This document shows positions 1 to 64,000 of a DNA stretch of 64,000 bases, in pieces; the stretch's first letter is position 1, and the number at the start of each line of letters is the position of its first letter. The DNA comes from Gemmobacter caeruleus. Its GTDB lineage: Bacteria > Pseudomonadota > Alphaproteobacteria > Rhodobacterales > Rhodobacteraceae. The position numbers were made by a program, and so were the translations under genes. The notes beneath the pieces are model-generated. The model had not been told where the DNA came from, ran no database searches, and worked only from the letters and a program-made list of their open reading frames with translations. The stretch is from the NCBI RefSeq assembly GCF_008271655.1, contig NZ_VKKX01000022.1, forward strand, positions 496,001 to 560,000. The letters are read 5' to 3'.

Positions 1-390
1 CTCGGCGCCTCGTCGATCTCGCGCTTTCCGCAAGGCTATGCGCAGAATGCCTCCGGCACCTCGGATTACACCAAATCGGTGCGCGCGGGCCGGTTCACCA
101 CGCATCGCGGCCATGTCTTCACCCCAGATGACCGCCTGCGCGGCCGCATCATCGAGGCGCTGATGTGCGATTTCCGGGTGGAACGGGCGGAACTTCTGGC
201 GCAATACGGCGCGACCGAGGCGCAGGTTCAGGCGATGTTCGCCGCCGCGCAGGCCCAGTTCGGCGACATGGTCCGGCTGGATGCGCAGGGCCTGTCGATC
301 CCGCCGGCGGGGCGGCCGCTGACGCGCATGATCGCACGCGCCTTCGACGCCTATGACCAGAGCAAGGCCAAGCATTCGGCCGCGATCTGA
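1..390 (+). CDS. hemN: Oxygen-independent coproporphyrinogen III oxidase, C-terminal fragment
   Basis: This is the last 129 codons of a gene whose 5' part lies outside the window; it reads in frame from base 1. HemN is a cytoplasmic radical SAM enzyme that decarboxylates coproporphyrinogen III to protoporphyrinogen IX in haem synthesis without oxygen. The fragment opens with a GASSISRFPQGYAQN stretch, which is typical of the late catalytic domain of HemN. The tail (CDFRVERAEL, then DMVRLDAQGLSI) matches the C-terminal HemN domain that helps bind substrate. The radical SAM cysteines are not in the window, so integrity of the whole gene cannot be judged. It ends with TGA and converges on the next gene 18 bases away. 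Confidence 0.88.
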   Translation, partial: LGASSISRFPQGYAQNASGTSDYTKSVRAGRFTTHRGHVFTPDDRLRGRIIEALMCDFRVERAELLAQYGATEAQVQAMFAAAQAQFGDMVRLDAQGLSIPPAGRPLTRMIARAFDAYDQSKAKHSAAI

Positions 391-408
391 CCCCCTGCGC
401 GACCGCGT

Positions 409-735
409 TCAGTGGTCGCGCAGAAAATCGTCCTCGACCTCGGCCACGTCAAAGCCCATGGCCTCCAGCCCGGCCTCCAGGTTTTCGGCCAGATGCGGCA
501 TGCCCATCAGATATTGATCGGTCGGCGCCGCGCGTTCGTTGAAGGCGGTTTCCACCGCATCCGCGAAATCGCCCGCTTCATAGACGCCACGCCCCACCCA
601 GGCCAGTGCAACCAGATGCGCCTGTTCATCCTCGTTCAGGCCCTGAATGAAGGCGTGCAGCTCGCGCTCGCCCATATTGCCCTCACGCGACTGGTAGATG
701 ATGTGCACGACCTTGGCAGGACTGATTTCAAGCAT
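409..735 (-). CDS. DUF3775 domain protein
   Basis: A 108-residue soluble acidic protein. The sequence MLEISPAKVVHII followed by LHAFIQGLNEDEQAHLVALAWVGRG resembles the DUF3775 family of small alphaproteobacterial proteins, whose function is unknown. The reading frame stays open upstream, but the ATG at 735 is chosen because GGAGG lies six bases before it and family members begin at this point. There is no signal peptide, membrane segment or cysteine motif. It is a single gene facing hemN and diverging from the glutamate synthase-like gene. Nothing in the context points to a pathway. Confidence 0.75.
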   Translation of the reverse strand: MLEISPAKVVHIIYQSREGNMGERELHAFIQGLNEDEQAHLVALAWVGRGVYEAGDFADAVETAFNERAAPTDQYLMGMPHLAENLEAGLEAMGFDVAEVEDDFLRDH

Positions 736-834
736 TTGGGGCCTCCTGCCGGCGATGGTGCGCTTTCGCCGCGCGCGAGACAAGGGCCAAGATGCCCCGG
801 ATTCGGTCACGCCCCGCGCCGGATGGATCGGGGG

Positions 835-864
835 TTGACCGGGCCGGAAGAGGCCGCCCATAAA
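835..864 (+). promoter_or_regulatory. Candidate sigma-70 promoter for the glutamate synthase-like gene
   Basis: TTGACC (835-840) and CATAAA (859-864) are 18 bases apart, about 110 bases before the start codon at 976. They match the -35 box at five of six and the -10 box at four of six positions. This is a sequence match only. Confidence 0.35.
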
Positions 865-975
865 TTAAGCAGGGCGGCACACCATGCCGGGCCGCCGCGG
901 TCTTTACCTGTTCACGAAAGGTTCAGCTTTTGCTGTCAGGCCTGACGGACAGACACATGCCGGAGGAAGGGCTGA

Positions 976-2586
976 ATGTCTCAATATCTTCGACTGGCGA
1001 CGTTTGCGGGCAGCGTGATCGGCCTGTTCCTGTCGCTCTTGCTGCTGATCTGGTTCCCGGCGGCCTGGTGGATCGCGCTGCTCTGCGCGGGGCTGGTGCT
1101 GCTGGGGCTGCGTGATGTGACCCAGACCCGCCACGCCGTGCTGCGCAACTATCCGATCATCGGCCATTTCCGCTACTGGTTCGAGGATATCCGCCCCGAG
1201 ATCCGGCAATATCTGATCGAGGGCGACGAGGATGAGGTGCCTTTTTCGCGCGAACAGCGCGAAATCGTCTATCAGCGCGCCAAGAACGTGGAGGACAAGC
1301 GCCCCTTCGGCACCCGCAAGCGGGTTTATGACAGCGGATATCAATGGCTTACGCATTCGATCCGCCCGCGAAAGATCGACAGCAACGATTTCCGCGTGAC
1401 CATCGGCGGCCCCGATTGCAAGCAGCCCTATGACGCCTCGATCTACAACATTTCCGCCATGAGCTTTGGCGCGCTCTCGGCCAATGCGATCCTGGCGCTG
1501 AACAGCGGCGCCAGGAAGGGCGGCTTTGCCCATGACACCGGCGAGGGCGGCATCAGCCGCTATCACCGCCAGGGCGGCGGCGATCTGATCTGGGAACTGG
1601 GTTCGGGCTATTTCGGCGCGCGTGCAAAAGATGGCAGTTTCGATGCCGGCCGCTTTGCCGAAACCGCCGCCGATCCGCAGGTCAAGATGGTCGAGCTGAA
1701 ACTGTCGCAGGGTGCCAAGCCCGGTCAGGGCGGCGTGCTGCCCGGCGCCAAGATCACGCCCGAGATCTCTGAGGCGCGGGGCGTGCCCATGGGGGTGGAT
1801 TGCGTCTCGCCCGCTTCGCATTCGGCCTTTTCCACGCCGATCGAGATGATGGAATTCATCGCCAGGATGCGCGAACTGTCGGGCGGCAAACCGGCGGGGT
1901 TCAAGCTCTGCATCGGGCATCGGCGCGAATTCATGTGTATCGTCAAGGCGATGCTGGAAACCGGCATCACGCCCGACTTCATCGTGATCGACGGCAAGGA
2001 GGGCGGCACCGGCGCCGCCCCGATGGAATTTGCCAACCATATGGGCATGCCGCTGGTCGAGGGGCTGACCTTCGCCCACAACACGCTGCGCGGCGCGGGA
2101 TTGCGCGACCGGATCAGGCTGGGCGCCTCGGGCAAGCTGATTCACGCCTTCGACATCGCCAAGGCACTGGCGCTAGGCGCCGACTGGGCGAATTCGGCGC
2201 GCGGCTTCATGTTCGCGGTCGGCTGCATCCAGGCGCAAAGCTGTCACACCAACCACTGCCCCACCGGGGTCGCCACGCAGGATCCGGCCCGGCAAAAGGC
2301 GCTGGTTGTGCCCGACAAGGCCGAGCGGGTCTATAATTTCCACAAGAACACGCTCAAGGCTCTGGGCGACATGTCCGGGGCGGCGGGGCTGCTGCATCCG
2401 TCGGGCTTTCTGCCGCATCACCTGCTGATGCGCGAAAAGGACCGCGACATGGTCACCGGCGACGAGGTGTATCCCTACATGCCCGAGGGGTTTCTGCTGC
2501 GCGAGGATGACGATCGCTTTGGCTATCTCAAGCGCTGGCGCCGCGCCCGTGCCGAGCAGTTCGAGCCGCATGACGGCGGAATCTGA
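976..2586 (+). CDS. Membrane-anchored FMN-binding glutamate synthase family protein
   Basis: A 536-residue protein. Residues about 5-50 form two hydrophobic segments, and the rest resembles the FMN/Fe-S central domain of the glutamate synthase large subunit. It includes the glycine-rich VIDGKEGGTGAAP stretch, a MSFGALS motif, and the cysteine cluster CIQAQSCHTNHCPTGVAT that in GltB binds a 3Fe-4S cluster. The glutaminase domain of true GltB is missing, so this is the stand-alone alphabetic-family protein usually named FMN-binding glutamate synthase family protein, whose physiological reaction is not established. The ATG at 976 has GGAGGAAGGG a few bases upstream. It is a single-gene unit ending before a strong hairpin. 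Confidence 0.85.
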   Translation: MSQYLRLATFAGSVIGLFLSLLLLIWFPAAWWIALLCAGLVLLGLRDVTQTRHAVLRNYPIIGHFRYWFEDIRPEIRQYLIEGDEDEVPFSREQREIVYQRAKNVEDKRPFGTRKRVYDSGYQWLTHSIRPRKIDSNDFRVTIGGPDCKQPYDASIYNISAMSFGALSANAILALNSGARKGGFAHDTGEGGISRYHRQGGGDLIWELGSGYFGARAKDGSFDAGRFAETAADPQVKMVELKLSQGAKPGQGGVLPGAKITPEISEARGVPMGVDCVSPASHSAFSTPIEMMEFIARMRELSGGKPAGFKLCIGHRREFMCIVKAMLETGITPDFIVIDGKEGGTGAAPMEFANHMGMPLVEGLTFAHNTLRGAGLRDRIRLGASGKLIHAFDIAKALALGADWANSARGFMFAVGCIQAQSCHTNHCPTGVATQDPARQKALVVPDKAERVYNFHKNTLKALGDMSGAAGLLHPSGFLPHHLLMREKDRDMVTGDEVYPYMPEGFLLREDDDRFGYLKRWRRARAEQFEPHDGGI

Positions 2587-2605
2587 GGGGGGGGCCGGAA
2601 ATTCA

Positions 2606-2635
2606 AAAGGCTTGGGTATTGCTACCCAAGCCTTT
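2606..2635. terminator. Bidirectional intrinsic terminator
   Basis: A perfect 13-base inverted repeat, AAAGGCTTGGGTA with loop TTGC, lies between the plus-strand glutamate synthase-like gene and the minus-strand tRNA-Lys. T-rich bases follow the stem in both directions, so it can end both transcripts. Confidence 0.8.
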
Positions 2636-2643
2636 GAAAACAG

Positions 2644-2719
2644 TGGTGAGCCCGACAGGATTCGAACCTGTGACCCACTGATTAAAAGTCAGTTGCTCTA
2701 CCAACTGAGCTACGGGCCC
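2644..2719 (-). tRNA. tRNA-Lys (anticodon TTT)
   Basis: Read on the minus strand, the 76 bases fold as a full cloverleaf. The acceptor stem GGGCCCG pairs with CGGGCTC (one G-T pair). The D arm contains AGCTCAGTTGGTAGAGC, the anticodon loop is CTTTTAA, and the T arm contains GGTTCGAATCC. The CCA end is encoded. Anticodon TTT reads lysine codons. The terminator hairpin begins nine bases past the 3' end. Confidence 0.97.
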
Positions 2720-2828
2720 GCCGTCTGTGAGCGGCTAACTAAGGGGTTGGCCGCAGGGGGTCAAGAGCGAAAAATCACAAAAATGCGTCCGTCTGGCAAA
2801 TAACCTGAAATGGGGGTAGAAGGCCCGC

Positions 2829-3665
2829 ATGACACAGGCATTTCCCCGGGGCCTGCCGTTCATGAAGATGCACGGCGCAGGCAATGATTTCGTGGTGATC
2901 GACTCGCGCGGGCGCGGGGCGGTGACGACCCCTGCGCTTGCACGGGCCGTGGGCGACCGCAATCGCGGCGTCGGCTTTGATCAGCTGGCCGAGATTCGCG
3001 ATTCGGATGTCGCTGATTTCGCTCTGGATTTCTGGAACAGCGATGGCAGCCGCGCCGGGGCCTGCGGCAATGCCTCGCGCTGCGTCAGCGATTACATGAT
3101 GCAGCAGACCGGCCGCGACGCGGTCAGCTTCGTGACACAACGCGGGCGGCTCCATGCGCTCCGCCTGGCCGATGGCCGGGTCAGCGTCAACATGGGCGCG
3201 CCGCAGCGCGACTGGGCTGAGGTGCCGCTGGCGCATGCCGCCGACACGCTCCATCTGCCGCTGCCGGGCGATCCGGTCGCCATTGGCATGGGCAACCCGC
3301 ATTGCGTTTTCTTCGTCGCCGATGCCGAGGCGGTGGACCTGCCCGCCGAGGGGCGTCGTTTTGAAACCGACCCGCTGTTCCCGCAGCGCACCAATGTCGA
3401 ATTCGCAAGCCTGACCGCCCCCGACCGCCTGCGCATGCGGGTCTGGGAACGCGGCGCCGGCATCACGCTGGCCTGCGGATCTGGCGCCTGTGCGACGGCG
3501 GTGGCGGCGCATCTGCGCGGGCTGACGGGGCGGCATGTCACGCTTGACCTCGATGGTGGCGTGTTGGAAATCGACTGGCGCGACGACGGGGTCTGGATGG
3601 CCGGCCCGGTCGCGCGCAGCTTTGACGGCGTGCTGCCCCCCGCCTTTCTGGACGGACTGCTGTGA
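2829..3665 (+). CDS. dapF: Diaminopimelate epimerase
   Basis: A 278-residue enzyme that interconverts LL- and meso-diaminopimelate in the cytoplasm, for lysine and peptidoglycan synthesis. The family start [14 protein letters not shown] is followed by the first catalytic cysteine, C79 in [11 protein letters not shown], and the second, C216 in [11 protein letters not shown]. These are the two bases of the cofactor-free racemisation. The ATG at 2829 gives an eleven-residue leader; a second ATG at 2862 (MKMHG) is also possible. The stop overlaps the GTG start of mtaB by four bases, so the two genes form one translationally coupled operon. Length is normal for the family. Confidence 0.97.
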
Positions 3666-4915
3666 GCGCGCCGGTCTTTTCCACCCTCGGCTGCCGCCTG
3701 AACGCCTATGAGACCGAGGCGATGAAGGAACTGGCCGCCGCTGCCGGCGTGGAAAACGCCGTGGTGGTGAATACCTGCGCCGTCACCGCCGAGGCCGTGC
3801 GCAAGGCCAAGCAGGAAATCCGCCGTCTGGCCCGTGAAAACCCCGGCGCGCCGGTGATCGTCACCGGCTGCGCCGCGCAGACCGAGCCCGCGACCTTTGC
3901 CGCCATGCCCGAGGTGACGCGCGTGGTCGGCAACAGCGAAAAGATGCAGGCAGAGACCTGGGCCGGGCTGCGGGTGCCCGACCTGATCGGCACGACCGAA
4001 AAGGTGCAGGTCGATGACATCATGTCGGTGCGTGAAACCGCCGGCCATCTGATCGACGGGTTCGGCCGTCACAGGGCCTATGTGCAGGTGCAGAACGGCT
4101 GTGATCACCGCTGCACCTTTTGCATCATCCCGTTTGGTCGGGGCAATTCGCGGTCGGTCCCGGCCGGGGTCGTGGTCGAGCAAATCCGGCGCCTGGTGGA
4201 CAAGGGCTTCAACGAGGTGGTGCTGACCGGGGTGGACCTGACCAGCTGGGGCGCCGACCTGCCCGCCGCGCCGCGCCTGGGCGATCTGGTGATGCGCATC
4301 CTGCGCCTGGTGCCGGACCTGCCACGCCTGCGCATCAGTTCGATCGACAGTATCGAGGCGGATGAAGCGCTGATGCAGGCCATCGCGACCGAGCCGCGCC
4401 TGATGCCGCATCTGCATCTGTCGCTTCAGGCCGGCGATGACATGATCCTGAAACGGATGAAGCGCCGCCACCTGCGCGACGACGCGATCCGCTTTTGCGA
4501 GGAGGCGCGGCGCCTGCGCCCCGAGATCGTCTTTGGCGCCGACATCATCGCCGGTTTCCCGACCGAAACCGAGGAGATGTTCGCCAACAGCCTGAAACTG
4601 ATCGACGATTGCGGCCTGACCTTCCTGCATGTCTTTCCGTTCAGCCCGCGCAAGGGCACGCCCGCCGCCCGCATGCCGCAGGTGAAAGGCCCGGCGATCC
4701 GCGACCGCGCCGCCCGTCTGCGCGCGGCGGGAGAGGCCGCACTTGCGCGACATCTGGCGGGCGCCATCGGCCAGACTCACCGCATCTTGCTGGAGGGGCC
4801 GCGTCTTGGCCGGACCGAACAATTCACCGAGGTCAGCTTTAGCCAGGCCCAACCCGAAGGGCAGATCGTCACGGCGCGCATTACCGGGTTTGCGGATGGC
4901 CGGCTGACCGCCTAG
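3662..4915 (+). CDS. mtaB: tRNA t6A37 methylthiotransferase MtaB
   Basis: A 417-residue radical SAM methylthiotransferase that converts t6A37 to ms2t6A in lysine-type tRNAs. The N-terminal UPF0004 domain carries the cluster cysteines in [15 protein letters not shown] and TGCAAQ. The radical SAM CxxxCxxC motif is C147, C151 and C154 ([16 protein letters not shown]). A shortened TRAM-like region closes the protein. It starts with GTG inside the dapF stop (GTGA). The tRNA-Lys(TTT) next door is a plausible substrate type for this enzyme, although adjacency may be coincidence. The name rests on the MtaB-type cysteine pattern and length rather than the longer MiaB. Confidence 0.93.
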
Positions 4916-4940
4916 GCTGCCGTGAAAACCGGAGCGCGCC

Positions 4941-6821
4941 ATGGGTCATGACCACAGCCAGCATAGTGACGACAACCGCCTGGAGGCGCTGCTGACCGGC
5001 ATCACGCTTGTCGGTATGGCGCTGGCCACGCTGGACGCCTTTGCCCTGCCCGGCATTTGGGGGCCGGTCGGGCTGGCGGCGGTTTATCTGGCGGCGGGTG
5101 TGCCGACGCTGGCTTCGGCCCTGCGGGAGCTTTGGCATCACCGGCGGCTCGATATCGACCTGCTGATGGCACTGGCCGCGCTGGCGGCGCTGGTGGTCGG
5201 GGCCGCGCTGGAAGGCGCGGTGCTGCTCACGCTCTTTGCCATATCCGAGACGCTGGAACATCGCGCCATGGGGCGCGCGCGTCGCGCTGTCGAGGCGCTG
5301 ATGGCGCTGCGCCCCGACAGCGCCTTTCTGAAAACCGCCGAGGGTGTGACCGAGGTCGCCTCCGACAGGCTCGTGCCCGGTGACATCGTGGTGATCCGCC
5401 CCGGCGGCCGCGTGCCGAGCGACGGGGTGATTGTCGGCGGCGAGGCCTCTATGGACCTTTCCACCCTTACCGGCGAATCCATGCCCGTTCACAAGGGGCC
5501 GGGCGACAAGGTGTTCGAGGCGACGGTGAACCTCAATGCCGTGCTGGAGGTGCGCATCACGCGCGCCGTGGCCGAAAGCACCGTGGCGCGGATGGTGCAG
5601 CTTGTGACCGAAGCGCAGGCCGCGAAGGCCCCGTCAGAGCGGTTTTCCGACTGGTTCGGCCAGCGCTATACGGTGCTGGTGCTGCTGGGGTCCGGCCTGG
5701 CCTATCTGGCGTTTCTGGCGCTTGGGGCGGGGCATGACATCGCGCTTTACCGCGCCGCGACGCTGCTTGTCGCGGCCAGCCCCTGCGCGGTGGTGATCTC
5801 GGTCCCGGCCGCGATCCTGTCGGCGCTGTCGGCGGCGGCGCGGGGCGGGGTGCTGTTCAAGGGCGGTGCCGCGTTGGAAAATCTGGCGGCCGTGCGCGCC
5901 TTTGCCTTTGACAAGACCGGCACGCTGACCACGGGCCGGGCCGAGGTGACAGGCATCCATGCCGCCGATCCGACCCGTTTTCTGCGGCTGATCGGCGGGC
6001 TGGAGGCGCAGTCGGAACATCCGATCGCCGATGCGATCCGCCGCCGGCTGGCGGCCGAGGGGCTGACCCCTGCCCCCGTCACCGACGTGCAGGCCCACCC
6101 AAGCGAGGGCATCACCGGCCGCGATGATGACGGGGCGATCTGGGCCGGCAATGCCCGGATGGCTGCGCGCATGGGCGCCACCCTGCCGCATCTGGACGGG
6201 GTCAGCGACGGTGCCGAAACGCTGATCTGGCTGGGGCGCGGGGCGCAGCTTCTGGGCGGCACCACCGTGGCCGACCGCCCGCGCGACAGTTCGCGCGCGG
6301 CACTGGCGGGGCTCAAGGCCGCGGGGACCGAGATCGCACTGATGACCGGCGACCGCCGGCCGGTCGCCCTGCGCATCGGTGCCGAACTGGGCCTGTCTGC
6401 ACCCGAAATCCATGCCGACCTGCTGCCCGAAGACAAGGTCCGGCTGGTGGGCAAGCTGGCCGAAAGCGGGCGCGTGGCCTATGTCGGTGACGGGGTCAAT
6501 GATGCCGCCGCACTGGCGCGTGCCGATGTCGGCATCGCCATGGGCGCCGCCGGCAGCGAGGTCGCGCTTCAGGCCGCCGATGTGGCGCTGCTGTCGGACG
6601 AGATGGGCCAACTGGCCGCCGCGCAGCGGCTGGCGAAGCGCACCGCGCGGGTGATCCGGCAGAACCTGGCCTTCGCGCTTGGTGCCATGGTGCTGCTGGT
6701 GATGGGGGGCCTGTTCTTTGAACTGCCGCTGCCGTTGGCGGTGCTGGGGCACGAAGGCGGCACGGTTCTGGTGGTGCTGAACGGACTGCGCCTGTTGGCC
6801 GACCCGATCCGCAAGGTGTGA
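4941..6821 (+). CDS. P1B-4 type heavy-metal exporting ATPase (Zn/Co/Cd)
   Basis: A 626-residue inner-membrane P-type ATPase. The phosphatase-loop TGES sits near residue 180, the metal-binding SPC of the membrane core near 279-281, the phosphorylation motif DKTGT near 324, SEHPIAD in the nucleotide domain, GDGVNDAAAL near 516, and HEGGT near 604 in a late membrane helix. SPC plus HEGGT is the P1B-4 signature, the class that exports cobalt, zinc or related divalent ions (CoaT/CtpD). There is no N-terminal heavy-metal-associated domain, only a short histidine-containing leader MGHDHSQH. GGAG precedes the ATG. It is a single gene 25 bases after mtaB, with a hairpin at its end. Metal specificity cannot be settled from sequence. 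Confidence 0.92.
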   Translation: MGHDHSQHSDDNRLEALLTGITLVGMALATLDAFALPGIWGPVGLAAVYLAAGVPTLASALRELWHHRRLDIDLLMALAALAALVVGAALEGAVLLTLFAISETLEHRAMGRARRAVEALMALRPDSAFLKTAEGVTEVASDRLVPGDIVVIRPGGRVPSDGVIVGGEASMDLSTLTGESMPVHKGPGDKVFEATVNLNAVLEVRITRAVAESTVARMVQLVTEAQAAKAPSERFSDWFGQRYTVLVLLGSGLAYLAFLALGAGHDIALYRAATLLVAASPCAVVISVPAAILSALSAAARGGVLFKGGAALENLAAVRAFAFDKTGTLTTGRAEVTGIHAADPTRFLRLIGGLEAQSEHPIADAIRRRLAAEGLTPAPVTDVQAHPSEGITGRDDDGAIWAGNARMAARMGATLPHLDGVSDGAETLIWLGRGAQLLGGTTVADRPRDSSRAALAGLKAAGTEIALMTGDRRPVALRIGAELGLSAPEIHADLLPEDKVRLVGKLAESGRVAYVGDGVNDAAALARADVGIAMGAAGSEVALQAADVALLSDEMGQLAAAQRLAKRTARVIRQNLAFALGAMVLLVMGGLFFELPLPLAVLGHEGGTVLVVLNGLRLLADPIRKV

Positions 6822-6824
6822 AAA

Positions 6825-6842
6825 GGGCGCCCGAAGGCGCCC
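6825..6842. terminator. Convergent GC hairpin between the metal ATPase and dnaJ
   Basis: GGGCGCC, loop CGAA, GGCGCCC lies in the 24-base gap between the converging stops. A four-A run precedes it on the plus strand, giving a T run after the hairpin for the dnaJ transcript. Confidence 0.6.
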
Positions 6843-6845
6843 TGA

Positions 6846-8003
6846 TCAGTTCTTCATCCCATCCCAGAAGCTTTTGACTTTCTTGAAGAAACTCGACGCT
6901 TCGGGGTTGTTCTCCTCGCTCAGCTTTTCGAATTCGCGCAAAAGCTCTTTCTGGCGGGCGGTCAGGTTGACCGGGGTTTCCACCACCAGTTCGATCAACA
7001 GATCGCCCACGCCGCCGCCGCGCAGGGCGGGCATTCCCTTGCTGCGCAGCCGCATCTGCTTGCCCGTCTGGCTGCCCGGCGGCACCTTGACGCGCGAACG
7101 TCCGCCGTCGATCGTCGGCACCTCGACCTCGCCGCCCATGGCGGCGGTCGCCATCGGCACCGGCACGCGGAAGAACAGATGCACGCCGTCGCGCTGGAAG
7201 ATCGGGTGTTCCTTCACCTCGATGAAGATATACAGATCCCCCGTCGGGCCGCCGCGCAGCCCCGCCTCGCCCTCGCCGGCCAGGCGGATGCGGGTGCCCA
7301 TCTCCACCCCGGCGGGGATGTTGACCGACAGCGCGCGGTCCTTCTCGGTGCGCCCGGCGCCGCCGCAGACCTTGCAGGGGTTCTTGACCATCTGCCCCAT
7401 GCCGTTGCAGGTGGGGCAGGTGCGTTCGACCGTGAAAAAGCCCTGCTGCGCCCGCACCTTGCCCATGCCCGAACAGGTCGGACAGGTGACGGGTTCGGCG
7501 CCCCCCTCGGCGCCGGTGCCGTGGCAGGCATCGCAGGCGACCGAGGCTGGCACGTTGATGGTTTTCTGGACGCCCTGATAGGCCTCCTCCAGCGAGACGC
7601 GCAGGTTGTAGCGCAGGTCGGATCCGCGCTGCGCCCGGCTGCGCGCGCCCCCTGGCCCGCCGCGACCGCCCATGAAATCGCCGAACAGGTCTTCGAACAC
7701 GTCGGAAAAGGCGCTGGCGAAATCCGCCCCGCCGCCCTGGAATCCGCCGCGCGGCCCGCCGCCCCCGCCCATGCCGCCTTCAAAGGCCGCATGACCGAAC
7801 CGATCATAGGCCGCCTTCTTGTCGGCATCCTTCAGCACGTCATAGGCTTCGTTCACTTCCTTGAACTGCGCCTCGGCATCCGGGTTGTCGGAATTGCGGT
7901 CGGGGTGCAGCTCCTTGGCCTTTGCGCGGTAAGCCTTTTTCAGCTCATCGGCCGAGGCCCCGCGCGCGACGCCCAGCACCTCGTAATAGTCACGTTTCGC
8001 CAT
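6846..8003 (-). CDS. dnaJ: Molecular chaperone DnaJ (Hsp40)
   Basis: A 385-residue type I Hsp40 that delivers unfolded clients to DnaK and stimulates its ATPase. The J domain (residues 1-70) has the HPD tripeptide in KELHPDRN. A Gly/Phe-rich linker with repeated GGMGGGGG and GGFQGGG follows. Four CxxCxGxG zinc motifs appear in order: [24 protein letters not shown] and CKVCGGAG. The C-terminal substrate domains are complete. It lies 65 bases downstream of dnaK on the same strand with a hairpin in the gap, so it is likely co-transcribed at a reduced level. Confidence 0.98.
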
Positions 8004-8024
8004 GGATCATCCCCTATCGGCGAA

Positions 8025-8048
8025 GGGCGGCCCGTTGCCGGACCGCCC
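8025..8048 (-). other. Intercistronic hairpin between dnaK and dnaJ
   Basis: GGGCGGCCCG, loop TTGC, CGGACCGCCC pairs with a single mismatch. It has no clear T tract, so it is more likely an attenuating or RNA-stabilising element than a full terminator. Confidence 0.4.
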
Positions 8049-8068
8049 CCCTGCCGTGTCGCGCGGTC

Positions 8069-9976
<1,908 letters not shown>

Positions 9977-10084
9977 GATATGCTACCTCATTCTTTCGGC
10001 GATGTTATGGGGGCGGACCCTGACAAGGCTTCCGTCCCCGATCCCAGTGGAGCGGCGGGGCGGCCTGCCCCACCGGCTTCCCGG

Positions 10085-10116
10085 CGTATATAGGCAGGGG
10101 CTTTCAGGGCTGCAAG
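10085..10116 (-). promoter_or_regulatory. RpoH (sigma-32) heat-shock promoter of dnaK-dnaJ
   Basis: On the minus strand CTTG (10116-10113) and CCTATATACG (10094-10085) are separated by 18 bases. This fits at every defined position the alphaproteobacterial RpoH pattern CTTG-N17/18-CYTATNTNNG. It is about 108 bases before the dnaK start and in the correct orientation. Confidence 0.78.
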
Positions 10117-10174
10117 CGGGCAGGTGCGAGGAATCTCCGGCCAAAACCGCGAAAATGCGCGGCGTTCCGCCGGG

Positions 10175-10816
10175 CTAGTTCGCCAGCGAGCAACAGCCCG
10201 CAAGGGCCAGCGGCGCGGCCCCGCTTTCCTGCGCGGGGTTGAGGAAGAAACTGACCGAAATCCCGTAGGCGCGGTCGCTCATCCCGTCGCCGCAGGCCTC
10301 GGCCGTCAGGGTGGCAAAGCCGCTGCGGGCGGGGCCGTCGATCTTCCAGCCGATCTGCCCGGGGCGGCTGGCGCTGGTCAGGTGCCAGTCGATCCACAGG
10401 CCCAGCGGCCCGTTTTCATCGCCCATCTGGGCCAGCATCATGTTGCGGCGCGCCGGGTCATAGGCCAGCGACCAGAAGGGTTCGGTGCCAAAGCAGGTCA
10501 TGGGGCGATCGAGGCTCAGCCAGTCCGGCCCGGCCTCGCGCGTGAGGAAGCGCCGCGCGACCCAGCCCGCGCCCTCGCCCAGGTTGACGCGGGCCCATTT
10601 GCCGTCCTGCGACAGGGCCACCACCTCGACCCCGGTCGCATCGGGCGGCAGGCTGCCCTGCTGCGCCGCCCCGGCATCGGGCGCGGCGCGCAGGTTCAGC
10701 ACGTCATCGGCCGCAACCCCGCTGACACGGTAGAGCGCGGGCAGCGTCTCGGGCGCTGTTTGCGCCTGGGCGGGCAGCGCCGACAGCATCAGGATCGTCA
10801 GAAGGGCACGGATCAT
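10175..10816 (-). CDS. Periplasmic SH3-domain protein
   Basis: A 213-residue exported protein. MIRALLTILMLSALPAQAQ is a clear signal peptide, followed by a bacterial SH3-like domain (residues about 30-95: DVLNLRAAPD, WARVNLGEGAGWVARRFL). The remainder, with TCFGTEPFWSL, resembles domains seen in other small SH3-containing envelope proteins. The start at 10816 is chosen because it gives the signal peptide and overlaps the stop of the upstream permease gene as ATGA. That coupling suggests a shared transcript, but a role in export is not shown by sequence. Function is unknown beyond likely peptide or peptidoglycan binding. Confidence 0.78.
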   Translation of the reverse strand: MIRALLTILMLSALPAQAQTAPETLPALYRVSGVAADDVLNLRAAPDAGAAQQGSLPPDATGVEVVALSQDGKWARVNLGEGAGWVARRFLTREAGPDWLSLDRPMTCFGTEPFWSLAYDPARRNMMLAQMGDENGPLGLWIDWHLTSASRPGQIGWKIDGPARSGFATLTAEACGDGMSDRAYGISVSFFLNPAQESGAAPLALAGCCSLAN

Positions 10817-11634
10817 CGCTTGGCGCTCCAGCTTGCGGAAATGTGCTTGCGGGTGAAATATTCGCCCATCAGGCCCAGCATGACACAGGCGATGGTCACC
10901 TTCAGCGGATAGGCCAGTTCGGTGTAATGCGGGTGATAGTTTAGAAAGATATAGCCCCGCCCCTGGTCGATCGTGTGGAACAGCGGGTTCCAGTCGAACC
11001 ATTGCCGAATGCGGTGCGGCATCGCATTGGTCACGAACATCTTGCCCGAGGCGATCATGTTGGCGCGCATGTAGACCTGCACGACGATGCCGAAGAAATC
11101 GGGCGACCAGGGCTTTGCCGCCAGAAAGATCATGCCGATCCCCACGCCCGAGGCCCAGGACAGGATCAGCATCCCCATGGCGCCGACCGGCTGGTGAATG
11201 GTGATGGGCGTGAAGGCGACGTGATAGACGAACAGCACAACCGCGGCTGAAAGAACCTGCAAATACAAGGCGCTGAGCGCCGATGAGGCGATGGCGACGA
11301 TCGTGTTCATCGGCCGATGCAGCATCATGGGCGAGGTCGGCCCGTCTGACCCCGATACCGCGCCGATGGCCTTGGTATGGGTCATGAACATGAAGACGCC
11401 CGACATGACATAAAGCACGAAATTGCCGCGGATCGCATTGCCGCGCCCGCCCATGATGTTCATCATCGTGTAGAAGACCAGGATCAGCAGCACCGTCTGC
11501 ACGATGTTCAGCAGCAGCCCCATGACGGCATTGCCATGGCTCTTGCGGACATGGCGCACCGCGGCATGGAAGATCAGCTCCATCATGCCGAATGCGGAGC
11601 CGAGCGACGAACGCGGCTGCTCTACCTGAAACAT
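10813..11634 (-). CDS. ABC-2 type polysaccharide export permease (KpsM/Wzm-like)
   Basis: A 273-residue integral inner-membrane protein with about six hydrophobic segments. The layout, with amphipathic MMELIFHAAVRHVRKSH at the start and QWFDWNPLFHTIDQGRGYIF near the C-terminus, is typical of ABC-2 permeases for capsule and O-antigen export. These form a dimer with an ATPase subunit to move lipid-linked glycan to the periplasm. No ATPase partner gene is adjacent or in the window. The gene diverges from cysQ across 145 bases and leads a two-gene unit with the SH3 protein. Family assignment is good; the substrate is unknown. Confidence 0.82.
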   Translation of the reverse strand: MFQVEQPRSSLGSAFGMMELIFHAAVRHVRKSHGNAVMGLLLNIVQTVLLILVFYTMMNIMGGRGNAIRGNFVLYVMSGVFMFMTHTKAIGAVSGSDGPTSPMMLHRPMNTIVAIASSALSALYLQVLSAAVVLFVYHVAFTPITIHQPVGAMGMLILSWASGVGIGMIFLAAKPWSPDFFGIVVQVYMRANMIASGKMFVTNAMPHRIRQWFDWNPLFHTIDQGRGYIFLNYHPHYTELAYPLKVTIACVMLGLMGEYFTRKHISASWSAKR

Positions 11635-11779
11635 CTGCCTGACCTCATACGGCCGCCTCGGGGTATTCTGCGCGGGAAATCTTGCTGTTCCCTTAGCAAG
11701 CGATGATAAGGAGCATTGGAAATTTTCGCAACTCCGCTGGCCCCGCGCCCGGATTTGCCGCCAGAACCGGAGCCTTCAG

Positions 11780-12574
11780 ATGGATTTCAACCGCCTTGTC
11801 CCCGTCATCCGCCGCCTTGCGCTTGAGGCCGGCGACCGGATCATGGAGGTTTACAACAGCCCCGAATTCGAGGTGAAGGCCAAGGGCGATGCCAGCCCCG
11901 TGACCGAGGCTGACGAGGCCGCCGATGCGCTGATCTCGGCCGGGTTGCAGGCCGAATTCCCCGATGTGCCGCTGATCACCGAGGAACAGGCCGCCAGCCA
12001 CGCGCTGTCGGCCCGCACGTTCCTGATCGTCGATCCGCTGGACGGCACCAAGGAATTCGTGCAGCGGCGCGGCGATTTCACCGTGAACATCGCCTATGTC
12101 GAGGATGGCGTGCCGCTGCGGGGCGTTGTCTATGCGCCGGCGCAGGGCCGGCTGTTCTATACCGAGGCCAATGGCGATGCGGTGGAGGAGACCGGCGCGC
12201 TGGACAAGCAATCGCCCGGCACACGGCGGCGCATCGGGGTGTCGCTGCCCGACAATGGCGCGCTGATGGTCGTGGCCTCCAAATCGCATCGCGACGCGGC
12301 GACGGATGACTATATCGGCAAATACAATGTGAAGGACATGCGCTCGGCCGGGTCGTCGCTCAAGTTCTGTCTGGTGGCCACGGGCGAGGCCGATCTTTAC
12401 CCCCGCCTTGGCCGCACGATGGAATGGGATACGGCGGCGGGCGACGCGGTGCTGCGCGGCGCGGGTGGCCAGATCGTGCGCTTTGACGACCACACCCCGC
12501 TGGCCTATGGCAAATCGGGCTGGGACAATCCGTTCTTCATCGCCTATGCCCCCGGGGTGGAGCTGAAGAAATGA
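11780..12574 (+). CDS. cysQ: 3'(2'),5'-bisphosphate nucleotidase CysQ
   Basis: A 264-residue Mg-dependent phosphatase that removes the 3'-phosphate of PAP, the by-product of sulfotransferases and PAPS reduction. The inositol-monophosphatase fold signatures are visible: SPVTEADEAAD, the metal site ITEEQ, IVDPLDGTKEF (DPLDGT motif), and EWDTAAGDAVL near the C-terminus. GGAG precedes the ATG. Its last four bases overlap the kdsB start (ATGA), making an operon cysQ-kdsB-glycosyltransferase. With two sulfotransferase genes downstream in the window, a PAP recycling role fits well. Confidence 0.94.
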   Translation: MDFNRLVPVIRRLALEAGDRIMEVYNSPEFEVKAKGDASPVTEADEAADALISAGLQAEFPDVPLITEEQAASHALSARTFLIVDPLDGTKEFVQRRGDFTVNIAYVEDGVPLRGVVYAPAQGRLFYTEANGDAVEETGALDKQSPGTRRRIGVSLPDNGALMVVASKSHRDAATDDYIGKYNVKDMRSAGSSLKFCLVATGEADLYPRLGRTMEWDTAAGDAVLRGAGGQIVRFDDHTPLAYGKSGWDNPFFIAYAPGVELKK

Positions 12575-13365
12575 GCGTGCTGATCGCCATTCCGGCCCGC
12601 TATGCCTCGACGCGCTATCCCGGCAAGCCGCTGGTGGTGCTGAACGGCCCCGATGGCGCCAAGACGCTGATCCAGCGCAGCTGGGAGGCGGCGCGCGCGG
12701 TCAAGGGCGCCGACCGGGTGGTGGTCGCCACCGATGACGACCGCATCAAGGCCCATGCCGAAGGCTTTGGCGCCGAGGTGGTGATGACCTCCTCTGCCTG
12801 CCAGAACGGCACCGAGCGCTGCGCCGAGGTGGCGGCGAAACTGCCGGGCTTCGAGATGGTGGTGAACCTGCAAGGCGACGCCCCCCTGACCCCCGCCTGG
12901 TTCGTGGAGGATCTGATCGCGGGCCTCCGCGCCGATGGTCAGGCCGATATCGCGACGCCCGTCCTGCGCTGCGATGGCCGCGCGGTCAGCAGCTTTCTGG
13001 CCGACCGTCGCGCCGGGCGCGTGGGCGGCACGACCGCCGTCTTTGGCACTGGCGGGCGGGCGCTCTATTTCTCCAAGGAAGTGATCCCCTATACCGGCAA
13101 GACCTATGCCGATGACGCGCCGACGCCGGTGTTTCATCATGTCGGTGTCTATGCCTATCGGCCGCGCGCGCTGCGGGCCTATCCGTCCTGGCCGGTGGGC
13201 CCCCTGGAAACGCTGGAAGGGCTGGAGCAGTTGCGCTTTCTGGAACAGGGGCGCAACGTCCTCTGCGTGGAGGTGGAGGCCCGGGGCCGCCAGTTCTGGG
13301 AGCTGAACAACCCCGAGGACGTGCCGAGGATCGAGGCCATGATGGCCGAGATGGCCGGCGCGTGA
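12571..13365 (+). CDS. kdsB: 3-deoxy-manno-octulosonate cytidylyltransferase
   Basis: A 264-residue cytoplasmic enzyme that makes CMP-Kdo from CTP and Kdo for lipid A-core or capsule synthesis. It begins with the nucleotidyltransferase motif VLIAIPARYASTRYPGKPL and has VVATDDDRI, the LQGDAPL metal-binding segment and FHHVGVYAYRP. It overlaps cysQ upstream and the next glycosyltransferase downstream by four bases each. Its position in a glycan cluster next to a KpsM-like permease recalls the KpsU copies in capsule loci, but it could equally be the only housekeeping kdsB. kdsD, the isomerase that starts Kdo synthesis, is 12 kb away. Confidence 0.93.
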   Translation: MSVLIAIPARYASTRYPGKPLVVLNGPDGAKTLIQRSWEAARAVKGADRVVVATDDDRIKAHAEGFGAEVVMTSSACQNGTERCAEVAAKLPGFEMVVNLQGDAPLTPAWFVEDLIAGLRADGQADIATPVLRCDGRAVSSFLADRRAGRVGGTTAVFGTGGRALYFSKEVIPYTGKTYADDAPTPVFHHVGVYAYRPRALRAYPSWPVGPLETLEGLEQLRFLEQGRNVLCVEVEARGRQFWELNNPEDVPRIEAMMAEMAGA

Positions 13366-14582
13366 CCGATCTGCCCACGATCAGCGTGATCGTGGCAAGC
13401 TGGCAGCGGCCGGACGACCTGCGCCGCTGTCTGGTCGCCCTGCATCAGCAGGACCACCCGGCGATGGAGCTGATCCTGGTGGCCGACCCCGCCGCCTGCG
13501 CGCAGGTCGGCGCGGCGCTGCCGCCGGTCAGCCGGGTCATCGCCAATCCCGGCGGCAATATCTCGGTTGCGCGCAATCTGGGGCTGGATCAGGCGGCGGG
13601 GGCGGTGGTCGCCTTCATCGACGATGACGCCGCCGCCGAACCGGGCTGGGCGCGCCGGCTGGCCGCGCCCTTTGCCGACCGTCAGGTGATCGCCGCGACC
13701 GGCTTTGTGCGCGGGCGTAACGGCATTTCCTTTCAATGGCAGGCGGCCGAGGTCGATCAGCTGGGCCGCGATCACCCGCTGGATCTGGCCGAACCCGCGC
13801 TGCTGGCCAGCCGCGCCGGGCGGGCGATCAAGACGCAGGGCACCAACTGCGCCTTTCGCGCCGCGACGCTGCGGGCGGCGGGCGGCTTTGACCCTGCCTA
13901 TCGCTTTTATCTGGATGAGGCCGATCTGAACCTGCGGCTGGCCGGGCTTGGGCTGACGGCGGTGATCCCCGCGGCGCAGGTGCATCATGGCTTTGCTGCC
14001 AGCGACCGCCGCCGCGCCGATCGGGTGCCGCTGAGCCTCCATGAAATCGGCGCCTCCTCCATGGTGTTCCTGCGCCGCCACGCGCCCGAACGGCAATGGG
14101 CCGAGGGGCTGGAACTGCTGCGCGCCGATCAGCGCCGCCGCGCGCTGCGGCTGATGGTCGAAGGCCGGATCGAGCCGCGCGAGGTGGAGCGGCTGCTGCT
14201 GACGCTGGAACGCGGCATTGCCGAGGGTGCACGGCGGGCCCTGCCCCCCCTGCCCGCGCGACCTGCGCCCGACCTCGATCTTGCGCCGCTGCCCGGCACC
14301 GGCCCACGCCCGGCGCGCATCATCGCAGGGCGGCTCTGGCAGCGCCGGCGCCTTGCGGCCGAGGCGCGCGCGGCGGCCGAGGCCGGGGCGGTGGCGACCG
14401 TCATCCGCCTGTCGCCCACCGGCCTGCGCCATCGCGCGGGATTTCACCCCGACGGCTATTGGGAACAATGGGGCGGGTTGTTCGGCCAGTCGCGGCGCGA
14501 CGACCCGGCCTTCCGGCTCTGGCGGTTCGGGGCGCGGGTCGCGCGCGAAGCCGCGCATTGGGCAAATCTTCGCCAAGGCTGA
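13362..14582 (+). CDS. Glycosyltransferase family 2 protein
   Basis: A 406-residue cytoplasmic glycosyltransferase. The GT-A fold is evident in residues about 1-240: ISVIVASWQRPDDL at the start, the NPGGNISVARNLGL turn, a DxD-type IDDDAA metal site, and FYLDEADLNLRLAGLG as the ED-like acceptor region. The C-terminal 150 residues are rich in Arg, Ala and Pro and match no fold I recognise. It starts with GTG overlapping the kdsB stop (GTGA), so it is the third gene of the cysQ operon. Donor and acceptor sugars are unknown. Confidence 0.85.
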   Translation: MTDLPTISVIVASWQRPDDLRRCLVALHQQDHPAMELILVADPAACAQVGAALPPVSRVIANPGGNISVARNLGLDQAAGAVVAFIDDDAAAEPGWARRLAAPFADRQVIAATGFVRGRNGISFQWQAAEVDQLGRDHPLDLAEPALLASRAGRAIKTQGTNCAFRAATLRAAGGFDPAYRFYLDEADLNLRLAGLGLTAVIPAAQVHHGFAASDRRRADRVPLSLHEIGASSMVFLRRHAPERQWAEGLELLRADQRRRALRLMVEGRIEPREVERLLLTLERGIAEGARRALPPLPARPAPDLDLAPLPGTGPRPARIIAGRLWQRRRLAAEARAAAEAGAVATVIRLSPTGLRHRAGFHPDGYWEQWGGLFGQSRRDDPAFRLWRFGARVAREAAHWANLRQG

Positions 14583-14776
14583 CGGGGCGGCCTGACCTGC
14601 CCTTGCAGCGGCAGGGGCGCTTCGCCAGAAGGTGCAGAAAGCCCACGCGGCACGGGAACCGCATCCCCCGATTCGGATTTTCGCTGCATGGACATCGAAA
14701 TTCCCCTATTCTGCCCCGCAATCGCCGGGCAGGTGATGAAAACACGCGATATAACGATTACAGAATCGAGCTGAAC

Positions 14777-15676
14777 ATGAAGTCGAGAAAGGTCACGAAG
14801 GCGGTTTTCCCGGTTGCGGGTATGGGCACGCGCTTTCTTCCGGCCACCAAGTCGATCCCCAAGGAAATCATGACCCTGGTGGACCGGCCGCTGATCCAAT
14901 ACGCCATCGACGAGGCGCGCGCCGCCGGGATCAAGGAATTCATCTTCGTCACCTCGCGCGGGAAATCCGCGCTGGAGGATTATTTCGACCACGCGCCCGA
15001 GCTGGAAAGCACGCTGAAACGCGGCGGCAAGACCGAGCTTCTGGACATTCTCAAGACCACCAACATGGATAGCGGCGCCATCGCCTATGTCCGGCAGAAC
15101 CGGCCGATGGGCCTGGGCCATGCCGTGTGGTGCGCCCGGCGTCTGGTCGGCAACGAACCCTTTGCCGTGCTGCTTCCCGATGACGTGATCGCGGCGGAAA
15201 AACCCTGTCTGCAACAAATGGTCGAAGCCTATGAGCAGACCGGCGGCAACATGGTCGCCGCGATGGAAGTGCCGCCCGCCAAGGCCTCCAGCTATGGTGT
15301 GCTGGACATCGAGGAAGACATGGGCACCATGGTCCGCGCCAAGGGCATGGTCGAAAAGCCCAAGGCCGATGAGGCGCCGTCGAACCTTGCGGTGATCGGG
15401 CGCTATATCCTATCGCCCAAGGTGATGAACAACCTCAACAAGATGAAGCAGGGCGCGGGGGGCGAAATCCAGCTGACCGACGCCATCGCCGAGGAAATCG
15501 GGCCCGAAGGGACCGGCGTCTATGGCTATCGCTTCCGCGGGCAGCGCTACGATTGCGGCTCCAAGCCCGGCTTCCTTCAGGCCACCGTCGCCTTCGGCAT
15601 GTCGCGCCCCGATCTGCGCGACGAATTCACCACCTATCTGCATGACGTGATCGCGCAGCAGAAGGCCGCGCAGTAA
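14777..15676 (+). CDS. galU: UTP-glucose-1-phosphate uridylyltransferase
   Basis: A 299-residue enzyme that makes UDP-glucose from UTP and glucose-1-phosphate, the entry point for many surface glycans. The signature GMGTRFLPATKSIPKEI lies at the N-terminus, with VDRPLIQYAIDEA, the LLPDDVI site and GGEIQLTDAI. The frame stays open far upstream, but ATG 14777 (MKSRKVTKAVFPVAG) is the family start and lies 194 bases after the previous gene, in a gap that may hold its own promoter. It is followed nine bases later by a glycosyltransferase gene on the same strand, which probably shares the transcript. Confidence 0.96.
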   Translation: MKSRKVTKAVFPVAGMGTRFLPATKSIPKEIMTLVDRPLIQYAIDEARAAGIKEFIFVTSRGKSALEDYFDHAPELESTLKRGGKTELLDILKTTNMDSGAIAYVRQNRPMGLGHAVWCARRLVGNEPFAVLLPDDVIAAEKPCLQQMVEAYEQTGGNMVAAMEVPPAKASSYGVLDIEEDMGTMVRAKGMVEKPKADEAPSNLAVIGRYILSPKVMNNLNKMKQGAGGEIQLTDAIAEEIGPEGTGVYGYRFRGQRYDCGSKPGFLQATVAFGMSRPDLRDEFTTYLHDVIAQQKAAQ

Positions 15677-15685
15677 GGGCATGGG

Positions 15686-16918
15686 GTGACGCCGCGCCTG
15701 CTCGATCTGACGCGGCTGGTCTCGCGTCTGGGGCGGCCGGCGCTGACGGGTGTCGATCGGGTCGAACGGGCCTGGGCCGAACATTTGCTGAAGGGGGACG
15801 CCATACAGGGCGCCCCCCTTTTTGCATTGGTGCGCAACGCCTGGGGCTTTGCCCTGCTGGATGCCGCCGGGGTGCGGCGGGTGCTGGCGCTGACCGATGG
15901 CGCGCCGCTGGGCCCGCCCGACCTGATCGGCCGGCTGAGCCGCCGGGGGGACGCGCTGCGCGCCCGGGCCGAGGCCGAGATCCGCCGGATTGCCCTTGCG
16001 CGCTGTGCCGTGCCGGGGCTGCCGCGTCTGCTGCGCCGCCTGCCGGCAGAGACCGCCTATTTCAACATGGGCCATTCCAACCTGACGCCGCGCGTGATGG
16101 CGGCGCTGCGCGGGCCGGTGGTGGTGCTGATCCATGACACGATCCCGCTGGATCACCCGGAATTCACCCGGGCCGATATCCCGGCCGTCTTTACGCGCAA
16201 GCTGGCCGCGGTGTCCGCCCGGGCCGATCTGGTGGTGCATAGCGCCGCAGCCACGCGCGCCGTGACCGAGGCGCATCTGGCGCGGCTGGGGCGGGTGCCG
16301 CCGGGGATCGTCGCGCCGCTGGGCATCACCGCCGCCGCGCCGGGGGCGTATCAGGTGCCGGGGCTTGACCCGTCCCGCCGGTTTTTCGTGACCGTCGGCA
16401 CGATCGAGCCGCGCAAGAACCACGCACTGCTTCTCGCGGTCTGGGCGGAGCTGGCCCGCCGCCTGCCGCCCGCGCAACTGCCGCAACTGCCGCAACTGGT
16501 GATCGCCGGCAGCCGCGGCTGGCGCAACATGGCGGTGTTTCAGGCGCTCGACTCCCGCCCCGCCGGCGTGATCGAGGTGGCGGGTCTGGGCGATGCGGCG
16601 CTGTCCGGGCTGATTCAGGCGTCGCAGGGGCTGCTGTTTCCCAGCCATGTCGAGGGCTTTGGCCTGCCCCCGATGGAGGCGGCAAGCCTGGGCGCGCCGG
16701 TCTGTGTCAGCGACCTGCCGGTGTTGCGCGAAATGCTGGGTGACTATCCGGTTTACCTGAAGCCGACGGATGTTTATTCTTGGTTGGAAACAATTGAACG
16801 ACTTTCCGGGGTAGAACGCCTAACGGACAAGGGTGTGGGTGGCAAAGGAACGATGACGCGGCGCTGGATCGCCCCAACATGGGACGCACATTTCAACGCT
16901 GTCTTAAACATCGTCTGA
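15686..16918 (+). CDS. Glycosyltransferase family 1/4 protein
   Basis: A 410-residue GT-B glycosyltransferase. The C-terminal nucleotide-sugar domain is clear: FFVTVGTIEPRKNH opens it, and LLFPSHVEGFGLPPMEAASLG is the conserved EGFGLP/E segment that binds the sugar nucleotide. The N-terminal half has the HDTIPLDHPEF motif seen in mannosyltransferase-like members. It starts with GTG at 15686; the nearby ATG at 15681 is out of frame and stops at once. The final 50 codons are visibly less GC-rich than the rest. It follows galU closely, so it probably builds a surface glycan. Substrates are unknown. Confidence 0.86.
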   Translation: MTPRLLDLTRLVSRLGRPALTGVDRVERAWAEHLLKGDAIQGAPLFALVRNAWGFALLDAAGVRRVLALTDGAPLGPPDLIGRLSRRGDALRARAEAEIRRIALARCAVPGLPRLLRRLPAETAYFNMGHSNLTPRVMAALRGPVVVLIHDTIPLDHPEFTRADIPAVFTRKLAAVSARADLVVHSAAATRAVTEAHLARLGRVPPGIVAPLGITAAAPGAYQVPGLDPSRRFFVTVGTIEPRKNHALLLAVWAELARRLPPAQLPQLPQLVIAGSRGWRNMAVFQALDSRPAGVIEVAGLGDAALSGLIQASQGLLFPSHVEGFGLPPMEAASLGAPVCVSDLPVLREMLGDYPVYLKPTDVYSWLETIERLSGVERLTDKGVGGKGTMTRRWIAPTWDAHFNAVLNIV

Positions 16919-16955
16919 CAGGCTGGAAGAAACTTTCGGCCAGGGTGAACGGGGC

Positions 16956-17966
16956 TTGGGCATACTGACGACATACCGGCTGCGGCTGGCACGCAAACGC
17001 TGGCGCATCAGGGCCTTCCGCAAGCGGAGGGAACTGCGGCCCGTGGTCAGCCGCGTGGTCAATATCCGCCCCGATGACCTGCTGCTCGTCTCGACCGTCC
17101 GCAATGAAAAGGTGCGCCTGCCCTGGTTCCTGCGCTACTACCGTGACCTTGGCATCAATCATTTCCTTTTCGTGGACAATGACAGCGATGACGGGTCGCG
17201 CGAATATCTGGCGGAACAGGCTGATGTCTCGGTCTGGGCCACCTCTGCCGGCTATAAACGGTCGCGCTTTGGCGTCGATTGGGTGAACTGGCTGCTGATG
17301 CGCTACGGGCATGGGCATTGGACCGTGGTCGTCGATCCCGACGAATTCCTGGTCTATCCGTTCTGCGACACCCGCCCGCTGCGCGCGCTGACCGACTGGC
17401 TCGATGCCAGCTCGATCCGGTCGTTTTCCGCCATGATGCTTGACATGTATCCCAAGGGCCCGATCAGCCAGCACCCCTACCGCGAAGGGCAGGATCCGCT
17501 GGAAATCGCCAATTGGTTCGACAGCGGCAATTACACCATGACCCGCAACGCCGCCTATGGAAACCTGTGGATCCAGGGCGGCCCGCGCGCGCGGATGTTC
17601 TTTACCGACAACCCCGAACGCGCGCCTGCGCTGAACAAGATCCCGCTGGTGAAATGGGATCGCGACTATGCCTATGTCAGCTCGACCCATATGCTGCTGC
17701 CGCGCGGGCTGAACCTCGTCTATGACGAATGGGGCGGCGAAAAAGCCTCGGGCTGCCTGCTGCACGCGAAGTTCATCGACACCTTCACCCAGAAGGCGCA
17801 GGAAGAACTGGCGCGCAAGCAGCATTACGCCAACAGCCACGAATACCGCGCCTATCAGGAAGGCATGGCCGCCAGCCCGGATTTCTGGTGCAAGTGGAGC
17901 GAGAAATACATCAACTGGCGCCAGCTGGAGATTCTGGGCCTGATGTCGAAGGGCAACTGGGCATGA
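16956..17966 (+). CDS. Glycosyltransferase family 2-like protein
   Basis: A 336-residue protein of the family 2-like group found in alphaproteobacterial glycan loci. LLLVSTVRNEKVRLPWFLRYY followed by FLFVDNDSDDGSREYL is its hallmark, with the acidic motif VVVDPDEFLVY as the probable metal and nucleotide site. No membrane segment is seen. The only in-frame start that keeps the N-terminus is TTG at 16956, after GAACGGGG; this start is uncertain. The stop overlaps the ATG of the next gene (ATGA), so the two are coupled. The sugar used is unknown. Confidence 0.8.
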   Translation: MGILTTYRLRLARKRWRIRAFRKRRELRPVVSRVVNIRPDDLLLVSTVRNEKVRLPWFLRYYRDLGINHFLFVDNDSDDGSREYLAEQADVSVWATSAGYKRSRFGVDWVNWLLMRYGHGHWTVVVDPDEFLVYPFCDTRPLRALTDWLDASSIRSFSAMMLDMYPKGPISQHPYREGQDPLEIANWFDSGNYTMTRNAAYGNLWIQGGPRARMFFTDNPERAPALNKIPLVKWDRDYAYVSSTHMLLPRGLNLVYDEWGGEKASGCLLHAKFIDTFTQKAQEELARKQHYANSHEYRAYQEGMAASPDFWCKWSEKYINWRQLEILGLMSKGNWA

Positions 17967-19660
17967 GCGTCGGCTTCGTCATGCTGTGCCATACCGCACT
18001 GGACCGCGCCGCCCAGGTGGCGCGCCACTGGGCGGAACGCGGCTGCCCGGTGGTGATCCATGTCGATCGCCGGGTGAAACGCACGGCCTTTGACCGCATG
18101 CGGCAGTCGCTGGAGGGCGTGGCCGATATCCGCTTCAGCACGCGCTTTGCCTGCGAATGGGGCACCTGGGGGCTGGTCGCCGCGACCCAGGCCGCCGCCA
18201 CGCTGATGCTGCGCGATTTTCCGGGGGTTCGGCATGTCTATCTGGCCTCCGGCTCCTGCCTGCCCTTGCGGCCGGTGCAGGAACTGGTCGCCTATCTCGA
18301 TGCGCGCCCGCGCACCGATTTCATCGAAAGCGTCACGACCGAGGATGTCGGCTGGACTGTCGGCGGGCTTAACATCGAACGCTTTACCCTGCGTTTTCCG
18401 TTTTCCTGGCGCAAGCAGCGCCACCTGTTCGACAGCTATGTGCGCCTGCAACGCCGTCTGGGCTTTCGCAGGCGTATCCCCAAGGGGCTGGTGCCGCATC
18501 TGGGCAGCCAATGGTGGTGCCTGACCCGCCAGACGCTCAGCACCATTCTGGAAAGCCCCGACCGGGCCGAACATGACCGCTATTTCCGGCGGGTCTGGAT
18601 CCCGGATGAAAGCTATTTTCAGACGCTGGTGCGGCAGGTCTCGGCCAATGTGGAAAGCCGGTCGCTCACGCTGTCGAAGTTCGATTTCCAGGGCAAGCCG
18701 CATATCTTTTACGACGATCACCTGCAATTGCTGCGCAAATCCGACTGTTTCGTGGCGCGCAAGATCTGGCCGCAGGCCGACAGGCTCTATCGCACCTTCC
18801 TGTCCGACGATGCCGGGGGGCAGGCCTCTGGCGAACCCAATCCGGGCAAAATCGACCGGCTGTTCGCCAAGGCGGTGGAGCGGCGGACCAAGGGCCGCGC
18901 CGGGCTCTACATGCAAAGCCGCTATCCGCGCGCCAATTGGGAAAACGGCATGACCGCCGCGCCCTATTCGGTGTTCGAGGGCTTTGCCGACCTGTTCGAG
19001 AATTTCGACATCTGGCTGGGCAAGGTGGCAGGAACCCGGGTGCATGGCCATCTTTTCGCGCCGGACCGCGTGGCCTTCGCCGGCGGCGAGACGGTCTATA
19101 ACGGGGCGCTTTGCGATGCGCCGGCGCTGCGCGACTATAATCCGCGCGGTTTTCTGGGCAGCCTGATCTGGAACACCCGGGGCGAGCGGCAGTGTTTCCA
19201 GTTCGGCCCCGGCGACCGGCAGAAGATCGCGCCGTTCCTCGCGCGCGACCCGAATGCGCAGATCTCGGTCATCTCGGGGGCCTGGGCGGTGCCGCTGTTC
19301 CACGCCAACGCGAATTTCGGTGAAATCCGCAAGCAGGCCGCGCGGCTGCAAAAGATCGAGGCCGCGCATCTGGAGGTGCTGCGCGCCGCCGATGCCAAGG
19401 CTAAGGTGCGGATCTGGACGCTGGCCGAATTCGTCGAAAACCCGATGGAGCCGTTGCAGACCATCATCGACGAGATCAGCCCCCGCAGCCTGCGCCGCCT
19501 GACCGAGGCGCCGCGCATGGCCGACCTGACCGGCTTTGGCCAGTTCCTGCAAAACCTGCGCAATCAGGGCATGCAGCCGGTGCTGATGGGCGATTTCCCG
19601 GCCGGCGACGACCCGCGCCCGCTGACCACGCGGCGGGGCCGCCCCTATCTGGTGAAATGA
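17963..19660 (+). CDS. Core-2/I-branching (GT14-like) glycosyltransferase with unknown C-terminal domain
   Basis: A 565-residue protein. Residues 1-270 resemble GT14 enzymes (core-2/I-branching N-acetylglucosaminyltransferases and peptide xylosyltransferases): FVMLCHTALDRAAQVARHW, VVIHVDRRVK, HVYLASGSCLPLRP and WIPDESYFQTLV. The remaining 290 residues form a separate domain that I do not recognise with certainty; related Rhodobacteraceae proteins carry a DUF there. The start is ATG 17963 overlapping the previous stop. The next gene begins two bases after its stop, so these are consecutive cistrons with a sulfotransferase. A role in making a branched, sulfated surface glycan is inference from context. 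Confidence 0.8.
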   Translation: MSVGFVMLCHTALDRAAQVARHWAERGCPVVIHVDRRVKRTAFDRMRQSLEGVADIRFSTRFACEWGTWGLVAATQAAATLMLRDFPGVRHVYLASGSCLPLRPVQELVAYLDARPRTDFIESVTTEDVGWTVGGLNIERFTLRFPFSWRKQRHLFDSYVRLQRRLGFRRRIPKGLVPHLGSQWWCLTRQTLSTILESPDRAEHDRYFRRVWIPDESYFQTLVRQVSANVESRSLTLSKFDFQGKPHIFYDDHLQLLRKSDCFVARKIWPQADRLYRTFLSDDAGGQASGEPNPGKIDRLFAKAVERRTKGRAGLYMQSRYPRANWENGMTAAPYSVFEGFADLFENFDIWLGKVAGTRVHGHLFAPDRVAFAGGETVYNGALCDAPALRDYNPRGFLGSLIWNTRGERQCFQFGPGDRQKIAPFLARDPNAQISVISGAWAVPLFHANANFGEIRKQAARLQKIEAAHLEVLRAADAKAKVRIWTLAEFVENPMEPLQTIIDEISPRSLRRLTEAPRMADLTGFGQFLQNLRNQGMQPVLMGDFPAGDDPRPLTTRRGRPYLVK

Positions 19661-19661
19661 C

Positions 19662-21059
19662 GTGGCCGATTTCCATTCCTTCGTGATGTTCGCCGAAATG
19701 CGCACCGGCTCCAACTTTCTGGAGGCCAATCTGAACGCCCTGCCCGGCGTGACCTGCCATGGCGAGGTGTTCAACCCGCATTTCATGGGCAAGAAGGATA
19801 ATCTTGCGCTGTTTGGCCATGACCTTGCCGCGCGCGAGGCCGATCCGCTGCGGGTGCTGGCGGCGATGCGCGACCAGACCGAGGGGCTGGCCGGCTTTCG
19901 CTGCTTTCACGATCACGACGCGCGGGTGATCGCCGAAGTGCTGGCCGATCCGGGTTGCGCCAAGATCATCCTGACCCGCAACCCGATCGAAAGCTATGTC
20001 AGCCTGAAGATCGCGCAGGCGACCGATCAGTGGCGGCTGACCAATGCCAAGAACCTGAAAACCACGCGGATCGGCTTTTCCGCATCCGAGTTCGAGGCGC
20101 ATTTGCAGGATGCGCAGGCGTTTCAGGTCATGCTGTTGCGCGGTTTGCAGGTGACCGGGCAGACCGCCTTTTACATCGACTATGACGATCTGAACGATCT
20201 TGCGGTGCTGAACGGCCTCGCGGCCTTTCTGGGCGTGCCCGCCCGACTGGAGGGGCTGGACCCCAGGCTCAAGAAACAGAACCCCGAAGAGGTCACCGAC
20301 AAGGTGCTGAACCCGGCCGAGATGGAGGCCGCGCTGGCCCGGCTCGATCGGTTCAACCTCAGCCGCACCCCGAATTTCGAACCCCGCCGCGCGCCCGGCA
20401 TTCCGGGTTTTGTCGCGGCGGCCGATGCGCCCTTGCTGTTCATGCCGGTCAAGGGCGCGCCCGAGGCGCAGGTGGCCGACTGGCTGGGCCGCATCGGCAA
20501 GGGCGGGATCGTCGGCGATTTCGTGCAAAAGACCCTGCGCCAATGGAAGCGGCAGACCGGCGCGCATCGCGGCTTTACCGTGTTGCGGCATCCGCTGGCA
20601 CGGGCGCATGACGGCTATTGTCGCCTGGTGCTGGACGGGCAGAATGATCTTTATCGCCTGCTGACCAAGGCCTATGGGCTGGATCTGCCGCGCGGGGCCG
20701 AGGTGACGCCCGAGGCGCATCGGACGGGATTTCTGGCCTTTCTGCGCTGGTTGCGGATCTATCTGGGCGGGCAGACCGGGCAGAAGATCGACCCCGCCCT
20801 GGCCAGCCAGAGCGCCGTGTTGCAAGGTTTCGCGCAGTTCCAGACGCCCGACCTTGTGCTGCGCGAGGAGCGGCTGGCCGAGGGGCTGGCCTTCCTTGCC
20901 GCAGAAACGGGCATCACCGCGCCCGAATTGCGGCCCGATACCGCGCCCGCCCTGCCCTTTGCCCTGCGCGACATCGCCGACAAAGAGGTGCAGGACGCCG
21001 CGCGCGACGCCTATCAGCGCGACTACCTTGCCTTTGGATTTGGCGGCTGGAAGGGCTGA
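19662..21059 (+). CDS. Sulfotransferase, apparently with two sulfotransferase-like halves
   Basis: A 465-residue protein. Residues 1-230 look like a PAPS-dependent Stf0-type sulfotransferase: VMFAEMRTGSNFLEANL is the 5'-phosphosulfate loop, GEVFNP follows, and LTRNPIESYVSLKIA (R106, S111) fits the 3'-phosphate site. Residues about 285-465 contain GFTVLRHPLARAHDGYCR and end in YQRDYLAFGF, a pattern like sulfotransferase family 2 proteins, but the P-loop of this half is degenerate. It starts with GTG at 19662, two bases after the glycosyltransferase stop. Its N-terminal half resembles the sulfotransferase part of the fusion gene at 29997-32237. The acceptor is probably a glycan. Confidence 0.78.
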   Translation: MADFHSFVMFAEMRTGSNFLEANLNALPGVTCHGEVFNPHFMGKKDNLALFGHDLAAREADPLRVLAAMRDQTEGLAGFRCFHDHDARVIAEVLADPGCAKIILTRNPIESYVSLKIAQATDQWRLTNAKNLKTTRIGFSASEFEAHLQDAQAFQVMLLRGLQVTGQTAFYIDYDDLNDLAVLNGLAAFLGVPARLEGLDPRLKKQNPEEVTDKVLNPAEMEAALARLDRFNLSRTPNFEPRRAPGIPGFVAAADAPLLFMPVKGAPEAQVADWLGRIGKGGIVGDFVQKTLRQWKRQTGAHRGFTVLRHPLARAHDGYCRLVLDGQNDLYRLLTKAYGLDLPRGAEVTPEAHRTGFLAFLRWLRIYLGGQTGQKIDPALASQSAVLQGFAQFQTPDLVLREERLAEGLAFLAAETGITAPELRPDTAPALPFALRDIADKEVQDAARDAYQRDYLAFGFGGWKG

Positions 21060-21065
21060 CCGCCG

Positions 21066-21530
21066 TCAGGCGGCGGCCGAGCTGCGGCTTTCGGTCAGAA
21101 TGGCGTAAAGCTTGGCCGGATCGGTATTGGCGCGCAGCTTGGCGCAGATGCCGGCATCGCGCATGGTGCGGCTGACCAGCGCCAGTGCCTTCAGATGGTC
21201 CACCCCCGATTCCTTGGGCGCGAACAGGCCAAAGACCAGATCGACCGGCTGACGGTCCACGCTGTCATAATCCAGCGGCTTTTCCAGACGCAGGAACACG
21301 CCGACAATGCCCTGCACCTCCTCCAGCCGGGCATGCGGCAACGCGATGCCATGGCCCACACCAGTCGGGCCAAGGCTTTCGCGTTCCTGCAAGCCGTCGA
21401 TGGCCACAAGCGCATTGAGCTTGTAGGCCTGCGAGGCGATCTCTCCCACTTCCTGGAAGAGACGCTTCTTGCTGGTCATCTGGCTGACAACCCTGACGGC
21501 TTGCGGATCAAGTATCTTCGAAAGTTCCAT
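21066..21530 (-). CDS. ptsN: Nitrogen-related PTS IIA protein PtsN
   Basis: A 154-residue EIIA-Ntr protein, a regulatory phosphocarrier that receives phosphate from NPr and tunes potassium transport, stress and envelope functions. The phosphorylated histidine is H66 in GHGIALPHARL, within the conserved GVGHGIALPHA segment. The start at 21530 (MELSKILDP) is the family start; no strong ribosome site is visible. It follows hpf on the same strand by 31 bases, the usual hpf-ptsN arrangement. Length is normal. Confidence 0.95.
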   Translation of the reverse strand: MELSKILDPQAVRVVSQMTSKKRLFQEVGEIASQAYKLNALVAIDGLQERESLGPTGVGHGIALPHARLEEVQGIVGVFLRLEKPLDYDSVDRQPVDLVFGLFAPKESGVDHLKALALVSRTMRDAGICAKLRANTDPAKLYAILTESRSSAAA

Positions 21531-21561
21531 CAGGGTCGTCCATCCGGCGCCCGGCGGCGCG

Positions 21562-22137
21562 TCACTTGCTGTTGCGCGGGTCGATCCAGCCGATATTGCC
21601 GTCATCACGACGGTAAACGACGTTCACGCCCCCATGTCCTTCGTTCCGGAAGACAAGCATCTTCTGCCCCGCCAGTTCCAGCTGCATCACGGCCTCGCCG
21701 ACGGTGATCGAAGGAATCTTCGTTTCCATCTCGGCGATGACGACAGGTTGCAGCGCGCCGGCATCGGCATCGTCACCCTCTTCGGTCGGGGCGAGGATAT
21801 AGGCGGAACCTCCGTCGAATTCAACAGGGGCCGTGCGGCGGTTGTGATGGTCGCGCAGGCGGCGCTTGTGACGGCGCAACTGCTTGTCCAGACGTTCGCG
21901 GCAGGCCTCGAAAGCGGCGTAGATTTCGCCCGCGGCGCCCTTGGCGGCGGCATTCAGGCCGGTGGACAGGTGAACGGTCGACTCGCAAACAAACTCATGC
22001 GCATTCTTGGAAAACACGATCACGGCATCGGTCGGCCGCTGGGCATATTTTTCGATCACCTCGCCCAGTTCGGCTTTGACATGGGTTTGCAGCGCCTCAC
22101 CGATGTCGATCTGTTTACCGCTGATCTGATACCGCAT
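21562..22137 (-). CDS. hpf: Long-form ribosome hibernation promoting factor
   Basis: A 191-residue long-form HPF, which dimerises 70S ribosomes into inactive 100S particles in stationary phase. The N-terminal S30AE domain starts MRYQISGKQIDIGEALQ. A charged linker with HKRRLRDHH follows, and the C-terminal dimerisation domain contains VGEAVMQLELAGQKMLVF. GGAGGA lies six bases before ATG 22137, a very strong site. It pairs with ptsN downstream. In many alphaproteobacteria this pair continues the lptB transcript; here a plus-strand gene separates them. Confidence 0.96.
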   Translation of the reverse strand: MRYQISGKQIDIGEALQTHVKAELGEVIEKYAQRPTDAVIVFSKNAHEFVCESTVHLSTGLNAAAKGAAGEIYAAFEACRERLDKQLRRHKRRLRDHHNRRTAPVEFDGGSAYILAPTEEGDDADAGALQPVVIAEMETKIPSITVGEAVMQLELAGQKMLVFRNEGHGGVNVVYRRDDGNIGWIDPRNSK

Positions 22138-22169
22138 GGCTCCTCCTTCGCGATGACAGTCCGGCATAT

Positions 22170-22184
22170 CCTGCATCATGCAGG
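22170..22184. repeat. Short inverted repeat upstream of hpf
   Basis: CCTGCAT-C-ATGCAGG is a perfect 7-base inverted repeat around one base, 33 bases before the hpf start. It could be an operator or part of the hpf leader; nothing decides between these. Confidence 0.3.
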
Positions 22185-22392
22185 GTTTCCGACTGATGAA
22201 TTTGACATGGGGCCGCCACCGCGCAAGCACCAGCCTTCGGAAGGAAAATCCCTGCCGCGGGGCGGATGGATAGGGGGGCGGTTCTCGCACGCATCCTGGG
22301 TATTTGGCGGCAGCGGACCGGGCTTTGTCAATGGCTTCCTGCGACGGAGCGGCGGCTTCGGGCCGTCGGTTCGGCCGCGCCTCGGCGGTCGA

Positions 22393-22420
22393 TTGCCAAG
22401 CCCATTGGCACCGCTATAAT
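22393..22420 (+). promoter_or_regulatory. Sigma-70-like promoter of the RTX gene
   Basis: TTGCCA (five of six to the -35 consensus) and TATAAT (perfect -10) are separated by 16 bases and lie 56 bases before the start codon. It is the best sigma-70 match seen in the window. Confidence 0.58.
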
Positions 22421-22476
22421 GCCGCCGCAATTGCCAATCTCCCCGACTTTCTGTTGCTTTTTTTCAGGTATGCATC

Positions 22477-23769
22477 ATGCCCAATCAGATCATCACGACC
22501 AGCGCCACCATTGGCGTCGCCTATAATCTCGGCTCCGACGGCGGCTCCGTCTGCCTGATCGCGAGCGGGGTGCGCATCGTCGCCTCCACCGGCGCGATCT
22601 ATGGCTATGGCAACAGCCAATCCATGCTGGTCGAGGGGCGGATCGAGTGTTACTCGGACATCAACGCCATTCAGTCCTATGGCAACAGTTCGGTCATTGC
22701 CATCGGTGACGCGGCAGCCGTCAGCATCGTTTCCCGCGACTGGAGCGCGGCAGTCTATACCAGCGGCGATTCCACGGTGATCGACAATGCCGGCATTGTG
22801 CGCGGCGGCAGCGGGATCTACTGCAACAGCATTTCTGCAACAATCGACAATTCCGGGCAGATCCTTGCGACCGGCCGGGGCAGCCTGTTCTTTGGCGAGC
22901 CGGCCGCGGCGATCCGGCTGAGCTATATTGGCGTGGGGGTGATCGACATCACCAATACCGGGCTGATCAAGGGGTCGCTCAATACCGCGCTGCCGGCGCC
23001 CAACAACCTGCGCATCGCCATTCACGATACCAATTCGGACGCCGGCAATATCGTCAATATCGACAATTCCGCGCGTATCGTCGGGGCGATCCTTTTGTCC
23101 AACGGGGTCGGCACGGTGCTGAATTCCGGCCGCATCACCGGCAAGCTGGACATGGGCGGCGGCAATGACAGCGTGGTCAACACCGGCACCCTGCTGCGCG
23201 ACGTGATGCTCGGCGACGGCAATGACGTGCTGCGCGGGGCCAATGGCAACGTGCAGGGCAACATCTATGGCGGCAATGGCAATGACCTGATCACTTCGGG
23301 CCTGGGTGACGACGTTCTCTTTGGCGGCAATGGCGACGATCTGTTGCGCGGCGGCGCGGGCGACGATGTGATCTATGATGGCGATGGCGCCGATGTGCTG
23401 CGCGGGGGCGATGGCGATGACACGCTGGTTGCCGGCACGGGCAAGGATCTGTTGCTGGGGGGCAGCGGCGCCGACGACTTCCTGTTCCAGACGACCGCCG
23501 GGGCGGGCGTGGGAAGCGGCCGCGACCTGATCCGTGATTTCCGGCCCGGGGATGACACAATCGTGCTGAACAAGATCGACGCCAATACCGCGCTGGCGGG
23601 CGATCAGGGCTTCACCTTCATCCAGGGCGGGGCTTTCACCCGCGTTGCAGGGCAGCTTCGCTATTCTGGCGGCACGCTGGCCGGCGACATCAACGGCGAC
23701 GGGGCGGCCGATTTCCAGATCCAGATCTTTGGCGCCCCCGCGCTGACCGAACGCGACATCGTTCTGTAA
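22477..23769 (+). CDS. RTX-type calcium-binding protein
   Basis: A 430-residue, acidic, glycine- and aspartate-rich protein without an N-terminal signal peptide, as expected for type I secretion with an uncleaved C-terminal signal. Residues 1-225 contain irregular N-S-G turns (VIDNAGIV, TIDNSGQI, NIDNSARI, VLNSGRI) that suggest a parallel beta-helix. Residues about 227-335 are RTX nonapeptides of the GGxGxDxLx kind that bind Ca2+ as a beta-roll. The tail (LIRDFRPGDDTIVLNK) is typical of serralysin-type C-termini. It carries its own promoter and terminator and sits between lptB and hpf, which read the other way. No type I secretion genes are near. The activity is unknown; an adhesin or matrix protein is possible. 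Confidence 0.85.
   Translation: MPNQIITTSATIGVAYNLGSDGGSVCLIASGVRIVASTGAIYGYGNSQSMLVEGRIECYSDINAIQSYGNSSVIAIGDAAAVSIVSRDWSAAVYTSGDSTVIDNAGIVRGGSGIYCNSISATIDNSGQILATGRGSLFFGEPAAAIRLSYIGVGVIDITNTGLIKGSLNTALPAPNNLRIAIHDTNSDAGNIVNIDNSARIVGAILLSNGVGTVLNSGRITGKLDMGGGNDSVVNTGTLLRDVMLGDGNDVLRGANGNVQGNIYGGNGNDLITSGLGDDVLFGGNGDDLLRGGAGDDVIYDGDGADVLRGGDGDDTLVAGTGKDLLLGGSGADDFLFQTTAGAGVGSGRDLIRDFRPGDDTIVLNKIDANTALAGDQGFTFIQGGAFTRVAGQLRYSGGTLAGDINGDGAADFQIQIFGAPALTERDIVL
23155..23481 (+). repeat. RTX nonapeptide repeat region
   Basis: Codes for about 109 residues of tandem Gly/Asp-rich nonapeptides, for example GGNGDDLLR, GGAGDDVIY and GGDGDDTLV. The repeats are diverged at DNA level, so recent tandem expansion is unlikely. 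Confidence 0.85.
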
Positions 23770-23779
23770 CCGCAGCGGC

Positions 23780-23799
23780 GGGGCGCCAAGGGGCGCCCC
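23780..23799. terminator. GC hairpin between the converging RTX gene and lptB
   Basis: GGGGCGCC, loop AAGG, GGCGCCCC is a perfect 8-base stem in the 32-base gap between the two stops. No T tract is present on either side, so termination is likely but not certain. Confidence 0.55.
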
Positions 23800-23801
23800 C
23801 C

Positions 23802-24539
23802 TCAGACCATGCGGAAATTCTGGCCCAGATAGACGCGGCGCACCGTTTCGTCCTGCACGATTTCTTCGGTCGTGCCGCTCATCAGCACATGACCGTCATG
23901 CAGGATATAGGCGCGGTCCACGATCTCCAGCGTTTCGCGCACATTGTGATCGGTGATCAGCACGCCCAGCCCGCGCGATTTCAGATCCTGCACCAGATGC
24001 CGGATCTCGCCCACGGCAATGGGATCGACGCCGGCAAAGGGTTCGTCCAGCAGCAGATATTTCGGATCCGCCGCCAGACAGCGCGCGATTTCCACCCGGC
24101 GCCGTTCACCGCCCGACAGCGCCAGCGCTGGCGCGCGGCGCAGATGGGTGATCGAAAATTCCGACAGCAGCTCCTCCAGCCGCTCGCGCCGCTTGTGGCC
24201 GTCGCGCTCGCGGATTTCCAGCACGGCCATGATGTTATCCTCGACCGAGAGCCCCCGGAAGATCGACATTTCCTGCGGCAGATAGCCGACCCCCAGCCGG
24301 GCGCGGCGATACATCGGCAGGGCGGTCACATCCTTGCCGTCGATGATCACCTCGCCGCCTTCGGGCGTCACCAGACCGGCGATGGAATAAAAGCAGGTGG
24401 TCTTGCCCGATCCGTTCGGCCCCAGCAACGCGACCACCTCGCCCCGGTCCAGCCGCATTGACACGTCGCGGATCACCGGGCGTTTCTTGTAGCTCTTGCG
24501 CAGGTTGCGCACCTGCAAGCCTTCGGTCTTTTCGGGCAT
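23802..24539 (-). CDS. lptB: LPS export ABC transporter ATPase LptB
   Basis: A 245-residue cytoplasmic ATPase that with LptF and LptG extracts LPS from the inner membrane. Walker A is GPNGSGKTTCF, the ABC signature is LSGGERRRVEIAR, and Walker B is YLLLDEPFAG. The H-loop lies in VLITDHNVRETL, an LptB hallmark. The ATG at 24539 shares one base with the lptA stop (TGATG). A TTG one codon upstream is possible but less likely. It is the last gene of rnd-kdsD-lptC-lptA-lptB. rpoN, which often follows in other proteobacteria, is absent here. Confidence 0.97.
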   Translation of the reverse strand: MPEKTEGLQVRNLRKSYKKRPVIRDVSMRLDRGEVVALLGPNGSGKTTCFYSIAGLVTPEGGEVIIDGKDVTALPMYRRARLGVGYLPQEMSIFRGLSVEDNIMAVLEIRERDGHKRRERLEELLSEFSITHLRRAPALALSGGERRRVEIARCLAADPKYLLLDEPFAGVDPIAVGEIRHLVQDLKSRGLGVLITDHNVRETLEIVDRAYILHDGHVLMSGTTEEIVQDETVRRVYLGQNFRMV

Positions 24540-25024
24540 CAATTGCCACCCGGCACAAAGATGGTGGAGACGCCCCCCTCCATCCGGCCGGTCCCGGCCT
24601 TGAGGTCGATCACCAGTTTCTGCCCGGAAATCGCGCTTTTCCCCTGGGTGAGCAGCACATCGCCGGTCATCACCACCAGACCCGTGGCGATGGTATAGAC
24701 CGCCTCTTTCGCCTCGGCGGCATCGGTGGCCGAGGCCAGGGTCACCCCGCCGGTGGCATGCAGCTTTTCGATGCTCTTGCCGCTTTCGCCATATTCGACC
24801 CGCACGCTTTGCGCCGCCAGCCGCATCTCGCCCTGCGCCACCCGGACATTGCCGGTAAAGGTGGCCGATCCGTCGGCCTGATTGACGTTCAGCGTCTCTG
24901 CCTTCACCTCGACCGGCAGGCGGGTATCCTGCTTGAGCCCGCCAAAGCTGACATTGGCGTTCTGGGCCGCGACGGTCAGGGGGGCCAGCGCACAGAACAG
25001 TGTCAAAAGCAGGGGGCGAAACAT
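24539..25024 (-). CDS. lptA: LPS transport periplasmic protein LptA
   Basis: A 161-residue periplasmic protein that forms the beta-jellyroll bridge carrying LPS from LptC to LptD. The start MFRPLLLTLFCALAPLTVAAQ is a signal peptide. The OstA-like domain includes VKAETLNVNQADGSATFTGN and VRVAQGEMRLAAQSV. An in-frame TTG lies four codons upstream; the ATG at 25024 is chosen because GAGG precedes it by seven bases. It follows lptC by eight bases. The name rests on both fold motifs and gene order. Confidence 0.92.
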   Translation of the reverse strand: MFRPLLLTLFCALAPLTVAAQNANVSFGGLKQDTRLPVEVKAETLNVNQADGSATFTGNVRVAQGEMRLAAQSVRVEYGESGKSIEKLHATGGVTLASATDAAEAKEAVYTIATGLVVMTGDVLLTQGKSAISGQKLVIDLKAGTGRMEGGVSTIFVPGGN

Positions 25025-25032
25025 GATCGGCC

Positions 25033-25674
25033 TCAATCGGAAGATACCGCGGAAGACGGGGCAGAAGCGCCCTCGGCCGCGCCGGGTTGGTATATCAGGC
25101 TGACGCCCTTGTTGAAAACCAGAAGATAGTCGGGGCGCCCCGCTTCGGGCTGCGACAGGGTCATCTGACCCGCAGTCAGCCGCCCGAGCGGGCCGAAACC
25201 CTCGACCGCGCCTTCGCTTTGGGCGCCGGTGCGATCCAGTTCAAGGACCATGCTGTCGGTGCGGAATTCATAGCCCAGCGAATGCGCCAGCAACACGCCG
25301 CCGCGCAGGGTGGCCGTCTTGCCATCCTGCGCCAGCGCCAGCGCCCCCGCCGTCAGCACCGACCTTGCGCCATCGGGGGTTTCCAGCTGGGCGCGCACCT
25401 CCTCGGCCGAGGCGCCGCCTTCGGTCGCGGGTTTGGCCATGGCCGCCGTCACCGTCACCGTGGCGCCATCGCGCGTCACGCCCGCAAAGGCGGGGGCGGT
25501 CACGCGCGGCTCGCGCAGGCGGTCGGCCAGCTCGGCCTCGGAAAAGGTGATGGCGCCTTCGGGGTCGATGGTGCGGGCCACCAGAAACAGGCTCGACAGG
25601 ATCGCCAGCGCCAGCAGCGGCAAGGCCACTTTCAGCCAGCCCACCAGTCGCGAATGCCCGTCGCGCCCCCCCAT
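25033..25674 (-). CDS. lptC: LPS export protein LptC
   Basis: A 213-residue bitopic protein: residues about 8-32 (RLVGWLKVALPLLALAILSSLFLVA, shown in part) are the membrane anchor and the remainder is a periplasmic LptC-type jellyroll. It receives LPS from LptB2FG and hands it to LptA. The start at 25674 is four bases after the kdsD stop. Sequence conservation in this family is low, so gene order (kdsD before, lptA after) carries much of the assignment. Confidence 0.88.
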   Translation of the reverse strand: MGGRDGHSRLVGWLKVALPLLALAILSSLFLVARTIDPEGAITFSEAELADRLREPRVTAPAFAGVTRDGATVTVTAAMAKPATEGGASAEEVRAQLETPDGARSVLTAGALALAQDGKTATLRGGVLLAHSLGYEFRTDSMVLELDRTGAQSEGAVEGFGPLGRLTAGQMTLSQPEAGRPDYLLVFNKGVSLIYQPGAAEGASAPSSAVSSD

Positions 25675-25678
25675 GGTA

Positions 25679-26644
25679 TCACACCACCCCTGCGCGCAGG
25701 CAGTCATGGATGTGGATCAGCCCCACCACATCCGCCGATCCCTCGGGATCGACGACGAACAGCGCAGTGATCTTGCGATCCTGCATGATGCCGACGGCGC
25801 GGGTCGCCAGGGCCTCGGGGCCGATGGTGCGGGGGTTCGCCGTCATCACCTGCGCGGCGGTCAGGTCAAGCAACCCGCGCATGTGGCGCCGCAGGTCGCC
25901 ATCGGTGACGATGCCGGCCAGCCCGCCATCGGCGCGGGTCACGCCCACCACGCCAAAGCCCTTCTGGCTCATCACCAGCAGGGCCTCGCCCATCGGGGTA
26001 TCCTCAGACACCAGCGGCACGTCCTGATGCATCAGGTGGCGCACGGTGGCCAGCTTTGCGCCCAGCTTGCCGCCGGGGTGGAACACGCGGAAATGTTCGG
26101 GCGTGAACTGGCGATGCTCCATCAACGCCACCGCCAGCGCATCGCCAAGCGCCAGGGTCATCGTGGTCGAGGTGGTGGGCACGATGCCGGTTTCGCAAGC
26201 CTCGGGCGCGGCGGGCAGCAGGATCGCCACATCCGACTGGCGCAGCAGGGTCGATCCCTCGCGCCCCGCCACGCCGATCAGCGGAATGCCGAAACGTCTG
26301 GTATGGGCGATGATATCGGCCAGTTCCGGCGTCTCGCCGGAATTGGAAAGCACCAGCGCCACATCGCCCTCGGTCACCATCCCAAGGTCGCCATGGCTGG
26401 CCTCGCCCGGATGGACGAATTGCGCCGGGGTGCCGGTCGAGGCGAAGGTCGCCGCGATCTTGCGCGCGATATGGCCCGATTTGCCCATGCCGCAGACAAT
26501 GACCCGGCCCTGCGCGCCCAGAATGGCCTGAACGGCGGCGGTGAAACTGTCGCCCAGCTGATCGGCCAGCAGGTCAAGCGCCTCTGACTCGCGCCGGATC
26601 ACCCGGCGACCGATGGCCAGAAAATCAGTGGTGGAAAAGGTCAT
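25679..26644 (-). CDS. kdsD: D-arabinose-5-phosphate isomerase KdsD
   Basis: A 321-residue enzyme that converts ribulose-5-phosphate to arabinose-5-phosphate, the first step to Kdo. The SIS domain has VIVCGMGKSGHIARKIAATF and VHPGEASHGDLG with the SNSGETPEL phosphosugar loop. Two CBS domains follow from about residue 205 (MHQDVPLVSEDTPMGEAL, then VMTANPRTIGPEA). The start at 26644 (MTFSTTDFLA) lies 20 bases inside the end of rnd, so the two are translationally coupled. Its product feeds kdsB. Confidence 0.95.
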   Translation of the reverse strand: MTFSTTDFLAIGRRVIRRESEALDLLADQLGDSFTAAVQAILGAQGRVIVCGMGKSGHIARKIAATFASTGTPAQFVHPGEASHGDLGMVTEGDVALVLSNSGETPELADIIAHTRRFGIPLIGVAGREGSTLLRQSDVAILLPAAPEACETGIVPTTSTTMTLALGDALAVALMEHRQFTPEHFRVFHPGGKLGAKLATVRHLMHQDVPLVSEDTPMGEALLVMSQKGFGVVGVTRADGGLAGIVTDGDLRRHMRGLLDLTAAQVMTANPRTIGPEALATRAVGIMQDRKITALFVVDPEGSADVVGLIHIHDCLRAGVV

Positions 26645-27239
26645 TCGGTTCCTCCCAGCCCAGCAGATCGAGTTCTGCCCGCGTGGGAAGAAAATCGAAA
26701 CACTTCTGCGCCAGTTCAAGTCGCCCTTCGCGGATCAGCCGCTGTTCCAGCGCGTCTTTCAGCTTGTGCAGATACAGCACGTCCGAGGCGGCATAGTCTT
26801 TTTGCGCCTCGGTCAGCACCTCGGCGCCCCAGTCGCTTGTCTGCTGCTGCTTCGACACATCGACGCCGACCAGCTCGGCCAGCAGGTATTTCAGCCCGTG
26901 CCGGTCGGTGAAGGTGCGGATCAGTTTCGACGCGATCTTGGTGCACCAGACGGGCGCGGTGGTCACGCCAAAGGCCTTTTGCAGCGCGGCAATGTCAAAG
27001 CGGCCGAAATGGAACAGCTTGATCACCGCCGGATCGGTCAGCATCCGTTCCAGATTGGGCGCGCGGGTCTGGCCCTTGGCGATCTGCACCAGATGCGCAT
27101 CGCCATTGCCCGAGGAAAGCTGCACCACGCAAAGCCGGTCGCGGCGCGGGTCGAGGCCCATCGTTTCGGTGTCGATGGCCACCACGGGGCCAAGGTCAAG
27201 CCCGTCGGGCAGGTCGGACTTGTGCAGGTAGATCGTCAA
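26625..27239 (-). CDS. rnd: Ribonuclease D-type 3'-5' exonuclease
   Basis: A 204-residue DEDDy exonuclease domain. The catalytic acid motifs are visible: AIDTETMGLD (Exo I), HFGRFDIAAL (Exo II) and the YAASDVLYL Exo III. HRDC domains of long RNase D are missing, as is usual for this short alphaproteobacterial form. It probably trims tRNA and other stable RNA 3' ends. The start is placed at TTG 27239 (family start LTIYLHK) with GGAGG five bases upstream; an in-frame ATG at 27260 would add seven residues. It is the first gene of the kdsD-lpt operon. Confidence 0.88.
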   Translation of the reverse strand: MTIYLHKSDLPDGLDLGPVVAIDTETMGLDPRRDRLCVVQLSSGNGDAHLVQIAKGQTRAPNLERMLTDPAVIKLFHFGRFDIAALQKAFGVTTAPVWCTKIASKLIRTFTDRHGLKYLLAELVGVDVSKQQQTSDWGAEVLTEAQKDYAASDVLYLHKLKDALEQRLIREGRLELAQKCFDFLPTRAELDLLGWEEPNDLFHH

Positions 27240-27344
27240 GGAAGCCTCCGCTGGCAGCATGGATCGGGGATAGACCCGGCAGGGGGCAGGGTCAACGGGG
27301 CCAATCGGCAGGCGGCGCCCGCGCGCGGATCGGCGCCACCGCGG

Positions 27345-29618
27345 CTAGAGCCGGGCCTGCCCCGTGGCCAGCGGCCGGTCGGTGCGCACCGACAGCAGCA
27401 GTTCCACCAGCAGCCGGGCGGTTTCCTCGGCGCCGCGGGGCGGGGGCAGGCGGGCCGCGCGGGCCGCGACGGATTGTGCAAATTCCGGCGTCAGCCCCTG
27501 CCGGATCAGCCCGCCCACCCGCGCGCCCCCGGCCACGGTCAGCGCAAGGCCAAGGCCCGTGCTGGCGGCATAGGCGGCGCGCAGGGGCTGGTCATCCATG
27601 ATCCCGTCCTGATTGGGCACGAACAGCGCCGGCACCGCGCCGAACACCGCCTCGTGAAAGCTGTTATAGCCGGGCGCGGTGATCAGCAGATCCATCGCCC
27701 GGCCCAGCGGGGCCAGCGGAAACACCGCGCGGCGGGGCGGATCGTCCGGCGCGGGCTCGGGCGGGCTGGCCAGCGGATTGGCGATTTCCAGCACCTGCAC
27801 CTCGGGCATGCCGCGCAGGGCGGCCAACGCGGCGCGGCGCAGCGGCGCCATGTCGAAATTCCGGCTGGAGCCCAGTTGCAGCAGCACCGCCTTGCGCGCC
27901 GGATCAAGCCCCAGCCGGGCGGCAGCCTCTGCCCGCGGCAGGCAATCGCCCGGATCATGAAGCAGGATCGTGCCCACCCGTTCGACCCGGCCCTCTTGCC
28001 GCGTCGGGCCGCGATCCTCGTCGCCCGCCAGTTCGGCCGGCTCGATGATCATGTCGAACAGCGGCAGCGTGGCCGGGTTGATCTGATGATGTTCCTGCCA
28101 AAGGGCACGCCGCAGCCAGACCCAGGCGACATCGCGCCGATGCGGGATCAGCGCGCGGATGGCCGGAAAGGCGTCATTGCCGTCAAAGACCACCATCCGC
28201 GCGCCCGTCGCATCCAGCAGGGCACGCAATTCCAGGGCAAAGGCCTCGTTCCAGCCGGCTCCGGTAACGCCCTGTTTCATATGGGTCGCGACATATTCGG
28301 CGCTGAAGCCCTGGGCGCGCAGAATCTCGGTGCCCAGCGACAGGGTCAGGAAGACCGGCTCCACCCAGGCGGGCAGGCGGCGGGCGATGGCCATCAGCCG
28401 CGTCACATGGCCCAGCCCGATGCCATTGCCACAGACCAGCAGCACCCGGCAAGGCGGCGGTGCCGCGACCAGCGCGGGCAGCGGCGCGGGCGGCACGGCC
28501 CCGGGGCGTTCCTCGGCCTCGGTGCGCAGCGCCAGATCGCGCGGCAGTTCCAGCCCCAGATCGGACCAGAGCCGTTGCAACCGCCCCTTCCCCGCCTCGA
28601 TCGAATAGCGTTCGTCGATCATCGCCCGCGCGGCGCGCGACTGGCGGGCATATTCGTCGGGCCGCGCCATGAACTGCGCCAGGATCCCGCGCACCTCGGC
28701 CGGTTCGGCATAGACCGCGCCGGCGCCGAAAAGCGGCTTGAATGACGGGGGCAGGATGCAGACCAGCCCCTTGGCCAACGCCTCGGCCACGGCGATGCCA
28801 AAGGCCTCCACCCAGTCGGGATGATGGAAATAGACATAGAAATCCAGCCGCGACAGAAAGTCGTCCACCCCTTCCTCGCGAAAGGGCAGCACAGTCCAGT
28901 TCGCCGGGCGCGCCATGCCGCCGGGCAGCGGGGCGGCGCCGAGGATCTGCACCTCCAGCCCCGGATCGTCGGGCCAGGCGGCACGAATCGCCTCCGGGTC
29001 GGCGGGCCATTTCATCGGATCGGCGCGGGAATGGCGCCCGATCACCGCCTGCGCGCGGGGCGGCGGGCGGTCGCGCGGCGGATATTCCACCATGTCGATG
29101 ACATTCCACAGATCATGCGCCAGCATCCGCGCCGGATCCTGCCCCAGCCGCAGCAGCTGCGCCCGCACCAGCGCGCTGATCGGCGCGAGCTGCACCGGCA
29201 CGGCAAAGACCCGCTCCAGATTGCGGATCACCCGGTCCAGATCATATTGCGCCACCCCCGCCGCATCGACCGGCGGATGATGCAGCACCAGCACCACCCG
29301 CGCCGGGCGCAGCGCGACCGGGCGGTCGGGCATGGTCTGAAACACATGCGGATGATGCGCCAGCAGGATGTCGCAACTGGCCGGGGTCGCGGCATCCAGC
29401 AGCGGAAACCCCGTCGCATCCATCAGCGCCACGATGCGCGGGTCAAAGCCCTGCACCTTGCCGCCCCGGCGGCCAAGAAACGGAAGCAGCGCGGCGCGCA
29501 AACCCCAGCCATGCGCCAAAGCAATCTCGCCCCGCAGGGCCGAGGCCGTGCCGCCGCGATACCGCGGATCGCCCGCATGCACGAGATCGAAATGCACAGG
29601 GGCGGGCGGTGGCATCAT
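27345..29618 (-). CDS. Two-headed glycosyltransferase (GT4-like plus MurG/GT28-like)
   Basis: A 757-residue protein with two GT-B type modules. Residues about 5-380 look like a GT4-type enzyme, with YVYFHHPDWVEAFGIAVAEALA as the donor-site segment and a HHPPVD motif earlier. After a Pro/Ala linker, residues about 400-757 open with VLLVCGNGIGLGHVTRLMA, the glycine-rich G-x-GH motif of MurG-like GT28 enzymes, and contain APGYNSFHEAVFGAVP in the donor domain. The start is ATG 29618, four bases after the lipoprotein stop (a second ATG follows directly). It probably adds two successive sugars, but this is inferred from the domain pair only. Confidence 0.72.
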   Translation of the reverse strand: MMPPPAPVHFDLVHAGDPRYRGGTASALRGEIALAHGWGLRAALLPFLGRRGGKVQGFDPRIVALMDATGFPLLDAATPASCDILLAHHPHVFQTMPDRPVALRPARVVLVLHHPPVDAAGVAQYDLDRVIRNLERVFAVPVQLAPISALVRAQLLRLGQDPARMLAHDLWNVIDMVEYPPRDRPPPRAQAVIGRHSRADPMKWPADPEAIRAAWPDDPGLEVQILGAAPLPGGMARPANWTVLPFREEGVDDFLSRLDFYVYFHHPDWVEAFGIAVAEALAKGLVCILPPSFKPLFGAGAVYAEPAEVRGILAQFMARPDEYARQSRAARAMIDERYSIEAGKGRLQRLWSDLGLELPRDLALRTEAEERPGAVPPAPLPALVAAPPPCRVLLVCGNGIGLGHVTRLMAIARRLPAWVEPVFLTLSLGTEILRAQGFSAEYVATHMKQGVTGAGWNEAFALELRALLDATGARMVVFDGNDAFPAIRALIPHRRDVAWVWLRRALWQEHHQINPATLPLFDMIIEPAELAGDEDRGPTRQEGRVERVGTILLHDPGDCLPRAEAAARLGLDPARKAVLLQLGSSRNFDMAPLRRAALAALRGMPEVQVLEIANPLASPPEPAPDDPPRRAVFPLAPLGRAMDLLITAPGYNSFHEAVFGAVPALFVPNQDGIMDDQPLRAAYAASTGLGLALTVAGGARVGGLIRQGLTPEFAQSVAARAARLPPPRGAEETARLLVELLLSVRTDRPLATGQARL

Positions 29619-29622
29619 GCGC

Positions 29623-29913
29623 TCAGTAAGGATCGGCGCCCCCGGGCGCAAAGCCCCCGCCATCATTGAGCCGCCGCGCCGTGACCGGCGCGACCGGCTT
29701 GCGCAGCGCATTCGTCGCCATCGCGGCATAGCAACTGTCGGGATAGGCGCTCAGGAACTTGCGATAGGCATCGGCGCTTTTCGCGCGCTGTGCGCCGGCC
29801 CAGGCCTTTTTCTCGGCCTCGGTGGGTTTGCAGTTCGGATCCAGCACCGGCTGGCAAGCCGCGATGACCAGGGCCGAGACCGAAAGCCAGAGCGGCAAGA
29901 GATATCTGCGCAT
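29623..29913 (-). CDS. Small lipoprotein
   Basis: A 96-residue protein with a lipoprotein signal: MRRYLLPLWLSVSALVIAAC has positively charged n-region, hydrophobic core and an IAAC lipobox ahead of Cys20. The mature part is short, with AYRKFLSAYPDSCYAAMATNAL resembling a single TPR-like repeat and a disordered Gly-rich tail. AAGGA precedes the ATG. It sits between the radical SAM-sulfotransferase (83 bases upstream) and the double glycosyltransferase (four bases downstream) on one strand. No function can be assigned. Confidence 0.72.
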   Translation of the reverse strand: MRRYLLPLWLSVSALVIAACQPVLDPNCKPTEAEKKAWAGAQRAKSADAYRKFLSAYPDSCYAAMATNALRKPVAPVTARRLNDGGGFAPGGADPY

Positions 29914-29996
29914 GGGCAATTCCTTCCGTGACTGAAAGCGGGGCGGAAAACGGAGACCTGAAATATGAAAAGCGTAACATCCCCGCCGAAAAGCGG

Positions 29997-32237
29997 TCAA
30001 GGAAAACGGGCCGCGTCCCGCAGCGCGGCGCGAAATGCCTCGGGGTTGGACAGGCGGGCAAGCGGGTCGGTGCTGCGGTCCTGCCGGCGATGGCGCAGAT
30101 GGAACGGGCCGGGCGGCGCCAGCACCAGCGCCGAATCTGCCAGCGCCCGCAGGATCGCGTCACGCATCGACCCCGGCCCCGGCGCCAGATCGCGGTCATA
30201 GTCGATCTCGGCCAGCGGCAGGTCGCCCCGCGCGGCGCGCAGCCCGTCCTGCCATTCCTGCATGCCCTGCGCCCAATCCAGAAAGGCCGCCGGATCGGCC
30301 TCGATCCGCTGGCCGGTGGTGTCGGTATTGGCCCAGCGTTCGGTCCTGCGCGCCTTTTGCCACGAGATCCAGCAATCGAGCAGCGGGCGGTGCAGCAGCA
30401 CGGGCTGGATCGCCGGATCGGCCAGCCACGCAGCCAGCACCGCCTCTGGCACATGGCCGGGAAAGACCTTGATCGCGACCGCCGCCGCCCCGCGCGCCGC
30501 CGCTGCCCGCCGCAGTTGCACCAGCGCCCCGCCCGGATCGCCCCGCAGCCGCCGCACCAGCCGGTGATCGGCCGGCCCCAGCAGGTCATGCCCCATCCAG
30601 CCCGCCAAATGCGCCACCAGCGCGTCATCCGCCCCATAGGCCGCGCGGGGATTGAAGACCTCGCGCAGGACCATCAGGTCGGACCAGCTTTCCAGCGCAT
30701 CGAACAGCAGATTGCTGCCTGACCGCTGCAATCCCAGCACCAGCAGAACGGGCGGCAAGGCGGCGGCGGGCACAGCCGGCACCGGCGGCGCCGCGCGCAG
30801 CGGCGCGAGATTGCCCAGATCGACATCCGGCGCGCCAAAGACCGGGTCGGCCAAGAGGCGCAGCAGTTCAGCATGTTCGGGATGACCCTCTTGCGCCACG
30901 GCCTCGGCCAGATAGTCGGCCTGGGTAAAGGTGCCCCAATTGCGCAGCATCAGGAAATGCACGCCATCGGCCCCGATCCGCCGCGCCTGCGCCACCAGGG
31001 CCGGCATCTGGCGGAAATTGCGCGCCTGCACCACAAAATCCAGCCGCAATTGCCCGATCCGCCCGTCGCGCCGCAGCCCGCCCAGAAAATCCAGGTTGCG
31101 TTGCAGGCGGACGAAATCGCCGTCGCGACGCAGGATCGCATAGGTCTCTGCCTCGGTCGCATCGACCGAGACCCAGACCGACCGCACATGCCCCTCCAGC
31201 CGCAGGCGCTCCCAGGCGCGGGGGTCGAACAGCACGCCATTGGTGTGCAGTTGCAGGCGCGGCTGGCCCGGCACGGGGGGGGCGGTGGTCAGCTTGCCCA
31301 GCACGCGGCGGAAATGGCGGCTGCCAAAGGGATCGCCGCTGCCGGTGACCTTGATAGCCGTCGCCCCGGCCAGCAGCGGCGCGACGCGGGCGTCGTAAAA
31401 GGCATCGAGATCGCGCACCTCGGCCTGCGATTTCGCGATCAGCGCGCTGCGGCAGGACGGGCAGGACAGGTTGCAGGACGTGTCATAGGACAACAACACC
31501 CGACGCGGCGCCTCTGGCACGGGGGCGGTGCCGTCGATCACCGCGCGCAGGGCGGGATCTTTCACCTCGTCCCGGCGCGGCAGGCTGCGGCGCGCGATAT
31601 AGGGGCAGCTGAGCCGCGAGCAATGGCCGAAATCGCCCTCCAGCACCGAGCGGCGCAGTTCCCGCGCCGCCGCCCCCTGCCAGGCGGACAGCGGATCGTC
31701 GCGCCGGGCATTGCCGATGGGCGCCGGCAACCAGGCGGCGCAGCAGGTGTAAAGGTCGGCATTGCCGATGATTTCCAGATCGGTAAAGGGGGCCGGGCAG
31801 AACCGGTCCTGCAACCAGTCATCCACGCCAAGACGCAGGCTGGCGCTACGCTCCTCGGCGGCCAGGAACAGGCGCTGCGCAAAGGTTTCGTGCTGGTCGC
31901 CCGCATAGGCGCGTTCGGCCAGCCGGGCGGCGCGGGCCCAATCCTGCCGGCCGATCGCCAGCAGCGCCGCCGCGACCAGCCCCAGGCCCGGCACGCGGGG
32001 GGCGGCCTCGATCGCCTCCAGTATGGCCTCCTCGGCCCCGGCCAGCGGCGCCTGCGGCCCGGTCACCTGATCGCGCAGAAAGGCACGCGCGAACCTTTCG
32101 GCTTCGTTGATTTCCAGCCGCGCGACACGGCCGCGCATCCGGGCGAAATATTCCGGCTGGGCGGCGCGGGCGGCACGCAGAAAGGCGGCGGCCGGCCCCT
32201 CGCCCGGCGGATCGGGGCCGGGGATTTTCGTTGACAT
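29997..32237 (-). CDS. SPASM-like/radical SAM/sulfotransferase fusion protein
   Basis: A 746-residue protein with three parts. Residues about 145-215 carry a SPASM-like cysteine set (C147 in FCPAPF, C165-C166 in YTCCAAW, C206 and C211 in HCSRLSC), placed before the radical SAM domain rather than after it. Residues 246-480 are the radical SAM core, with C255, C259 and C262 in SCNLSCPSC. Residues about 495-746 form a PAPS-type sulfotransferase: VLGLQRSGSNLLFDAL loop, REVFNP, and LLHRPLLDCWISW as 3'-phosphate site. The start at 32237 (MSTKIPG) is chosen because the frame upstream has no motif and runs antisense to the caspase gene. Function is unknown; combined radical modification and sulfation of one substrate is an inference. 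Confidence 0.8.
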   Translation of the reverse strand: MSTKIPGPDPPGEGPAAAFLRAARAAQPEYFARMRGRVARLEINEAERFARAFLRDQVTGPQAPLAGAEEAILEAIEAAPRVPGLGLVAAALLAIGRQDWARAARLAERAYAGDQHETFAQRLFLAAEERSASLRLGVDDWLQDRFCPAPFTDLEIIGNADLYTCCAAWLPAPIGNARRDDPLSAWQGAAARELRRSVLEGDFGHCSRLSCPYIARRSLPRRDEVKDPALRAVIDGTAPVPEAPRRVLLSYDTSCNLSCPSCRSALIAKSQAEVRDLDAFYDARVAPLLAGATAIKVTGSGDPFGSRHFRRVLGKLTTAPPVPGQPRLQLHTNGVLFDPRAWERLRLEGHVRSVWVSVDATEAETYAILRRDGDFVRLQRNLDFLGGLRRDGRIGQLRLDFVVQARNFRQMPALVAQARRIGADGVHFLMLRNWGTFTQADYLAEAVAQEGHPEHAELLRLLADPVFGAPDVDLGNLAPLRAAPPVPAVPAAALPPVLLVLGLQRSGSNLLFDALESWSDLMVLREVFNPRAAYGADDALVAHLAGWMGHDLLGPADHRLVRRLRGDPGGALVQLRRAAAARGAAAVAIKVFPGHVPEAVLAAWLADPAIQPVLLHRPLLDCWISWQKARRTERWANTDTTGQRIEADPAAFLDWAQGMQEWQDGLRAARGDLPLAEIDYDRDLAPGPGSMRDAILRALADSALVLAPPGPFHLRHRRQDRSTDPLARLSNPEAFRAALRDAARFP

Positions 32238-32336
32238 CTGAAAGGGCTCAACAAGAATGGGCTTATTGCTTTGACTATCCGGGCGGGGCGGCCTTGTGTC
32301 AACAAACCCTGCCGCTCTTGCCGATCGGGTGTTTTC

Positions 32337-34496
32337 ATGACGCGCTATCCTGTCCGGCTTTGGCCGGTTCTTCTGGTCGCCCTGACCTGCGCCCAGCCGC
32401 TTTGGGCCGAGGGGCGCCGTGCCGTGGTCATCGGCAACAGCGCCTATCCCGGCGCGCCGCTGGAAAACCCCGACCGCGACGCCCGGCTGATGGCGCAGAC
32501 GCTGGATGAGCTGGGCTTTGACGTATCGCTGTTTCTGGATGTGAGCAGCGCGCAGATGCCGTTGCTGCTGGACCGGGTGCAGGAAAAGCTGGCCGATGCC
32601 GAGGTGGCGGTGGTCTATTACGCGGGCCACGGGCTTCAATTCCGGGACGAGAACCTGCTTTTGCCGGTGGATACCGATTTCACCTCGGTCGCGGGCATCG
32701 CGGGGGCGGGCCTGCCGCTGAGCCGGATGCTGGGCGCGGCGACGGCGGGGGGCGGCGGGGTGCGGCTGGTGATCCTCGATGCCTGCCGCAACGCGCTGGC
32801 CGCCAGTGCGCCCGAGGGCGAGCTGAAATCCGGTTTCAGCTTTGTCGAGGCGCCGCGTGGCGAGGTGCTGATCGCCTTTTCCACCGGCGCGGGCGAGGTG
32901 GCCTTCGATTCCGCCGGCGGCGTGAACAGCCCCTATACGACCGCGCTGGCCAATGCGCTGCAACAGTCGGGCGCCGATCTTTATGACGTGTTCCGCAGCG
33001 TGCGCCGCGCGGTGCGGTCGGGCACGGGGGGGCAGCAGATCCCCTGGATCACCGGCTCGATCGAATCGTCGGTGGTGCTGCGCCCGGCCCTGACCCGCGC
33101 GGCGCCAGTGCCGGCCGATGCTGCGGCGGGCGCGGTGGTGCGCACCCAGGGCGGCGCGGTGCTGACGCTGGATGGCGTCTTGTGGGATTACCTGCAAGGC
33201 AGCGTGAACCCCGACGATTTCCGCCGCTTTGCCGAGGTATTTCCCGACAGCCCCCACGCCCCCGAGGCCCGCGACCGGCAGGGCCAGACGCTCGCCCGTG
33301 CCGATGCGCAATCGGTCTCGCGCGATGGGGTGCGGCTCAGCCCGCAAGAGATCGTGACCGAGATGGGCGCCGCCAGCCCCGATCCGGGCGAGACGGGCCG
33401 CGCCTCGGTGCTGATCGACCAGTCGGGCAGCTATGTGATGCGCGACAGTTTCCGCACCTGGCCGCTGCAATTGCCGGCGACCAAGGCGGGGCTGGCCGCC
33501 AGCGCCACCGATTGCGACGAGGAGGCCGCCGATCCGGTAGACCCCGACAAACTTTCGCCCGGCGTGTCGGATGCCAATCTGAACATCCGCCGCGCGCTGC
33601 GCGCCTGCGCCTTTGCCCTGGCCGCGGACCCGCAGAACCCCCGGCTGCTGTTCCAGTTCGGGCGGGTGCTGGATGTGGCGCGGCGCCATGACTGGGCGAA
33701 TGCCTGGTATGAGGCCGCGATCGAAGGCGGCTACAGCGCCGCCATGGTCAATCGCGGCTTCAATGCCCGCATGGGGCGCGGCGGCGCGCGCGACCCCGAC
33801 CTGTCCTTCGCGCTTTACACCCGCGCCGCGCAGGGCGGCAATCTGCGCGGGCGCACCAATCTGGGCAATGCCTTCCTGCTGGGCGAGGGGGTGGAGAAGA
33901 ACCCCGAGGAAGGCGTTTTGTGGCTGCGGCTGGCGGCCTCGATGGGGTGGCCCCATGCGGTGAACGCACTTGGCGACGCCTATATGAACGGCACCGGCGT
34001 CACCGCCACGCCAGAGGAAGCGGTGGCGCTCTATCGTTCGGCCGCCGAGATGGGGCAGACCACCGCCATGGCCAATCTGGGCCGTGCCTATCTGGCGGGG
34101 CGCGGCGTCGCGGCGGATGCGGCGCAGGGGCTGGCCTGGCTGGACCGGGCGCGCGGCATGGGCAACGGCTTTGCCCCGGTCTATGCCGGGCGGTTCTATC
34201 TGGAGGGCGGTGGCGGTATCGCGGCCGATCCGCCCCGCGCCCGGCAATTGTTCGAGGACGCCACCCGGCGCGGCAATGCCATCGGCTATCTGGAACTGGC
34301 CGAGGGCCATCGCAAGGGCGCCTTCGGCGCCCCGCCCGACCTGGAAGCCGCGCTGCGCAATGCGCTTTTTGCCGAGGCCGGGCGGGTAAAGCAGGCCGCC
34401 CCGCTGGTCGAGGAACTCGCCGCCACCCTGCCCGCCGACCGGGTCGCCGCGATCCGGGCCGAGGTGAAGACCTTTCTCGATCAGAACGGGCTCTGA
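32337..34496 (+). CDS. Secreted caspase-family protein with Sel1-like repeats
   Basis: A 719-residue protein with signal peptide (MTRYPVRLWPVLLVAL, cleaved near AQPLWA). Residues 26-260 are a peptidase C14 (metacaspase-like) domain: RRAVVIGNSAYPG, catalytic H98 in YYAGHGL and C150 in LDACRNALA. Residues about 455-700 hold tandem Sel1/TPR-type repeats, for example GEGVEKNPEEGVLWLRLAA and AYLAGRGVAADAAQGLAWL. It would act in the periplasm or outside. Location beside a type VI secretion locus is suggestive but not proof of a link. It diverges from the radical SAM fusion gene across 99 bases, and a 141-residue gene starts two bases after its stop. Confidence 0.85.
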   Translation: MTRYPVRLWPVLLVALTCAQPLWAEGRRAVVIGNSAYPGAPLENPDRDARLMAQTLDELGFDVSLFLDVSSAQMPLLLDRVQEKLADAEVAVVYYAGHGLQFRDENLLLPVDTDFTSVAGIAGAGLPLSRMLGAATAGGGGVRLVILDACRNALAASAPEGELKSGFSFVEAPRGEVLIAFSTGAGEVAFDSAGGVNSPYTTALANALQQSGADLYDVFRSVRRAVRSGTGGQQIPWITGSIESSVVLRPALTRAAPVPADAAAGAVVRTQGGAVLTLDGVLWDYLQGSVNPDDFRRFAEVFPDSPHAPEARDRQGQTLARADAQSVSRDGVRLSPQEIVTEMGAASPDPGETGRASVLIDQSGSYVMRDSFRTWPLQLPATKAGLAASATDCDEEAADPVDPDKLSPGVSDANLNIRRALRACAFALAADPQNPRLLFQFGRVLDVARRHDWANAWYEAAIEGGYSAAMVNRGFNARMGRGGARDPDLSFALYTRAAQGGNLRGRTNLGNAFLLGEGVEKNPEEGVLWLRLAASMGWPHAVNALGDAYMNGTGVTATPEEAVALYRSAAEMGQTTAMANLGRAYLAGRGVAADAAQGLAWLDRARGMGNGFAPVYAGRFYLEGGGGIAADPPRARQLFEDATRRGNAIGYLELAEGHRKGAFGAPPDLEAALRNALFAEAGRVKQAAPLVEELAATLPADRVAAIRAEVKTFLDQNGL

Positions 34497-34498
34497 CC

Positions 34499-34924
34499 AT
34501 GTGGCGCCGCCAACCCGCCACCCCCGCCCCTGCCCCGCCACGTCCCGCCGGGCGGGGCTTGCTGGCCCTGATCGACGATCCGGCGCCCGATCTGGCGGTG
34601 CCGCGCTGTCTGGTCACCGCACTTGGCCCCGATCTGGAAAACCGCGAAACCGTGCTGGCAGCCCTGGTGCCGCGCCTCAAGGCCGAGGGGCGGCGCCCGG
34701 TGATCTGCGCCACCGACCTTGCCCTGCCCTTTCTGGTGGATTGCCCCGCGGCGGTGGAATTGCTGCCGCGCCGACGCGATCTGGCCGTGCTCGACCCGGC
34801 GGAATATGACGGCTATCTCTGCGCCCGCTGGGAACTGGTGCTGGCGAAATGGCAGATCACCGAGGAAATCACCCTCGGGCAGGATTTCGACAGCTTTCGC
34901 CAGGGCCAGGCGATGACGGGCTGA
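34499..34924 (+). CDS. Unrecognised 141-residue protein
   Basis: A soluble protein with no signal peptide or membrane span. Residues about 35-125 (CLVTALGPDLENRETVLAAL, then RPVICATDLALPFLVD and AEYDGYLCARWELVL) suggest a compact alpha/beta fold, but I do not recognise the family. The ATG at 34499 follows the caspase stop by two bases, so it is almost certainly co-translated with it. It converges on the next minus-strand gene four bases away. Coding periodicity matches its neighbours and the length is plausible for a real gene. Confidence 0.6.
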   Translation: MWRRQPATPAPAPPRPAGRGLLALIDDPAPDLAVPRCLVTALGPDLENRETVLAALVPRLKAEGRRPVICATDLALPFLVDCPAAVELLPRRRDLAVLDPAEYDGYLCARWELVLAKWQITEEITLGQDFDSFRQGQAMTG

Positions 34925-34928
34925 ACGA

Positions 34929-35279
34929 TCAGCAGCGGAACTGCGCGGGCGCGGCGGCGGCCTCGGACCGGGCCTGCGCCAGCAGATCCAGCACCCCCTT
35001 GCGCGTCAGCCCCGGCTGGCTGCGCGCGGTCTGGCCTGCCAGCAGGCGGAATTCCTCGGGCGTCATCCGCGCCGAGGCATCGAACAGCTTCTGCTTCAGC
35101 GGCTTTTCCACCGTGCGGCACATCAGCAGGCCAAAGGCCAGCCCGCCCGCCGCGCCGGGCAGCGTCATCCCGCCCGCCATCGACCCCAGCGTGCCGCCGG
35201 CCGCCACCATGCCCAGCACGCAAAGCGCATAGGCATAGCTGCGGCGATCCTCGTCGGTCAGAACCTCGAACCCCTCCAT
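34929..35279 (-). CDS. Small membrane protein of unknown function
   Basis: A 116-residue protein with two hydrophobic stretches near residues 16-54, rich in glycine (LGMVAAGGTLGSMAGGMTL and GAAGGLAFGLLMC), a pattern of tightly packed helices. The C-terminal half is charged and soluble (MTPEEFRLLAGQTARSQ). It starts ten bases after the OmpA-family gene and belongs to that transcript. I do not recognise the family. Its place at the edge of the type VI locus is the only hint about function. Confidence 0.6.
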   Translation of the reverse strand: MEGFEVLTDEDRRSYAYALCVLGMVAAGGTLGSMAGGMTLPGAAGGLAFGLLMCRTVEKPLKQKLFDASARMTPEEFRLLAGQTARSQPGLTRKGVLDLLAQARSEAAAAPAQFRC

Positions 35280-35289
35280 CCCCGCGCCC

Positions 35290-36006
35290 TCAGCTCAGCG
35301 CCTGGAATTCGACGCGGCGGTTCTCCGGCCCCTTGGGATCGGCGGGGTCGAACAGGAAGCGTTCACCCAGCCCCATGGCCTCCAGCCGGTCAGGGCCTAT
35401 GCCGCAATCCTTGACCATGCGGCGCTTCACCTCTTCGGCGCGCAGCAGCGAAAGGCGTTCGTTATAGGCGTCCGTCCCGGCGGAATCGGTATGACCGACG
35501 ATGCGGAACAGCTTGATATCGCTGGCCTTCATCACCTTGCACATCTGATCCAGCACCGGCGCCTGATCGGCCGCGATCGAGGCGCTGTCGAAATCGAAGC
35601 GGATGCGGATATTGACCTGCAATTCCTTGGGCAAAAGGCCAAAGGTCACCGGCTGCACCAGTGCGGGGGCATTCTGCGCGACCGGCTGATCGGCGGTGAT
35701 CGGCGCTTCGGTCAGGGTCACGGCGCCGCCCTGCGGATCGGTGCCCAGCGGCGCGGGGCTGTCGCCGGTGACAGGGGCCGCCGCCGCCACATCGCCGGTG
35801 GCCGGGGCCACGGCCTCGCCGGTCTCGTCCAGCGTCAGCAGGGTCAGGCCGCGCGTCTTGCCGGTGCCGGTCTGCACCGCCTGGAACGCCTCGCGCTGCA
35901 TCTGGAACATGCGCAGCAGCTCATCGTCGCTCAGCGTCTGTCCGACCGCCAAGACAGGAAGGAAAAGGCCGCAGACCAAGGCGGCGAAAAGGCCCGAACG
36001 TCGCAT
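35290..36006 (-). CDS. OmpA-family peptidoglycan-binding protein
   Basis: A 238-residue exported protein. MRRSGLFAALVCGLFLPVLA is the signal peptide. A variable Ala/Pro/Thr-rich middle is followed by an OmpA C-terminal domain (residues about 125-238): IRFDFDSASIAADQAPVLDQM, then VGHTDSAGTDAYNERLSLLRA with the conserved Asp/Arg that bind diaminopimelate in peptidoglycan. It would be periplasmic or outer-membrane associated. A candidate promoter lies at 36042-36070. It leads a two-gene minus unit and diverges from the PP2C gene of the type VI locus. Confidence 0.85.
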   Translation of the reverse strand: MRRSGLFAALVCGLFLPVLAVGQTLSDDELLRMFQMQREAFQAVQTGTGKTRGLTLLTLDETGEAVAPATGDVAAAAPVTGDSPAPLGTDPQGGAVTLTEAPITADQPVAQNAPALVQPVTFGLLPKELQVNIRIRFDFDSASIAADQAPVLDQMCKVMKASDIKLFRIVGHTDSAGTDAYNERLSLLRAEEVKRRMVKDCGIGPDRLEAMGLGERFLFDPADPKGPENRRVEFQALS

Positions 36007-36031
36007 GAAAGCACCCGAAAATATCAATTAA

Positions 36032-36045
36032 GGATGGACCCATCC
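36032..36045. repeat. Small inverted repeat in the ompA-like/PP2C intergenic region
   Basis: GGATGG-AC-CCATCC is a perfect 6-base inverted repeat overlapping the candidate -10 box of the OmpA-like gene promoter. It is a possible operator. Confidence 0.3.
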
Positions 36046-36070
36046 TATGCTAGATTGGCTCTGTTTTCAA
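36042..36070 (-). promoter_or_regulatory. Candidate sigma-70 promoter of the OmpA-like gene
   Basis: On the minus strand TTGAAA and TAGGAT are 17 bases apart (five of six and four of six matches), 36 bases before the ATG at 36006. Confidence 0.4.
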
Positions 36071-36139
36071 TTGCGACCCTTTTCCGGATCATTCACAGAT
36101 GCCCGATTGCATTGCCCCCTTGGCCCCGGGTGACGGGCC

Positions 36140-36907
36140 ATGACGCAGCCCACGACCTTTGTCCCGCGCAGCCCGGCGCGCTGGCCTGCCGCCGTGCCGA
36201 CCGCGCTTGGCGCAGGGCTGACCCATCGTGGCCGGGTGCGCAGCGCCAATGAGGACGCGATCCTGACCGATCCGAGCGGGCGGCTCTGGGCGGTGGCCGA
36301 CGGGATGGGCGGGCATGAGGGCGGCGCGCTGGCCTCGGATCTGGTGATCGACACGCTGGCCGCCATCCGCGACGAGGACGACCCGGCCGAAGCGCTGGAC
36401 GCGGCGCTGACCGAGGCCAATGCCCGGGTGCGCGCGGCGGCGGCCGAACGCGGCGCGGGCATGATGGGGGCGACCGTGGTCGCGGTGCTGATCGACCAGG
36501 GCATCGCCCATGTCGCCTGGGCGGGCGACAGCCGCGCCTATCTGCTGCGCGGCACGCGGCTGCGGATGCTGACCCATGATCATACCGTGGTGCAGGATCT
36601 GGTCGATCGCGGCCAACTGGCCGCCGAGGCGCGCGAACACCACCCCGAGGCACATGTGATCACCCGCGCCGTGGGCGCCGCGCCGGAACTGGAGATCGAC
36701 CACGCCGCCGTGCCGCTGGTGCCGGGCGACCGGCTGATGCTGTGTTCCGACGGGCTGCCGCGCTGCGTCTATGAAAGCGTGATCGAGGCGCTGCTGGCGC
36801 TGGCCGAAACCGCCACTGTCGCGACCGAGATCCTGATCCGCCGCGCGCTGGAGGAGGGCGCGCCGGACAATGTCTCGGTCATCGTGGTCGATCTGACGGG
36901 CGGGTAA
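36140..36907 (+). CDS. PP2C-family protein phosphatase of the type VI locus (PppA-like)
   Basis: A 255-residue metal-dependent Ser/Thr phosphatase. PP2C motifs are in order: TRGRVRSANEDA-like (here THRGRVRSANEDAIL), VADGMGGHEGG with the two metal aspartates, AWAGDSRAYLLR, LTHDHTVVQ, and CSDGLPR, ending with DNVSVIVVDL. In type VI systems PppA reverses phosphorylation of the FHA protein by PpkA and switches secretion off. Both partners are present at 49918 and 58779. It begins a plus-strand operon with an M15 peptidase, a TssL/TssM-like hybrid and vgrG; spacing to the next gene is four bases. Confidence 0.9.
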   Translation: MTQPTTFVPRSPARWPAAVPTALGAGLTHRGRVRSANEDAILTDPSGRLWAVADGMGGHEGGALASDLVIDTLAAIRDEDDPAEALDAALTEANARVRAAAAERGAGMMGATVVAVLIDQGIAHVAWAGDSRAYLLRGTRLRMLTHDHTVVQDLVDRGQLAAEAREHHPEAHVITRAVGAAPELEIDHAAVPLVPGDRLMLCSDGLPRCVYESVIEALLALAETATVATEILIRRALEEGAPDNVSVIVVDLTGG

Positions 36908-36911
36908 CGGC

Positions 36912-37817
36912 ATGGCACAGGCAAGGGGCACCCTGATCGGGCCGATCATCGTGGCGATCGGCGTCGTGGTCGCGGCCATCGCCTTTGCGGTGGTGACGGT
37001 GCTGCTCGATACCGCGGACGGCGCGGCGGAACTGCGGCTGTCACGGCTGGAGGATGCCGTGGCGCGGCTGGAGGCGCAGGGGGCCGAGACCGCCTCGCAG
37101 GCCGAGGGGCAGAAGGCCGACCTCGCGCGGCTGCGCGAGGAAATGAGCCTGCTGGCCAATCGCGGCCCCGCTTTGCCGACAACCGCTTCGGGCGCCGAGG
37201 CCCTGCTGGCCGCGCCGCCGCTGCAAGACCCGGCCGCACTCCTGCCCGATGAGGATTTCGAAACCGCGCCGACCGAGGCGCTGACCGAACAGATGAAGCT
37301 GGCCAAGACCCGCTTCAACAAGGGTGTCACCCAGCCGCGCAACCGCATCATGATGGAACTGCTGGGCCCGCCGCGCGACAGCTACAACACCGATTGCCAG
37401 CCGGTCAGCAACCCCGCGCTCAAGGGCCTGATCGAGACGCGGCAGGTGGGGCCGATCAAGGTCTCCATGCTGCGGCCCGCACTGGAAAGCCTGGAACGGG
37501 TGTTGAACCGGCTGAAGGAAAGCGACCCCGACATCTATGCCAAGGTCGGCACCGCCGGCGCGCTTTGTGCGCGGTTCATCCGCGGCTCCACCACCTCGGT
37601 CTCGAACCATTCCTGGGGCACGGCGATCGACCTGACGCTGGAGGGCAAGCTGGACGGTTTCGCCGATGGCGGCACGCAGTTCGGGCTGCTGATCCTGGCG
37701 GAATATTTCAATGACGAAGGCTGGTTCTGGGGCGCCGCCTATAATCGCGAGGATTCGATGCATTTCGAGGTGGGCGAGGAAACCCTGCGCGCCTGGAAGG
37801 CCGAAGGGCGGCTTTAG
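36912..37817 (+). CDS. Membrane-anchored M15 peptidase (TagX-like)
   Basis: A 301-residue protein. Residues 8-31 are a membrane anchor and 36-82 a short predicted coiled coil (LSRLEDAVARLEAQ). Residues 140-300 are a VanY/M15 metallopeptidase domain with zinc ligands H233 and D240 in SNHSWGTAIDL and H284 in DSMHFEVG. The topology puts the domain in the periplasm, so peptidoglycan is the likely substrate. In Acinetobacter the M15 protein TagX is an L,D-endopeptidase that opens the cell wall for type VI assembly; a matching role is inferred from domain and context. It lies four bases after the phosphatase and three before the next gene. Confidence 0.82.
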   Translation: MAQARGTLIGPIIVAIGVVVAAIAFAVVTVLLDTADGAAELRLSRLEDAVARLEAQGAETASQAEGQKADLARLREEMSLLANRGPALPTTASGAEALLAAPPLQDPAALLPDEDFETAPTEALTEQMKLAKTRFNKGVTQPRNRIMMELLGPPRDSYNTDCQPVSNPALKGLIETRQVGPIKVSMLRPALESLERVLNRLKESDPDIYAKVGTAGALCARFIRGSTTSVSNHSWGTAIDLTLEGKLDGFADGGTQFGLLILAEYFNDEGWFWGAAYNREDSMHFEVGEETLRAWKAEGRL

Positions 37818-37820
37818 GTC

Positions 37821-40259
37821 ATGGCGGCGGGGCCAGAGGTCTATCAACGGCTGGCCGATCCGGTGCTGGCCTATGCCGACCGGCTGGCCGATGTGCGGGG
37901 CGAACGCCTGGGCGATCTGCTGCGCCATGCGACCGTGCTGCTTGACCGTTTCGGGTCGGGGCTGCAACGGGCCGGCGTGCCGGGGCCGGCGGTGCTGCCG
38001 GCGCGGCTCGCGCTTGGGCTGGTGCTGGATCACGAGGCCCGCGCCAATCGCGAGATCGACCCCGCGCTCTGGGGCGAGGGCGCGCGCCGCCTGCTGTTCG
38101 AGGGGCGCACCGTCGCCCTGGCGGATATCGCGGAATATCAGCGCCGCGCGGCGGGGGCCGGGCCGGATTATGTCGGCGCGGCGGGGTTTCTGGCCGCCTG
38201 CCTTGCCCGGCTGGAGGGCGCGCGGCGGCATTATGACAGCGGCCCGGTCACGACGAACTGGACCGGAATCCTGCTCGTCTTGATCAGCGCCTATGTGCTG
38301 GCAATCCTTGGCTGGGGCGCCTGGGTCGAATGGCGTTTTCACCGCGATCTGGCGGCGGCCTTTGACGCGCAGGCACTGGCCACCGGGCTGGACCGCGACG
38401 GCAGCTTTGTCGATCTGGCGGCGCGGCTGGATGCGCTGGCCGCCGCCGCCGATACCACCGCCGCCACCCGGGCGCGGGCGCCGGTCAACCTGTTCGCGCA
38501 TCTGGCCGGCTATGATGCCGCCGACCGGGCGCAGGCCACCTATGCCGATGCGCTGGCGCGTCACCTGCCGCCGTTGCTGGCCCGCGCGCTGGATGATGCG
38601 CTGGCCCGCGAGGGCGAGCCGGTCGCCGCCTATGACACGCTGCGCGCCCATGCGGTGCTGTCAGGCGCGACCGAATGGCAACCCGACTGGCTCGCTGGCT
38701 GGACTGCGGCGCGCGTGGCCGAGGATGCGGCGCTGCGCGGGCTGGCGCCGCATGTCGCGCGGCTGGCCCCGCCGGCCACCGCCCCGCCCGCGCCGGATGC
38801 CGAATTGCTGGCCCAGGCCCGTATCCTGGCCGCCGAGGCCCCAGAGCCCGACCGCGCCTATCTGGAACTGAACCGCGCCGCCGCCACCGCCGCCCCGCCC
38901 GACTGGCGCCCCGATCAGGCGGTGCCGGGCCTGTCGGCGGTCTTGCGGCGTAAATCGGACCTCGCCTTTGACACGCCGATTGACGGGCTTTTCACCGATG
39001 CCGGCTGGGCCGAGGCACGCGATTTCGGCGCCGGGCTGGCGGTGCAGGCGGCGCGCGATCAGGCGGCACGGCTGTTCCCTACCCCGCCCCCGCCGCAAAA
39101 CGACACGCCCGACATTCTGATGGACCGGCTGCAACAGCAGACGCTGGCGGTCTGGTCCGGCTATCTGGCCGATCTGCGGGTGCGCGAATTCACCACGCCC
39201 GACGCCTCGGTCCGCATCTCGGGCGAACTGGCGCGGCGCAATTCGGTGCTGGAACAGCTTCTGGCGCAGGTCTGGCAGCAGGCGGGCGGGCGCGACCGAA
39301 GCCGCAGCCATCCGCAGCAACTGGCCATTGCCGCCGAATTCGGGCCGATGATCCAATATGTCGAACAAGGCCGCATGCAAGAGATTGCCGCCCTGTTCGC
39401 CGGGCTGAATGTCGCGCTTGGCGCCATGGACCGGACCGAGGAAACCGGCCAGCAGCGCCTGATGTCGGCGCAGGATCGCGGGCGTTCGGTCGCCACGCTG
39501 GGGGTGGCGCCGACCGTGGTCGTGCAGATCGTCGAGGATACGCTGGCCCAGACCGGCGCCGCCCATGCCGATCTTCTGTCCAACCCGCTGACCCAGATCT
39601 GGCAGGCGCAAGTGCTGGAAACCTGCCTTCAGGCCACCGCCGGCCACTTTCCCTTTGCCGACAGCGCCGAGGAGGCCGAGCCCGCCACCCTTCAACACCT
39701 GTTCGGCCCCGGCGGGCTGATCGACCGCTTCGTGACCGGCCGCGCCGCCGAGATGCTGGATACCAGCGCAACCCCCTGGCGGTGGAAGCCCGAGGCAAGG
39801 TTCGAGGGGCTGGCCCCCGAAAGCGCCGCCTTCCTGCAACGCGCGCAGGCGATTGGCGCCGGTCTGTTCGGCAAGGGTGACCTGCGCGCCACGCTGACGC
39901 TTTCGGCACTGGCCGAACGCGGGCGGGCCTTTGTCACGCTGGGGGGCACCGGTGGCCCGGTCGAGGCCACGACCGAGGCGCTACGGCTGGATTGGCCCGG
40001 CCCCGACCCCGCTGCCGGGATCGAGGCGCGCTTTACCGGCGCGGGCGGCGAGGCGCGGCTGACGGCGCCCGGTCTCTGGGGGCTGTTGCGGCTGCTGGCG
40101 CCGCTGCGGCTGCGCGAACGCGATGGCGGGCAGCGTTTTCTGATCGACCTCAAGGCCGAGGATGCCCGGCTGTTTCTGGAACTGCAATTCGACAGCCCGC
40201 AGAACCCGCTGGCGCTGCGCGGGCTGATGCGCGGCCTGACCTGCCCGCCCGTCCTGTGA
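37821..40259 (+). CDS. TssL-like/TssM-like hybrid membrane protein of the type VI locus
   Basis: An 812-residue protein. Residues 1-135 are helical and resemble the cytoplasmic DotU/TssL domain (LRHATVLLDRFGSGLQRAGV, then ARLALGLVLDHEARANREID). One membrane span lies at 147-167. The large remaining part matches the periplasmic region of TssM/IcmF, clearest near residues 625-690: LFGPGGLIDRFV and TPWRWKPEARF parallel LFGPGGLIDTFT and RPWNWRADFGL in the complete TssM at 43158-46703. The NTPase domain of TssM is missing, and so is a TssL OmpA domain. It is most likely a paralogue working with or modifying the membrane complex. Neighbours are the M15 peptidase and vgrG. Confidence 0.72.
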   Translation: MAAGPEVYQRLADPVLAYADRLADVRGERLGDLLRHATVLLDRFGSGLQRAGVPGPAVLPARLALGLVLDHEARANREIDPALWGEGARRLLFEGRTVALADIAEYQRRAAGAGPDYVGAAGFLAACLARLEGARRHYDSGPVTTNWTGILLVLISAYVLAILGWGAWVEWRFHRDLAAAFDAQALATGLDRDGSFVDLAARLDALAAAADTTAATRARAPVNLFAHLAGYDAADRAQATYADALARHLPPLLARALDDALAREGEPVAAYDTLRAHAVLSGATEWQPDWLAGWTAARVAEDAALRGLAPHVARLAPPATAPPAPDAELLAQARILAAEAPEPDRAYLELNRAAATAAPPDWRPDQAVPGLSAVLRRKSDLAFDTPIDGLFTDAGWAEARDFGAGLAVQAARDQAARLFPTPPPPQNDTPDILMDRLQQQTLAVWSGYLADLRVREFTTPDASVRISGELARRNSVLEQLLAQVWQQAGGRDRSRSHPQQLAIAAEFGPMIQYVEQGRMQEIAALFAGLNVALGAMDRTEETGQQRLMSAQDRGRSVATLGVAPTVVVQIVEDTLAQTGAAHADLLSNPLTQIWQAQVLETCLQATAGHFPFADSAEEAEPATLQHLFGPGGLIDRFVTGRAAEMLDTSATPWRWKPEARFEGLAPESAAFLQRAQAIGAGLFGKGDLRATLTLSALAERGRAFVTLGGTGGPVEATTEALRLDWPGPDPAAGIEARFTGAGGEARLTAPGLWGLLRLLAPLRLRERDGGQRFLIDLKAEDARLFLELQFDSPQNPLALRGLMRGLTCPPVL

Positions 40260-40358
40260 TTTCCGCCCGAATCGCGGGAATTGCGTCATACTGCCCGCTA
40301 TTGTCCCCGGCATTTCGCCAAGCCTGTTTTGAACATATATCTGACGAAAGACTCTGCC

Positions 40359-42689
40359 ATGGTCACAAGAGAGAGAGAGTTTGATGACGATCTGCCGGCG
40401 GGCGGGCCCTCCCGTATCACCGTGTCGATCCCCGCCATCGAACAGGAGCATTTCTTCGCGCGCATGGACGGTGAGGAACAGCTGAGCCAGTGCTTTTCCT
40501 ACAGTCTTCTGATCAGTTGCAAGGACATGAACCTGAAGCCGGAAACCGTGCTGGGCACCCCGGCGCTGGTGACCCACAAGCTGCACAAGCCGCGCCATTT
40601 TCACGGCTTCGTCACCGATTTCGCCCTGGAGGAGATACGCGACGATCTGGCGTTTTTCCGGCTCACGCTGCGGCCCTGGCTCTGGTTCCTGTCACTGGAA
40701 ACCGACAACCGCATCTTTCAGGAAAAATCGGTGCCCGACATCGTGGAGGAGGTGTTTCGCGACTGGCCCGAGGCGCGGTTCAAATCCAGGATCGGCGGCC
40801 GACATGATAAGCGGGAATATTGCGTGCAATATGGCGAAAGCGACCTGGATTTCGTGCAGCGCCTGCTGGAAGACGAAGGCATATTCTATTACTTCACCCA
40901 TGACGAAACCGGGCATGTCCTGATACTTTGCGACAGCAATCCGGCCAAGGACTGGATCCCGCTGACCTATCAGCCCGACGTCTTCCAACATCAATCGGGG
41001 CGCCACTACATCACGCATTGGGCGCCGCGCACGCAGGTCAGCAGTGGCAAGTTCACCGCCCGCGACTATGATTTCGAAAAACCGGCCCTTGACCTGACAG
41101 CCAGGCAGATCGCAGAGCCAAGACAGGCCCAGAACAAGGCCGAACTCTATCACTATCCGGGTCGCTATGTGGATCTGGGGACGGGCGAGGCCATCGCGAA
41201 ACGCCGGCTGGAGGAGGCACAGGCAGATCATTGCCGTGTCAGCGCGAAGACCACGGCGCTTTTGCTGGCGCCGGGTCAATCTTTCGTGCTGGAGCATTTC
41301 CCGCGCGAGGTCGAAAATGGCGACTACTTCGTCGTCTCGGCCCGCTATTCGCTGTGGGACGAAGAATTGCGTGCCGGCCAGGCCAGTGACGAGGAAGGCT
41401 ATGAGATGAGCATGGTCGTCTCGCCGCATGCGCAACCGTTTCGGCCGCCACGCATCACGCCGCGCCCGCGCATGGCGGGGCCGCAGACCGCCGTCGTGGT
41501 CGGGCCTGCCGGGTCGGAGATTTTCACCGACAAGTATTCGCGCGTAAAGGTGCAGTTCCATTGGGACCGGCTGGGCCGGCACGACGAGAATACCAGTTGC
41601 TTCATCCGGGTCAGTTCGGTCTGGGCCGGGGCGGGCTGGGGCTTCATCCAGATCCCGCGCATCGGGCAAGAGGTGATCGTGGATTTCCTGGAGGGCGACC
41701 CCGATCAGCCGCTGATCACCGGGCGGGTCTATAACGCGCAGCAGCCGGTGCCCTATGGCCTGCCCGACAATGCCTCGCAATCGGGGTGGAAAAGCTGGTC
41801 TACCCCGGGGGGGGGTGGCTGGAACGAGCTGCGGTTCGAAGACAAGGCCGGCGCGGAGGAAGTGTATTTCCAGGCGCAGAAAGACCACCGCGAATGGATC
41901 AAGCACAACGAAACCCGCCAGATCGACAATGATTTCGCCGAGGATGTGGGCCATGACGCGCAGCAATCCATCGGCCACGACCGCACCGAAAGCGTGGGCC
42001 ATGACAAGCAGGTCAGCGTGGGCAACAACCGCACGGTGCAGATCGGCGTGAATGACGATGAAACCGTGGGGTCGAACCGCAGCCTGACGGTGGGCGCGAA
42101 TGAAACGATCACCATCGGCAGCAATTCGACTGAAACCATCGGCGCGAACCATAGCCAGACCGTCGCCGTCGCGCAGACCATCACCGTAGGGGCCGCCCGC
42201 ACCGATACCGTGGGCGCGGCCGAGGTGCGCAGCGTGGGGGCCGGGCAGATCAACACCGTGGCCGCCGACCGGCGCATGACCGTCGGCTCGGATCAGGTGC
42301 ATGCCGTGGGCAGCAACGATCAATGGTCGGTCGGGTCGAACCAGTCGATCGACATCGGCGCCGACCAGACCGTCACCATCGGCGGCGGGCAGGTGACGCA
42401 GATCGGCAAGGATCAGATCGCCAAGGTCGGCGGCGCCCGCGGTATCGAGGTGGGCAAGAGCCAGGCGCACAAGATCGGCGAAAGCTGGGCGGTGAAGGCC
42501 GGCAAGACCATCATCCTCGAGGCGGGCGATGCCATCACGCTCAAATGCGGATCGGCCGCCATCGCGATGAAGAAGGACGGCACGATCACCATCGAAGGCA
42601 AGGACATCACGCTGAAAGGCTCGGGCAAGATCAATGCCAAGGCCTCGGGCGATGTGGTGATCAAGGGATCGAAGATCCTGAACAACTGA
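40359..42689 (+). CDS. vgrG: Type VI spike protein VgrG (TssI)
   Basis: A 776-residue trimeric spike that sits on the Hcp tube. Residues 20-370 match the gp27-like base, residues 380-470 the gp5 OB-fold (KYSRVKVQFHWDRLG and WAGAGWGFIQIPRIGQEVIVDFLEGDPDQP, shown in part). Residues 530-713 form 23 octapeptides with V/I-G at the first two positions. The tail (713-776, GTITIEGKDITLKGSGK) is DUF2345-like. No enzymatic extension is visible, so effectors are probably carried by adaptors such as the DUF2169 protein at the right edge. The start at 40359 is chosen because upstream residues match nothing. Its 3' end overlaps the opposing tagF by 29 bases. Confidence 0.93.
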   Translation: MVTREREFDDDLPAGGPSRITVSIPAIEQEHFFARMDGEEQLSQCFSYSLLISCKDMNLKPETVLGTPALVTHKLHKPRHFHGFVTDFALEEIRDDLAFFRLTLRPWLWFLSLETDNRIFQEKSVPDIVEEVFRDWPEARFKSRIGGRHDKREYCVQYGESDLDFVQRLLEDEGIFYYFTHDETGHVLILCDSNPAKDWIPLTYQPDVFQHQSGRHYITHWAPRTQVSSGKFTARDYDFEKPALDLTARQIAEPRQAQNKAELYHYPGRYVDLGTGEAIAKRRLEEAQADHCRVSAKTTALLLAPGQSFVLEHFPREVENGDYFVVSARYSLWDEELRAGQASDEEGYEMSMVVSPHAQPFRPPRITPRPRMAGPQTAVVVGPAGSEIFTDKYSRVKVQFHWDRLGRHDENTSCFIRVSSVWAGAGWGFIQIPRIGQEVIVDFLEGDPDQPLITGRVYNAQQPVPYGLPDNASQSGWKSWSTPGGGGWNELRFEDKAGAEEVYFQAQKDHREWIKHNETRQIDNDFAEDVGHDAQQSIGHDRTESVGHDKQVSVGNNRTVQIGVNDDETVGSNRSLTVGANETITIGSNSTETIGANHSQTVAVAQTITVGAARTDTVGAAEVRSVGAGQINTVAADRRMTVGSDQVHAVGSNDQWSVGSNQSIDIGADQTVTIGGGQVTQIGKDQIAKVGGARGIEVGKSQAHKIGESWAVKAGKTIILEAGDAITLKCGSAAIAMKKDGTITIEGKDITLKGSGKINAKASGDVVIKGSKILNN
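41946..42497 (+). repeat. Octapeptide repeat region in vgrG
   Basis: The DNA codes for 23 consecutive 8-residue units with the form (V/I)(G/A)xxxxxx, for example VGSNRSLT, VGANETIT, IGSNSTET and IGANHSQT. The period is 24 bases; bases differ between units, so this is an old repeat kept by protein structure (the triple beta-helix needle). Confidence 0.88.
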
Positions 42690-43176
42690 ACAGCGGCGCC
42701 AGCGCCGGCGCGTCAGGGTCCACCGCCTGCGCCGGCTGGCCACGCCGCCAGACCTGCATCGCCGCGCCCTGCCCTGCCGCGCCTTCGGGCAGCGGTAGCG
42801 CCGCCAGTGCCGCCCATAGCGTTTCGGCATCCTGCCCACCTGCCTGCGCGGCGGTCAGCGCGGCATGGGCGGCATCGGCCCAGCGGTCCAGTGCCGGCGG
42901 ATCAGGCAGATCACCGGCGATCGCGAAAGCCGCCAGCGGAAAGCGGCGGCCTGCGATATCGCGGCTTGGCACCGCAACACCGCAGGCCACACGCCCACCG
43001 GAGGCAAGACGCAGGCGCAGGCCCCCCTCAGGCCATGCCTCCTGCGTCACCAGATACCGCGCGGCCCAGCGATCCCAATAGACGCGGAACCCGTGCGGCA
43101 GCCCCCGCGTGACGAAATCCCCCGTCACCGGAAGTTTGCCGTGAAACCCGACCAGAGTCAGAAGCTCTGCGGGCAT
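42661..43176 (-). CDS. tagF: Type VI secretion accessory protein TagF
   Basis: A 171-residue cytoplasmic protein. VGFHGKLPVTGDFVTRGLP near the N-terminus is the TagF signature; the rest (RRFPLAAFAIAGDLPDPP) continues the domain. In Pseudomonas TagF represses type VI secretion after translation through the FHA protein, independently of PpkA. The ATG at 43176 lies 19 bases inside the end of tssM, so it is the last coupled gene of the long minus operon. It converges with vgrG by 29 bases. No PppA domain is fused; the phosphatase is a separate gene. Confidence 0.9.
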   Translation of the reverse strand: MPAELLTLVGFHGKLPVTGDFVTRGLPHGFRVYWDRWAARYLVTQEAWPEGGLRLRLASGGRVACGVAVPSRDIAGRRFPLAAFAIAGDLPDPPALDRWADAAHAALTAAQAGGQDAETLWAALAALPLPEGAAGQGAAMQVWRRGQPAQAVDPDAPALAPLFSCSGSSIP

Positions 43177-46100
43177 TTGAAATTGCCGAACATGCTCAGG
43201 TCGAAGGGATTTTCGACCGAAGCCGCCCGAAGTTCGAATTGCGCGGAAAAGCCGCCCAGCGACAGCGACAGGGTGAACAGTTCCGGCAGGTTGGTGCGCC
43301 CCAGCTTGCCTTTGCGGATCAGCCGCAGCCAGGCCCAGGCGCCGGTTTCCGACCCGATCACCTCGCCCGCGCCATCGACCGGCGTGAAGGAAAGCGAGAT
43401 GAGGTTGGTGCCGTCCTTGCCGGGCCAGGTCATCGCCTGCGGGCGGGTGGCGGCGTTGAAATAGACCAGTTGCTGCCCGTCCACATTCAGCGTCACGCGC
43501 GAGGCATTGGCCGACAGATCCTTGGCCTCCAGCGTGAAGGCCATGATCGGCCCCGCCCCGCCGGGGAACAGCCCGTCGCGGATCGACCGCGCCTGTTCAA
43601 AGGGTTGCAGGCTGGCCGCCGGCAGGCCGAAATCGGCGCGCCAGTTCCAGGGCCGCACCGTGGTATCGACATATTGAATGAGATGGGTGTTGGTGAAGGT
43701 GTCGATCAGCCCGCCGGGGCCGAACAGGCGCTGAAAATCGGCGGTATTCACGTCAATGGCCGAGCCCGCCTCGAACGGATAGCGCCCGGCGGTGGCCGAG
43801 GTGCAGAAGGGCAGCACATCCGCCCGCCACCGCGCGTTGAGCTGCGCCACCACCGCTTCGCGCGTCACGCTGATCGTATCGCCCGCGAGGCCGGTCAGCC
43901 AGTCATCCACCGGATCGGGCAGGATGGCCGCGACATTGCTCAACTGCCCGGTCAGTTGCGGCAACCCGCCCCGCGCCAGCAACGCGGCTTCGGGGTCGGG
44001 GCTGGCGGCGACGGTCTGCAATTCGTTGGCCAGCGCGCCAAGCGCGGTTTCGGCATCGGTAATCAGGGGGGGCACGCCGTCCACCTCGGTCACCGTGGCC
44101 TTGAGCGGGGCGAAATGCGTGGCGATCACGGTGCCCGGCGGCTGGGCCGGGGTGTCGCCCTTGCCGGCGGGGATCAGCTTTGATCCTTTGCTGGCCAGCT
44201 TGCCCAGTTTGCCCAGCTTCTTGGTCGCGGCCCCGATCAGCCCGTCGGGCACAGCATCCGCCGCGCTGTCCTCGGGCGGCGGGCGGGTCAGGTCGGTTTC
44301 CTCGACCACCGCGCGCAACAGCCGCTTGAGCGTGCTGTCGGGGCTGGCCAGATCCTTGAGATTGGCGGTCGCGGTTTGCAGATCGGCAATCGGCGCCAGC
44401 CGCACATCCCGCAGGAACCCGTCCCATTGCGCGATGAAATCATCGGAATAGAGCTTGAGCATATCGGCCTGCAACGTCTCGACCGAGGTGTCGGAACTGT
44501 CGGAACAGCCACCGGCAAACACCTCGCGGTCCAGTGCCGCCTGTGCTGCGACCTCGGGCAGCAGCGGCAGCACGGTGTCGTGGAAACCGGCAAAGGTATA
44601 GGCCCCCGACAGGCCCACCCGCAGCGTCTTGCCCGACAGCCGCGTCAGCACCCGCGCGCTGTTCGGCCCGGCCTTGTCGGCGGGCACCCAATCGGGCAGC
44701 GCCGTCACCGCCGCATCCTGCATCAACGCATTATAGGCCCGGACCGACAGCGGCACCGTGCAGATGGATTGCAGCGCCGCCGCGACCAGACGGTCATCGG
44801 CGGTGATGCGGGCCGCGGCCTCGTCGCCCGCGGCGCGGTCGATGGCGGCCAGTTGATGCGCCAGCGCGGCCTCGGTCGGGAAAGGGTCGATCGGGGCATG
44901 GCCGGGCAATTGTTCCTGCCAGAACCGCGCCAGGAAATCCGGGTCATAGGGCGCCCGGCCGGTCATCATGTGATAGGCCTTGAGCGCGCCCAGCAGATAT
45001 TCCGGGTTGCGGATCTCGCGCAGCATCGTGGCTTCCAGCAGCGCGACCATGCGCGGTTCCAGAATGGTGCGCAGCCCGTGATCGTAGGAAATCTGCTGCG
45101 CCCGGCCCAGATCGGTCTGCGCCGAAGGCCCCGCCAGCGTCAGCAGGCTGGCCTGCACCGGGCTGCGCGCGGCCTCGATCCCGGTCATCGCCTCCAGTGC
45201 CAAGTCCAGATCCAGCGGATCGGTCGGTGCCTGACGCGCCGCGACATTGGTCAGCCGCGCCGACAGATCGGCGGTCAGCCGGGCCTGATCGGCAATCGCC
45301 CCGGACCAGCGCAGGAAGGAAAACAGGAACAGGATGCCGGCCAGCACCACCAGCAGCGTCGCCCCCGCGACCGAGCCACGCCAGAGCCAGACCCGCCGCT
45401 CCTCGGCCGCGCGGTCGAACAGGCCAAGGCCGGATTCGGCAAAGATCACCTCGCTCAGCAGGTTGCGCAGGAAATAGCTGCGCTGTTCCCCCGCGCGGCG
45501 CGGCAGGGGCGGTTGCGCGCGCAGGCCATAGGCGGCGGCGGTATCGCCCAGCATCCGGTCGATGGGCGAGCCCTCTTGCGCGGCCGAGGTAAAGTAGAAC
45601 CCGCGCAGCCAGGGCGTTGCCTCATAGCGGCTTTCGCCGAAAACCGTCTCGACCAGAATGCGCAAGGGGCCCTCGACCCGCTCCATCTGCGCGGGAAAGC
45701 GGAACATCTCGGCCCGGGCGGTCAGGTTGTTGTCTTCGGCCAGACGGGCCGAAACCCGCCCCTCAAGCGCCGACAGAAGCCCGCGCAATTCGCGCGCGAT
45801 CCCGGTCGGGTCGGGCCGCGCATCGGGGGCCAGCGTGGCGCCCCAGACCTGTTCGCGGTCACGGCTGGTCAGATCGGCAAAGAACTCCTCGAAGCCGGGC
45901 ACCAGATCGGCCTTGGTGATCATCAGATAGACCGGCAACTGCATTTCCAGCCGTTCGCGCAATTCGGCCAGACGTTTGCGGATCTCGCGGCCATGCTGGC
46001 GCAGCGCGCCTTCGTCGCCCAGCAATTCCTGCATCGACAGGGTGACAATCACCCCGTTCAGCGCCCGCCGCCCGCGATGCTTGCGCAGCAGATCGAGGAA

Positions 46101-46703
46101 ACCGCGCCATTCGGCGGCGTCCACCTCGGGGTCGGATTGCTGCTGCACATAGCGCCCGGCGGTATCGACCAGCACCGCCGTATCGGTAAAGAACCAGTCG
46201 CAGTTGCGGGTGCCGCCGACGCCCTTGATATCGTCGCCCAGATCAATCGGGAAATGCAGCCCCGATTGCTTGAGCGCGGTGGTCTTGCCGGTGCCGGGCG
46301 GGCCGATGATCATGTACCACGGCATTTCACGCAGGAATTTCTTGGTGCCCAGCCGGGATTTGCGCATCTGGGCCAGCACGTCCTGAAACTTGCCCGTCAC
46401 CTCGGCCAGATTGGCGTCGCCCGGTTTCGCGGCGGGGGCAACCGGCGCCGCCGCCAGTTCGGTCACGAACATCCGGTTGCGCCGGGCCGCGCGCAATTGC
46501 CCGATCAGCACCGTGAACAGCCACAGCACCACGATCACCCCGATGGCGATCAGGCGCGACAGTTCGGTTTCCAGCGGATGCAGGTCGCCAAAGGCCAGCA
46601 GCGCGCCGAATTGCCAGATCAGCGCGCAAAGCAGCGCCATGCCGACAAAGACCCAGAACCGGCGCGAGATGAAGAAACGAAGGATGGCCTTGATCGCGCG
46701 CAT
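43158..46703 (-). CDS. tssM: Type VI membrane complex protein TssM (IcmF)
   Basis: A 1181-residue inner-membrane protein that forms the trans-envelope channel with TssL and TssJ. Two N-terminal spans (about 14-36 and 50-68) precede an NTPase domain with intact Walker A, GPPGTGKT at 134-141, and VDTAGRYV as Walker B-like. A third span near 435-460 (GATLLVVLAGILFLF) leads to the periplasmic part with IcmF-related and C-terminal domains (LFGPGGLIDTFT, GAWAWLRLI). Length and order are normal. It starts three bases after tssL and overlaps tagF. Confidence 0.97.
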   Translation of the reverse strand: MRAIKAILRFFISRRFWVFVGMALLCALIWQFGALLAFGDLHPLETELSRLIAIGVIVVLWLFTVLIGQLRAARRNRMFVTELAAAPVAPAAKPGDANLAEVTGKFQDVLAQMRKSRLGTKKFLREMPWYMIIGPPGTGKTTALKQSGLHFPIDLGDDIKGVGGTRNCDWFFTDTAVLVDTAGRYVQQQSDPEVDAAEWRGFLDLLRKHRGRRALNGVIVTLSMQELLGDEGALRQHGREIRKRLAELRERLEMQLPVYLMITKADLVPGFEEFFADLTSRDREQVWGATLAPDARPDPTGIARELRGLLSALEGRVSARLAEDNNLTARAEMFRFPAQMERVEGPLRILVETVFGESRYEATPWLRGFYFTSAAQEGSPIDRMLGDTAAAYGLRAQPPLPRRAGEQRSYFLRNLLSEVIFAESGLGLFDRAAEERRVWLWRGSVAGATLLVVLAGILFLFSFLRWSGAIADQARLTADLSARLTNVAARQAPTDPLDLDLALEAMTGIEAARSPVQASLLTLAGPSAQTDLGRAQQISYDHGLRTILEPRMVALLEATMLREIRNPEYLLGALKAYHMMTGRAPYDPDFLARFWQEQLPGHAPIDPFPTEAALAHQLAAIDRAAGDEAAARITADDRLVAAALQSICTVPLSVRAYNALMQDAAVTALPDWVPADKAGPNSARVLTRLSGKTLRVGLSGAYTFAGFHDTVLPLLPEVAAQAALDREVFAGGCSDSSDTSVETLQADMLKLYSDDFIAQWDGFLRDVRLAPIADLQTATANLKDLASPDSTLKRLLRAVVEETDLTRPPPEDSAADAVPDGLIGAATKKLGKLGKLASKGSKLIPAGKGDTPAQPPGTVIATHFAPLKATVTEVDGVPPLITDAETALGALANELQTVAASPDPEAALLARGGLPQLTGQLSNVAAILPDPVDDWLTGLAGDTISVTREAVVAQLNARWRADVLPFCTSATAGRYPFEAGSAIDVNTADFQRLFGPGGLIDTFTNTHLIQYVDTTVRPWNWRADFGLPAASLQPFEQARSIRDGLFPGGAGPIMAFTLEAKDLSANASRVTLNVDGQQLVYFNAATRPQAMTWPGKDGTNLISLSFTPVDGAGEVIGSETGAWAWLRLIRKGKLGRTNLPELFTLSLSLGGFSAQFELRAASVENPFDLSMFGNFKCPQSF

Positions 46704-46706
46704 GGG

Positions 46707-48125
46707 TCAGAGCCTTTTCTCGATGCGGATTTCCACCCGGCGGTTCTGCGCCCGGCCCGCCTTGGTCGCGTTGTCGCCCAGGGGTTCGGTATCGGCGCGG
46801 CCTTCGGAACTGACCTGATCGGCGGGCAGACCCGCCTCGACCAGCAGCCGCGCGATGGTGGCGGCGCGCGCCTCCGACAGGCCCTGATTGGACTGGAACG
46901 GATTGCTGCGCTGCACCGGCACGCTGTCGGTATGGCCGACCACGGTGATGCGGCCGATCACCTCGGCATTCTCCTGAATGACCTTGGCGATGGAGGCGAT
47001 CAGGGGCGCGTATTCCGCGTTCAGATCGGCCTTGGCAGAGCGGAACACCTCGGGCGCGGTGCCCTGCACCATCAGGACCGCCAGCGACACATCCTCGCGC
47101 CCTTTCAGCGCGGCGGCGGTTTCCTTGGGCGCGCCGGCGGCGAACAGCGGCAGCAATTCAAAACTAACCGGGGCGGCGGCGGGCGGCGGGGGCGGCGCGT
47201 CGGTGTTGCGCAGCGGGCGGAAAATCTCGGCCCGGTCCTTGGGGGGCAGGCTGGCGGCGGTGGCGAACAACTGTTCCGCCTTGCTGCCCAGTTGCAGCGA
47301 CAACCCGGTATAGATCGCGGCGATCAGCGCCAGGGCGACCAGCCCCACCGTCCAGATCGGCACGACAAAGCGGCGCGGCTCATCCGGGGCATCGACGCCT
47401 TGCCAATGCGGCGAAAGCGGCGCGGCCAAAGCCTCGGGGTTGCGCATCAGCCGGGCGATCTGGCTGCGCAGCGCCATGATCGCCGCCTCGCCGGTGGCGC
47501 CTTGCGGGCGATACTGGCCGCGAAACCCGAGCGAGAGGCACAGGAACGCCAGCTCCAGCAGATCGGGGTCACGGGTCGGGTGGCGCACCAACTCCTCCAG
47601 ATGCCGGAAAAACCGGGTGCCGGCATCCACCTCGCCGGTCAGCGACAGAACAAGCGGCTGGCGCGGCCATGCGCTGTGCCCGCCCCAGGGCGTATTCAGC
47701 GCGATGTCGTCGATCAGCGCGGCGACGAACCAGGCCGCCTGATTGGCCCGCGTCAGCGGTTGGCCAAGCGCGACGGCACTGTCGCGGCATTCGATCAGGC
47801 TGGCCTGCATGCGTTCGCGCAGGATCTCGGGCTGGGCCGGGGGGGCGGCGCTTTCCAGTTCGGGCGCCAGTTCCAGAAGCGGCGCAAAGGCGGTGACCAG
47901 CGGGTTGGGGTTGGCCCGCGCGGCGCGGGGGCGCAAGGGCGGCGCCGGCGTCATCGGCGCCTGCACCCCGCCATAGGGCGAGGGCTGGTGCAGCGGCTGG
48001 AACGGTGTCGGCTGCGGGGGCGGTTGCGGGGTCAGCGGCGGCAAGGGCGCGGCCCCGGCCACCGGGCGGATCCGCGTCCGTCCGGCATCGGTGCCCAGGC
48101 CAAAGGGATCGTCCTTGTCGCTCAT
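46707..48125 (-). CDS. tssL: Type VI membrane complex protein TssL with OmpA domain
   Basis: A 472-residue protein of the evolved TssL type. A Pro-rich leader is followed by the DotU cytoplasmic domain (residues about 60-230: FVAALIDDIALNTPWGGHSAW, LLELAFLCLSLGFRGQY). One membrane span lies near 240-262 (PIWTVGLVALALIAAIY). The C-terminus is an OmpA-like peptidoglycan-binding domain (GHTDSVPVQRSNPFQSNQ, AQNRRVEIRI). It anchors the complex to the wall. The gene sits between tssK (four bases) and tssM (three bases). Confidence 0.97.
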   Translation of the reverse strand: MSDKDDPFGLGTDAGRTRIRPVAGAAPLPPLTPQPPPQPTPFQPLHQPSPYGGVQAPMTPAPPLRPRAARANPNPLVTAFAPLLELAPELESAAPPAQPEILRERMQASLIECRDSAVALGQPLTRANQAAWFVAALIDDIALNTPWGGHSAWPRQPLVLSLTGEVDAGTRFFRHLEELVRHPTRDPDLLELAFLCLSLGFRGQYRPQGATGEAAIMALRSQIARLMRNPEALAAPLSPHWQGVDAPDEPRRFVVPIWTVGLVALALIAAIYTGLSLQLGSKAEQLFATAASLPPKDRAEIFRPLRNTDAPPPPPAAAPVSFELLPLFAAGAPKETAAALKGREDVSLAVLMVQGTAPEVFRSAKADLNAEYAPLIASIAKVIQENAEVIGRITVVGHTDSVPVQRSNPFQSNQGLSEARAATIARLLVEAGLPADQVSSEGRADTEPLGDNATKAGRAQNRRVEIRIEKRL

Positions 48126-48129
48126 GCCG

Positions 48130-49461
48130 TCACCTGCTTACTGCATAGCAGTCGATCTGGGGTTCGCGTTCCAACTGCCCCGACACGCCGATGACAAAGC
48201 CCGGCGCGGTGAACAATTGCCCCCAATGTTCCGATTTCTGGTCCAGCTCCAGGCAGAGCCTTTCGCCGTCATACGGGATCTCGCGCGGCTGCGAATGCAG
48301 CGGTTTCAGCGCGATGCCCGGCAGGCGCGATTTCCACAGCATTTCAAAGGCATCCGCCGCCCCTACCGTCGCCTGATCGACAAAGATGCGGCGCAGCGCC
48401 TCGTCCGACAGGTCTGACCCCACGCGCAGCACGATCCGCGCATTGCGCAGGATTTCGGGGTTGTCGATCCGCACCTTCCAGATGTTCTGCGCGTGCCGCG
48501 CCACCGGCAGGGCCCGCGATTTCGGCTCCACATGGCGCAGCGACAGCATGAGCGAGCGCAGCGTATCGGCCAGCGCCGCAAAGGCCGGGCCGGGCGCGCG
48601 ATGGTCATAGGCGGGCAGATCGGACAACCGGCGCGAGGATGACCCATAGGTCGCCATGCGCCCCGCCAGCGCCACCAGTTCCTCGTAAAGTGCGCAGGGA
48701 TGACACAGGTTCTGCGCCAGAAGATGCGCGAAACGCGGGCGCGCAGCATTGGCCAGTTCAAGGATCAGCAGGTTCTCGATCGAGCGGCCGGCGCCGCCCA
48801 GCACCAGCGCGCCATGCGCCTCGGCGATGCGGTCAAGGCCGGTGACGATTTCCTGCAACAGCCCGGCATACCAGGGCAGCGCGGCGATGGTCAGGGCTGG
48901 CACCAGATCGCCCTCGGGCTGGGCGACCGATCCGTCGGCGCGCAAGCCCTCCACCTGCGCCAGCGGCAGGGTGACAAAACCCGCCACCGCCTCGCCCGGG
49001 GCCAGCAGCCGCAGGTTCAGCCGCGCCACCTCCAACTCGGCGGGATCGGCGCCGTTGCGGATCGTGTCGCGCATCTCGGCGATCTCGCCGCGATAGCGGG
49101 CACCGGCGCCTTCGGCATGGGCAGGGTCGATGGTGGCGACGCCGGGCTGTTCCACCGGCAGCGCCAGATGCACCGCGCCTGCCGCCCCGGCGGCAATCGC
49201 CACGGGGGCGGGCGGCGCCGCGTCTTCGGGAATGGCAAAGGGCGTGCCATCGGGGAACAGCCCCCGCGCCGCACGGATCGCCACCTGCCCGGCATCCAGC
49301 GCGGCACGGTCCAGCTCCAGCCGGGCAAAGCCCCAGGGCTGGTGGGGCGTGGCCAGCAGACCCGCCCGCATCAGCGCCTCGGTATGGCGGTCCTGTTGCT
49401 GGAAATGCTGCGTCCGCAGGTAAAGCCCCTCGGACCAGACAACCCTGTTGCGTTCGGTCAT
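48130..49461 (-). CDS. tssK: Type VI baseplate protein TssK
   Basis: A 443-residue cytoplasmic protein linking the baseplate to the membrane complex. The conserved start VVWSEGLYLRTQHFQQQDRH is diagnostic of TssK, and the C-terminal segment has FEMLWKSRLPGIALKPL and a final LELDQKSEHWGQL. Length is typical. It follows tssJ by 23 bases and precedes tssL by four. The start at 49461 is preceded by GGAAGGGG. Confidence 0.96.
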   Translation of the reverse strand: MTERNRVVWSEGLYLRTQHFQQQDRHTEALMRAGLLATPHQPWGFARLELDRAALDAGQVAIRAARGLFPDGTPFAIPEDAAPPAPVAIAAGAAGAVHLALPVEQPGVATIDPAHAEGAGARYRGEIAEMRDTIRNGADPAELEVARLNLRLLAPGEAVAGFVTLPLAQVEGLRADGSVAQPEGDLVPALTIAALPWYAGLLQEIVTGLDRIAEAHGALVLGGAGRSIENLLILELANAARPRFAHLLAQNLCHPCALYEELVALAGRMATYGSSSRRLSDLPAYDHRAPGPAFAALADTLRSLMLSLRHVEPKSRALPVARHAQNIWKVRIDNPEILRNARIVLRVGSDLSDEALRRIFVDQATVGAADAFEMLWKSRLPGIALKPLHSQPREIPYDGERLCLELDQKSEHWGQLFTAPGFVIGVSGQLEREPQIDCYAVSR

Positions 49462-49484
49462 ACCCTTCCCCTTCCGGTGCCGTC

Positions 49485-49931
49485 TTATGCCGGGCTCAGC
49501 GCCACGCCGCTGCCGCTGATCACCAGGCTGAAGGTCACGCTGTCGGTGGCCGAAACCGGCGATTTGGCGCGGAACCGCTTGCCGCCCGGGTCGCGGAAAC
49601 CCGCGATCACGCCGATCACGGTGGTGCCGGCATCCAGCCCGATGGTGCGGCTTTGCTTGGCCCCCGCGGTCAGCGCGATCTGGTCGGCCTTGATGAACTC
49701 GGCCCCGAGCGCGGTCGCCGGGTCCTGCAAGGCAAAGAAATCCGCGCCGTCAAAGGCGCCGGCGGAACGCATCTGCACGATCTGCACCGTCAGCGGGCGG
49801 TCCACCCCGTCGGGGCCGGGGTTCATGCCGGCAGCACCCTGCGCCACGATGGTCACGGCACCGGGGCCGGCGGGGGTGCAGGCGACCAGTCCAAGCGTGG
49901 TCGCCCCAAGCAGAAAATCACGTCTTTCCAT
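49485..49931 (-). CDS. tssJ: Type VI outer-membrane lipoprotein TssJ
   Basis: A 148-residue lipoprotein that attaches the complex to the outer membrane through TssM. The lipobox LVAC gives Cys18 as the lipidated residue. The n-region MERRDFLLGATTLG has a twin-arginine-like RRDFLLG, unusual for TssJ. The mature part carries the transthyretin-like fold hallmarks: DGVDRPLTVQIVQMRS and a strand FFALQDPATALG typical of TssJ. The start at 49931 overlaps the end of tagH by 14 bases. Short length and low conservation make gene order important, but the motif support is good. Confidence 0.88.
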   Translation of the reverse strand: MERRDFLLGATTLGLVACTPAGPGAVTIVAQGAAGMNPGPDGVDRPLTVQIVQMRSAGAFDGADFFALQDPATALGAEFIKADQIALTAGAKQSRTIGLDAGTTVIGVIAGFRDPGGKRFRAKSPVSATDSVTFSLVISGSGVALSPA

Positions 49932-51252
49932 CGTCGTCCAAGCTCCTCTCGTTTTCATAGGCGTTGCGGAAATCCGCGCCGACCTCGCCCAGAAAGCGGT
50001 CTTCTGCGGCGCGGGCGATGTCGCGATAACGGTCGGCATAGAGCTGCCAGAGCCGGGCGGGCCGCCCCCCCGCCACCAGGGATTTGAGCAGCCCGACATC
50101 CTCGATCTCGGATTCAAAGGCGGCGGGGTCGAAACGGTCGATCATCCGGCGCAGCGCGGATTGCAGGCCGCTCCAGGTGCGGCGCTGGTGGTCGTGCAGG
50201 TCGCGAAAGGCAGCGGTGATCGCGGTGTCGGGGTCCAGATAGCCGGGGCCGCGCGCGGCGATCAGGGCGGTGAGGGCATCCTCGGTCGTCACAAGGAATT
50301 TCAGCGGGTTCACGTCGCTGGCCCCGATCACCGTCTGCGCCACCCGGGCAGAGCCCTTTTCCCGCGCCCGGGCCCGCAAGAGCTGCACCAGCCCCTCGGC
50401 CAAAAGGCGGAAGCGGCGGCCAAGCGCCTCGATTTCGGCGGGGCTGCCCTGAAATCCGGGGGGCGGCGCGATGCCCATGCCGCGCAACAGATGGGCCAGC
50501 AACTCTGCCTCGGGCAGCGATGCGGGTTGTGCGGCGGCCTGTGGCGCCGGTTGTGGCGGCGGGGCGGGGACCACCGGCGCCGCAGGGGGCGGGGGCGCCT
50601 CGGGCATAGCGGGGGGCGCGGGCGGGGGCGCAGCGGGGCGCACCACCTCGCGCGGCAGGCCGAAATCGCCAAAGTCGAAATCCGGCCGGGGCGCGGCGGG
50701 GGTCAGATCCACCGCCGCCGCCGGGCGCGCCGGCAGGTCGATCGAGAACGGGTCGTCGAACATCGGCGGCGGGGCGCTGGCGGCCTCGGGCGCGGCAAAG
50801 GCGGCGCGCGGCGGCGCATCGTCAAACGGGTCGGGCAAAGAGGCCGGGCGGGGCGGCGCAGGGGCTTCGGGGCGCGGGGTAAAGAAATCGTCGCCGAACA
50901 TCGAGGACGCGGCCGGCGGCGGGGCCGGCGCGGCAGCGGCCTCGACCTCGACCCGGATCACGAAATCGCCCATCCGCAGCCGCATGCCCGGCATCAGCGT
51001 GGCGGTCACGCCCTGCCCCAGCGGCTGCATCGCCTGATCCAGAAACAGCCCGCCCCGGCTTTCATCGGTCACGCTGAACTGGCCGCCCTGTGCCACGATC
51101 ACGCAATGCCGGCGCGACACGAACATCTGCGGATCGTCGATCTGCCAGTCGCAATCGGCGCCGCGCCCGATCGACAGACTGCCCTCGGCCAGACGCATCT
51201 CGCGCCGCGCCTGCGTGCCGGGGCCGCTTTCCAGGATCAGCCGCAGGCTCAT
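49918..51252 (-). CDS. tagH: Type VI FHA-domain protein TagH (Fha)
   Basis: A 444-residue cytoplasmic protein. Residues 1-105 are an FHA phosphothreonine-binding domain with SIGRGADCDWQI and SRRHCVI. A long Pro/Ala-rich linker (about 110-235) precedes the type VI FHA C-terminal domain (LLAHLLRGMGI, then VVTTEDALTALIAARGPGYL). In the threonine-phosphorylation pathway it is the substrate of PpkA and, when phosphorylated, allows assembly. Its start overlaps the tssG stop (ATGA) and its end overlaps tssJ. Confidence 0.95.
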   Translation of the reverse strand: MSLRLILESGPGTQARREMRLAEGSLSIGRGADCDWQIDDPQMFVSRRHCVIVAQGGQFSVTDESRGGLFLDQAMQPLGQGVTATLMPGMRLRMGDFVIRVEVEAAAAPAPPPAASSMFGDDFFTPRPEAPAPPRPASLPDPFDDAPPRAAFAAPEAASAPPPMFDDPFSIDLPARPAAAVDLTPAAPRPDFDFGDFGLPREVVRPAAPPPAPPAMPEAPPPPAAPVVPAPPPQPAPQAAAQPASLPEAELLAHLLRGMGIAPPPGFQGSPAEIEALGRRFRLLAEGLVQLLRARAREKGSARVAQTVIGASDVNPLKFLVTTEDALTALIAARGPGYLDPDTAITAAFRDLHDHQRRTWSGLQSALRRMIDRFDPAAFESEIEDVGLLKSLVAGGRPARLWQLYADRYRDIARAAEDRFLGEVGADFRNAYENERSLDDDGKT

Positions 51253-52307
51253 GCCGCCACCCCCTCGTCCTCGCGGGCGGAAAAGCCGCGCAACAGGTGG
51301 TCATCGGCATCGCCCCCGCCGCGCGGCGCGCCCAGCCAGCAATCCAGCCCCAGCCGCACCTGACCCAGACGCGGCGCCGGAATTTCATCCCGCGCGAGGA
51401 TCGGCCGCAGGTCAAAGGCGATGTCGGTGCCCGCCACCAGCCGGATCGCCCGGCGCAGCGCGCGGCGTTCGGCGCGGTCGGTGACCAGCCCGACATAGCG
51501 CGACAGGCTGAGCGGCCCGACCCGCAGCTCGGCCCGGCCCTGCCGCTGATAGACCCGCGCGCCCACCACCGCGCCCTGACCCAGACGGGCATGGGCTTGC
51601 CCCAGCCGCGATTGCAGCGGGGCCGGGATCTCCAGCCAGTCGCCGATGAATTCCACCAGCCGCACCGGCGCGCCCAGAAAATCCGACAGATAGAGGGTCA
51701 GCCGCTCTGGCCCGTTCACCTCTTGCGCCAGCGAGGTGGCCAGTCGCAGCGCCAGATCGGGGTCGCGGCTGGCGCTGTTGGCCTCACGCAGGCCGGGCAG
51801 GCCCACGCCGGCCAGCGTGGAGATCATCGCCCCCAGCCGCCCGCCGCCGGGATGTTCCACCTGCACCTCGGGGTGCTGATCGGCCCAGGCCCGCCAATAA
51901 AGCGCGAGCATCCGGTGTTGCAGCATGTTGCAGAAATCGAGGAAGGTCGTGTCGGCGCTGGCCCGGGCCGCGCCCGAACTGAACCAGCGTTCCGCCTGCC
52001 GCGCCATGATCCAGCGGGTCAGGTGCAGGGGCATCGCGCCTTCGGGGCCGAAAAGGCCCAGCACCTCGATCTCGACCCGGGCGGGTTCGTCCTCTTGCCC
52101 CGGCTGAAAGCCCGCCACGTCGCGGGTGGCAAAGCCCAGACGGGCGCGCTGGCCCAGACGCGCGGGCTCCTGCCCCGGCCCGCCCGACCGGCCAAAGCGC
52201 CGCCCCCCGCGTTCCAGCCGGCGCAGCAGTTCAAAGAACTGCAGGTTTTCGGGGGCGGGGCTGCGAAAGCTCAGATCAGGGCGCGGGTGCCCGGCGTCAT
52301 CGGCCAT
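51249..52307 (-). CDS. tssG: Type VI baseplate protein TssG
   Basis: A 352-residue baseplate wedge protein that pairs with TssF. The segments FFELLRRLERG, GLFGPEGAMPLHLT, FLDFCNMLQHRMLALYWRAW and LRLVAGTDIAFDLRPIL-type text (here AIRLVAGTDIAF) are typical of TssG (ImpH). The ATG at 52307 has GGAGGAGG upstream and lies 37 bases inside the end of tssF. Gene order tssF-tssG is the usual one. Confidence 0.95.
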   Translation of the reverse strand: MADDAGHPRPDLSFRSPAPENLQFFELLRRLERGGRRFGRSGGPGQEPARLGQRARLGFATRDVAGFQPGQEDEPARVEIEVLGLFGPEGAMPLHLTRWIMARQAERWFSSGAARASADTTFLDFCNMLQHRMLALYWRAWADQHPEVQVEHPGGGRLGAMISTLAGVGLPGLREANSASRDPDLALRLATSLAQEVNGPERLTLYLSDFLGAPVRLVEFIGDWLEIPAPLQSRLGQAHARLGQGAVVGARVYQRQGRAELRVGPLSLSRYVGLVTDRAERRALRRAIRLVAGTDIAFDLRPILARDEIPAPRLGQVRLGLDCWLGAPRGGGDADDHLLRGFSAREDEGVAA

Positions 52308-54151
52308 GCCACCTCCTCCTGTTTCTGGGAAAGCCGGGTGCGGGTGCGCACAAAGGCGTTGATGCTGGCATGGCGCGCGAACAATTGCGCCAGCAGCGCC
52401 GAAAGCAGCAGCGACGACGCGCCCGAGAGCGGCCCCTCGTCGATATGCAGCGTGATCTCGATCCCCTTGCCCAGGCAAAGCGGGCCGGGCAGCGGCAGCC
52501 GTTCGATCACCTGCCGCGAAGTGACCCGCGCGACCGAGCGCACATGCCGCGCCAGCGCGGGGTCGCCACGGTCGGCATAAAGTTCCAGCATGGCGCGCAG
52601 CGGTTCGGCATTGCGGCTTTCCTCGGCCAGCGACAGATGATTGAGCGAGAATTGCCCGATCAGCCGCCAGGTCAGGTCATCAAGTTGCGCCTCGCCGTCG
52701 CGGCCCAGTTGCGGCAGGCCCGCGACCAGCGCGCCACGCGGCCGGCGCATCGGCGACAGCAGGTCGATCCGCATCACCGGATCGCCGGTTTCCAGCGCAA
52801 GGCGCGGCGTGTCGTCCAGGATCGGCAGATCGCGGTTGGAACAGAGCGCGCGGATATCCAGCCGCCGCAGCGGCCGGGTCTGCACCACGCCCGCCGGGCG
52901 CGAGACGGTGATGAAAAGATCGTCGCCGGTATAGCTGGTGCGCGTCTGGCCGCGGCGCAGTTCCTCGGGGCCAGGGCGGCGGGGGCGGCGCTCGGTGCTG
53001 TAGACCAGCCCCGAGCCCAGCCGCGCCGCCGGGGTGAACAGCGATTGCAGGTCGGCCTCCGGCCCCTCGGCCTCGGTATCGGCCACGCGCAGCAGGCGGT
53101 GGATCTCGAAATCCATCGCGCGGGAACGGTCGGCATGGACGACATGCGCCGTGGCGCGCGGGTCCAGATCCACGACGTTGCATTCCTTTTCGAACAGATT
53201 GACGATCGGCGTCGCGAACAGCCGGAAATCCTTGACCGAGACCGCGGACAGCGCCGAGGCCGGGCGCCCCAGCGGCAGGATCACCTCCAGCGCCTTGCTG
53301 CCGCAGGACAGCACCGCCGGGCGCAGCCCGGTCAGGCGCAGGCCGTGGAACCGTTCGGGCATCAGGAAATATTCCCGCATCAGGCGGTAGCCCTCGAAGG
53401 CGCCGCGCAGGCGCGGCAACAGCGCCTCGTCGTCGCGGATGCCGACAAGGCCGGGCAAGGGCAGTTCATGCAGCGCCGCCGCCGCTTCGGCCCGCCGCGC
53501 CAGCCCCGGCAAGGGGGCAGCAAACAGCGCGTCAAAGATCGCGCCCGAACGTGCCCCACCCGAGAAATCCAGTTCCAGCCGATCCAGCGCCAGTTCCGAC
53601 AGCAGCCCCACCCCGCTGCGCCGCAGCACCAGCCGCAGCCCGGCCTCGGCGCCACGCATCCGCGCATCGGGCACCCCCGCCGCCGACAGCGCGCCGCGAT
53701 CCTGAAGATATTCGACCGTCTCCAGCGCCAGCGGCCAGAGCGTGACATCCTGCACCGTGGTATAGGTCGCGCGGGTCGCGATGCCCTCGCGCAGCGCCGC
53801 CACCAGCCGGGTGCCGCGCTTGACCACATGGCCCTCGGCCATGGTCTGAACCTGCGGGCCGGGATGCAGCACCACGCTTGACATCGCGGGGGCTGGCCCC
53901 GCCAGATCCGGGTAAAGCGCATCCAGCACGCCGCGCACATGGCGCTGGCTTTCGGCATCCAGCTTCAGCCGGGTGCGCGCCGCCAGATAGGCCACCCCCT
54001 CCAGCAGCCGTTCCACATAGGGATCGGGACAGGGCAGCGTATCAAGCGACAGGTTCCGCGCCACCGTCGGATGCAGCGCGGCGAATTCCTGGGCGAGCTC
54101 GCGGATATGGGCCAGCTCGCTTTCGTAATAGCCCAGAAAGGCGCGGTCCAT
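52271..54151 (-). CDS. tssF: Type VI baseplate protein TssF
   Basis: A 626-residue baseplate protein (ImpG/VasA). It begins with the family start MDRAFLGYYESELAHIRELA and contains DPYVERLLEGVAYLAARTR, an ESEL-type N-terminal helix pair, and RLRGALVAGLPQLG-like text in the central region. The length is normal. It follows tssE by three bases and overlaps tssG. TssF and TssG form the wedge that joins the sheath platform to VgrG. Confidence 0.95.
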   Translation of the reverse strand: MDRAFLGYYESELAHIRELAQEFAALHPTVARNLSLDTLPCPDPYVERLLEGVAYLAARTRLKLDAESQRHVRGVLDALYPDLAGPAPAMSSVVLHPGPQVQTMAEGHVVKRGTRLVAALREGIATRATYTTVQDVTLWPLALETVEYLQDRGALSAAGVPDARMRGAEAGLRLVLRRSGVGLLSELALDRLELDFSGGARSGAIFDALFAAPLPGLARRAEAAAALHELPLPGLVGIRDDEALLPRLRGAFEGYRLMREYFLMPERFHGLRLTGLRPAVLSCGSKALEVILPLGRPASALSAVSVKDFRLFATPIVNLFEKECNVVDLDPRATAHVVHADRSRAMDFEIHRLLRVADTEAEGPEADLQSLFTPAARLGSGLVYSTERRPRRPGPEELRRGQTRTSYTGDDLFITVSRPAGVVQTRPLRRLDIRALCSNRDLPILDDTPRLALETGDPVMRIDLLSPMRRPRGALVAGLPQLGRDGEAQLDDLTWRLIGQFSLNHLSLAEESRNAEPLRAMLELYADRGDPALARHVRSVARVTSRQVIERLPLPGPLCLGKGIEITLHIDEGPLSGASSLLLSALLAQLFARHASINAFVRTRTRLSQKQEEVAWPMTPGTRALI

Positions 54152-54154
54152 CGC

Positions 54155-54871
54155 CTAGCCCTCCTCGATCCGGGTCGCGGCGCGACCATTGTCGAGGTCG
54201 ATCGTCGTCGAAAGCCGCAGCCGTTCCGGAACGGGCGACAGCATCAGCACCGCCTCCAGCCGGATGCGCAGCCCCTCGCGCGGCGAGGCATCGACGATCA
54301 CCCGGATCGTGTCGCGCTTGAGCCGCGGCTCAAAGACCGCGATCACCTCGCGCAATTCGCGGCTCAGCGCCTCGGGGTCGAAATCGCGCGCCTGCCGGCC
54401 GGAAAAGGCGGGCACGCCGTAATTCAGCACCGACCGGCGCACATGGGGAAAATCCTCCAGCACGTCACCCGGATCCTCGGCGCCGCCGCGCTCCATGTCC
54501 GACAGAAGAAAGCGCGATTGCAGCCGCTCCATGCCGAACAATTCCTCAAGATCGCGCCGCACCGCCTCGCGCAGGACATCGGCATTGATGATGATGCCGC
54601 GCTCCTCCAGAAAGGTGCGGCGCGACAGCAGCGCCAGGAACTGTGCCAGTTCCCGCCGCCGCTCCTCGTCCAGATCGGTGGCCTGATCCACCGCGCGCGG
54701 CCCGGCCGCGATGATCGCCTCCAGCCGTTCAGCCCCGATAACGGCGCCGATCTCGCGGTGCCGGTGATCGGTTTCGCTGACCAGCCCCGGCAGATCGTCC
54801 ACCAGACGATCCCAGAGGCTGGGCTGCACGGCCTCGCGCCGCGCCTGTTGCTGGGCTGGTCCCTGGGCCAA
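54155..54871 (-). CDS. tssE: Type VI baseplate protein TssE (gp25-like)
   Basis: A 238-residue gp25-like protein that nucleates sheath assembly. The N-terminal VQPSLWDRLVDDLPG matches the family start motif, and VRRSVLNYGVPAFSG with ELREVIAVFEPRLKRDTIRV is the conserved gp25 core. Typical TssE is about 140-170 residues; here an extra stretch of roughly 60 residues lies between the start motif and the core (around residues 30-95). The start at 54871 is TTG with AAGGGGG five bases upstream. It is 26 bases downstream of hcp. Confidence 0.92.
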   Translation of the reverse strand: MAQGPAQQQARREAVQPSLWDRLVDDLPGLVSETDHRHREIGAVIGAERLEAIIAAGPRAVDQATDLDEERRRELAQFLALLSRRTFLEERGIIINADVLREAVRRDLEELFGMERLQSRFLLSDMERGGAEDPGDVLEDFPHVRRSVLNYGVPAFSGRQARDFDPEALSRELREVIAVFEPRLKRDTIRVIVDASPREGLRIRLEAVLMLSPVPERLRLSTTIDLDNGRAATRIEEG

Positions 54872-54897
54872 ACGCGCCCCCTTTCGCCTGCCGCGGC

Positions 54898-55389
54898 TTA
54901 ACGCGCCGCGACCAGATCGTATTCGACCTCGTGTTCATCGCCTTTGGAATGATCGTCGGCCTGCACCACATATTTGATGGCGACCTTTTCATAGGACACG
55001 CCGATCCGTTCCGAGATCAGTTCGGGGCTGCTGTCCTCGGGGGCGTTCTGGCTCATGGAATAGCCCGAGATGATGCAGTTGGTCAGCGTGATGATCAGGT
55101 AATCCAGATGGGCATCGCCCGAATCCTTGCGCGCGGTGAACACGATTTCGGAGAAGGATTTGCCCCGCGCGCAGGCCAGCGCCAGATAGGGCGAGGCGGC
55201 GTCGAACCATTTGAAGAAGGTGAAATCGCTCAGTGTCGCGCGGCCGCGGGTGCGCCCCGAGCCGACCGAGGCGGAGCTGGATTGCGAGGCCTCGAACGAC
55301 ACGCCGAAAACGTCGATCTCGCCCTCATGTTCGGCGCGGCGGCTTTCGCCGTCGATGCCCTCGATCTTGAGATAGCCGGTAAATGCCAT
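54898..55389 (-). CDS. hcp: Type VI tube protein Hcp (TssD)
   Basis: A 163-residue protein that forms the hexameric tube. The family start MAFTGYLKIEGIDGES and the SSASVGSGRTRGRATLSDF turn, with the later KVAIKYV strand, identify Hcp. No effector extension is present. It follows tssC after 116 bases, a gap that holds a strong hairpin and may allow separate control of hcp level. Length is normal. Confidence 0.96.
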   Translation of the reverse strand: MAFTGYLKIEGIDGESRRAEHEGEIDVFGVSFEASQSSSASVGSGRTRGRATLSDFTFFKWFDAASPYLALACARGKSFSEIVFTARKDSGDAHLDYLIITLTNCIISGYSMSQNAPEDSSPELISERIGVSYEKVAIKYVVQADDHSKGDEHEVEYDLVAAR

Positions 55390-55467
55390 GGGTCTGTCCT
55401 TTCAAAAGCTCTGTTCGGGGAAGAAATTCTGCCACCCCGGCAAGGGGCGGGTCTTGGAAAGGGAAAG

Positions 55468-55490
55468 CCGGGGCCGCAAACCGGCCCCGG
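55468..55490 (-). other. Strong GC hairpin between tssC and hcp
   Basis: On the minus strand CCGGGGCCG, loop GTTTG, CGGCCCCGG is a perfect 9-base stem followed by CTTTCCCTTTCC. It lacks a run of pure T, so it may be a partial terminator or a protective structure at the 5' end of a processed hcp mRNA. Confidence 0.5.
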
Positions 55491-55505
55491 GACAGGGAAA
55501 CCGGA

Positions 55506-57020
55506 TCAGGAGCCCTTGACCGAGGGCAGTTCCGACACCAGCCGGAGCGAGGCGTTGATCCCCTCAAGCTGGTAATGCGGCCGCAGGAAGAAGCGCGCAT
55601 TGTAATAGCCCGGCCGCCCCTCGACGCTGTCCACCTGCACCTCTGCCATGGCCAGCGGCCGCTTGGCCTTGGCCTTGTCATCGGCCATGGCGGTATTGGC
55701 CAGCACATAGCGGTTGATCCATTCCGACAGCCAGATCTGCATGTCGTTGCGTTCCTTGAAGGTGCCGATCTTGTCGCGCGCGATGGCCTTGAGGTAATGC
55801 GCGAAGCGGCAGACCGGCAGCAGATAGGGCAGATTGGCCGAGAGCCGCTCATTCGCCTGCGCGTCCGGGTCCACCAGCCGCCCGGCGCGGGCGTCATCGT
55901 CTTGCAGACTGTGCGCACCGATGAAGGCCGCCAGATCGGTATTCTTGCGGTGCAGGATCGGCATCATGCCCAGCTTGGCCAGTTCCGCCTCGCGCCGATC
56001 GTCGATGGCGATCTCGGTCGGGCATTTCATCGCGACCGATCCGTCATCGGTGGGGAAGGTATGCACCGGCAGATTGGTGACCGTGCCGCCCGATTCCACC
56101 CCGCGGATCTGGGTGCCCCAGCCATAGAGCTTGTGGCTGCGGTTGATGTTCACCCCCATGGCAAAGGCCGCGTTCATCCAGACGTAATGATCGTGCTTGC
56201 CGTCGATTTCCTCCTCGAAGGCGAAACCCTTGACCGGCACGGTATTGGCGCCATAGGGCAGCCGCGCCAGCACGCGCGGCATGGTCAGGCCGATATAGCG
56301 CGCATCCTCGCTTTCGCGCAGGCTTTGCCAGCTTGCGTAATCGGGCGAGGAGACGATCTGCTTGAGATCTTGCGGATTGGGCAGTTCCTGCCAGCTTTCC
56401 ATGCGGAAAAGCTGCGGCGCGGCGGCCGCGATAAAGGGCGCATGCGCGCTGGCGCAGATGCCAGACAGGTTGCGCAACAGGCCCACATCGCGCGGGTGAT
56501 GGCTGAATTCATAGGCCCCCACCAGCGCGCCAAAGGGCTCGCCCCCGAACATGGAATATTCGTCGGAATAGATTTTCTTGAAGGCGGGGGACTGGTCCCA
56601 CATCTGGCCCTCGAAATCCTCCAGCTGGTCGGCGAGCTGATCCTTGGTGATGTTCAGCACCCGGATCTTCAGCTTGCTGTCGGTTTCGGTGTTGTTGACC
56701 AGGTAATGCAGCCCGCGCCAGGTGCCTTCGATCTGGCGCATCTCGGGCGCGTGCAGGATCTCGTTCACCTGTTTGGTCAGGATCTGGTCGATGCCCGCGA
56801 TCAGCGATTTGATCGACTTGACCGCATTGCCGGAAATCGTGGCGGTGCCGGAACGGTCGCGGGCGGCGACGGCCAGGTTCTGCACCAGTTTCTGCAACTT
56901 GGCGCCGTCATCCTCGCGGACGCGGAAATCCTTTTCCAGCAGGTCGTTGAATTCGCCCAGGTCGATGGCCTGGGCCTCGGCGGCTCCGGCGGCGCCTTCG
57001 GTCTGTTTCGCGTCGCTCAT
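55506..57020 (-). CDS. tssC: Type VI contractile sheath large subunit TssC (VipB)
   Basis: A 504-residue sheath protein that assembles with TssB around the Hcp tube. The conserved IEGTWRGLHYLVNNTETD and SAHAPFIAAAAPQLF segments, and the C-terminal GRPGYYNARFFLRPHYQLEG, are typical of TssC. The protein is full length. It starts three bases after tssB and its transcript runs toward hcp. Confidence 0.97.
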   Translation of the reverse strand: MSDAKQTEGAAGAAEAQAIDLGEFNDLLEKDFRVREDDGAKLQKLVQNLAVAARDRSGTATISGNAVKSIKSLIAGIDQILTKQVNEILHAPEMRQIEGTWRGLHYLVNNTETDSKLKIRVLNITKDQLADQLEDFEGQMWDQSPAFKKIYSDEYSMFGGEPFGALVGAYEFSHHPRDVGLLRNLSGICASAHAPFIAAAAPQLFRMESWQELPNPQDLKQIVSSPDYASWQSLRESEDARYIGLTMPRVLARLPYGANTVPVKGFAFEEEIDGKHDHYVWMNAAFAMGVNINRSHKLYGWGTQIRGVESGGTVTNLPVHTFPTDDGSVAMKCPTEIAIDDRREAELAKLGMMPILHRKNTDLAAFIGAHSLQDDDARAGRLVDPDAQANERLSANLPYLLPVCRFAHYLKAIARDKIGTFKERNDMQIWLSEWINRYVLANTAMADDKAKAKRPLAMAEVQVDSVEGRPGYYNARFFLRPHYQLEGINASLRLVSELPSVKGS

Positions 57021-57023
57021 GGC

Positions 57024-57554
57024 TTATTCCCCGCTTTCGGATTTCATCGCCTCTTCGGCGACCTGCGCCAGAAGCGGCTCATTGGTCAGCAGCTGGGCGA
57101 TGCGTTTCTCGGCATTCACCTTGCCATCCATATAGCCCAGCAGTTCCTCAAGCTGGCGGCGCATGGCCAGCAGTTCGGCTAGGGCGGGCACCTGTTCGGC
57201 CACCTTGTCGGGGGCGAAATCGCCCATGTTGCGGAAGGAGAGATCGACGAACATCTCCTCATCGGCCGCGGCGCCGTCGGCGGCAGGCAGCGTGTTGGGC
57301 ACCCGCGCCTTCACCCGGGGCGACAGCGCCTCCATGAACTTGTTGAAGCGGCCCGCGTCGATTTCGACAAAGGCGCGCTCGGCCGGGGGTTTCTGCGCCT
57401 CGCGGGTTTCGGAACTGCCCGCGAGATCGGCCATGACGCCCATGACGAAGGGCAGTTCGATCGTGGTCGGGCTTCCGTAATGCTCCACATCATAGGCGAT
57501 CTGCACCCGCGGGGCGCGGTTCCGCTCAATGACCTTCGCCTTGCTCTCGCTCAT
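57024..57554 (-). CDS. tssB: Type VI contractile sheath small subunit TssB (VipA)
   Basis: A 176-residue sheath protein. RAPRVQIAYDVEHYGS followed by IELPFVMGVMADL is the TssB signature, and the C-terminal helix QLEELLGYMDGKVNAEKRIAQLL is the part that interacts with ClpV in known systems. Spacing is three bases to tssA upstream and three to tssC downstream. Length is normal. Confidence 0.97.
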   Translation of the reverse strand: MSESKAKVIERNRAPRVQIAYDVEHYGSPTTIELPFVMGVMADLAGSSETREAQKPPAERAFVEIDAGRFNKFMEALSPRVKARVPNTLPAADGAAADEEMFVDLSFRNMGDFAPDKVAEQVPALAELLAMRRQLEELLGYMDGKVNAEKRIAQLLTNEPLLAQVAEEAMKSESGE

Positions 57555-57557
57555 CGC

Positions 57558-58685
57558 TCATTCTCTCCCGGCTTTGGATTTGTCTTCAAAAACCCCGGCG
57601 ACGCTGCGAAATTCCTTCAGGCCGCTGGGCGCGATTTCTTCCATCAACTGCATGAAATTCATGGGCACCATCTTGCGCATCCGCCGTGCCAGATGCGGGA
57701 TCGGCGACGAAGGCTCGGTGCGTTCGTAAAAGTCTATGATGAGGTCGAGACATTTCTCGACATCGCGCCGCGTGTTGATCTGGCCGGGGATGGCGGGTGC
57801 CATGGCGGCGGCGGGCACAGCTGCGGCGGCGGTCTGGGGGGCGGCGGCGGTCATGGCGGCCTCGGGTTGCGGCGTGCTGTCGCTGGCATTGAGCGCGGTG
57901 GCGATGCGGGTAAGGAATTTCCTCAGCCCGTCGAATTTCACCGCGACGCCATTATCGGTGACATGGGGGGCCAGCGCGGTTTCCAATGCGGCGATACCGG
58001 CCAGCGCCGCGGCGGTGGCCTCGCGCAGGGCGGCCATTTCATCGGGGCGTTCGGCGGTGGTGGCGCGACAGGCCGCCGTCACGCGGTTCAGCCGCGCCTC
58101 GTGTTTCGTGGCCAGATCGGCCAGTTCCTTGTCGTTCAGCCCGCTGGGGCATTCGGCCAGAAAGGCCTGCCGGGTCAGCGCCGCCGCGGCCAGATCGCCG
58201 CCGGTGATGACGCCCAGACCGCGCGGCGCCAGCAGCGGCACGAATTCCAGATCGCCCAGCACGCCGCCATCGTTGTTTTCCAGCTGGAAAAGCGCGTTGA
58301 TCCGCCGCAAGGCCGCCTCGCGCGGCGAGGGCGAGGGGCGCAGCGCGGGGTGCAGGCTTTCCCAGAACCCGGCGACGCTGCGGGTGATCAGATCCAGCCC
58401 GCCCGCCAGCCCGGCCAGCCCGTCTTCGTTGGTCATCAGCCGCGCGACAATGACCAGCAACCGCAGGTCGCGGCCCGATTGCGCCAGCACCCGCGCCTCA
58501 TCGGCCATTTCGGACCAATCCAGTTCCACCGCGCCGGTGCCGCCATTTTCTACGGCGCGCAGACGCGCGGCGCGGCCGGCGGGTTGCAGTCGATTTTCAA
58601 GGGCGTGAAAGCGGGCATCGTTCCGCAAATCCGAACCGGACGGATGCGTGGAATCAAGCGGTTGCAGAAACGCCTCAATATCCAT
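57558..58685 (-). CDS. tssA: Type VI cap/priming protein TssA
   Basis: A 375-residue cytoplasmic protein. The N-terminal ImpA_N domain has IEAFLQPLDSTHPSGSDLRND and a W-S-E-M segment; an Ala/Pro-rich linker (about 285-315) leads to a C-terminal part with LDLIIDFYERTEPSSPIPHLARR, typical of the short TssA class. It guides sheath polymerisation. The start at 58685 is chosen for the MDIEAFLQPL family start; upstream residues are not conserved. A 93-base gap with an inverted repeat separates it from the kinase gene. Confidence 0.92.
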   Translation of the reverse strand: MDIEAFLQPLDSTHPSGSDLRNDARFHALENRLQPAGRAARLRAVENGGTGAVELDWSEMADEARVLAQSGRDLRLLVIVARLMTNEDGLAGLAGGLDLITRSVAGFWESLHPALRPSPSPREAALRRINALFQLENNDGGVLGDLEFVPLLAPRGLGVITGGDLAAAALTRQAFLAECPSGLNDKELADLATKHEARLNRVTAACRATTAERPDEMAALREATAAALAGIAALETALAPHVTDNGVAVKFDGLRKFLTRIATALNASDSTPQPEAAMTAAAPQTAAAAVPAAAMAPAIPGQINTRRDVEKCLDLIIDFYERTEPSSPIPHLARRMRKMVPMNFMQLMEEIAPSGLKEFRSVAGVFEDKSKAGRE

Positions 58686-58726
58686 GGTGCCAGAACTGTA
58701 AATCAAAAAGAATGTGGCCAAGGTTG

Positions 58727-58760
58727 GCACGGCACCGCGATTCTTGCAACGCTGCCGTGC
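58727..58760. repeat. Inverted repeat upstream of tssA
   Basis: GCACGGCA, 18 bases, TGCCGTGC: an 8-base perfect inverted repeat in the gap between the kinase stop and the tssA start. It could be an operator or a hairpin that shapes expression of tssA onward. Confidence 0.35.
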
Positions 58761-58778
58761 AGGACCGACGCGCGGCGA

Positions 58779-60899
58779 TCAGGGCCGTGATTCCAGCAGC
58801 CGCGAGGCCAGGCCGATGATGTTGCCCGGCCGCTCTTTCTGCGCCACGGCCAGCGATTCCGCGAAAGAGGCGATGGATTCGTCGCGCGGGCGGCGGGTGT
58901 CGAACAGATCCTCGCGGGTCAGGATGGCGAGGATCTCGCTCTTGCCGAAATCGCGGTCGGTGACCTGCATCGCCAGCCGCGTGCGGTCGGCCTTGAATTC
59001 ATCGACCGACCACAGCACCCGCACCCGCCGCACCCCGTCGGCCACGGTGCCAAGCGCCGAAAGCGCGGTTTCGCCGGCATTCATGTTCGGCACCAGGTTG
59101 AAGACCTTGCCGGTATTGTCCACCGCCATGACCCAGAGCCGCCCCTCGCTCAGCGTGGCGGGGGCCAGCACCTCCACCACCGGATTGTCGCCCTTGTGAT
59201 AGACGCCGGTCAGATTGGCCTCGCCCGTGGCGCCCTGCCCCAGCCAGACCGACAGCGCATTGCCCGGCACATCGGGCAGCACCTGCCGCACGGCGCAGAG
59301 GTCGGGGTTCAGCACGGTCAGCGCGGGCGCCACGGTGCGATCCCCCACGATGTCGCGCAGCGCCAGTTGCAGATCCGTCGCCAGCCCGGTATCGGGCGCG
59401 GCGCCGGTGATGGCGATGGTGGCCCCGAACGGATAGCCCCCCGCCGGCGGGTCCACCAGGCTGAGCCGCCCGCAGGTCGCGCGCGATTCCAGCACCGGGT
59501 CCAGCACATCGCGGCCCAGCAGTTTCGGCCCGACGGTCAGCGACAGGCTCAGGTCGATCTGGCCCGCCCTGGCCCAGCCCTCCAGGGCCGCGCGGATGGT
59601 TTCGGCGGTGCGGGCATCGGGGGCAAGGCCGGTGACGGTGGCCTTGCGGTCGCTCAGCCGGAACGACCAGTCCTGCACGCCCTTGGCCGCCGCGAAGCCC
59701 GCCGCCGCCGTTTGCGGCCAGTCGGGCGCAGGCGCGCCGGCGGCCAGCGTGACGGCGCTTTCCGGCGCCTCGGCCCCGGCCAGGGCGGCGAACCCCGCCC
59801 GCAGCGCCGCCGCCCCGGCGGCATCGGGAGCATGGGCCGCCAGTTGCGGCGCGCCGCCCTCGGGGGCCGATGCCTCCAGCGTGTAGGGGCTGACCACGGG
59901 CAGCGTGGGCGTCAGGAACGGGTCGAACACCCCGGCGATCCAGGCGCCCGCCCCCCCCAGCCCCAGCACGACCGGCAGCAGCAGCCACAGCCAGCCCGCC
60001 CCGCGCCGTGCGGGGGCGGCCTCCTTGCGGCGGGGCGGCGGGGCTGCGCGGGTTTCGGGCGCGCCCCCACCCTTCAGCGTCTTGTCCAGTTGCGCGACCA
60101 CTGCCGCCGCACTGGGCGCGCGCGCCTCGGCCTTCGGGGCCGACAGCCATTCGATCAGCCCCTTCAGCGGCTCGGGCAACCCTTGAGTTTCCAGCGGTTC
60201 CTGCTTGCGGCGGATCATCTCGCCCGGGGTCTGCCCGGCAAAGGGGATCTGCCCGCGATAGGCCGCCAGCAGCAGCGCGCCAAGCGCATAGAGATCCGAT
60301 CGCGGCTCGGCCCGGCCCTCAAGCTGTTCCGGCGCGGCATATTCGTATTTGCCGGCGAAATCGTTGCCGACAATGGTGCGCGCGCCCGCCGCCGTATCCT
60401 TGGCGATGCCAAAGTCGATGATCGTCGCGCGCTCCGGGCTGCCATCGCGCAGGATCACATTATCGGGCGACAGGTCGCGATGCACGATGCCCTGACGATG
60501 CGCCGCCGTCAGCCCCTCGGCGATGCGATGCGCAATGATCATCAGCTCGCGCGGCTCCAGCCGGCGTTGCTGCATCAGATCGGCGATGGAGGGGCCGGCG
60601 ATGTAATCCATCACCAGAAACACATGCCCCTGATCGCTGCGCGAACATTCGGTATAGCGCACCACCGCATCATCGCGGATGTCGCGCATCTGTTCCTCGC
60701 GGCGCATCAGTTCGATGTAGCCGTCCTGCCCGGAGAATTGCGCGTTCAGCGCCTTGATCGCCACCACGCGACCGGAGATGAGGTTGCGCGCCCGATACAC
60801 CTCGCCGGTGCCGCCCCGGCCCAGCACGCCCTCGATCTCATAGGTGTTGTTCAGCACCTGCCCGCGCTGGAAAATGTCGCCCGGCAAAGCCTCGATCAT
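58779..60899 (-). CDS. Type VI Ser/Thr protein kinase (PpkA-like) with periplasmic domain
   Basis: A 706-residue kinase. Residues 20-275 have all kinase motifs: GRGGTGEVY, K49 in VVAIKAL, HRDLSPDN (140-147) and DFG (162-164). One membrane span is at 302-322. The periplasmic part (323-706) includes a DUF4384-like segment, about residues 575-665 (GDNPVVEVLAPATLSEGRL, MNAGETALSAL), instead of the von Willebrand domain of Pseudomonas PpkA. It should phosphorylate TagH and start secretion; PppA at 36140 reverses this. It is the first gene of the minus operon, diverging from clpV across 163 bases. Confidence 0.9.
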   Translation of the reverse strand: MIEALPGDIFQRGQVLNNTYEIEGVLGRGGTGEVYRARNLISGRVVAIKALNAQFSGQDGYIELMRREEQMRDIRDDAVVRYTECSRSDQGHVFLVMDYIAGPSIADLMQQRRLEPRELMIIAHRIAEGLTAAHRQGIVHRDLSPDNVILRDGSPERATIIDFGIAKDTAAGARTIVGNDFAGKYEYAAPEQLEGRAEPRSDLYALGALLLAAYRGQIPFAGQTPGEMIRRKQEPLETQGLPEPLKGLIEWLSAPKAEARAPSAAAVVAQLDKTLKGGGAPETRAAPPPRRKEAAPARRGAGWLWLLLPVVLGLGGAGAWIAGVFDPFLTPTLPVVSPYTLEASAPEGGAPQLAAHAPDAAGAAALRAGFAALAGAEAPESAVTLAAGAPAPDWPQTAAAGFAAAKGVQDWSFRLSDRKATVTGLAPDARTAETIRAALEGWARAGQIDLSLSLTVGPKLLGRDVLDPVLESRATCGRLSLVDPPAGGYPFGATIAITGAAPDTGLATDLQLALRDIVGDRTVAPALTVLNPDLCAVRQVLPDVPGNALSVWLGQGATGEANLTGVYHKGDNPVVEVLAPATLSEGRLWVMAVDNTGKVFNLVPNMNAGETALSALGTVADGVRRVRVLWSVDEFKADRTRLAMQVTDRDFGKSEILAILTREDLFDTRRPRDESIASFAESLAVAQKERPGNIIGLASRLLESRP

Positions 60900-60994
60900 C
60901 TGAAAACCCTCATGCTCTCAAAGCCTTCGGGGCGAAAAATCGTGCCCCTCGCAAAACTGTCGCGCAACGGATGATTCCAGACTAGACTGAGTCC

Positions 60995-61014
60995 CGGGAG
61001 TTTTCCCGTTTTTT
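60995..61014 (+). terminator. Weak hairpin with T6 tract in the clpV leader
   Basis: CGGGA, loop GTTT, TCCCG followed directly by six T, about 50 bases before the clpV start. The stem has only five pairs, so this may be an attenuator or chance. Confidence 0.25.
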
Positions 61015-61062
61015 CTGCATCAGACGTTCTTGCACCCCATTTTCTGACGAAAGGGCAACTGG

Positions 61063-63789
61063 ATGGCCCCGCGTGGTTCCCAGGAAACCGTGAAACGCAA
61101 AGAGCTTGTCGGCAAGCTGAACGAAACCTGCCTGCGCGCCTTTTCCGCCGCCGCGCAAAGCGCCAAGGCCCGCGGCAATCCCTATGTGGAACTGGCGCAT
61201 TTCATCGAACAGCTCAGTCGCGCGGAGCGGTCGGATTTCGAGATCCTGTGCCAGTCGGCCGGTGTCGATGCCGCCCGGCTGGAGGGCGATATCCAGCGCG
61301 CGCTGGATCGCCTGCCCTATGGCGCCGGCGCGGTGGAGGAATTTTCTGACCACATCTTTCACGCCATCCGCGAGGGCTGGACGCTTGGCTCGCTCGATCG
61401 CGGGCAGGATAGTGTGCGGTCGGGCTTCATCCTGCTGGCCGCGCTCAAGGTGCCGGTGCTGGAAGGGCTGTTGCTGAAGATCTCGGCCGAATTCGACAAG
61501 ATCGACCCGGCAGCGATGGAAGGCCAGTTGGAGGGGCTGCTGGAGGCCTCGGTCGAGACCACCGCCGCCGCCCCGGCGCAGGCGACGCCGCAGGGGGCCA
61601 AACCCCAGGGCAAATCGGCGCTGGCGCAATATGCGACCAACCTGACCGAACGCGCCAAGGCCGGCAAGATCGACCCGGTGATCGGACGCGACGCCGAAAT
61701 TCGCCAGATCATCGACATCCTGATGCGGCGGCGGCAGAACAACCCGATCCTGACCGGCGAGGCCGGGGTGGGCAAGACGGCGGTGGTCGAGGGGTTTGCC
61801 CTGCGCCTGGCGCGCGGCGATGTGCCGCCGCAATTGCAGGCGGTCGATCTGCATATGCTCGATATCGGGTTGATGCAGGCGGGGGCCAGCGTGAAGGGCG
61901 AATTTGAAAAGCGCCTGAAAGCGGTGATCGACGAGGTGCAGGCCAGCCCGAAACCCGTGATCCTGTTCATCGACGAGGCGCATACCCTGATCGGGGCCGG
62001 CGGCGCCGCGGGCACCGGCGATGCGGCCAATCTGCTCAAGCCCGCCTTGGCGCGGGGCGAATTGCGCACCATCGCCGCAACGACCTGGGCCGAATACAAG
62101 GAACATATCGAGAAAGACCCGGCGCTGACCCGCCGCTTTCAGGTGGTCAAGGTCGAGGAACCCTCAGAGGAGGCCGCGATCCGCATGCTGCGCGGCGTGG
62201 CCGGGGTGCTGGAGAAACATCACCGGGTGGAAATCCTGGACGAGGCGATCGACGCCGCCGTCCGCCTGTCGCACCGCTATATCCCGGCCCGGCAATTGCC
62301 CGACAAGGCGATCAGCCTGCTGGATACCGTCTGCGCCCGCGTGGCCGTCAGCCAGCACGCCACCCCCGCCGAGGTCGAGGATATCGAGCGCCGCCAGCAA
62401 GCGCTGGAGGTGGAGGCCGCGATCATCGCGCGCGAGGCCGCCGTGGGCATGGAGGTGGAGGACCGCCGCGCCGCGGTGACCGCCGCGCTGGCCGCGGCCG
62501 CGACGGAACTGGAGGCCGCGAAGGCCCGCTGGGAGGCCGAGCGCGGGCTGGTGGACGAGGTGCTGTCGCTGCGTGCCACGCTGCGCGGCGAGGGGCTGGC
62601 GGTCGATGACACCGCCGAACTGCCCGAGGACACGGGCGAACCGCCCGCTGGGGTCGATGCCGCCGAAGATGCCCCGGCCCCGCGCATGACCGAGGCCGAA
62701 CGCGCCATCGCGCTTGACCGGCTGCGCGCGCTGACTGCGGAGCTTGCGGCGCTTCAGGGCGAACGCCCGCTGATCCTGCCTTCGGTCGATCGGCTGGCGG
62801 TCGGGTCGGTCGTGCAGGACTGGACCGGCATTCCCATGGGGCGGATGCTGGCCAGCCAGACCGAACGCGCGCTGACGCTGGCCAGCATTCTGGCGGAACG
62901 GGTGGTCGGGCAGGATCACGCCATGGGCATGATCGCGAACCGCATCCAGACCAGCCTCGCGGGCCTTGGCGCCCCGGAAAAGCCGGTGGGGGTGTTCATG
63001 CTCTGCGGCCCCTCGGGCGTGGGCAAGACCGAAACCGCGCTGGCGCTGGCCGAAACCCTGTTCGGCGGGGAACAGAACCTGATTTCCATCAACATGAGCG
63101 AATTTCAGGAGGCGCATACCGTCTCCACCCTCAAGGGCGCGCCGCCCGGCTATGTCGGCTATGGCAAGGGCGGCATCCTGACCGAGGCGGTGCGGCGCAA
63201 GCCCTATTCGGTGATCCTGCTCGATGAGGTGGAAAAGGCCCATCCCGATGTGCATGAGATCTTTTTCCAGGTCTTTGACAAGGGGATGATGGATGACAGC
63301 GAGGGCCGGCGGATCGACTTCAAGAACACGCTGATCCTGCTGACCTCCAATGTCGGCTCGGACGAGATCATGACCATGACCGACAGCGGCAAGACCGGCG
63401 CGGATCTGGAGGATCTGACCGCCGCGCTGCGCCCGCCGCTGCTGGATGTGTTCCCCGCCGCCCTGCTGGGGCGGATCGTCACCATCCCCTATTATCCGCT
63501 GTCGGATGCGATGATCGAGACGATTGCCGGGCACAAGCTGCGCGGCATCGCGCGGCGGCTGATGGCCGGGCATGACGCCGAACTGGTGATCGGCGAGGGC
63601 GTGATGGATCAGATCAAGGCGCGCTGCACCGAGATCGAAAGCGGCGGACGGATGATCGACGCGATCCTGACCAACACGCTGCTGCCCGAACTCAGCCGGC
63701 AGGTGCTGAACCGCAAGCTGGAGGGCAGCCCGCTGACCCGTGTCACCGTCACCGGCACGACGGACGGTTTTGCCTATGACTTTGCCTGA
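61063..63789 (+). CDS. clpV: Type VI sheath-recycling ATPase ClpV (TssH)
   Basis: A 908-residue Hsp100 AAA+ ATPase that disassembles contracted TssBC sheath. An N-terminal Clp_N domain (residues 5-160) contains AHFIEQL. First Walker A GEAGVGKT lies near 231 with IDEAHTLIG; the second, GPSGVGKT, near 647 with LLDEVEKAHPD. An Ala/Glu-rich coiled-coil middle domain is between them (about 445-560). No ClpP-binding loop is obvious, as expected. The start at 61063 (MAPRGSQETVKRKEL) is the longest supported. It is followed 29 bases later by a DUF2169 gene. Confidence 0.96.
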   Translation: MAPRGSQETVKRKELVGKLNETCLRAFSAAAQSAKARGNPYVELAHFIEQLSRAERSDFEILCQSAGVDAARLEGDIQRALDRLPYGAGAVEEFSDHIFHAIREGWTLGSLDRGQDSVRSGFILLAALKVPVLEGLLLKISAEFDKIDPAAMEGQLEGLLEASVETTAAAPAQATPQGAKPQGKSALAQYATNLTERAKAGKIDPVIGRDAEIRQIIDILMRRRQNNPILTGEAGVGKTAVVEGFALRLARGDVPPQLQAVDLHMLDIGLMQAGASVKGEFEKRLKAVIDEVQASPKPVILFIDEAHTLIGAGGAAGTGDAANLLKPALARGELRTIAATTWAEYKEHIEKDPALTRRFQVVKVEEPSEEAAIRMLRGVAGVLEKHHRVEILDEAIDAAVRLSHRYIPARQLPDKAISLLDTVCARVAVSQHATPAEVEDIERRQQALEVEAAIIAREAAVGMEVEDRRAAVTAALAAAATELEAAKARWEAERGLVDEVLSLRATLRGEGLAVDDTAELPEDTGEPPAGVDAAEDAPAPRMTEAERAIALDRLRALTAELAALQGERPLILPSVDRLAVGSVVQDWTGIPMGRMLASQTERALTLASILAERVVGQDHAMGMIANRIQTSLAGLGAPEKPVGVFMLCGPSGVGKTETALALAETLFGGEQNLISINMSEFQEAHTVSTLKGAPPGYVGYGKGGILTEAVRRKPYSVILLDEVEKAHPDVHEIFFQVFDKGMMDDSEGRRIDFKNTLILLTSNVGSDEIMTMTDSGKTGADLEDLTAALRPPLLDVFPAALLGRIVTIPYYPLSDAMIETIAGHKLRGIARRLMAGHDAELVIGEGVMDQIKARCTEIESGGRMIDAILTNTLLPELSRQVLNRKLEGSPLTRVTVTGTTDGFAYDFA

Positions 63790-63818
63790 AAGGGGTCGGC
63801 CAGCGGAGGCGCGGCAAG

Positions 63819-64000
63819 ATGCAGGTCCATAACCAGACGCGCTTCGTGCATCAGATGACAATGGGCATGGATGTGGCGGGGCGGGAATTTGTCTCGCTGG
63901 TGATCAAGGGCAGCTTCGCCTTCCCCGACCAGCCCGGCGCTGCACCCGGGCTGCTGGATCCGCAGCGCCCGCTGGTGATGGCGGATGAGGCGACCGGCGC
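63819..64000 (+). CDS. DUF2169 protein, N-terminal part (type VI effector adaptor family)
   Basis: The first 60 codons of a gene that runs off the window. MQVHNQTRFVHQMTMGMD and VIKGSFAFPDQPGA followed by PLVMADEATG resemble the start of DUF2169 proteins. DUF2169 proteins are encoded near PAAR and effector genes and act as adaptors that load effectors on VgrG in some systems. GGAGG lies nine bases before the ATG. A PAAR or effector gene would be expected just beyond the right edge. Confidence 0.8.
   Translation, partial: MQVHNQTRFVHQMTMGMDVAGREFVSLVIKGSFAFPDQPGAAPGLLDPQRPLVMADEATG

Follow-up and report, generated by a model that had tools for sequence, protein, structure and literature searches.

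A radical SAM-sulfotransferase fusion in an alphaproteobacterial gene cassette with a tyrosine-ended small exported protein

Gene content of the locus and domains of the fusion

The DNA analyzed here (the window) is a stretch of 64,000 nucleotides from Gemmobacter caeruleus (contig NZ_VKKX01000022.1, positions 496,001 to 560,000), in which one gene encodes a radical SAM enzyme joined to a sulfotransferase (Table 1). Its open reading frame is intact from ATG to stop, with no internal stops, and is followed on the minus strand by the genes of a small lipoprotein and a glycosyltransferase, with intergenic gaps of 83 and 4 bases; the genes of a caspase-Sel1 protein and of P142, which had no Pfam or NCBIfam match, are divergent. 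These four partners emerged from cross-comparison of the neighborhoods. Elsewhere in the window, positions 19662-21059 (+) encode a second sulfotransferase-like protein (Sulfotransfer_3, E = 0.00068, subthreshold), lying among glycosyltransferase-like genes in a layout unrelated to that of the fusion, and positions 22477-23769 (+) encode a GGxGxD-type repeat protein, calcium binding and RTX-like by eye.

TABLE 1 Features of the window and of the fusion protein
Feature	Position	Strand	Description
Radical SAM-sulfotransferase fusion	29997..32237	-	746-aa ORF, reading 32237 to 29997
Fusion, helical N-terminal part	residues 1-135
Fusion, SPASM/Twitch-like cysteines	residues 147-211
Fusion, radical SAM core	residues ~244-480
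Fusion, linker	residues ~481-495
Fusion, sulfotransferase	residues 495-746
Small lipoprotein	29623..29913	-	96 aa; lipobox IAAC, short helical weakly TPR_6-like domain, linker, C-terminal ...GGADPY
Double GT-B-type glycosyltransferase	27345..29618	-	About 757 aa; Pfam/NCBIfam matches weak, under cut-off
Caspase-Sel1 protein	32337..34496	+	Peptidase_C14, His/Cys motifs AGHG/DACR, Sel1 repeats, export-like N terminus; divergent from fusion
P142	34499..34924	+	141-aa protein of unknown fold, directly downstream of caspase
Type VI secretion cluster	35290..63789	.	TssC gene 55506-57020 by PF05943

A sequence-only reading of this locus had placed a CxxxCxxC motif, sulfotransferase motifs, and a second cysteine set N-terminal to the radical SAM core in a single chain of 746 residues, and we found all of them. 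C255, C259, and C262 of the CxxxCxxC motif were invariant in eight of eight aligned radical SAM parts (the window's own counted), as were C147, C165, C166, C206, and C211, and the sulfotransferase motifs are RSGSNLL (residues 505-511) and HRPLLDCWISW (616-626). Taken as a single sequence, the fusion matched Pfam SPASM at residues 147-207 (18.4 bits versus a curated cut-off of 21.5), Radical_SAM (PF04055) at 255-383 (19.1 versus 29.5), and Sulfotransfer_3 at 496-680 (15.8 versus 27), that is, always below threshold yet correctly placed along the chain. Among the relatives (designated by locus numbers, L), the cut-off for Radical_SAM was exceeded by L019 (30.9 bits; 26.3 for L022 and 27.2 for L023 were below), that for SPASM by L022 and L023 (28.1 and 43.1 bits), and that for Sulfotransfer_1 by the stand-alone sulfotransferase of L022 (35.3 versus 22 bits). 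A profile of five sulfotransferase parts matched PDB structure 9vki ("LPS sulfotransferase NodH") with an E value of 1.2e-11, spanning both PAPS-site motifs. The domain identities originally proposed are therefore borne out, including the sulfotransferase homology of residues 495-746. The chain combines the cluster motif and partial TIM-barrel fold of the radical SAM superfamily with the 5'-PSB and 3'-phosphate motifs and the fold of PAPS sulfotransferases, and it is a genuine radical SAM enzyme joined to a sulfotransferase. Its AlphaFold model is modest (mean pLDDT of 67.9, below 50 in the cysteine region); the closest folds include sugar enzymes, and the list holds tyrosine and sugar sulfotransferases alike.

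The N-terminal position of the SPASM-like cysteines had been regarded as an unusual layout, a novelty that we dropped because the NCBI model NF033640 (N_Twi_rSAM) already shows a Twitch/SPASM-like cysteine domain preceding the radical SAM core, covering residues 144-455 of the fusion from its first positions (model 2-333 of 398). The radical SAM protein of a distant cassette, L070, has the same order. The fusion shares this layout but is not a member of the family (54.1 bits versus a cut-off of 170), from which it also differs in its extra helical N terminus and C-terminal sulfotransferase. Identity to the sugar radical SAM enzymes DesII and BlsE was low (18 and 21%); in the fusion, the auxiliary cysteines precede the core, in contrast to these enzymes, whose structures have no sulfotransferase. 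From the PAPS-dependent sulfotransferases of the Stf0, NodH, and Sulfotransfer_1-3 groups, the window homologue differs by being fused to a radical SAM enzyme.

Distribution of the fusion

Besides the window, full-length fusions with 46 to 53% identity to that of G. caeruleus were found in Yoonia sediminilitoris (L016), Loktanella sp. Alg231-35 (L017), and Rhodobacteraceae bacterium CCMM004 (L018, genome G346). This recurrence speaks against a frameshift joining two genes, which had been raised as a possible refutation, and, at the sequence level, rules out a sequencing or assembly artifact, an explanation for which we found nothing in favor and to which we assign practically no probability. 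In genome G089 (L022), each half is a gene of its own, and these genes adjoin on the same strand and overlap by one base at TGATG, which agrees with the initial suggestion that both activities act in one pathway. The radical SAM part alone was found in L019 (a plasmid of Paracoccus zhejiangensis), L023, and L024, and a sulfotransferase without radical SAM in L031. Since cassettes in which only one of the two was seen (L019 and L023; L031) exist, the two steps are separable, and the accompanying suggestion that one substrate is both radical modified and sulfated is only partly favored. In L031, the gene at 7269-8948 (+) encodes two sulfotransferase domains in one chain and adjoins the double glycosyltransferase, with no radical SAM found in the cassette. 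In L019, a gene annotated "glycosyltransferase family 25" (13068-14402, -) lies on the opposite strand and shares 100 bases with the 3' end of the radical SAM gene.

The fusion is rare in the genomes searched. Within the family, 14 of 394 genomes gave some match and two had the fusion, while a peptide-pattern scan of genome contigs located it at three loci, one of them in the same genome as G346. A radical SAM profile had matches in 3 of 385 class genomes, namely, the window's own and two unfused ones in which no sulfotransferase part was found, and in 299 phylum and 11 genus genomes it retrieved nothing beyond the window's own copy. Because the family, genus, class, and phylum sets overlap and the contig scan relies on peptide patterns, none of these surveys is exhaustive. 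In a tree, the four fused sequences grouped with the split one with a support of 90/93, below the 95/80 mark, and the order of fused and split forms was not settled. No paper on the fusion or its cassette was found by a full-text literature search, mostly without subscription journals and preprints and restricted to the top matches for some queries.

Constant and exchangeable parts of the cassette

The glycosyltransferase was our search bait and is for that reason present in every cassette. It had matches at 1e-30 in 49 of the 394 family genomes, and 16 places spanned nearly the whole profile. Our collection of 20 Rhodobacteraceae-type cassettes consists of the window, L016-L019, L022, L023, L031, and L068-L079 (the glycosyltransferase of L079 is shorter, and L075 and L079 are on short contigs). 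The caspase was present in 17 of them; it was not found in L017, L075, and L079, nor in the additional loci L085 and L086, so it is not constant. P142 had BLAST-linked relatives in 10 of these cassettes; four of the relatives had initially been assigned by eye and served as queries. Radical SAM genes were present in 13 of the 20 fetched stretches and sulfotransferases in 9.

The bait also led to 53 plasmid records with the glycosyltransferase, from which we fetched, besides that of P. zhejiangensis, nine rhizobial ones: Rhizobium etli CIAT 652, R. etli IE4771, R. lentis, R. sullae, Rhizobium sp. 32-5/1, Sinorhizobium americanum, S. meliloti 1132, Shinella HZN7, and S. zoogloeoides (two of the nine, R. 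sullae and 32-5/1, came without annotation). All nine carried the caspase and P142, and BLAST of the fetched stretches found neither radical SAM (0/9) nor sulfotransferase (0/9). The same searches did not find them in L075-L079 either; thus, these two activities do not belong to the core.

The exchangeable genes comprise radical SAM enzymes, sulfotransferases from different Pfam families, and GT2s; a methyltransferase-domain gene is present in Shinella HZN7, and heparinase II/III-like genes are present in two Shinella records. Among the radical SAM genes scanned, those of L019, L071, L072, L073, and L074 passed PF04055 and those of the window, L022, L023, L069, and L070 did not (L022, L023, and L070 passed SPASM); the sulfotransferases of L022, L031, L069, and L070 passed Pfam cut-offs, and those of the window and L072 did not. 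A role as a defense system was discarded after PADLOC returned a weak caspase match alone (16.2 bits).

Two further kinds of genes were noticed by eye in cassettes. Glycosyltransferase-like proteins with a DADN/DADT motif, alike by eye, are encoded in L069 (12979-14283), L070 (13067-14362), L072 (12259-13581), L076 (1884-2810), L077 (5066-6001), and L078 (2516-3418), all of them cassettes without the fusion; none of the three scanned (L069, L072, and L076) had a Pfam match above cut-off. A second small lipoprotein, similar by eye, lies beside the tyrosine-ended one in L072 (3073-3672), L073 (6876-7490), L074 (6767-7354), and L077 (8009-8491), the L077 copy having no Pfam match above cut-off.

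C-terminal tyrosine of the small exported protein

The small exported protein ended exactly in tyrosine in 17 of the 20 cassettes, and in the other three, the tyrosine was one or two residues inward (L075, ..PYN; L023, ..YDG; L074, ..LYSR). The domain of the window lipoprotein is common to the small proteins of 13 other cassettes among these 20 and of 8 further loci. Given that several small ORFs (L022, L031, L068, L071, L093, L095, and L096) had been noticed by their last residue, that of L095 only after the search was widened to about 5 kb from the glycosyltransferase, further checks were made. A profile of the N-terminal domain, trained on 14 BLAST-linked small proteins, with the last 20 residues removed, was run on every ORF of 34 loci and found 22 small proteins, 21 of which ended exactly in tyrosine (the exception was L074). 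Some of the training proteins had first been seen in lists of tyrosine-ended ORFs, so the cleaner count is that of the eight new ones (L084, L085, L086, and five rhizobial, three of the latter >92% identical), all of which end in tyrosine. The profile also matched part of five long proteins of the caspase type, all of which end in another residue; the helical segment lies within such proteins at L093 12974-15274, L095 11627-13783, L076 4719-7733, and L022 10539-12713.

When all small ORFs whose start looks export-like were considered, tyrosine was the last residue in 14 of 55 within cassettes versus 1 of 58 outside (P = 1.6e-4, P values here and below being only a guide since the loci are related; one of the 14, L070 10945-11136, is probably spurious), and the proportion among other gene calls was 5 of 289. 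We had also fixed beforehand the prediction that a small exported-like ORF ending in tyrosine would be present in five additional loci with the glycosyltransferase, of which the class search supplied four and the family search one partial match. As written, it held in one of them, L084, which was also the only one with a caspase. In L085 and L086, the size/hydrophobicity filter had missed a tyrosine-ended small protein (97 to 100 aa from ATG), recovered only by the later domain search, and none was found in L087 and L088, whose glycosyltransferase matches are partial. The presence of the tyrosine-ended protein in L085 and L086, where no caspase was found, indicates that the caspase is not needed for the tyrosine.

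All nine rhizobial plasmids have a tyrosine-ended small exported protein. The annotation of R. etli CIAT 652 and IE4771, R. lentis, and S. zoogloeoides lists it as a hypothetical protein, and the same is true of that of P. zhejiangensis (WP_101754485.1). For S. americanum, Shinella HZN7, and S. meliloti, the gene is missing from the PLSDB gene table, which is incomplete. The tyrosine-ended lipoprotein genes absent from that table are L093 6557-6763 (+), L096 7646-7846 (+), and L090 11569-11892 (+). The small proteins of the two Shinella, 32-5/1, and S. meliloti are similar to each other (..GCETSAGKP..), end in NY or DY, and had no match to the Rhodobacteraceae-based domain profile. The residue preceding the tyrosine varies (P, A, E, S, L, V, N, D, or M), being proline in the window and valine only in L072, L073, and R. 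sullae.

C-terminal aromatic residues are also outer-membrane assembly signals; the cassette small proteins do not resemble beta-barrels. As in RiPP-type systems, a small, putative precursor gene adjoins candidate tailoring enzymes. L022 also encodes two small proteins with Tat signals (RRDFL; 13129-13374 and 13594-13815, +), whose tails are of Arg/Gly type in one and Asp/Glu/Tyr type in the other; the genes that come after them look, by eye, PqqD-like and nucleotidyltransferase-like. Tat-signal peptides with Asp/Glu/Tyr-rich tails were set aside as the substrate, L022 having its own 50-aa tyrosine-ended lipoprotein.

Association with type VI secretion

In the window, the cassette adjoins a type VI secretion system (T6SS) cluster with OmpA-like, VgrG, TssM, TssK, kinase, and ClpV-like genes, recognized by eye in the sequence. 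By annotation, the same holds for R. etli IE4771, R. lentis, and S. americanum. In P. zhejiangensis, genes of T6SS type lie nearby, and some 14 kb separate TssC and the radical SAM gene; L077 has TssC within the fetched stretch. TssC was present in 14 of 19 cassette genomes or records (6/8 plus 8/11) versus 21 of 95 family genomes without the cassette (P = 2.8e-5), the figure for the family sample with cassette genomes included being 25 of 100. It was not found in the other 5 of the 19, one of them 82% complete. The genome of L017, which has the fusion, has none. We therefore dropped the reading of the cassette as an exclusive accessory or obligate component of the T6SS. The portion of the main text consulted of a paper on the R. 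etli T6SS has no glycosyltransferase, peptidase, or lipoprotein (PMC10215855).

Proposed function and alternatives

The constant parts of the cassette point to glycosylation of the C-terminal tyrosine, and the exchangeable parts look like decoration. We consider it an even chance that the fusion serves as a bifunctional tailoring enzyme in a cassette decorating the C-terminal tyrosine of the small exported lipoprotein, its putative substrate, in which case it would tailor that tyrosine or the glycan built on it. The lipoprotein would be made in the cytoplasm; the double GT-B glycosyltransferase, the enzyme that stays constant across cassettes, would build a sugar on the tyrosine; the radical SAM half would then oxidize, epimerize, or cross-link that sugar or the tyrosine itself, and the sulfotransferase half would move sulfate from PAPS. 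The acceptor may be the tyrosine or the sugar, the list of close folds holding sulfotransferases of both kinds. Export of the modified lipoprotein would come last and take it to the periplasm, the presumed site of action of the caspase-Sel1 protein. More tentatively, at somewhat short of even chances, we propose an undescribed system in which the constant double glycosyltransferase glycosylates the terminal tyrosine of a small exported lipoprotein. Radical SAM enzymes, sulfotransferases of several kinds, a methyltransferase, and extra glycosyltransferases, all of them exchangeable, would diversify the product, often next to a T6SS, with the radical and sulfation steps united in a single enzyme in the lineage of the window.

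Among known systems, mycofactocin (MftA/MftC/MftF) comes closest, as an analogue rather than a family match. According to the part of the source consulted, a radical SAM enzyme acts there on the C-terminal tyrosine of a ribosomal precursor, and a glycosyltransferase places sugars on the tyrosine hydroxyl (PMC7491314). The cassette differs in that its precursor is an exported lipoprotein or Sec protein without the constant Val-Tyr core, in its sulfotransferase and caspase, and in its glycosyltransferase, a double GT-B; the radical SAM part of the fusion scores 26 bits against the MftC model TIGR03962, with a cut-off of 265. P142, weighed as a possible counterpart of the PqqD-like chaperone MftB, matched no Pfam or NCBIfam family. 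The shared set of C-terminal tyrosine, radical SAM enzyme, and glycosyltransferase (PMC7491314, consulted in part), together with that weak maturase match, could suggest that the tyrosine tail is modified and then cut from its carrier, for example, by the caspase, to yield a free cofactor or signal. Export-like starts are found on the precursor and the caspase and on none of the enzymes, so the cutting would have to follow export; moreover, no MftD/MftE-like gene was noticed and the residue before the tyrosine is variable rather than valine, and we regard such a small molecule as improbable. Radical SAM modification of a peptide effector has been suggested for other conflict systems, and a cassette of the window type was not met in the portion consulted of that article (PMC7159879).

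It is also conceivable, though unlikely, that the fusion acts on a free sugar nucleotide or a surface polysaccharide, in the manner of DesII/BlsE and Stf0/NodH, and that the tyrosine of the lipoprotein is a mere recognition or sorting signal. The sugar enzymes among the closest folds, the match to the NodH structure, the extra glycosyltransferases nearby, and the heparinase II/III-like genes near the cassette in two Shinella records would all fit. However, no polysaccharide polymerase, flippase, or ligase was noticed when the cassette genes were read, and the tyrosine-ended small protein is also present in cassettes where the searches turned up neither radical SAM nor sulfotransferase. The cassettes with only one of the two activities could likewise mean that the halves work on different substrates and are fused for coexpression only, to which we give a slim chance, given that the unfused halves of L022 are adjacent, with their one-base overlap, and that both activities are found in the same cassette type.

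Tailoring of the lipoprotein tyrosine, if true, would make the fusion a handle for assaying both steps on one substrate, and its main value is as an entry point to a recurrent cassette with a tyrosine-ended small exported protein. For a set of genes currently annotated only as hypothetical protein, glycosyltransferase, and caspase, the proposal makes a definite prediction, the mass of one C-terminal peptide. It would concern two common alphaproteobacterial groups, bean symbionts included, and would connect the modification of a C-terminal tyrosine with radical SAM and sulfation chemistry and with T6SS gene neighborhoods, among which we know of no previous link.
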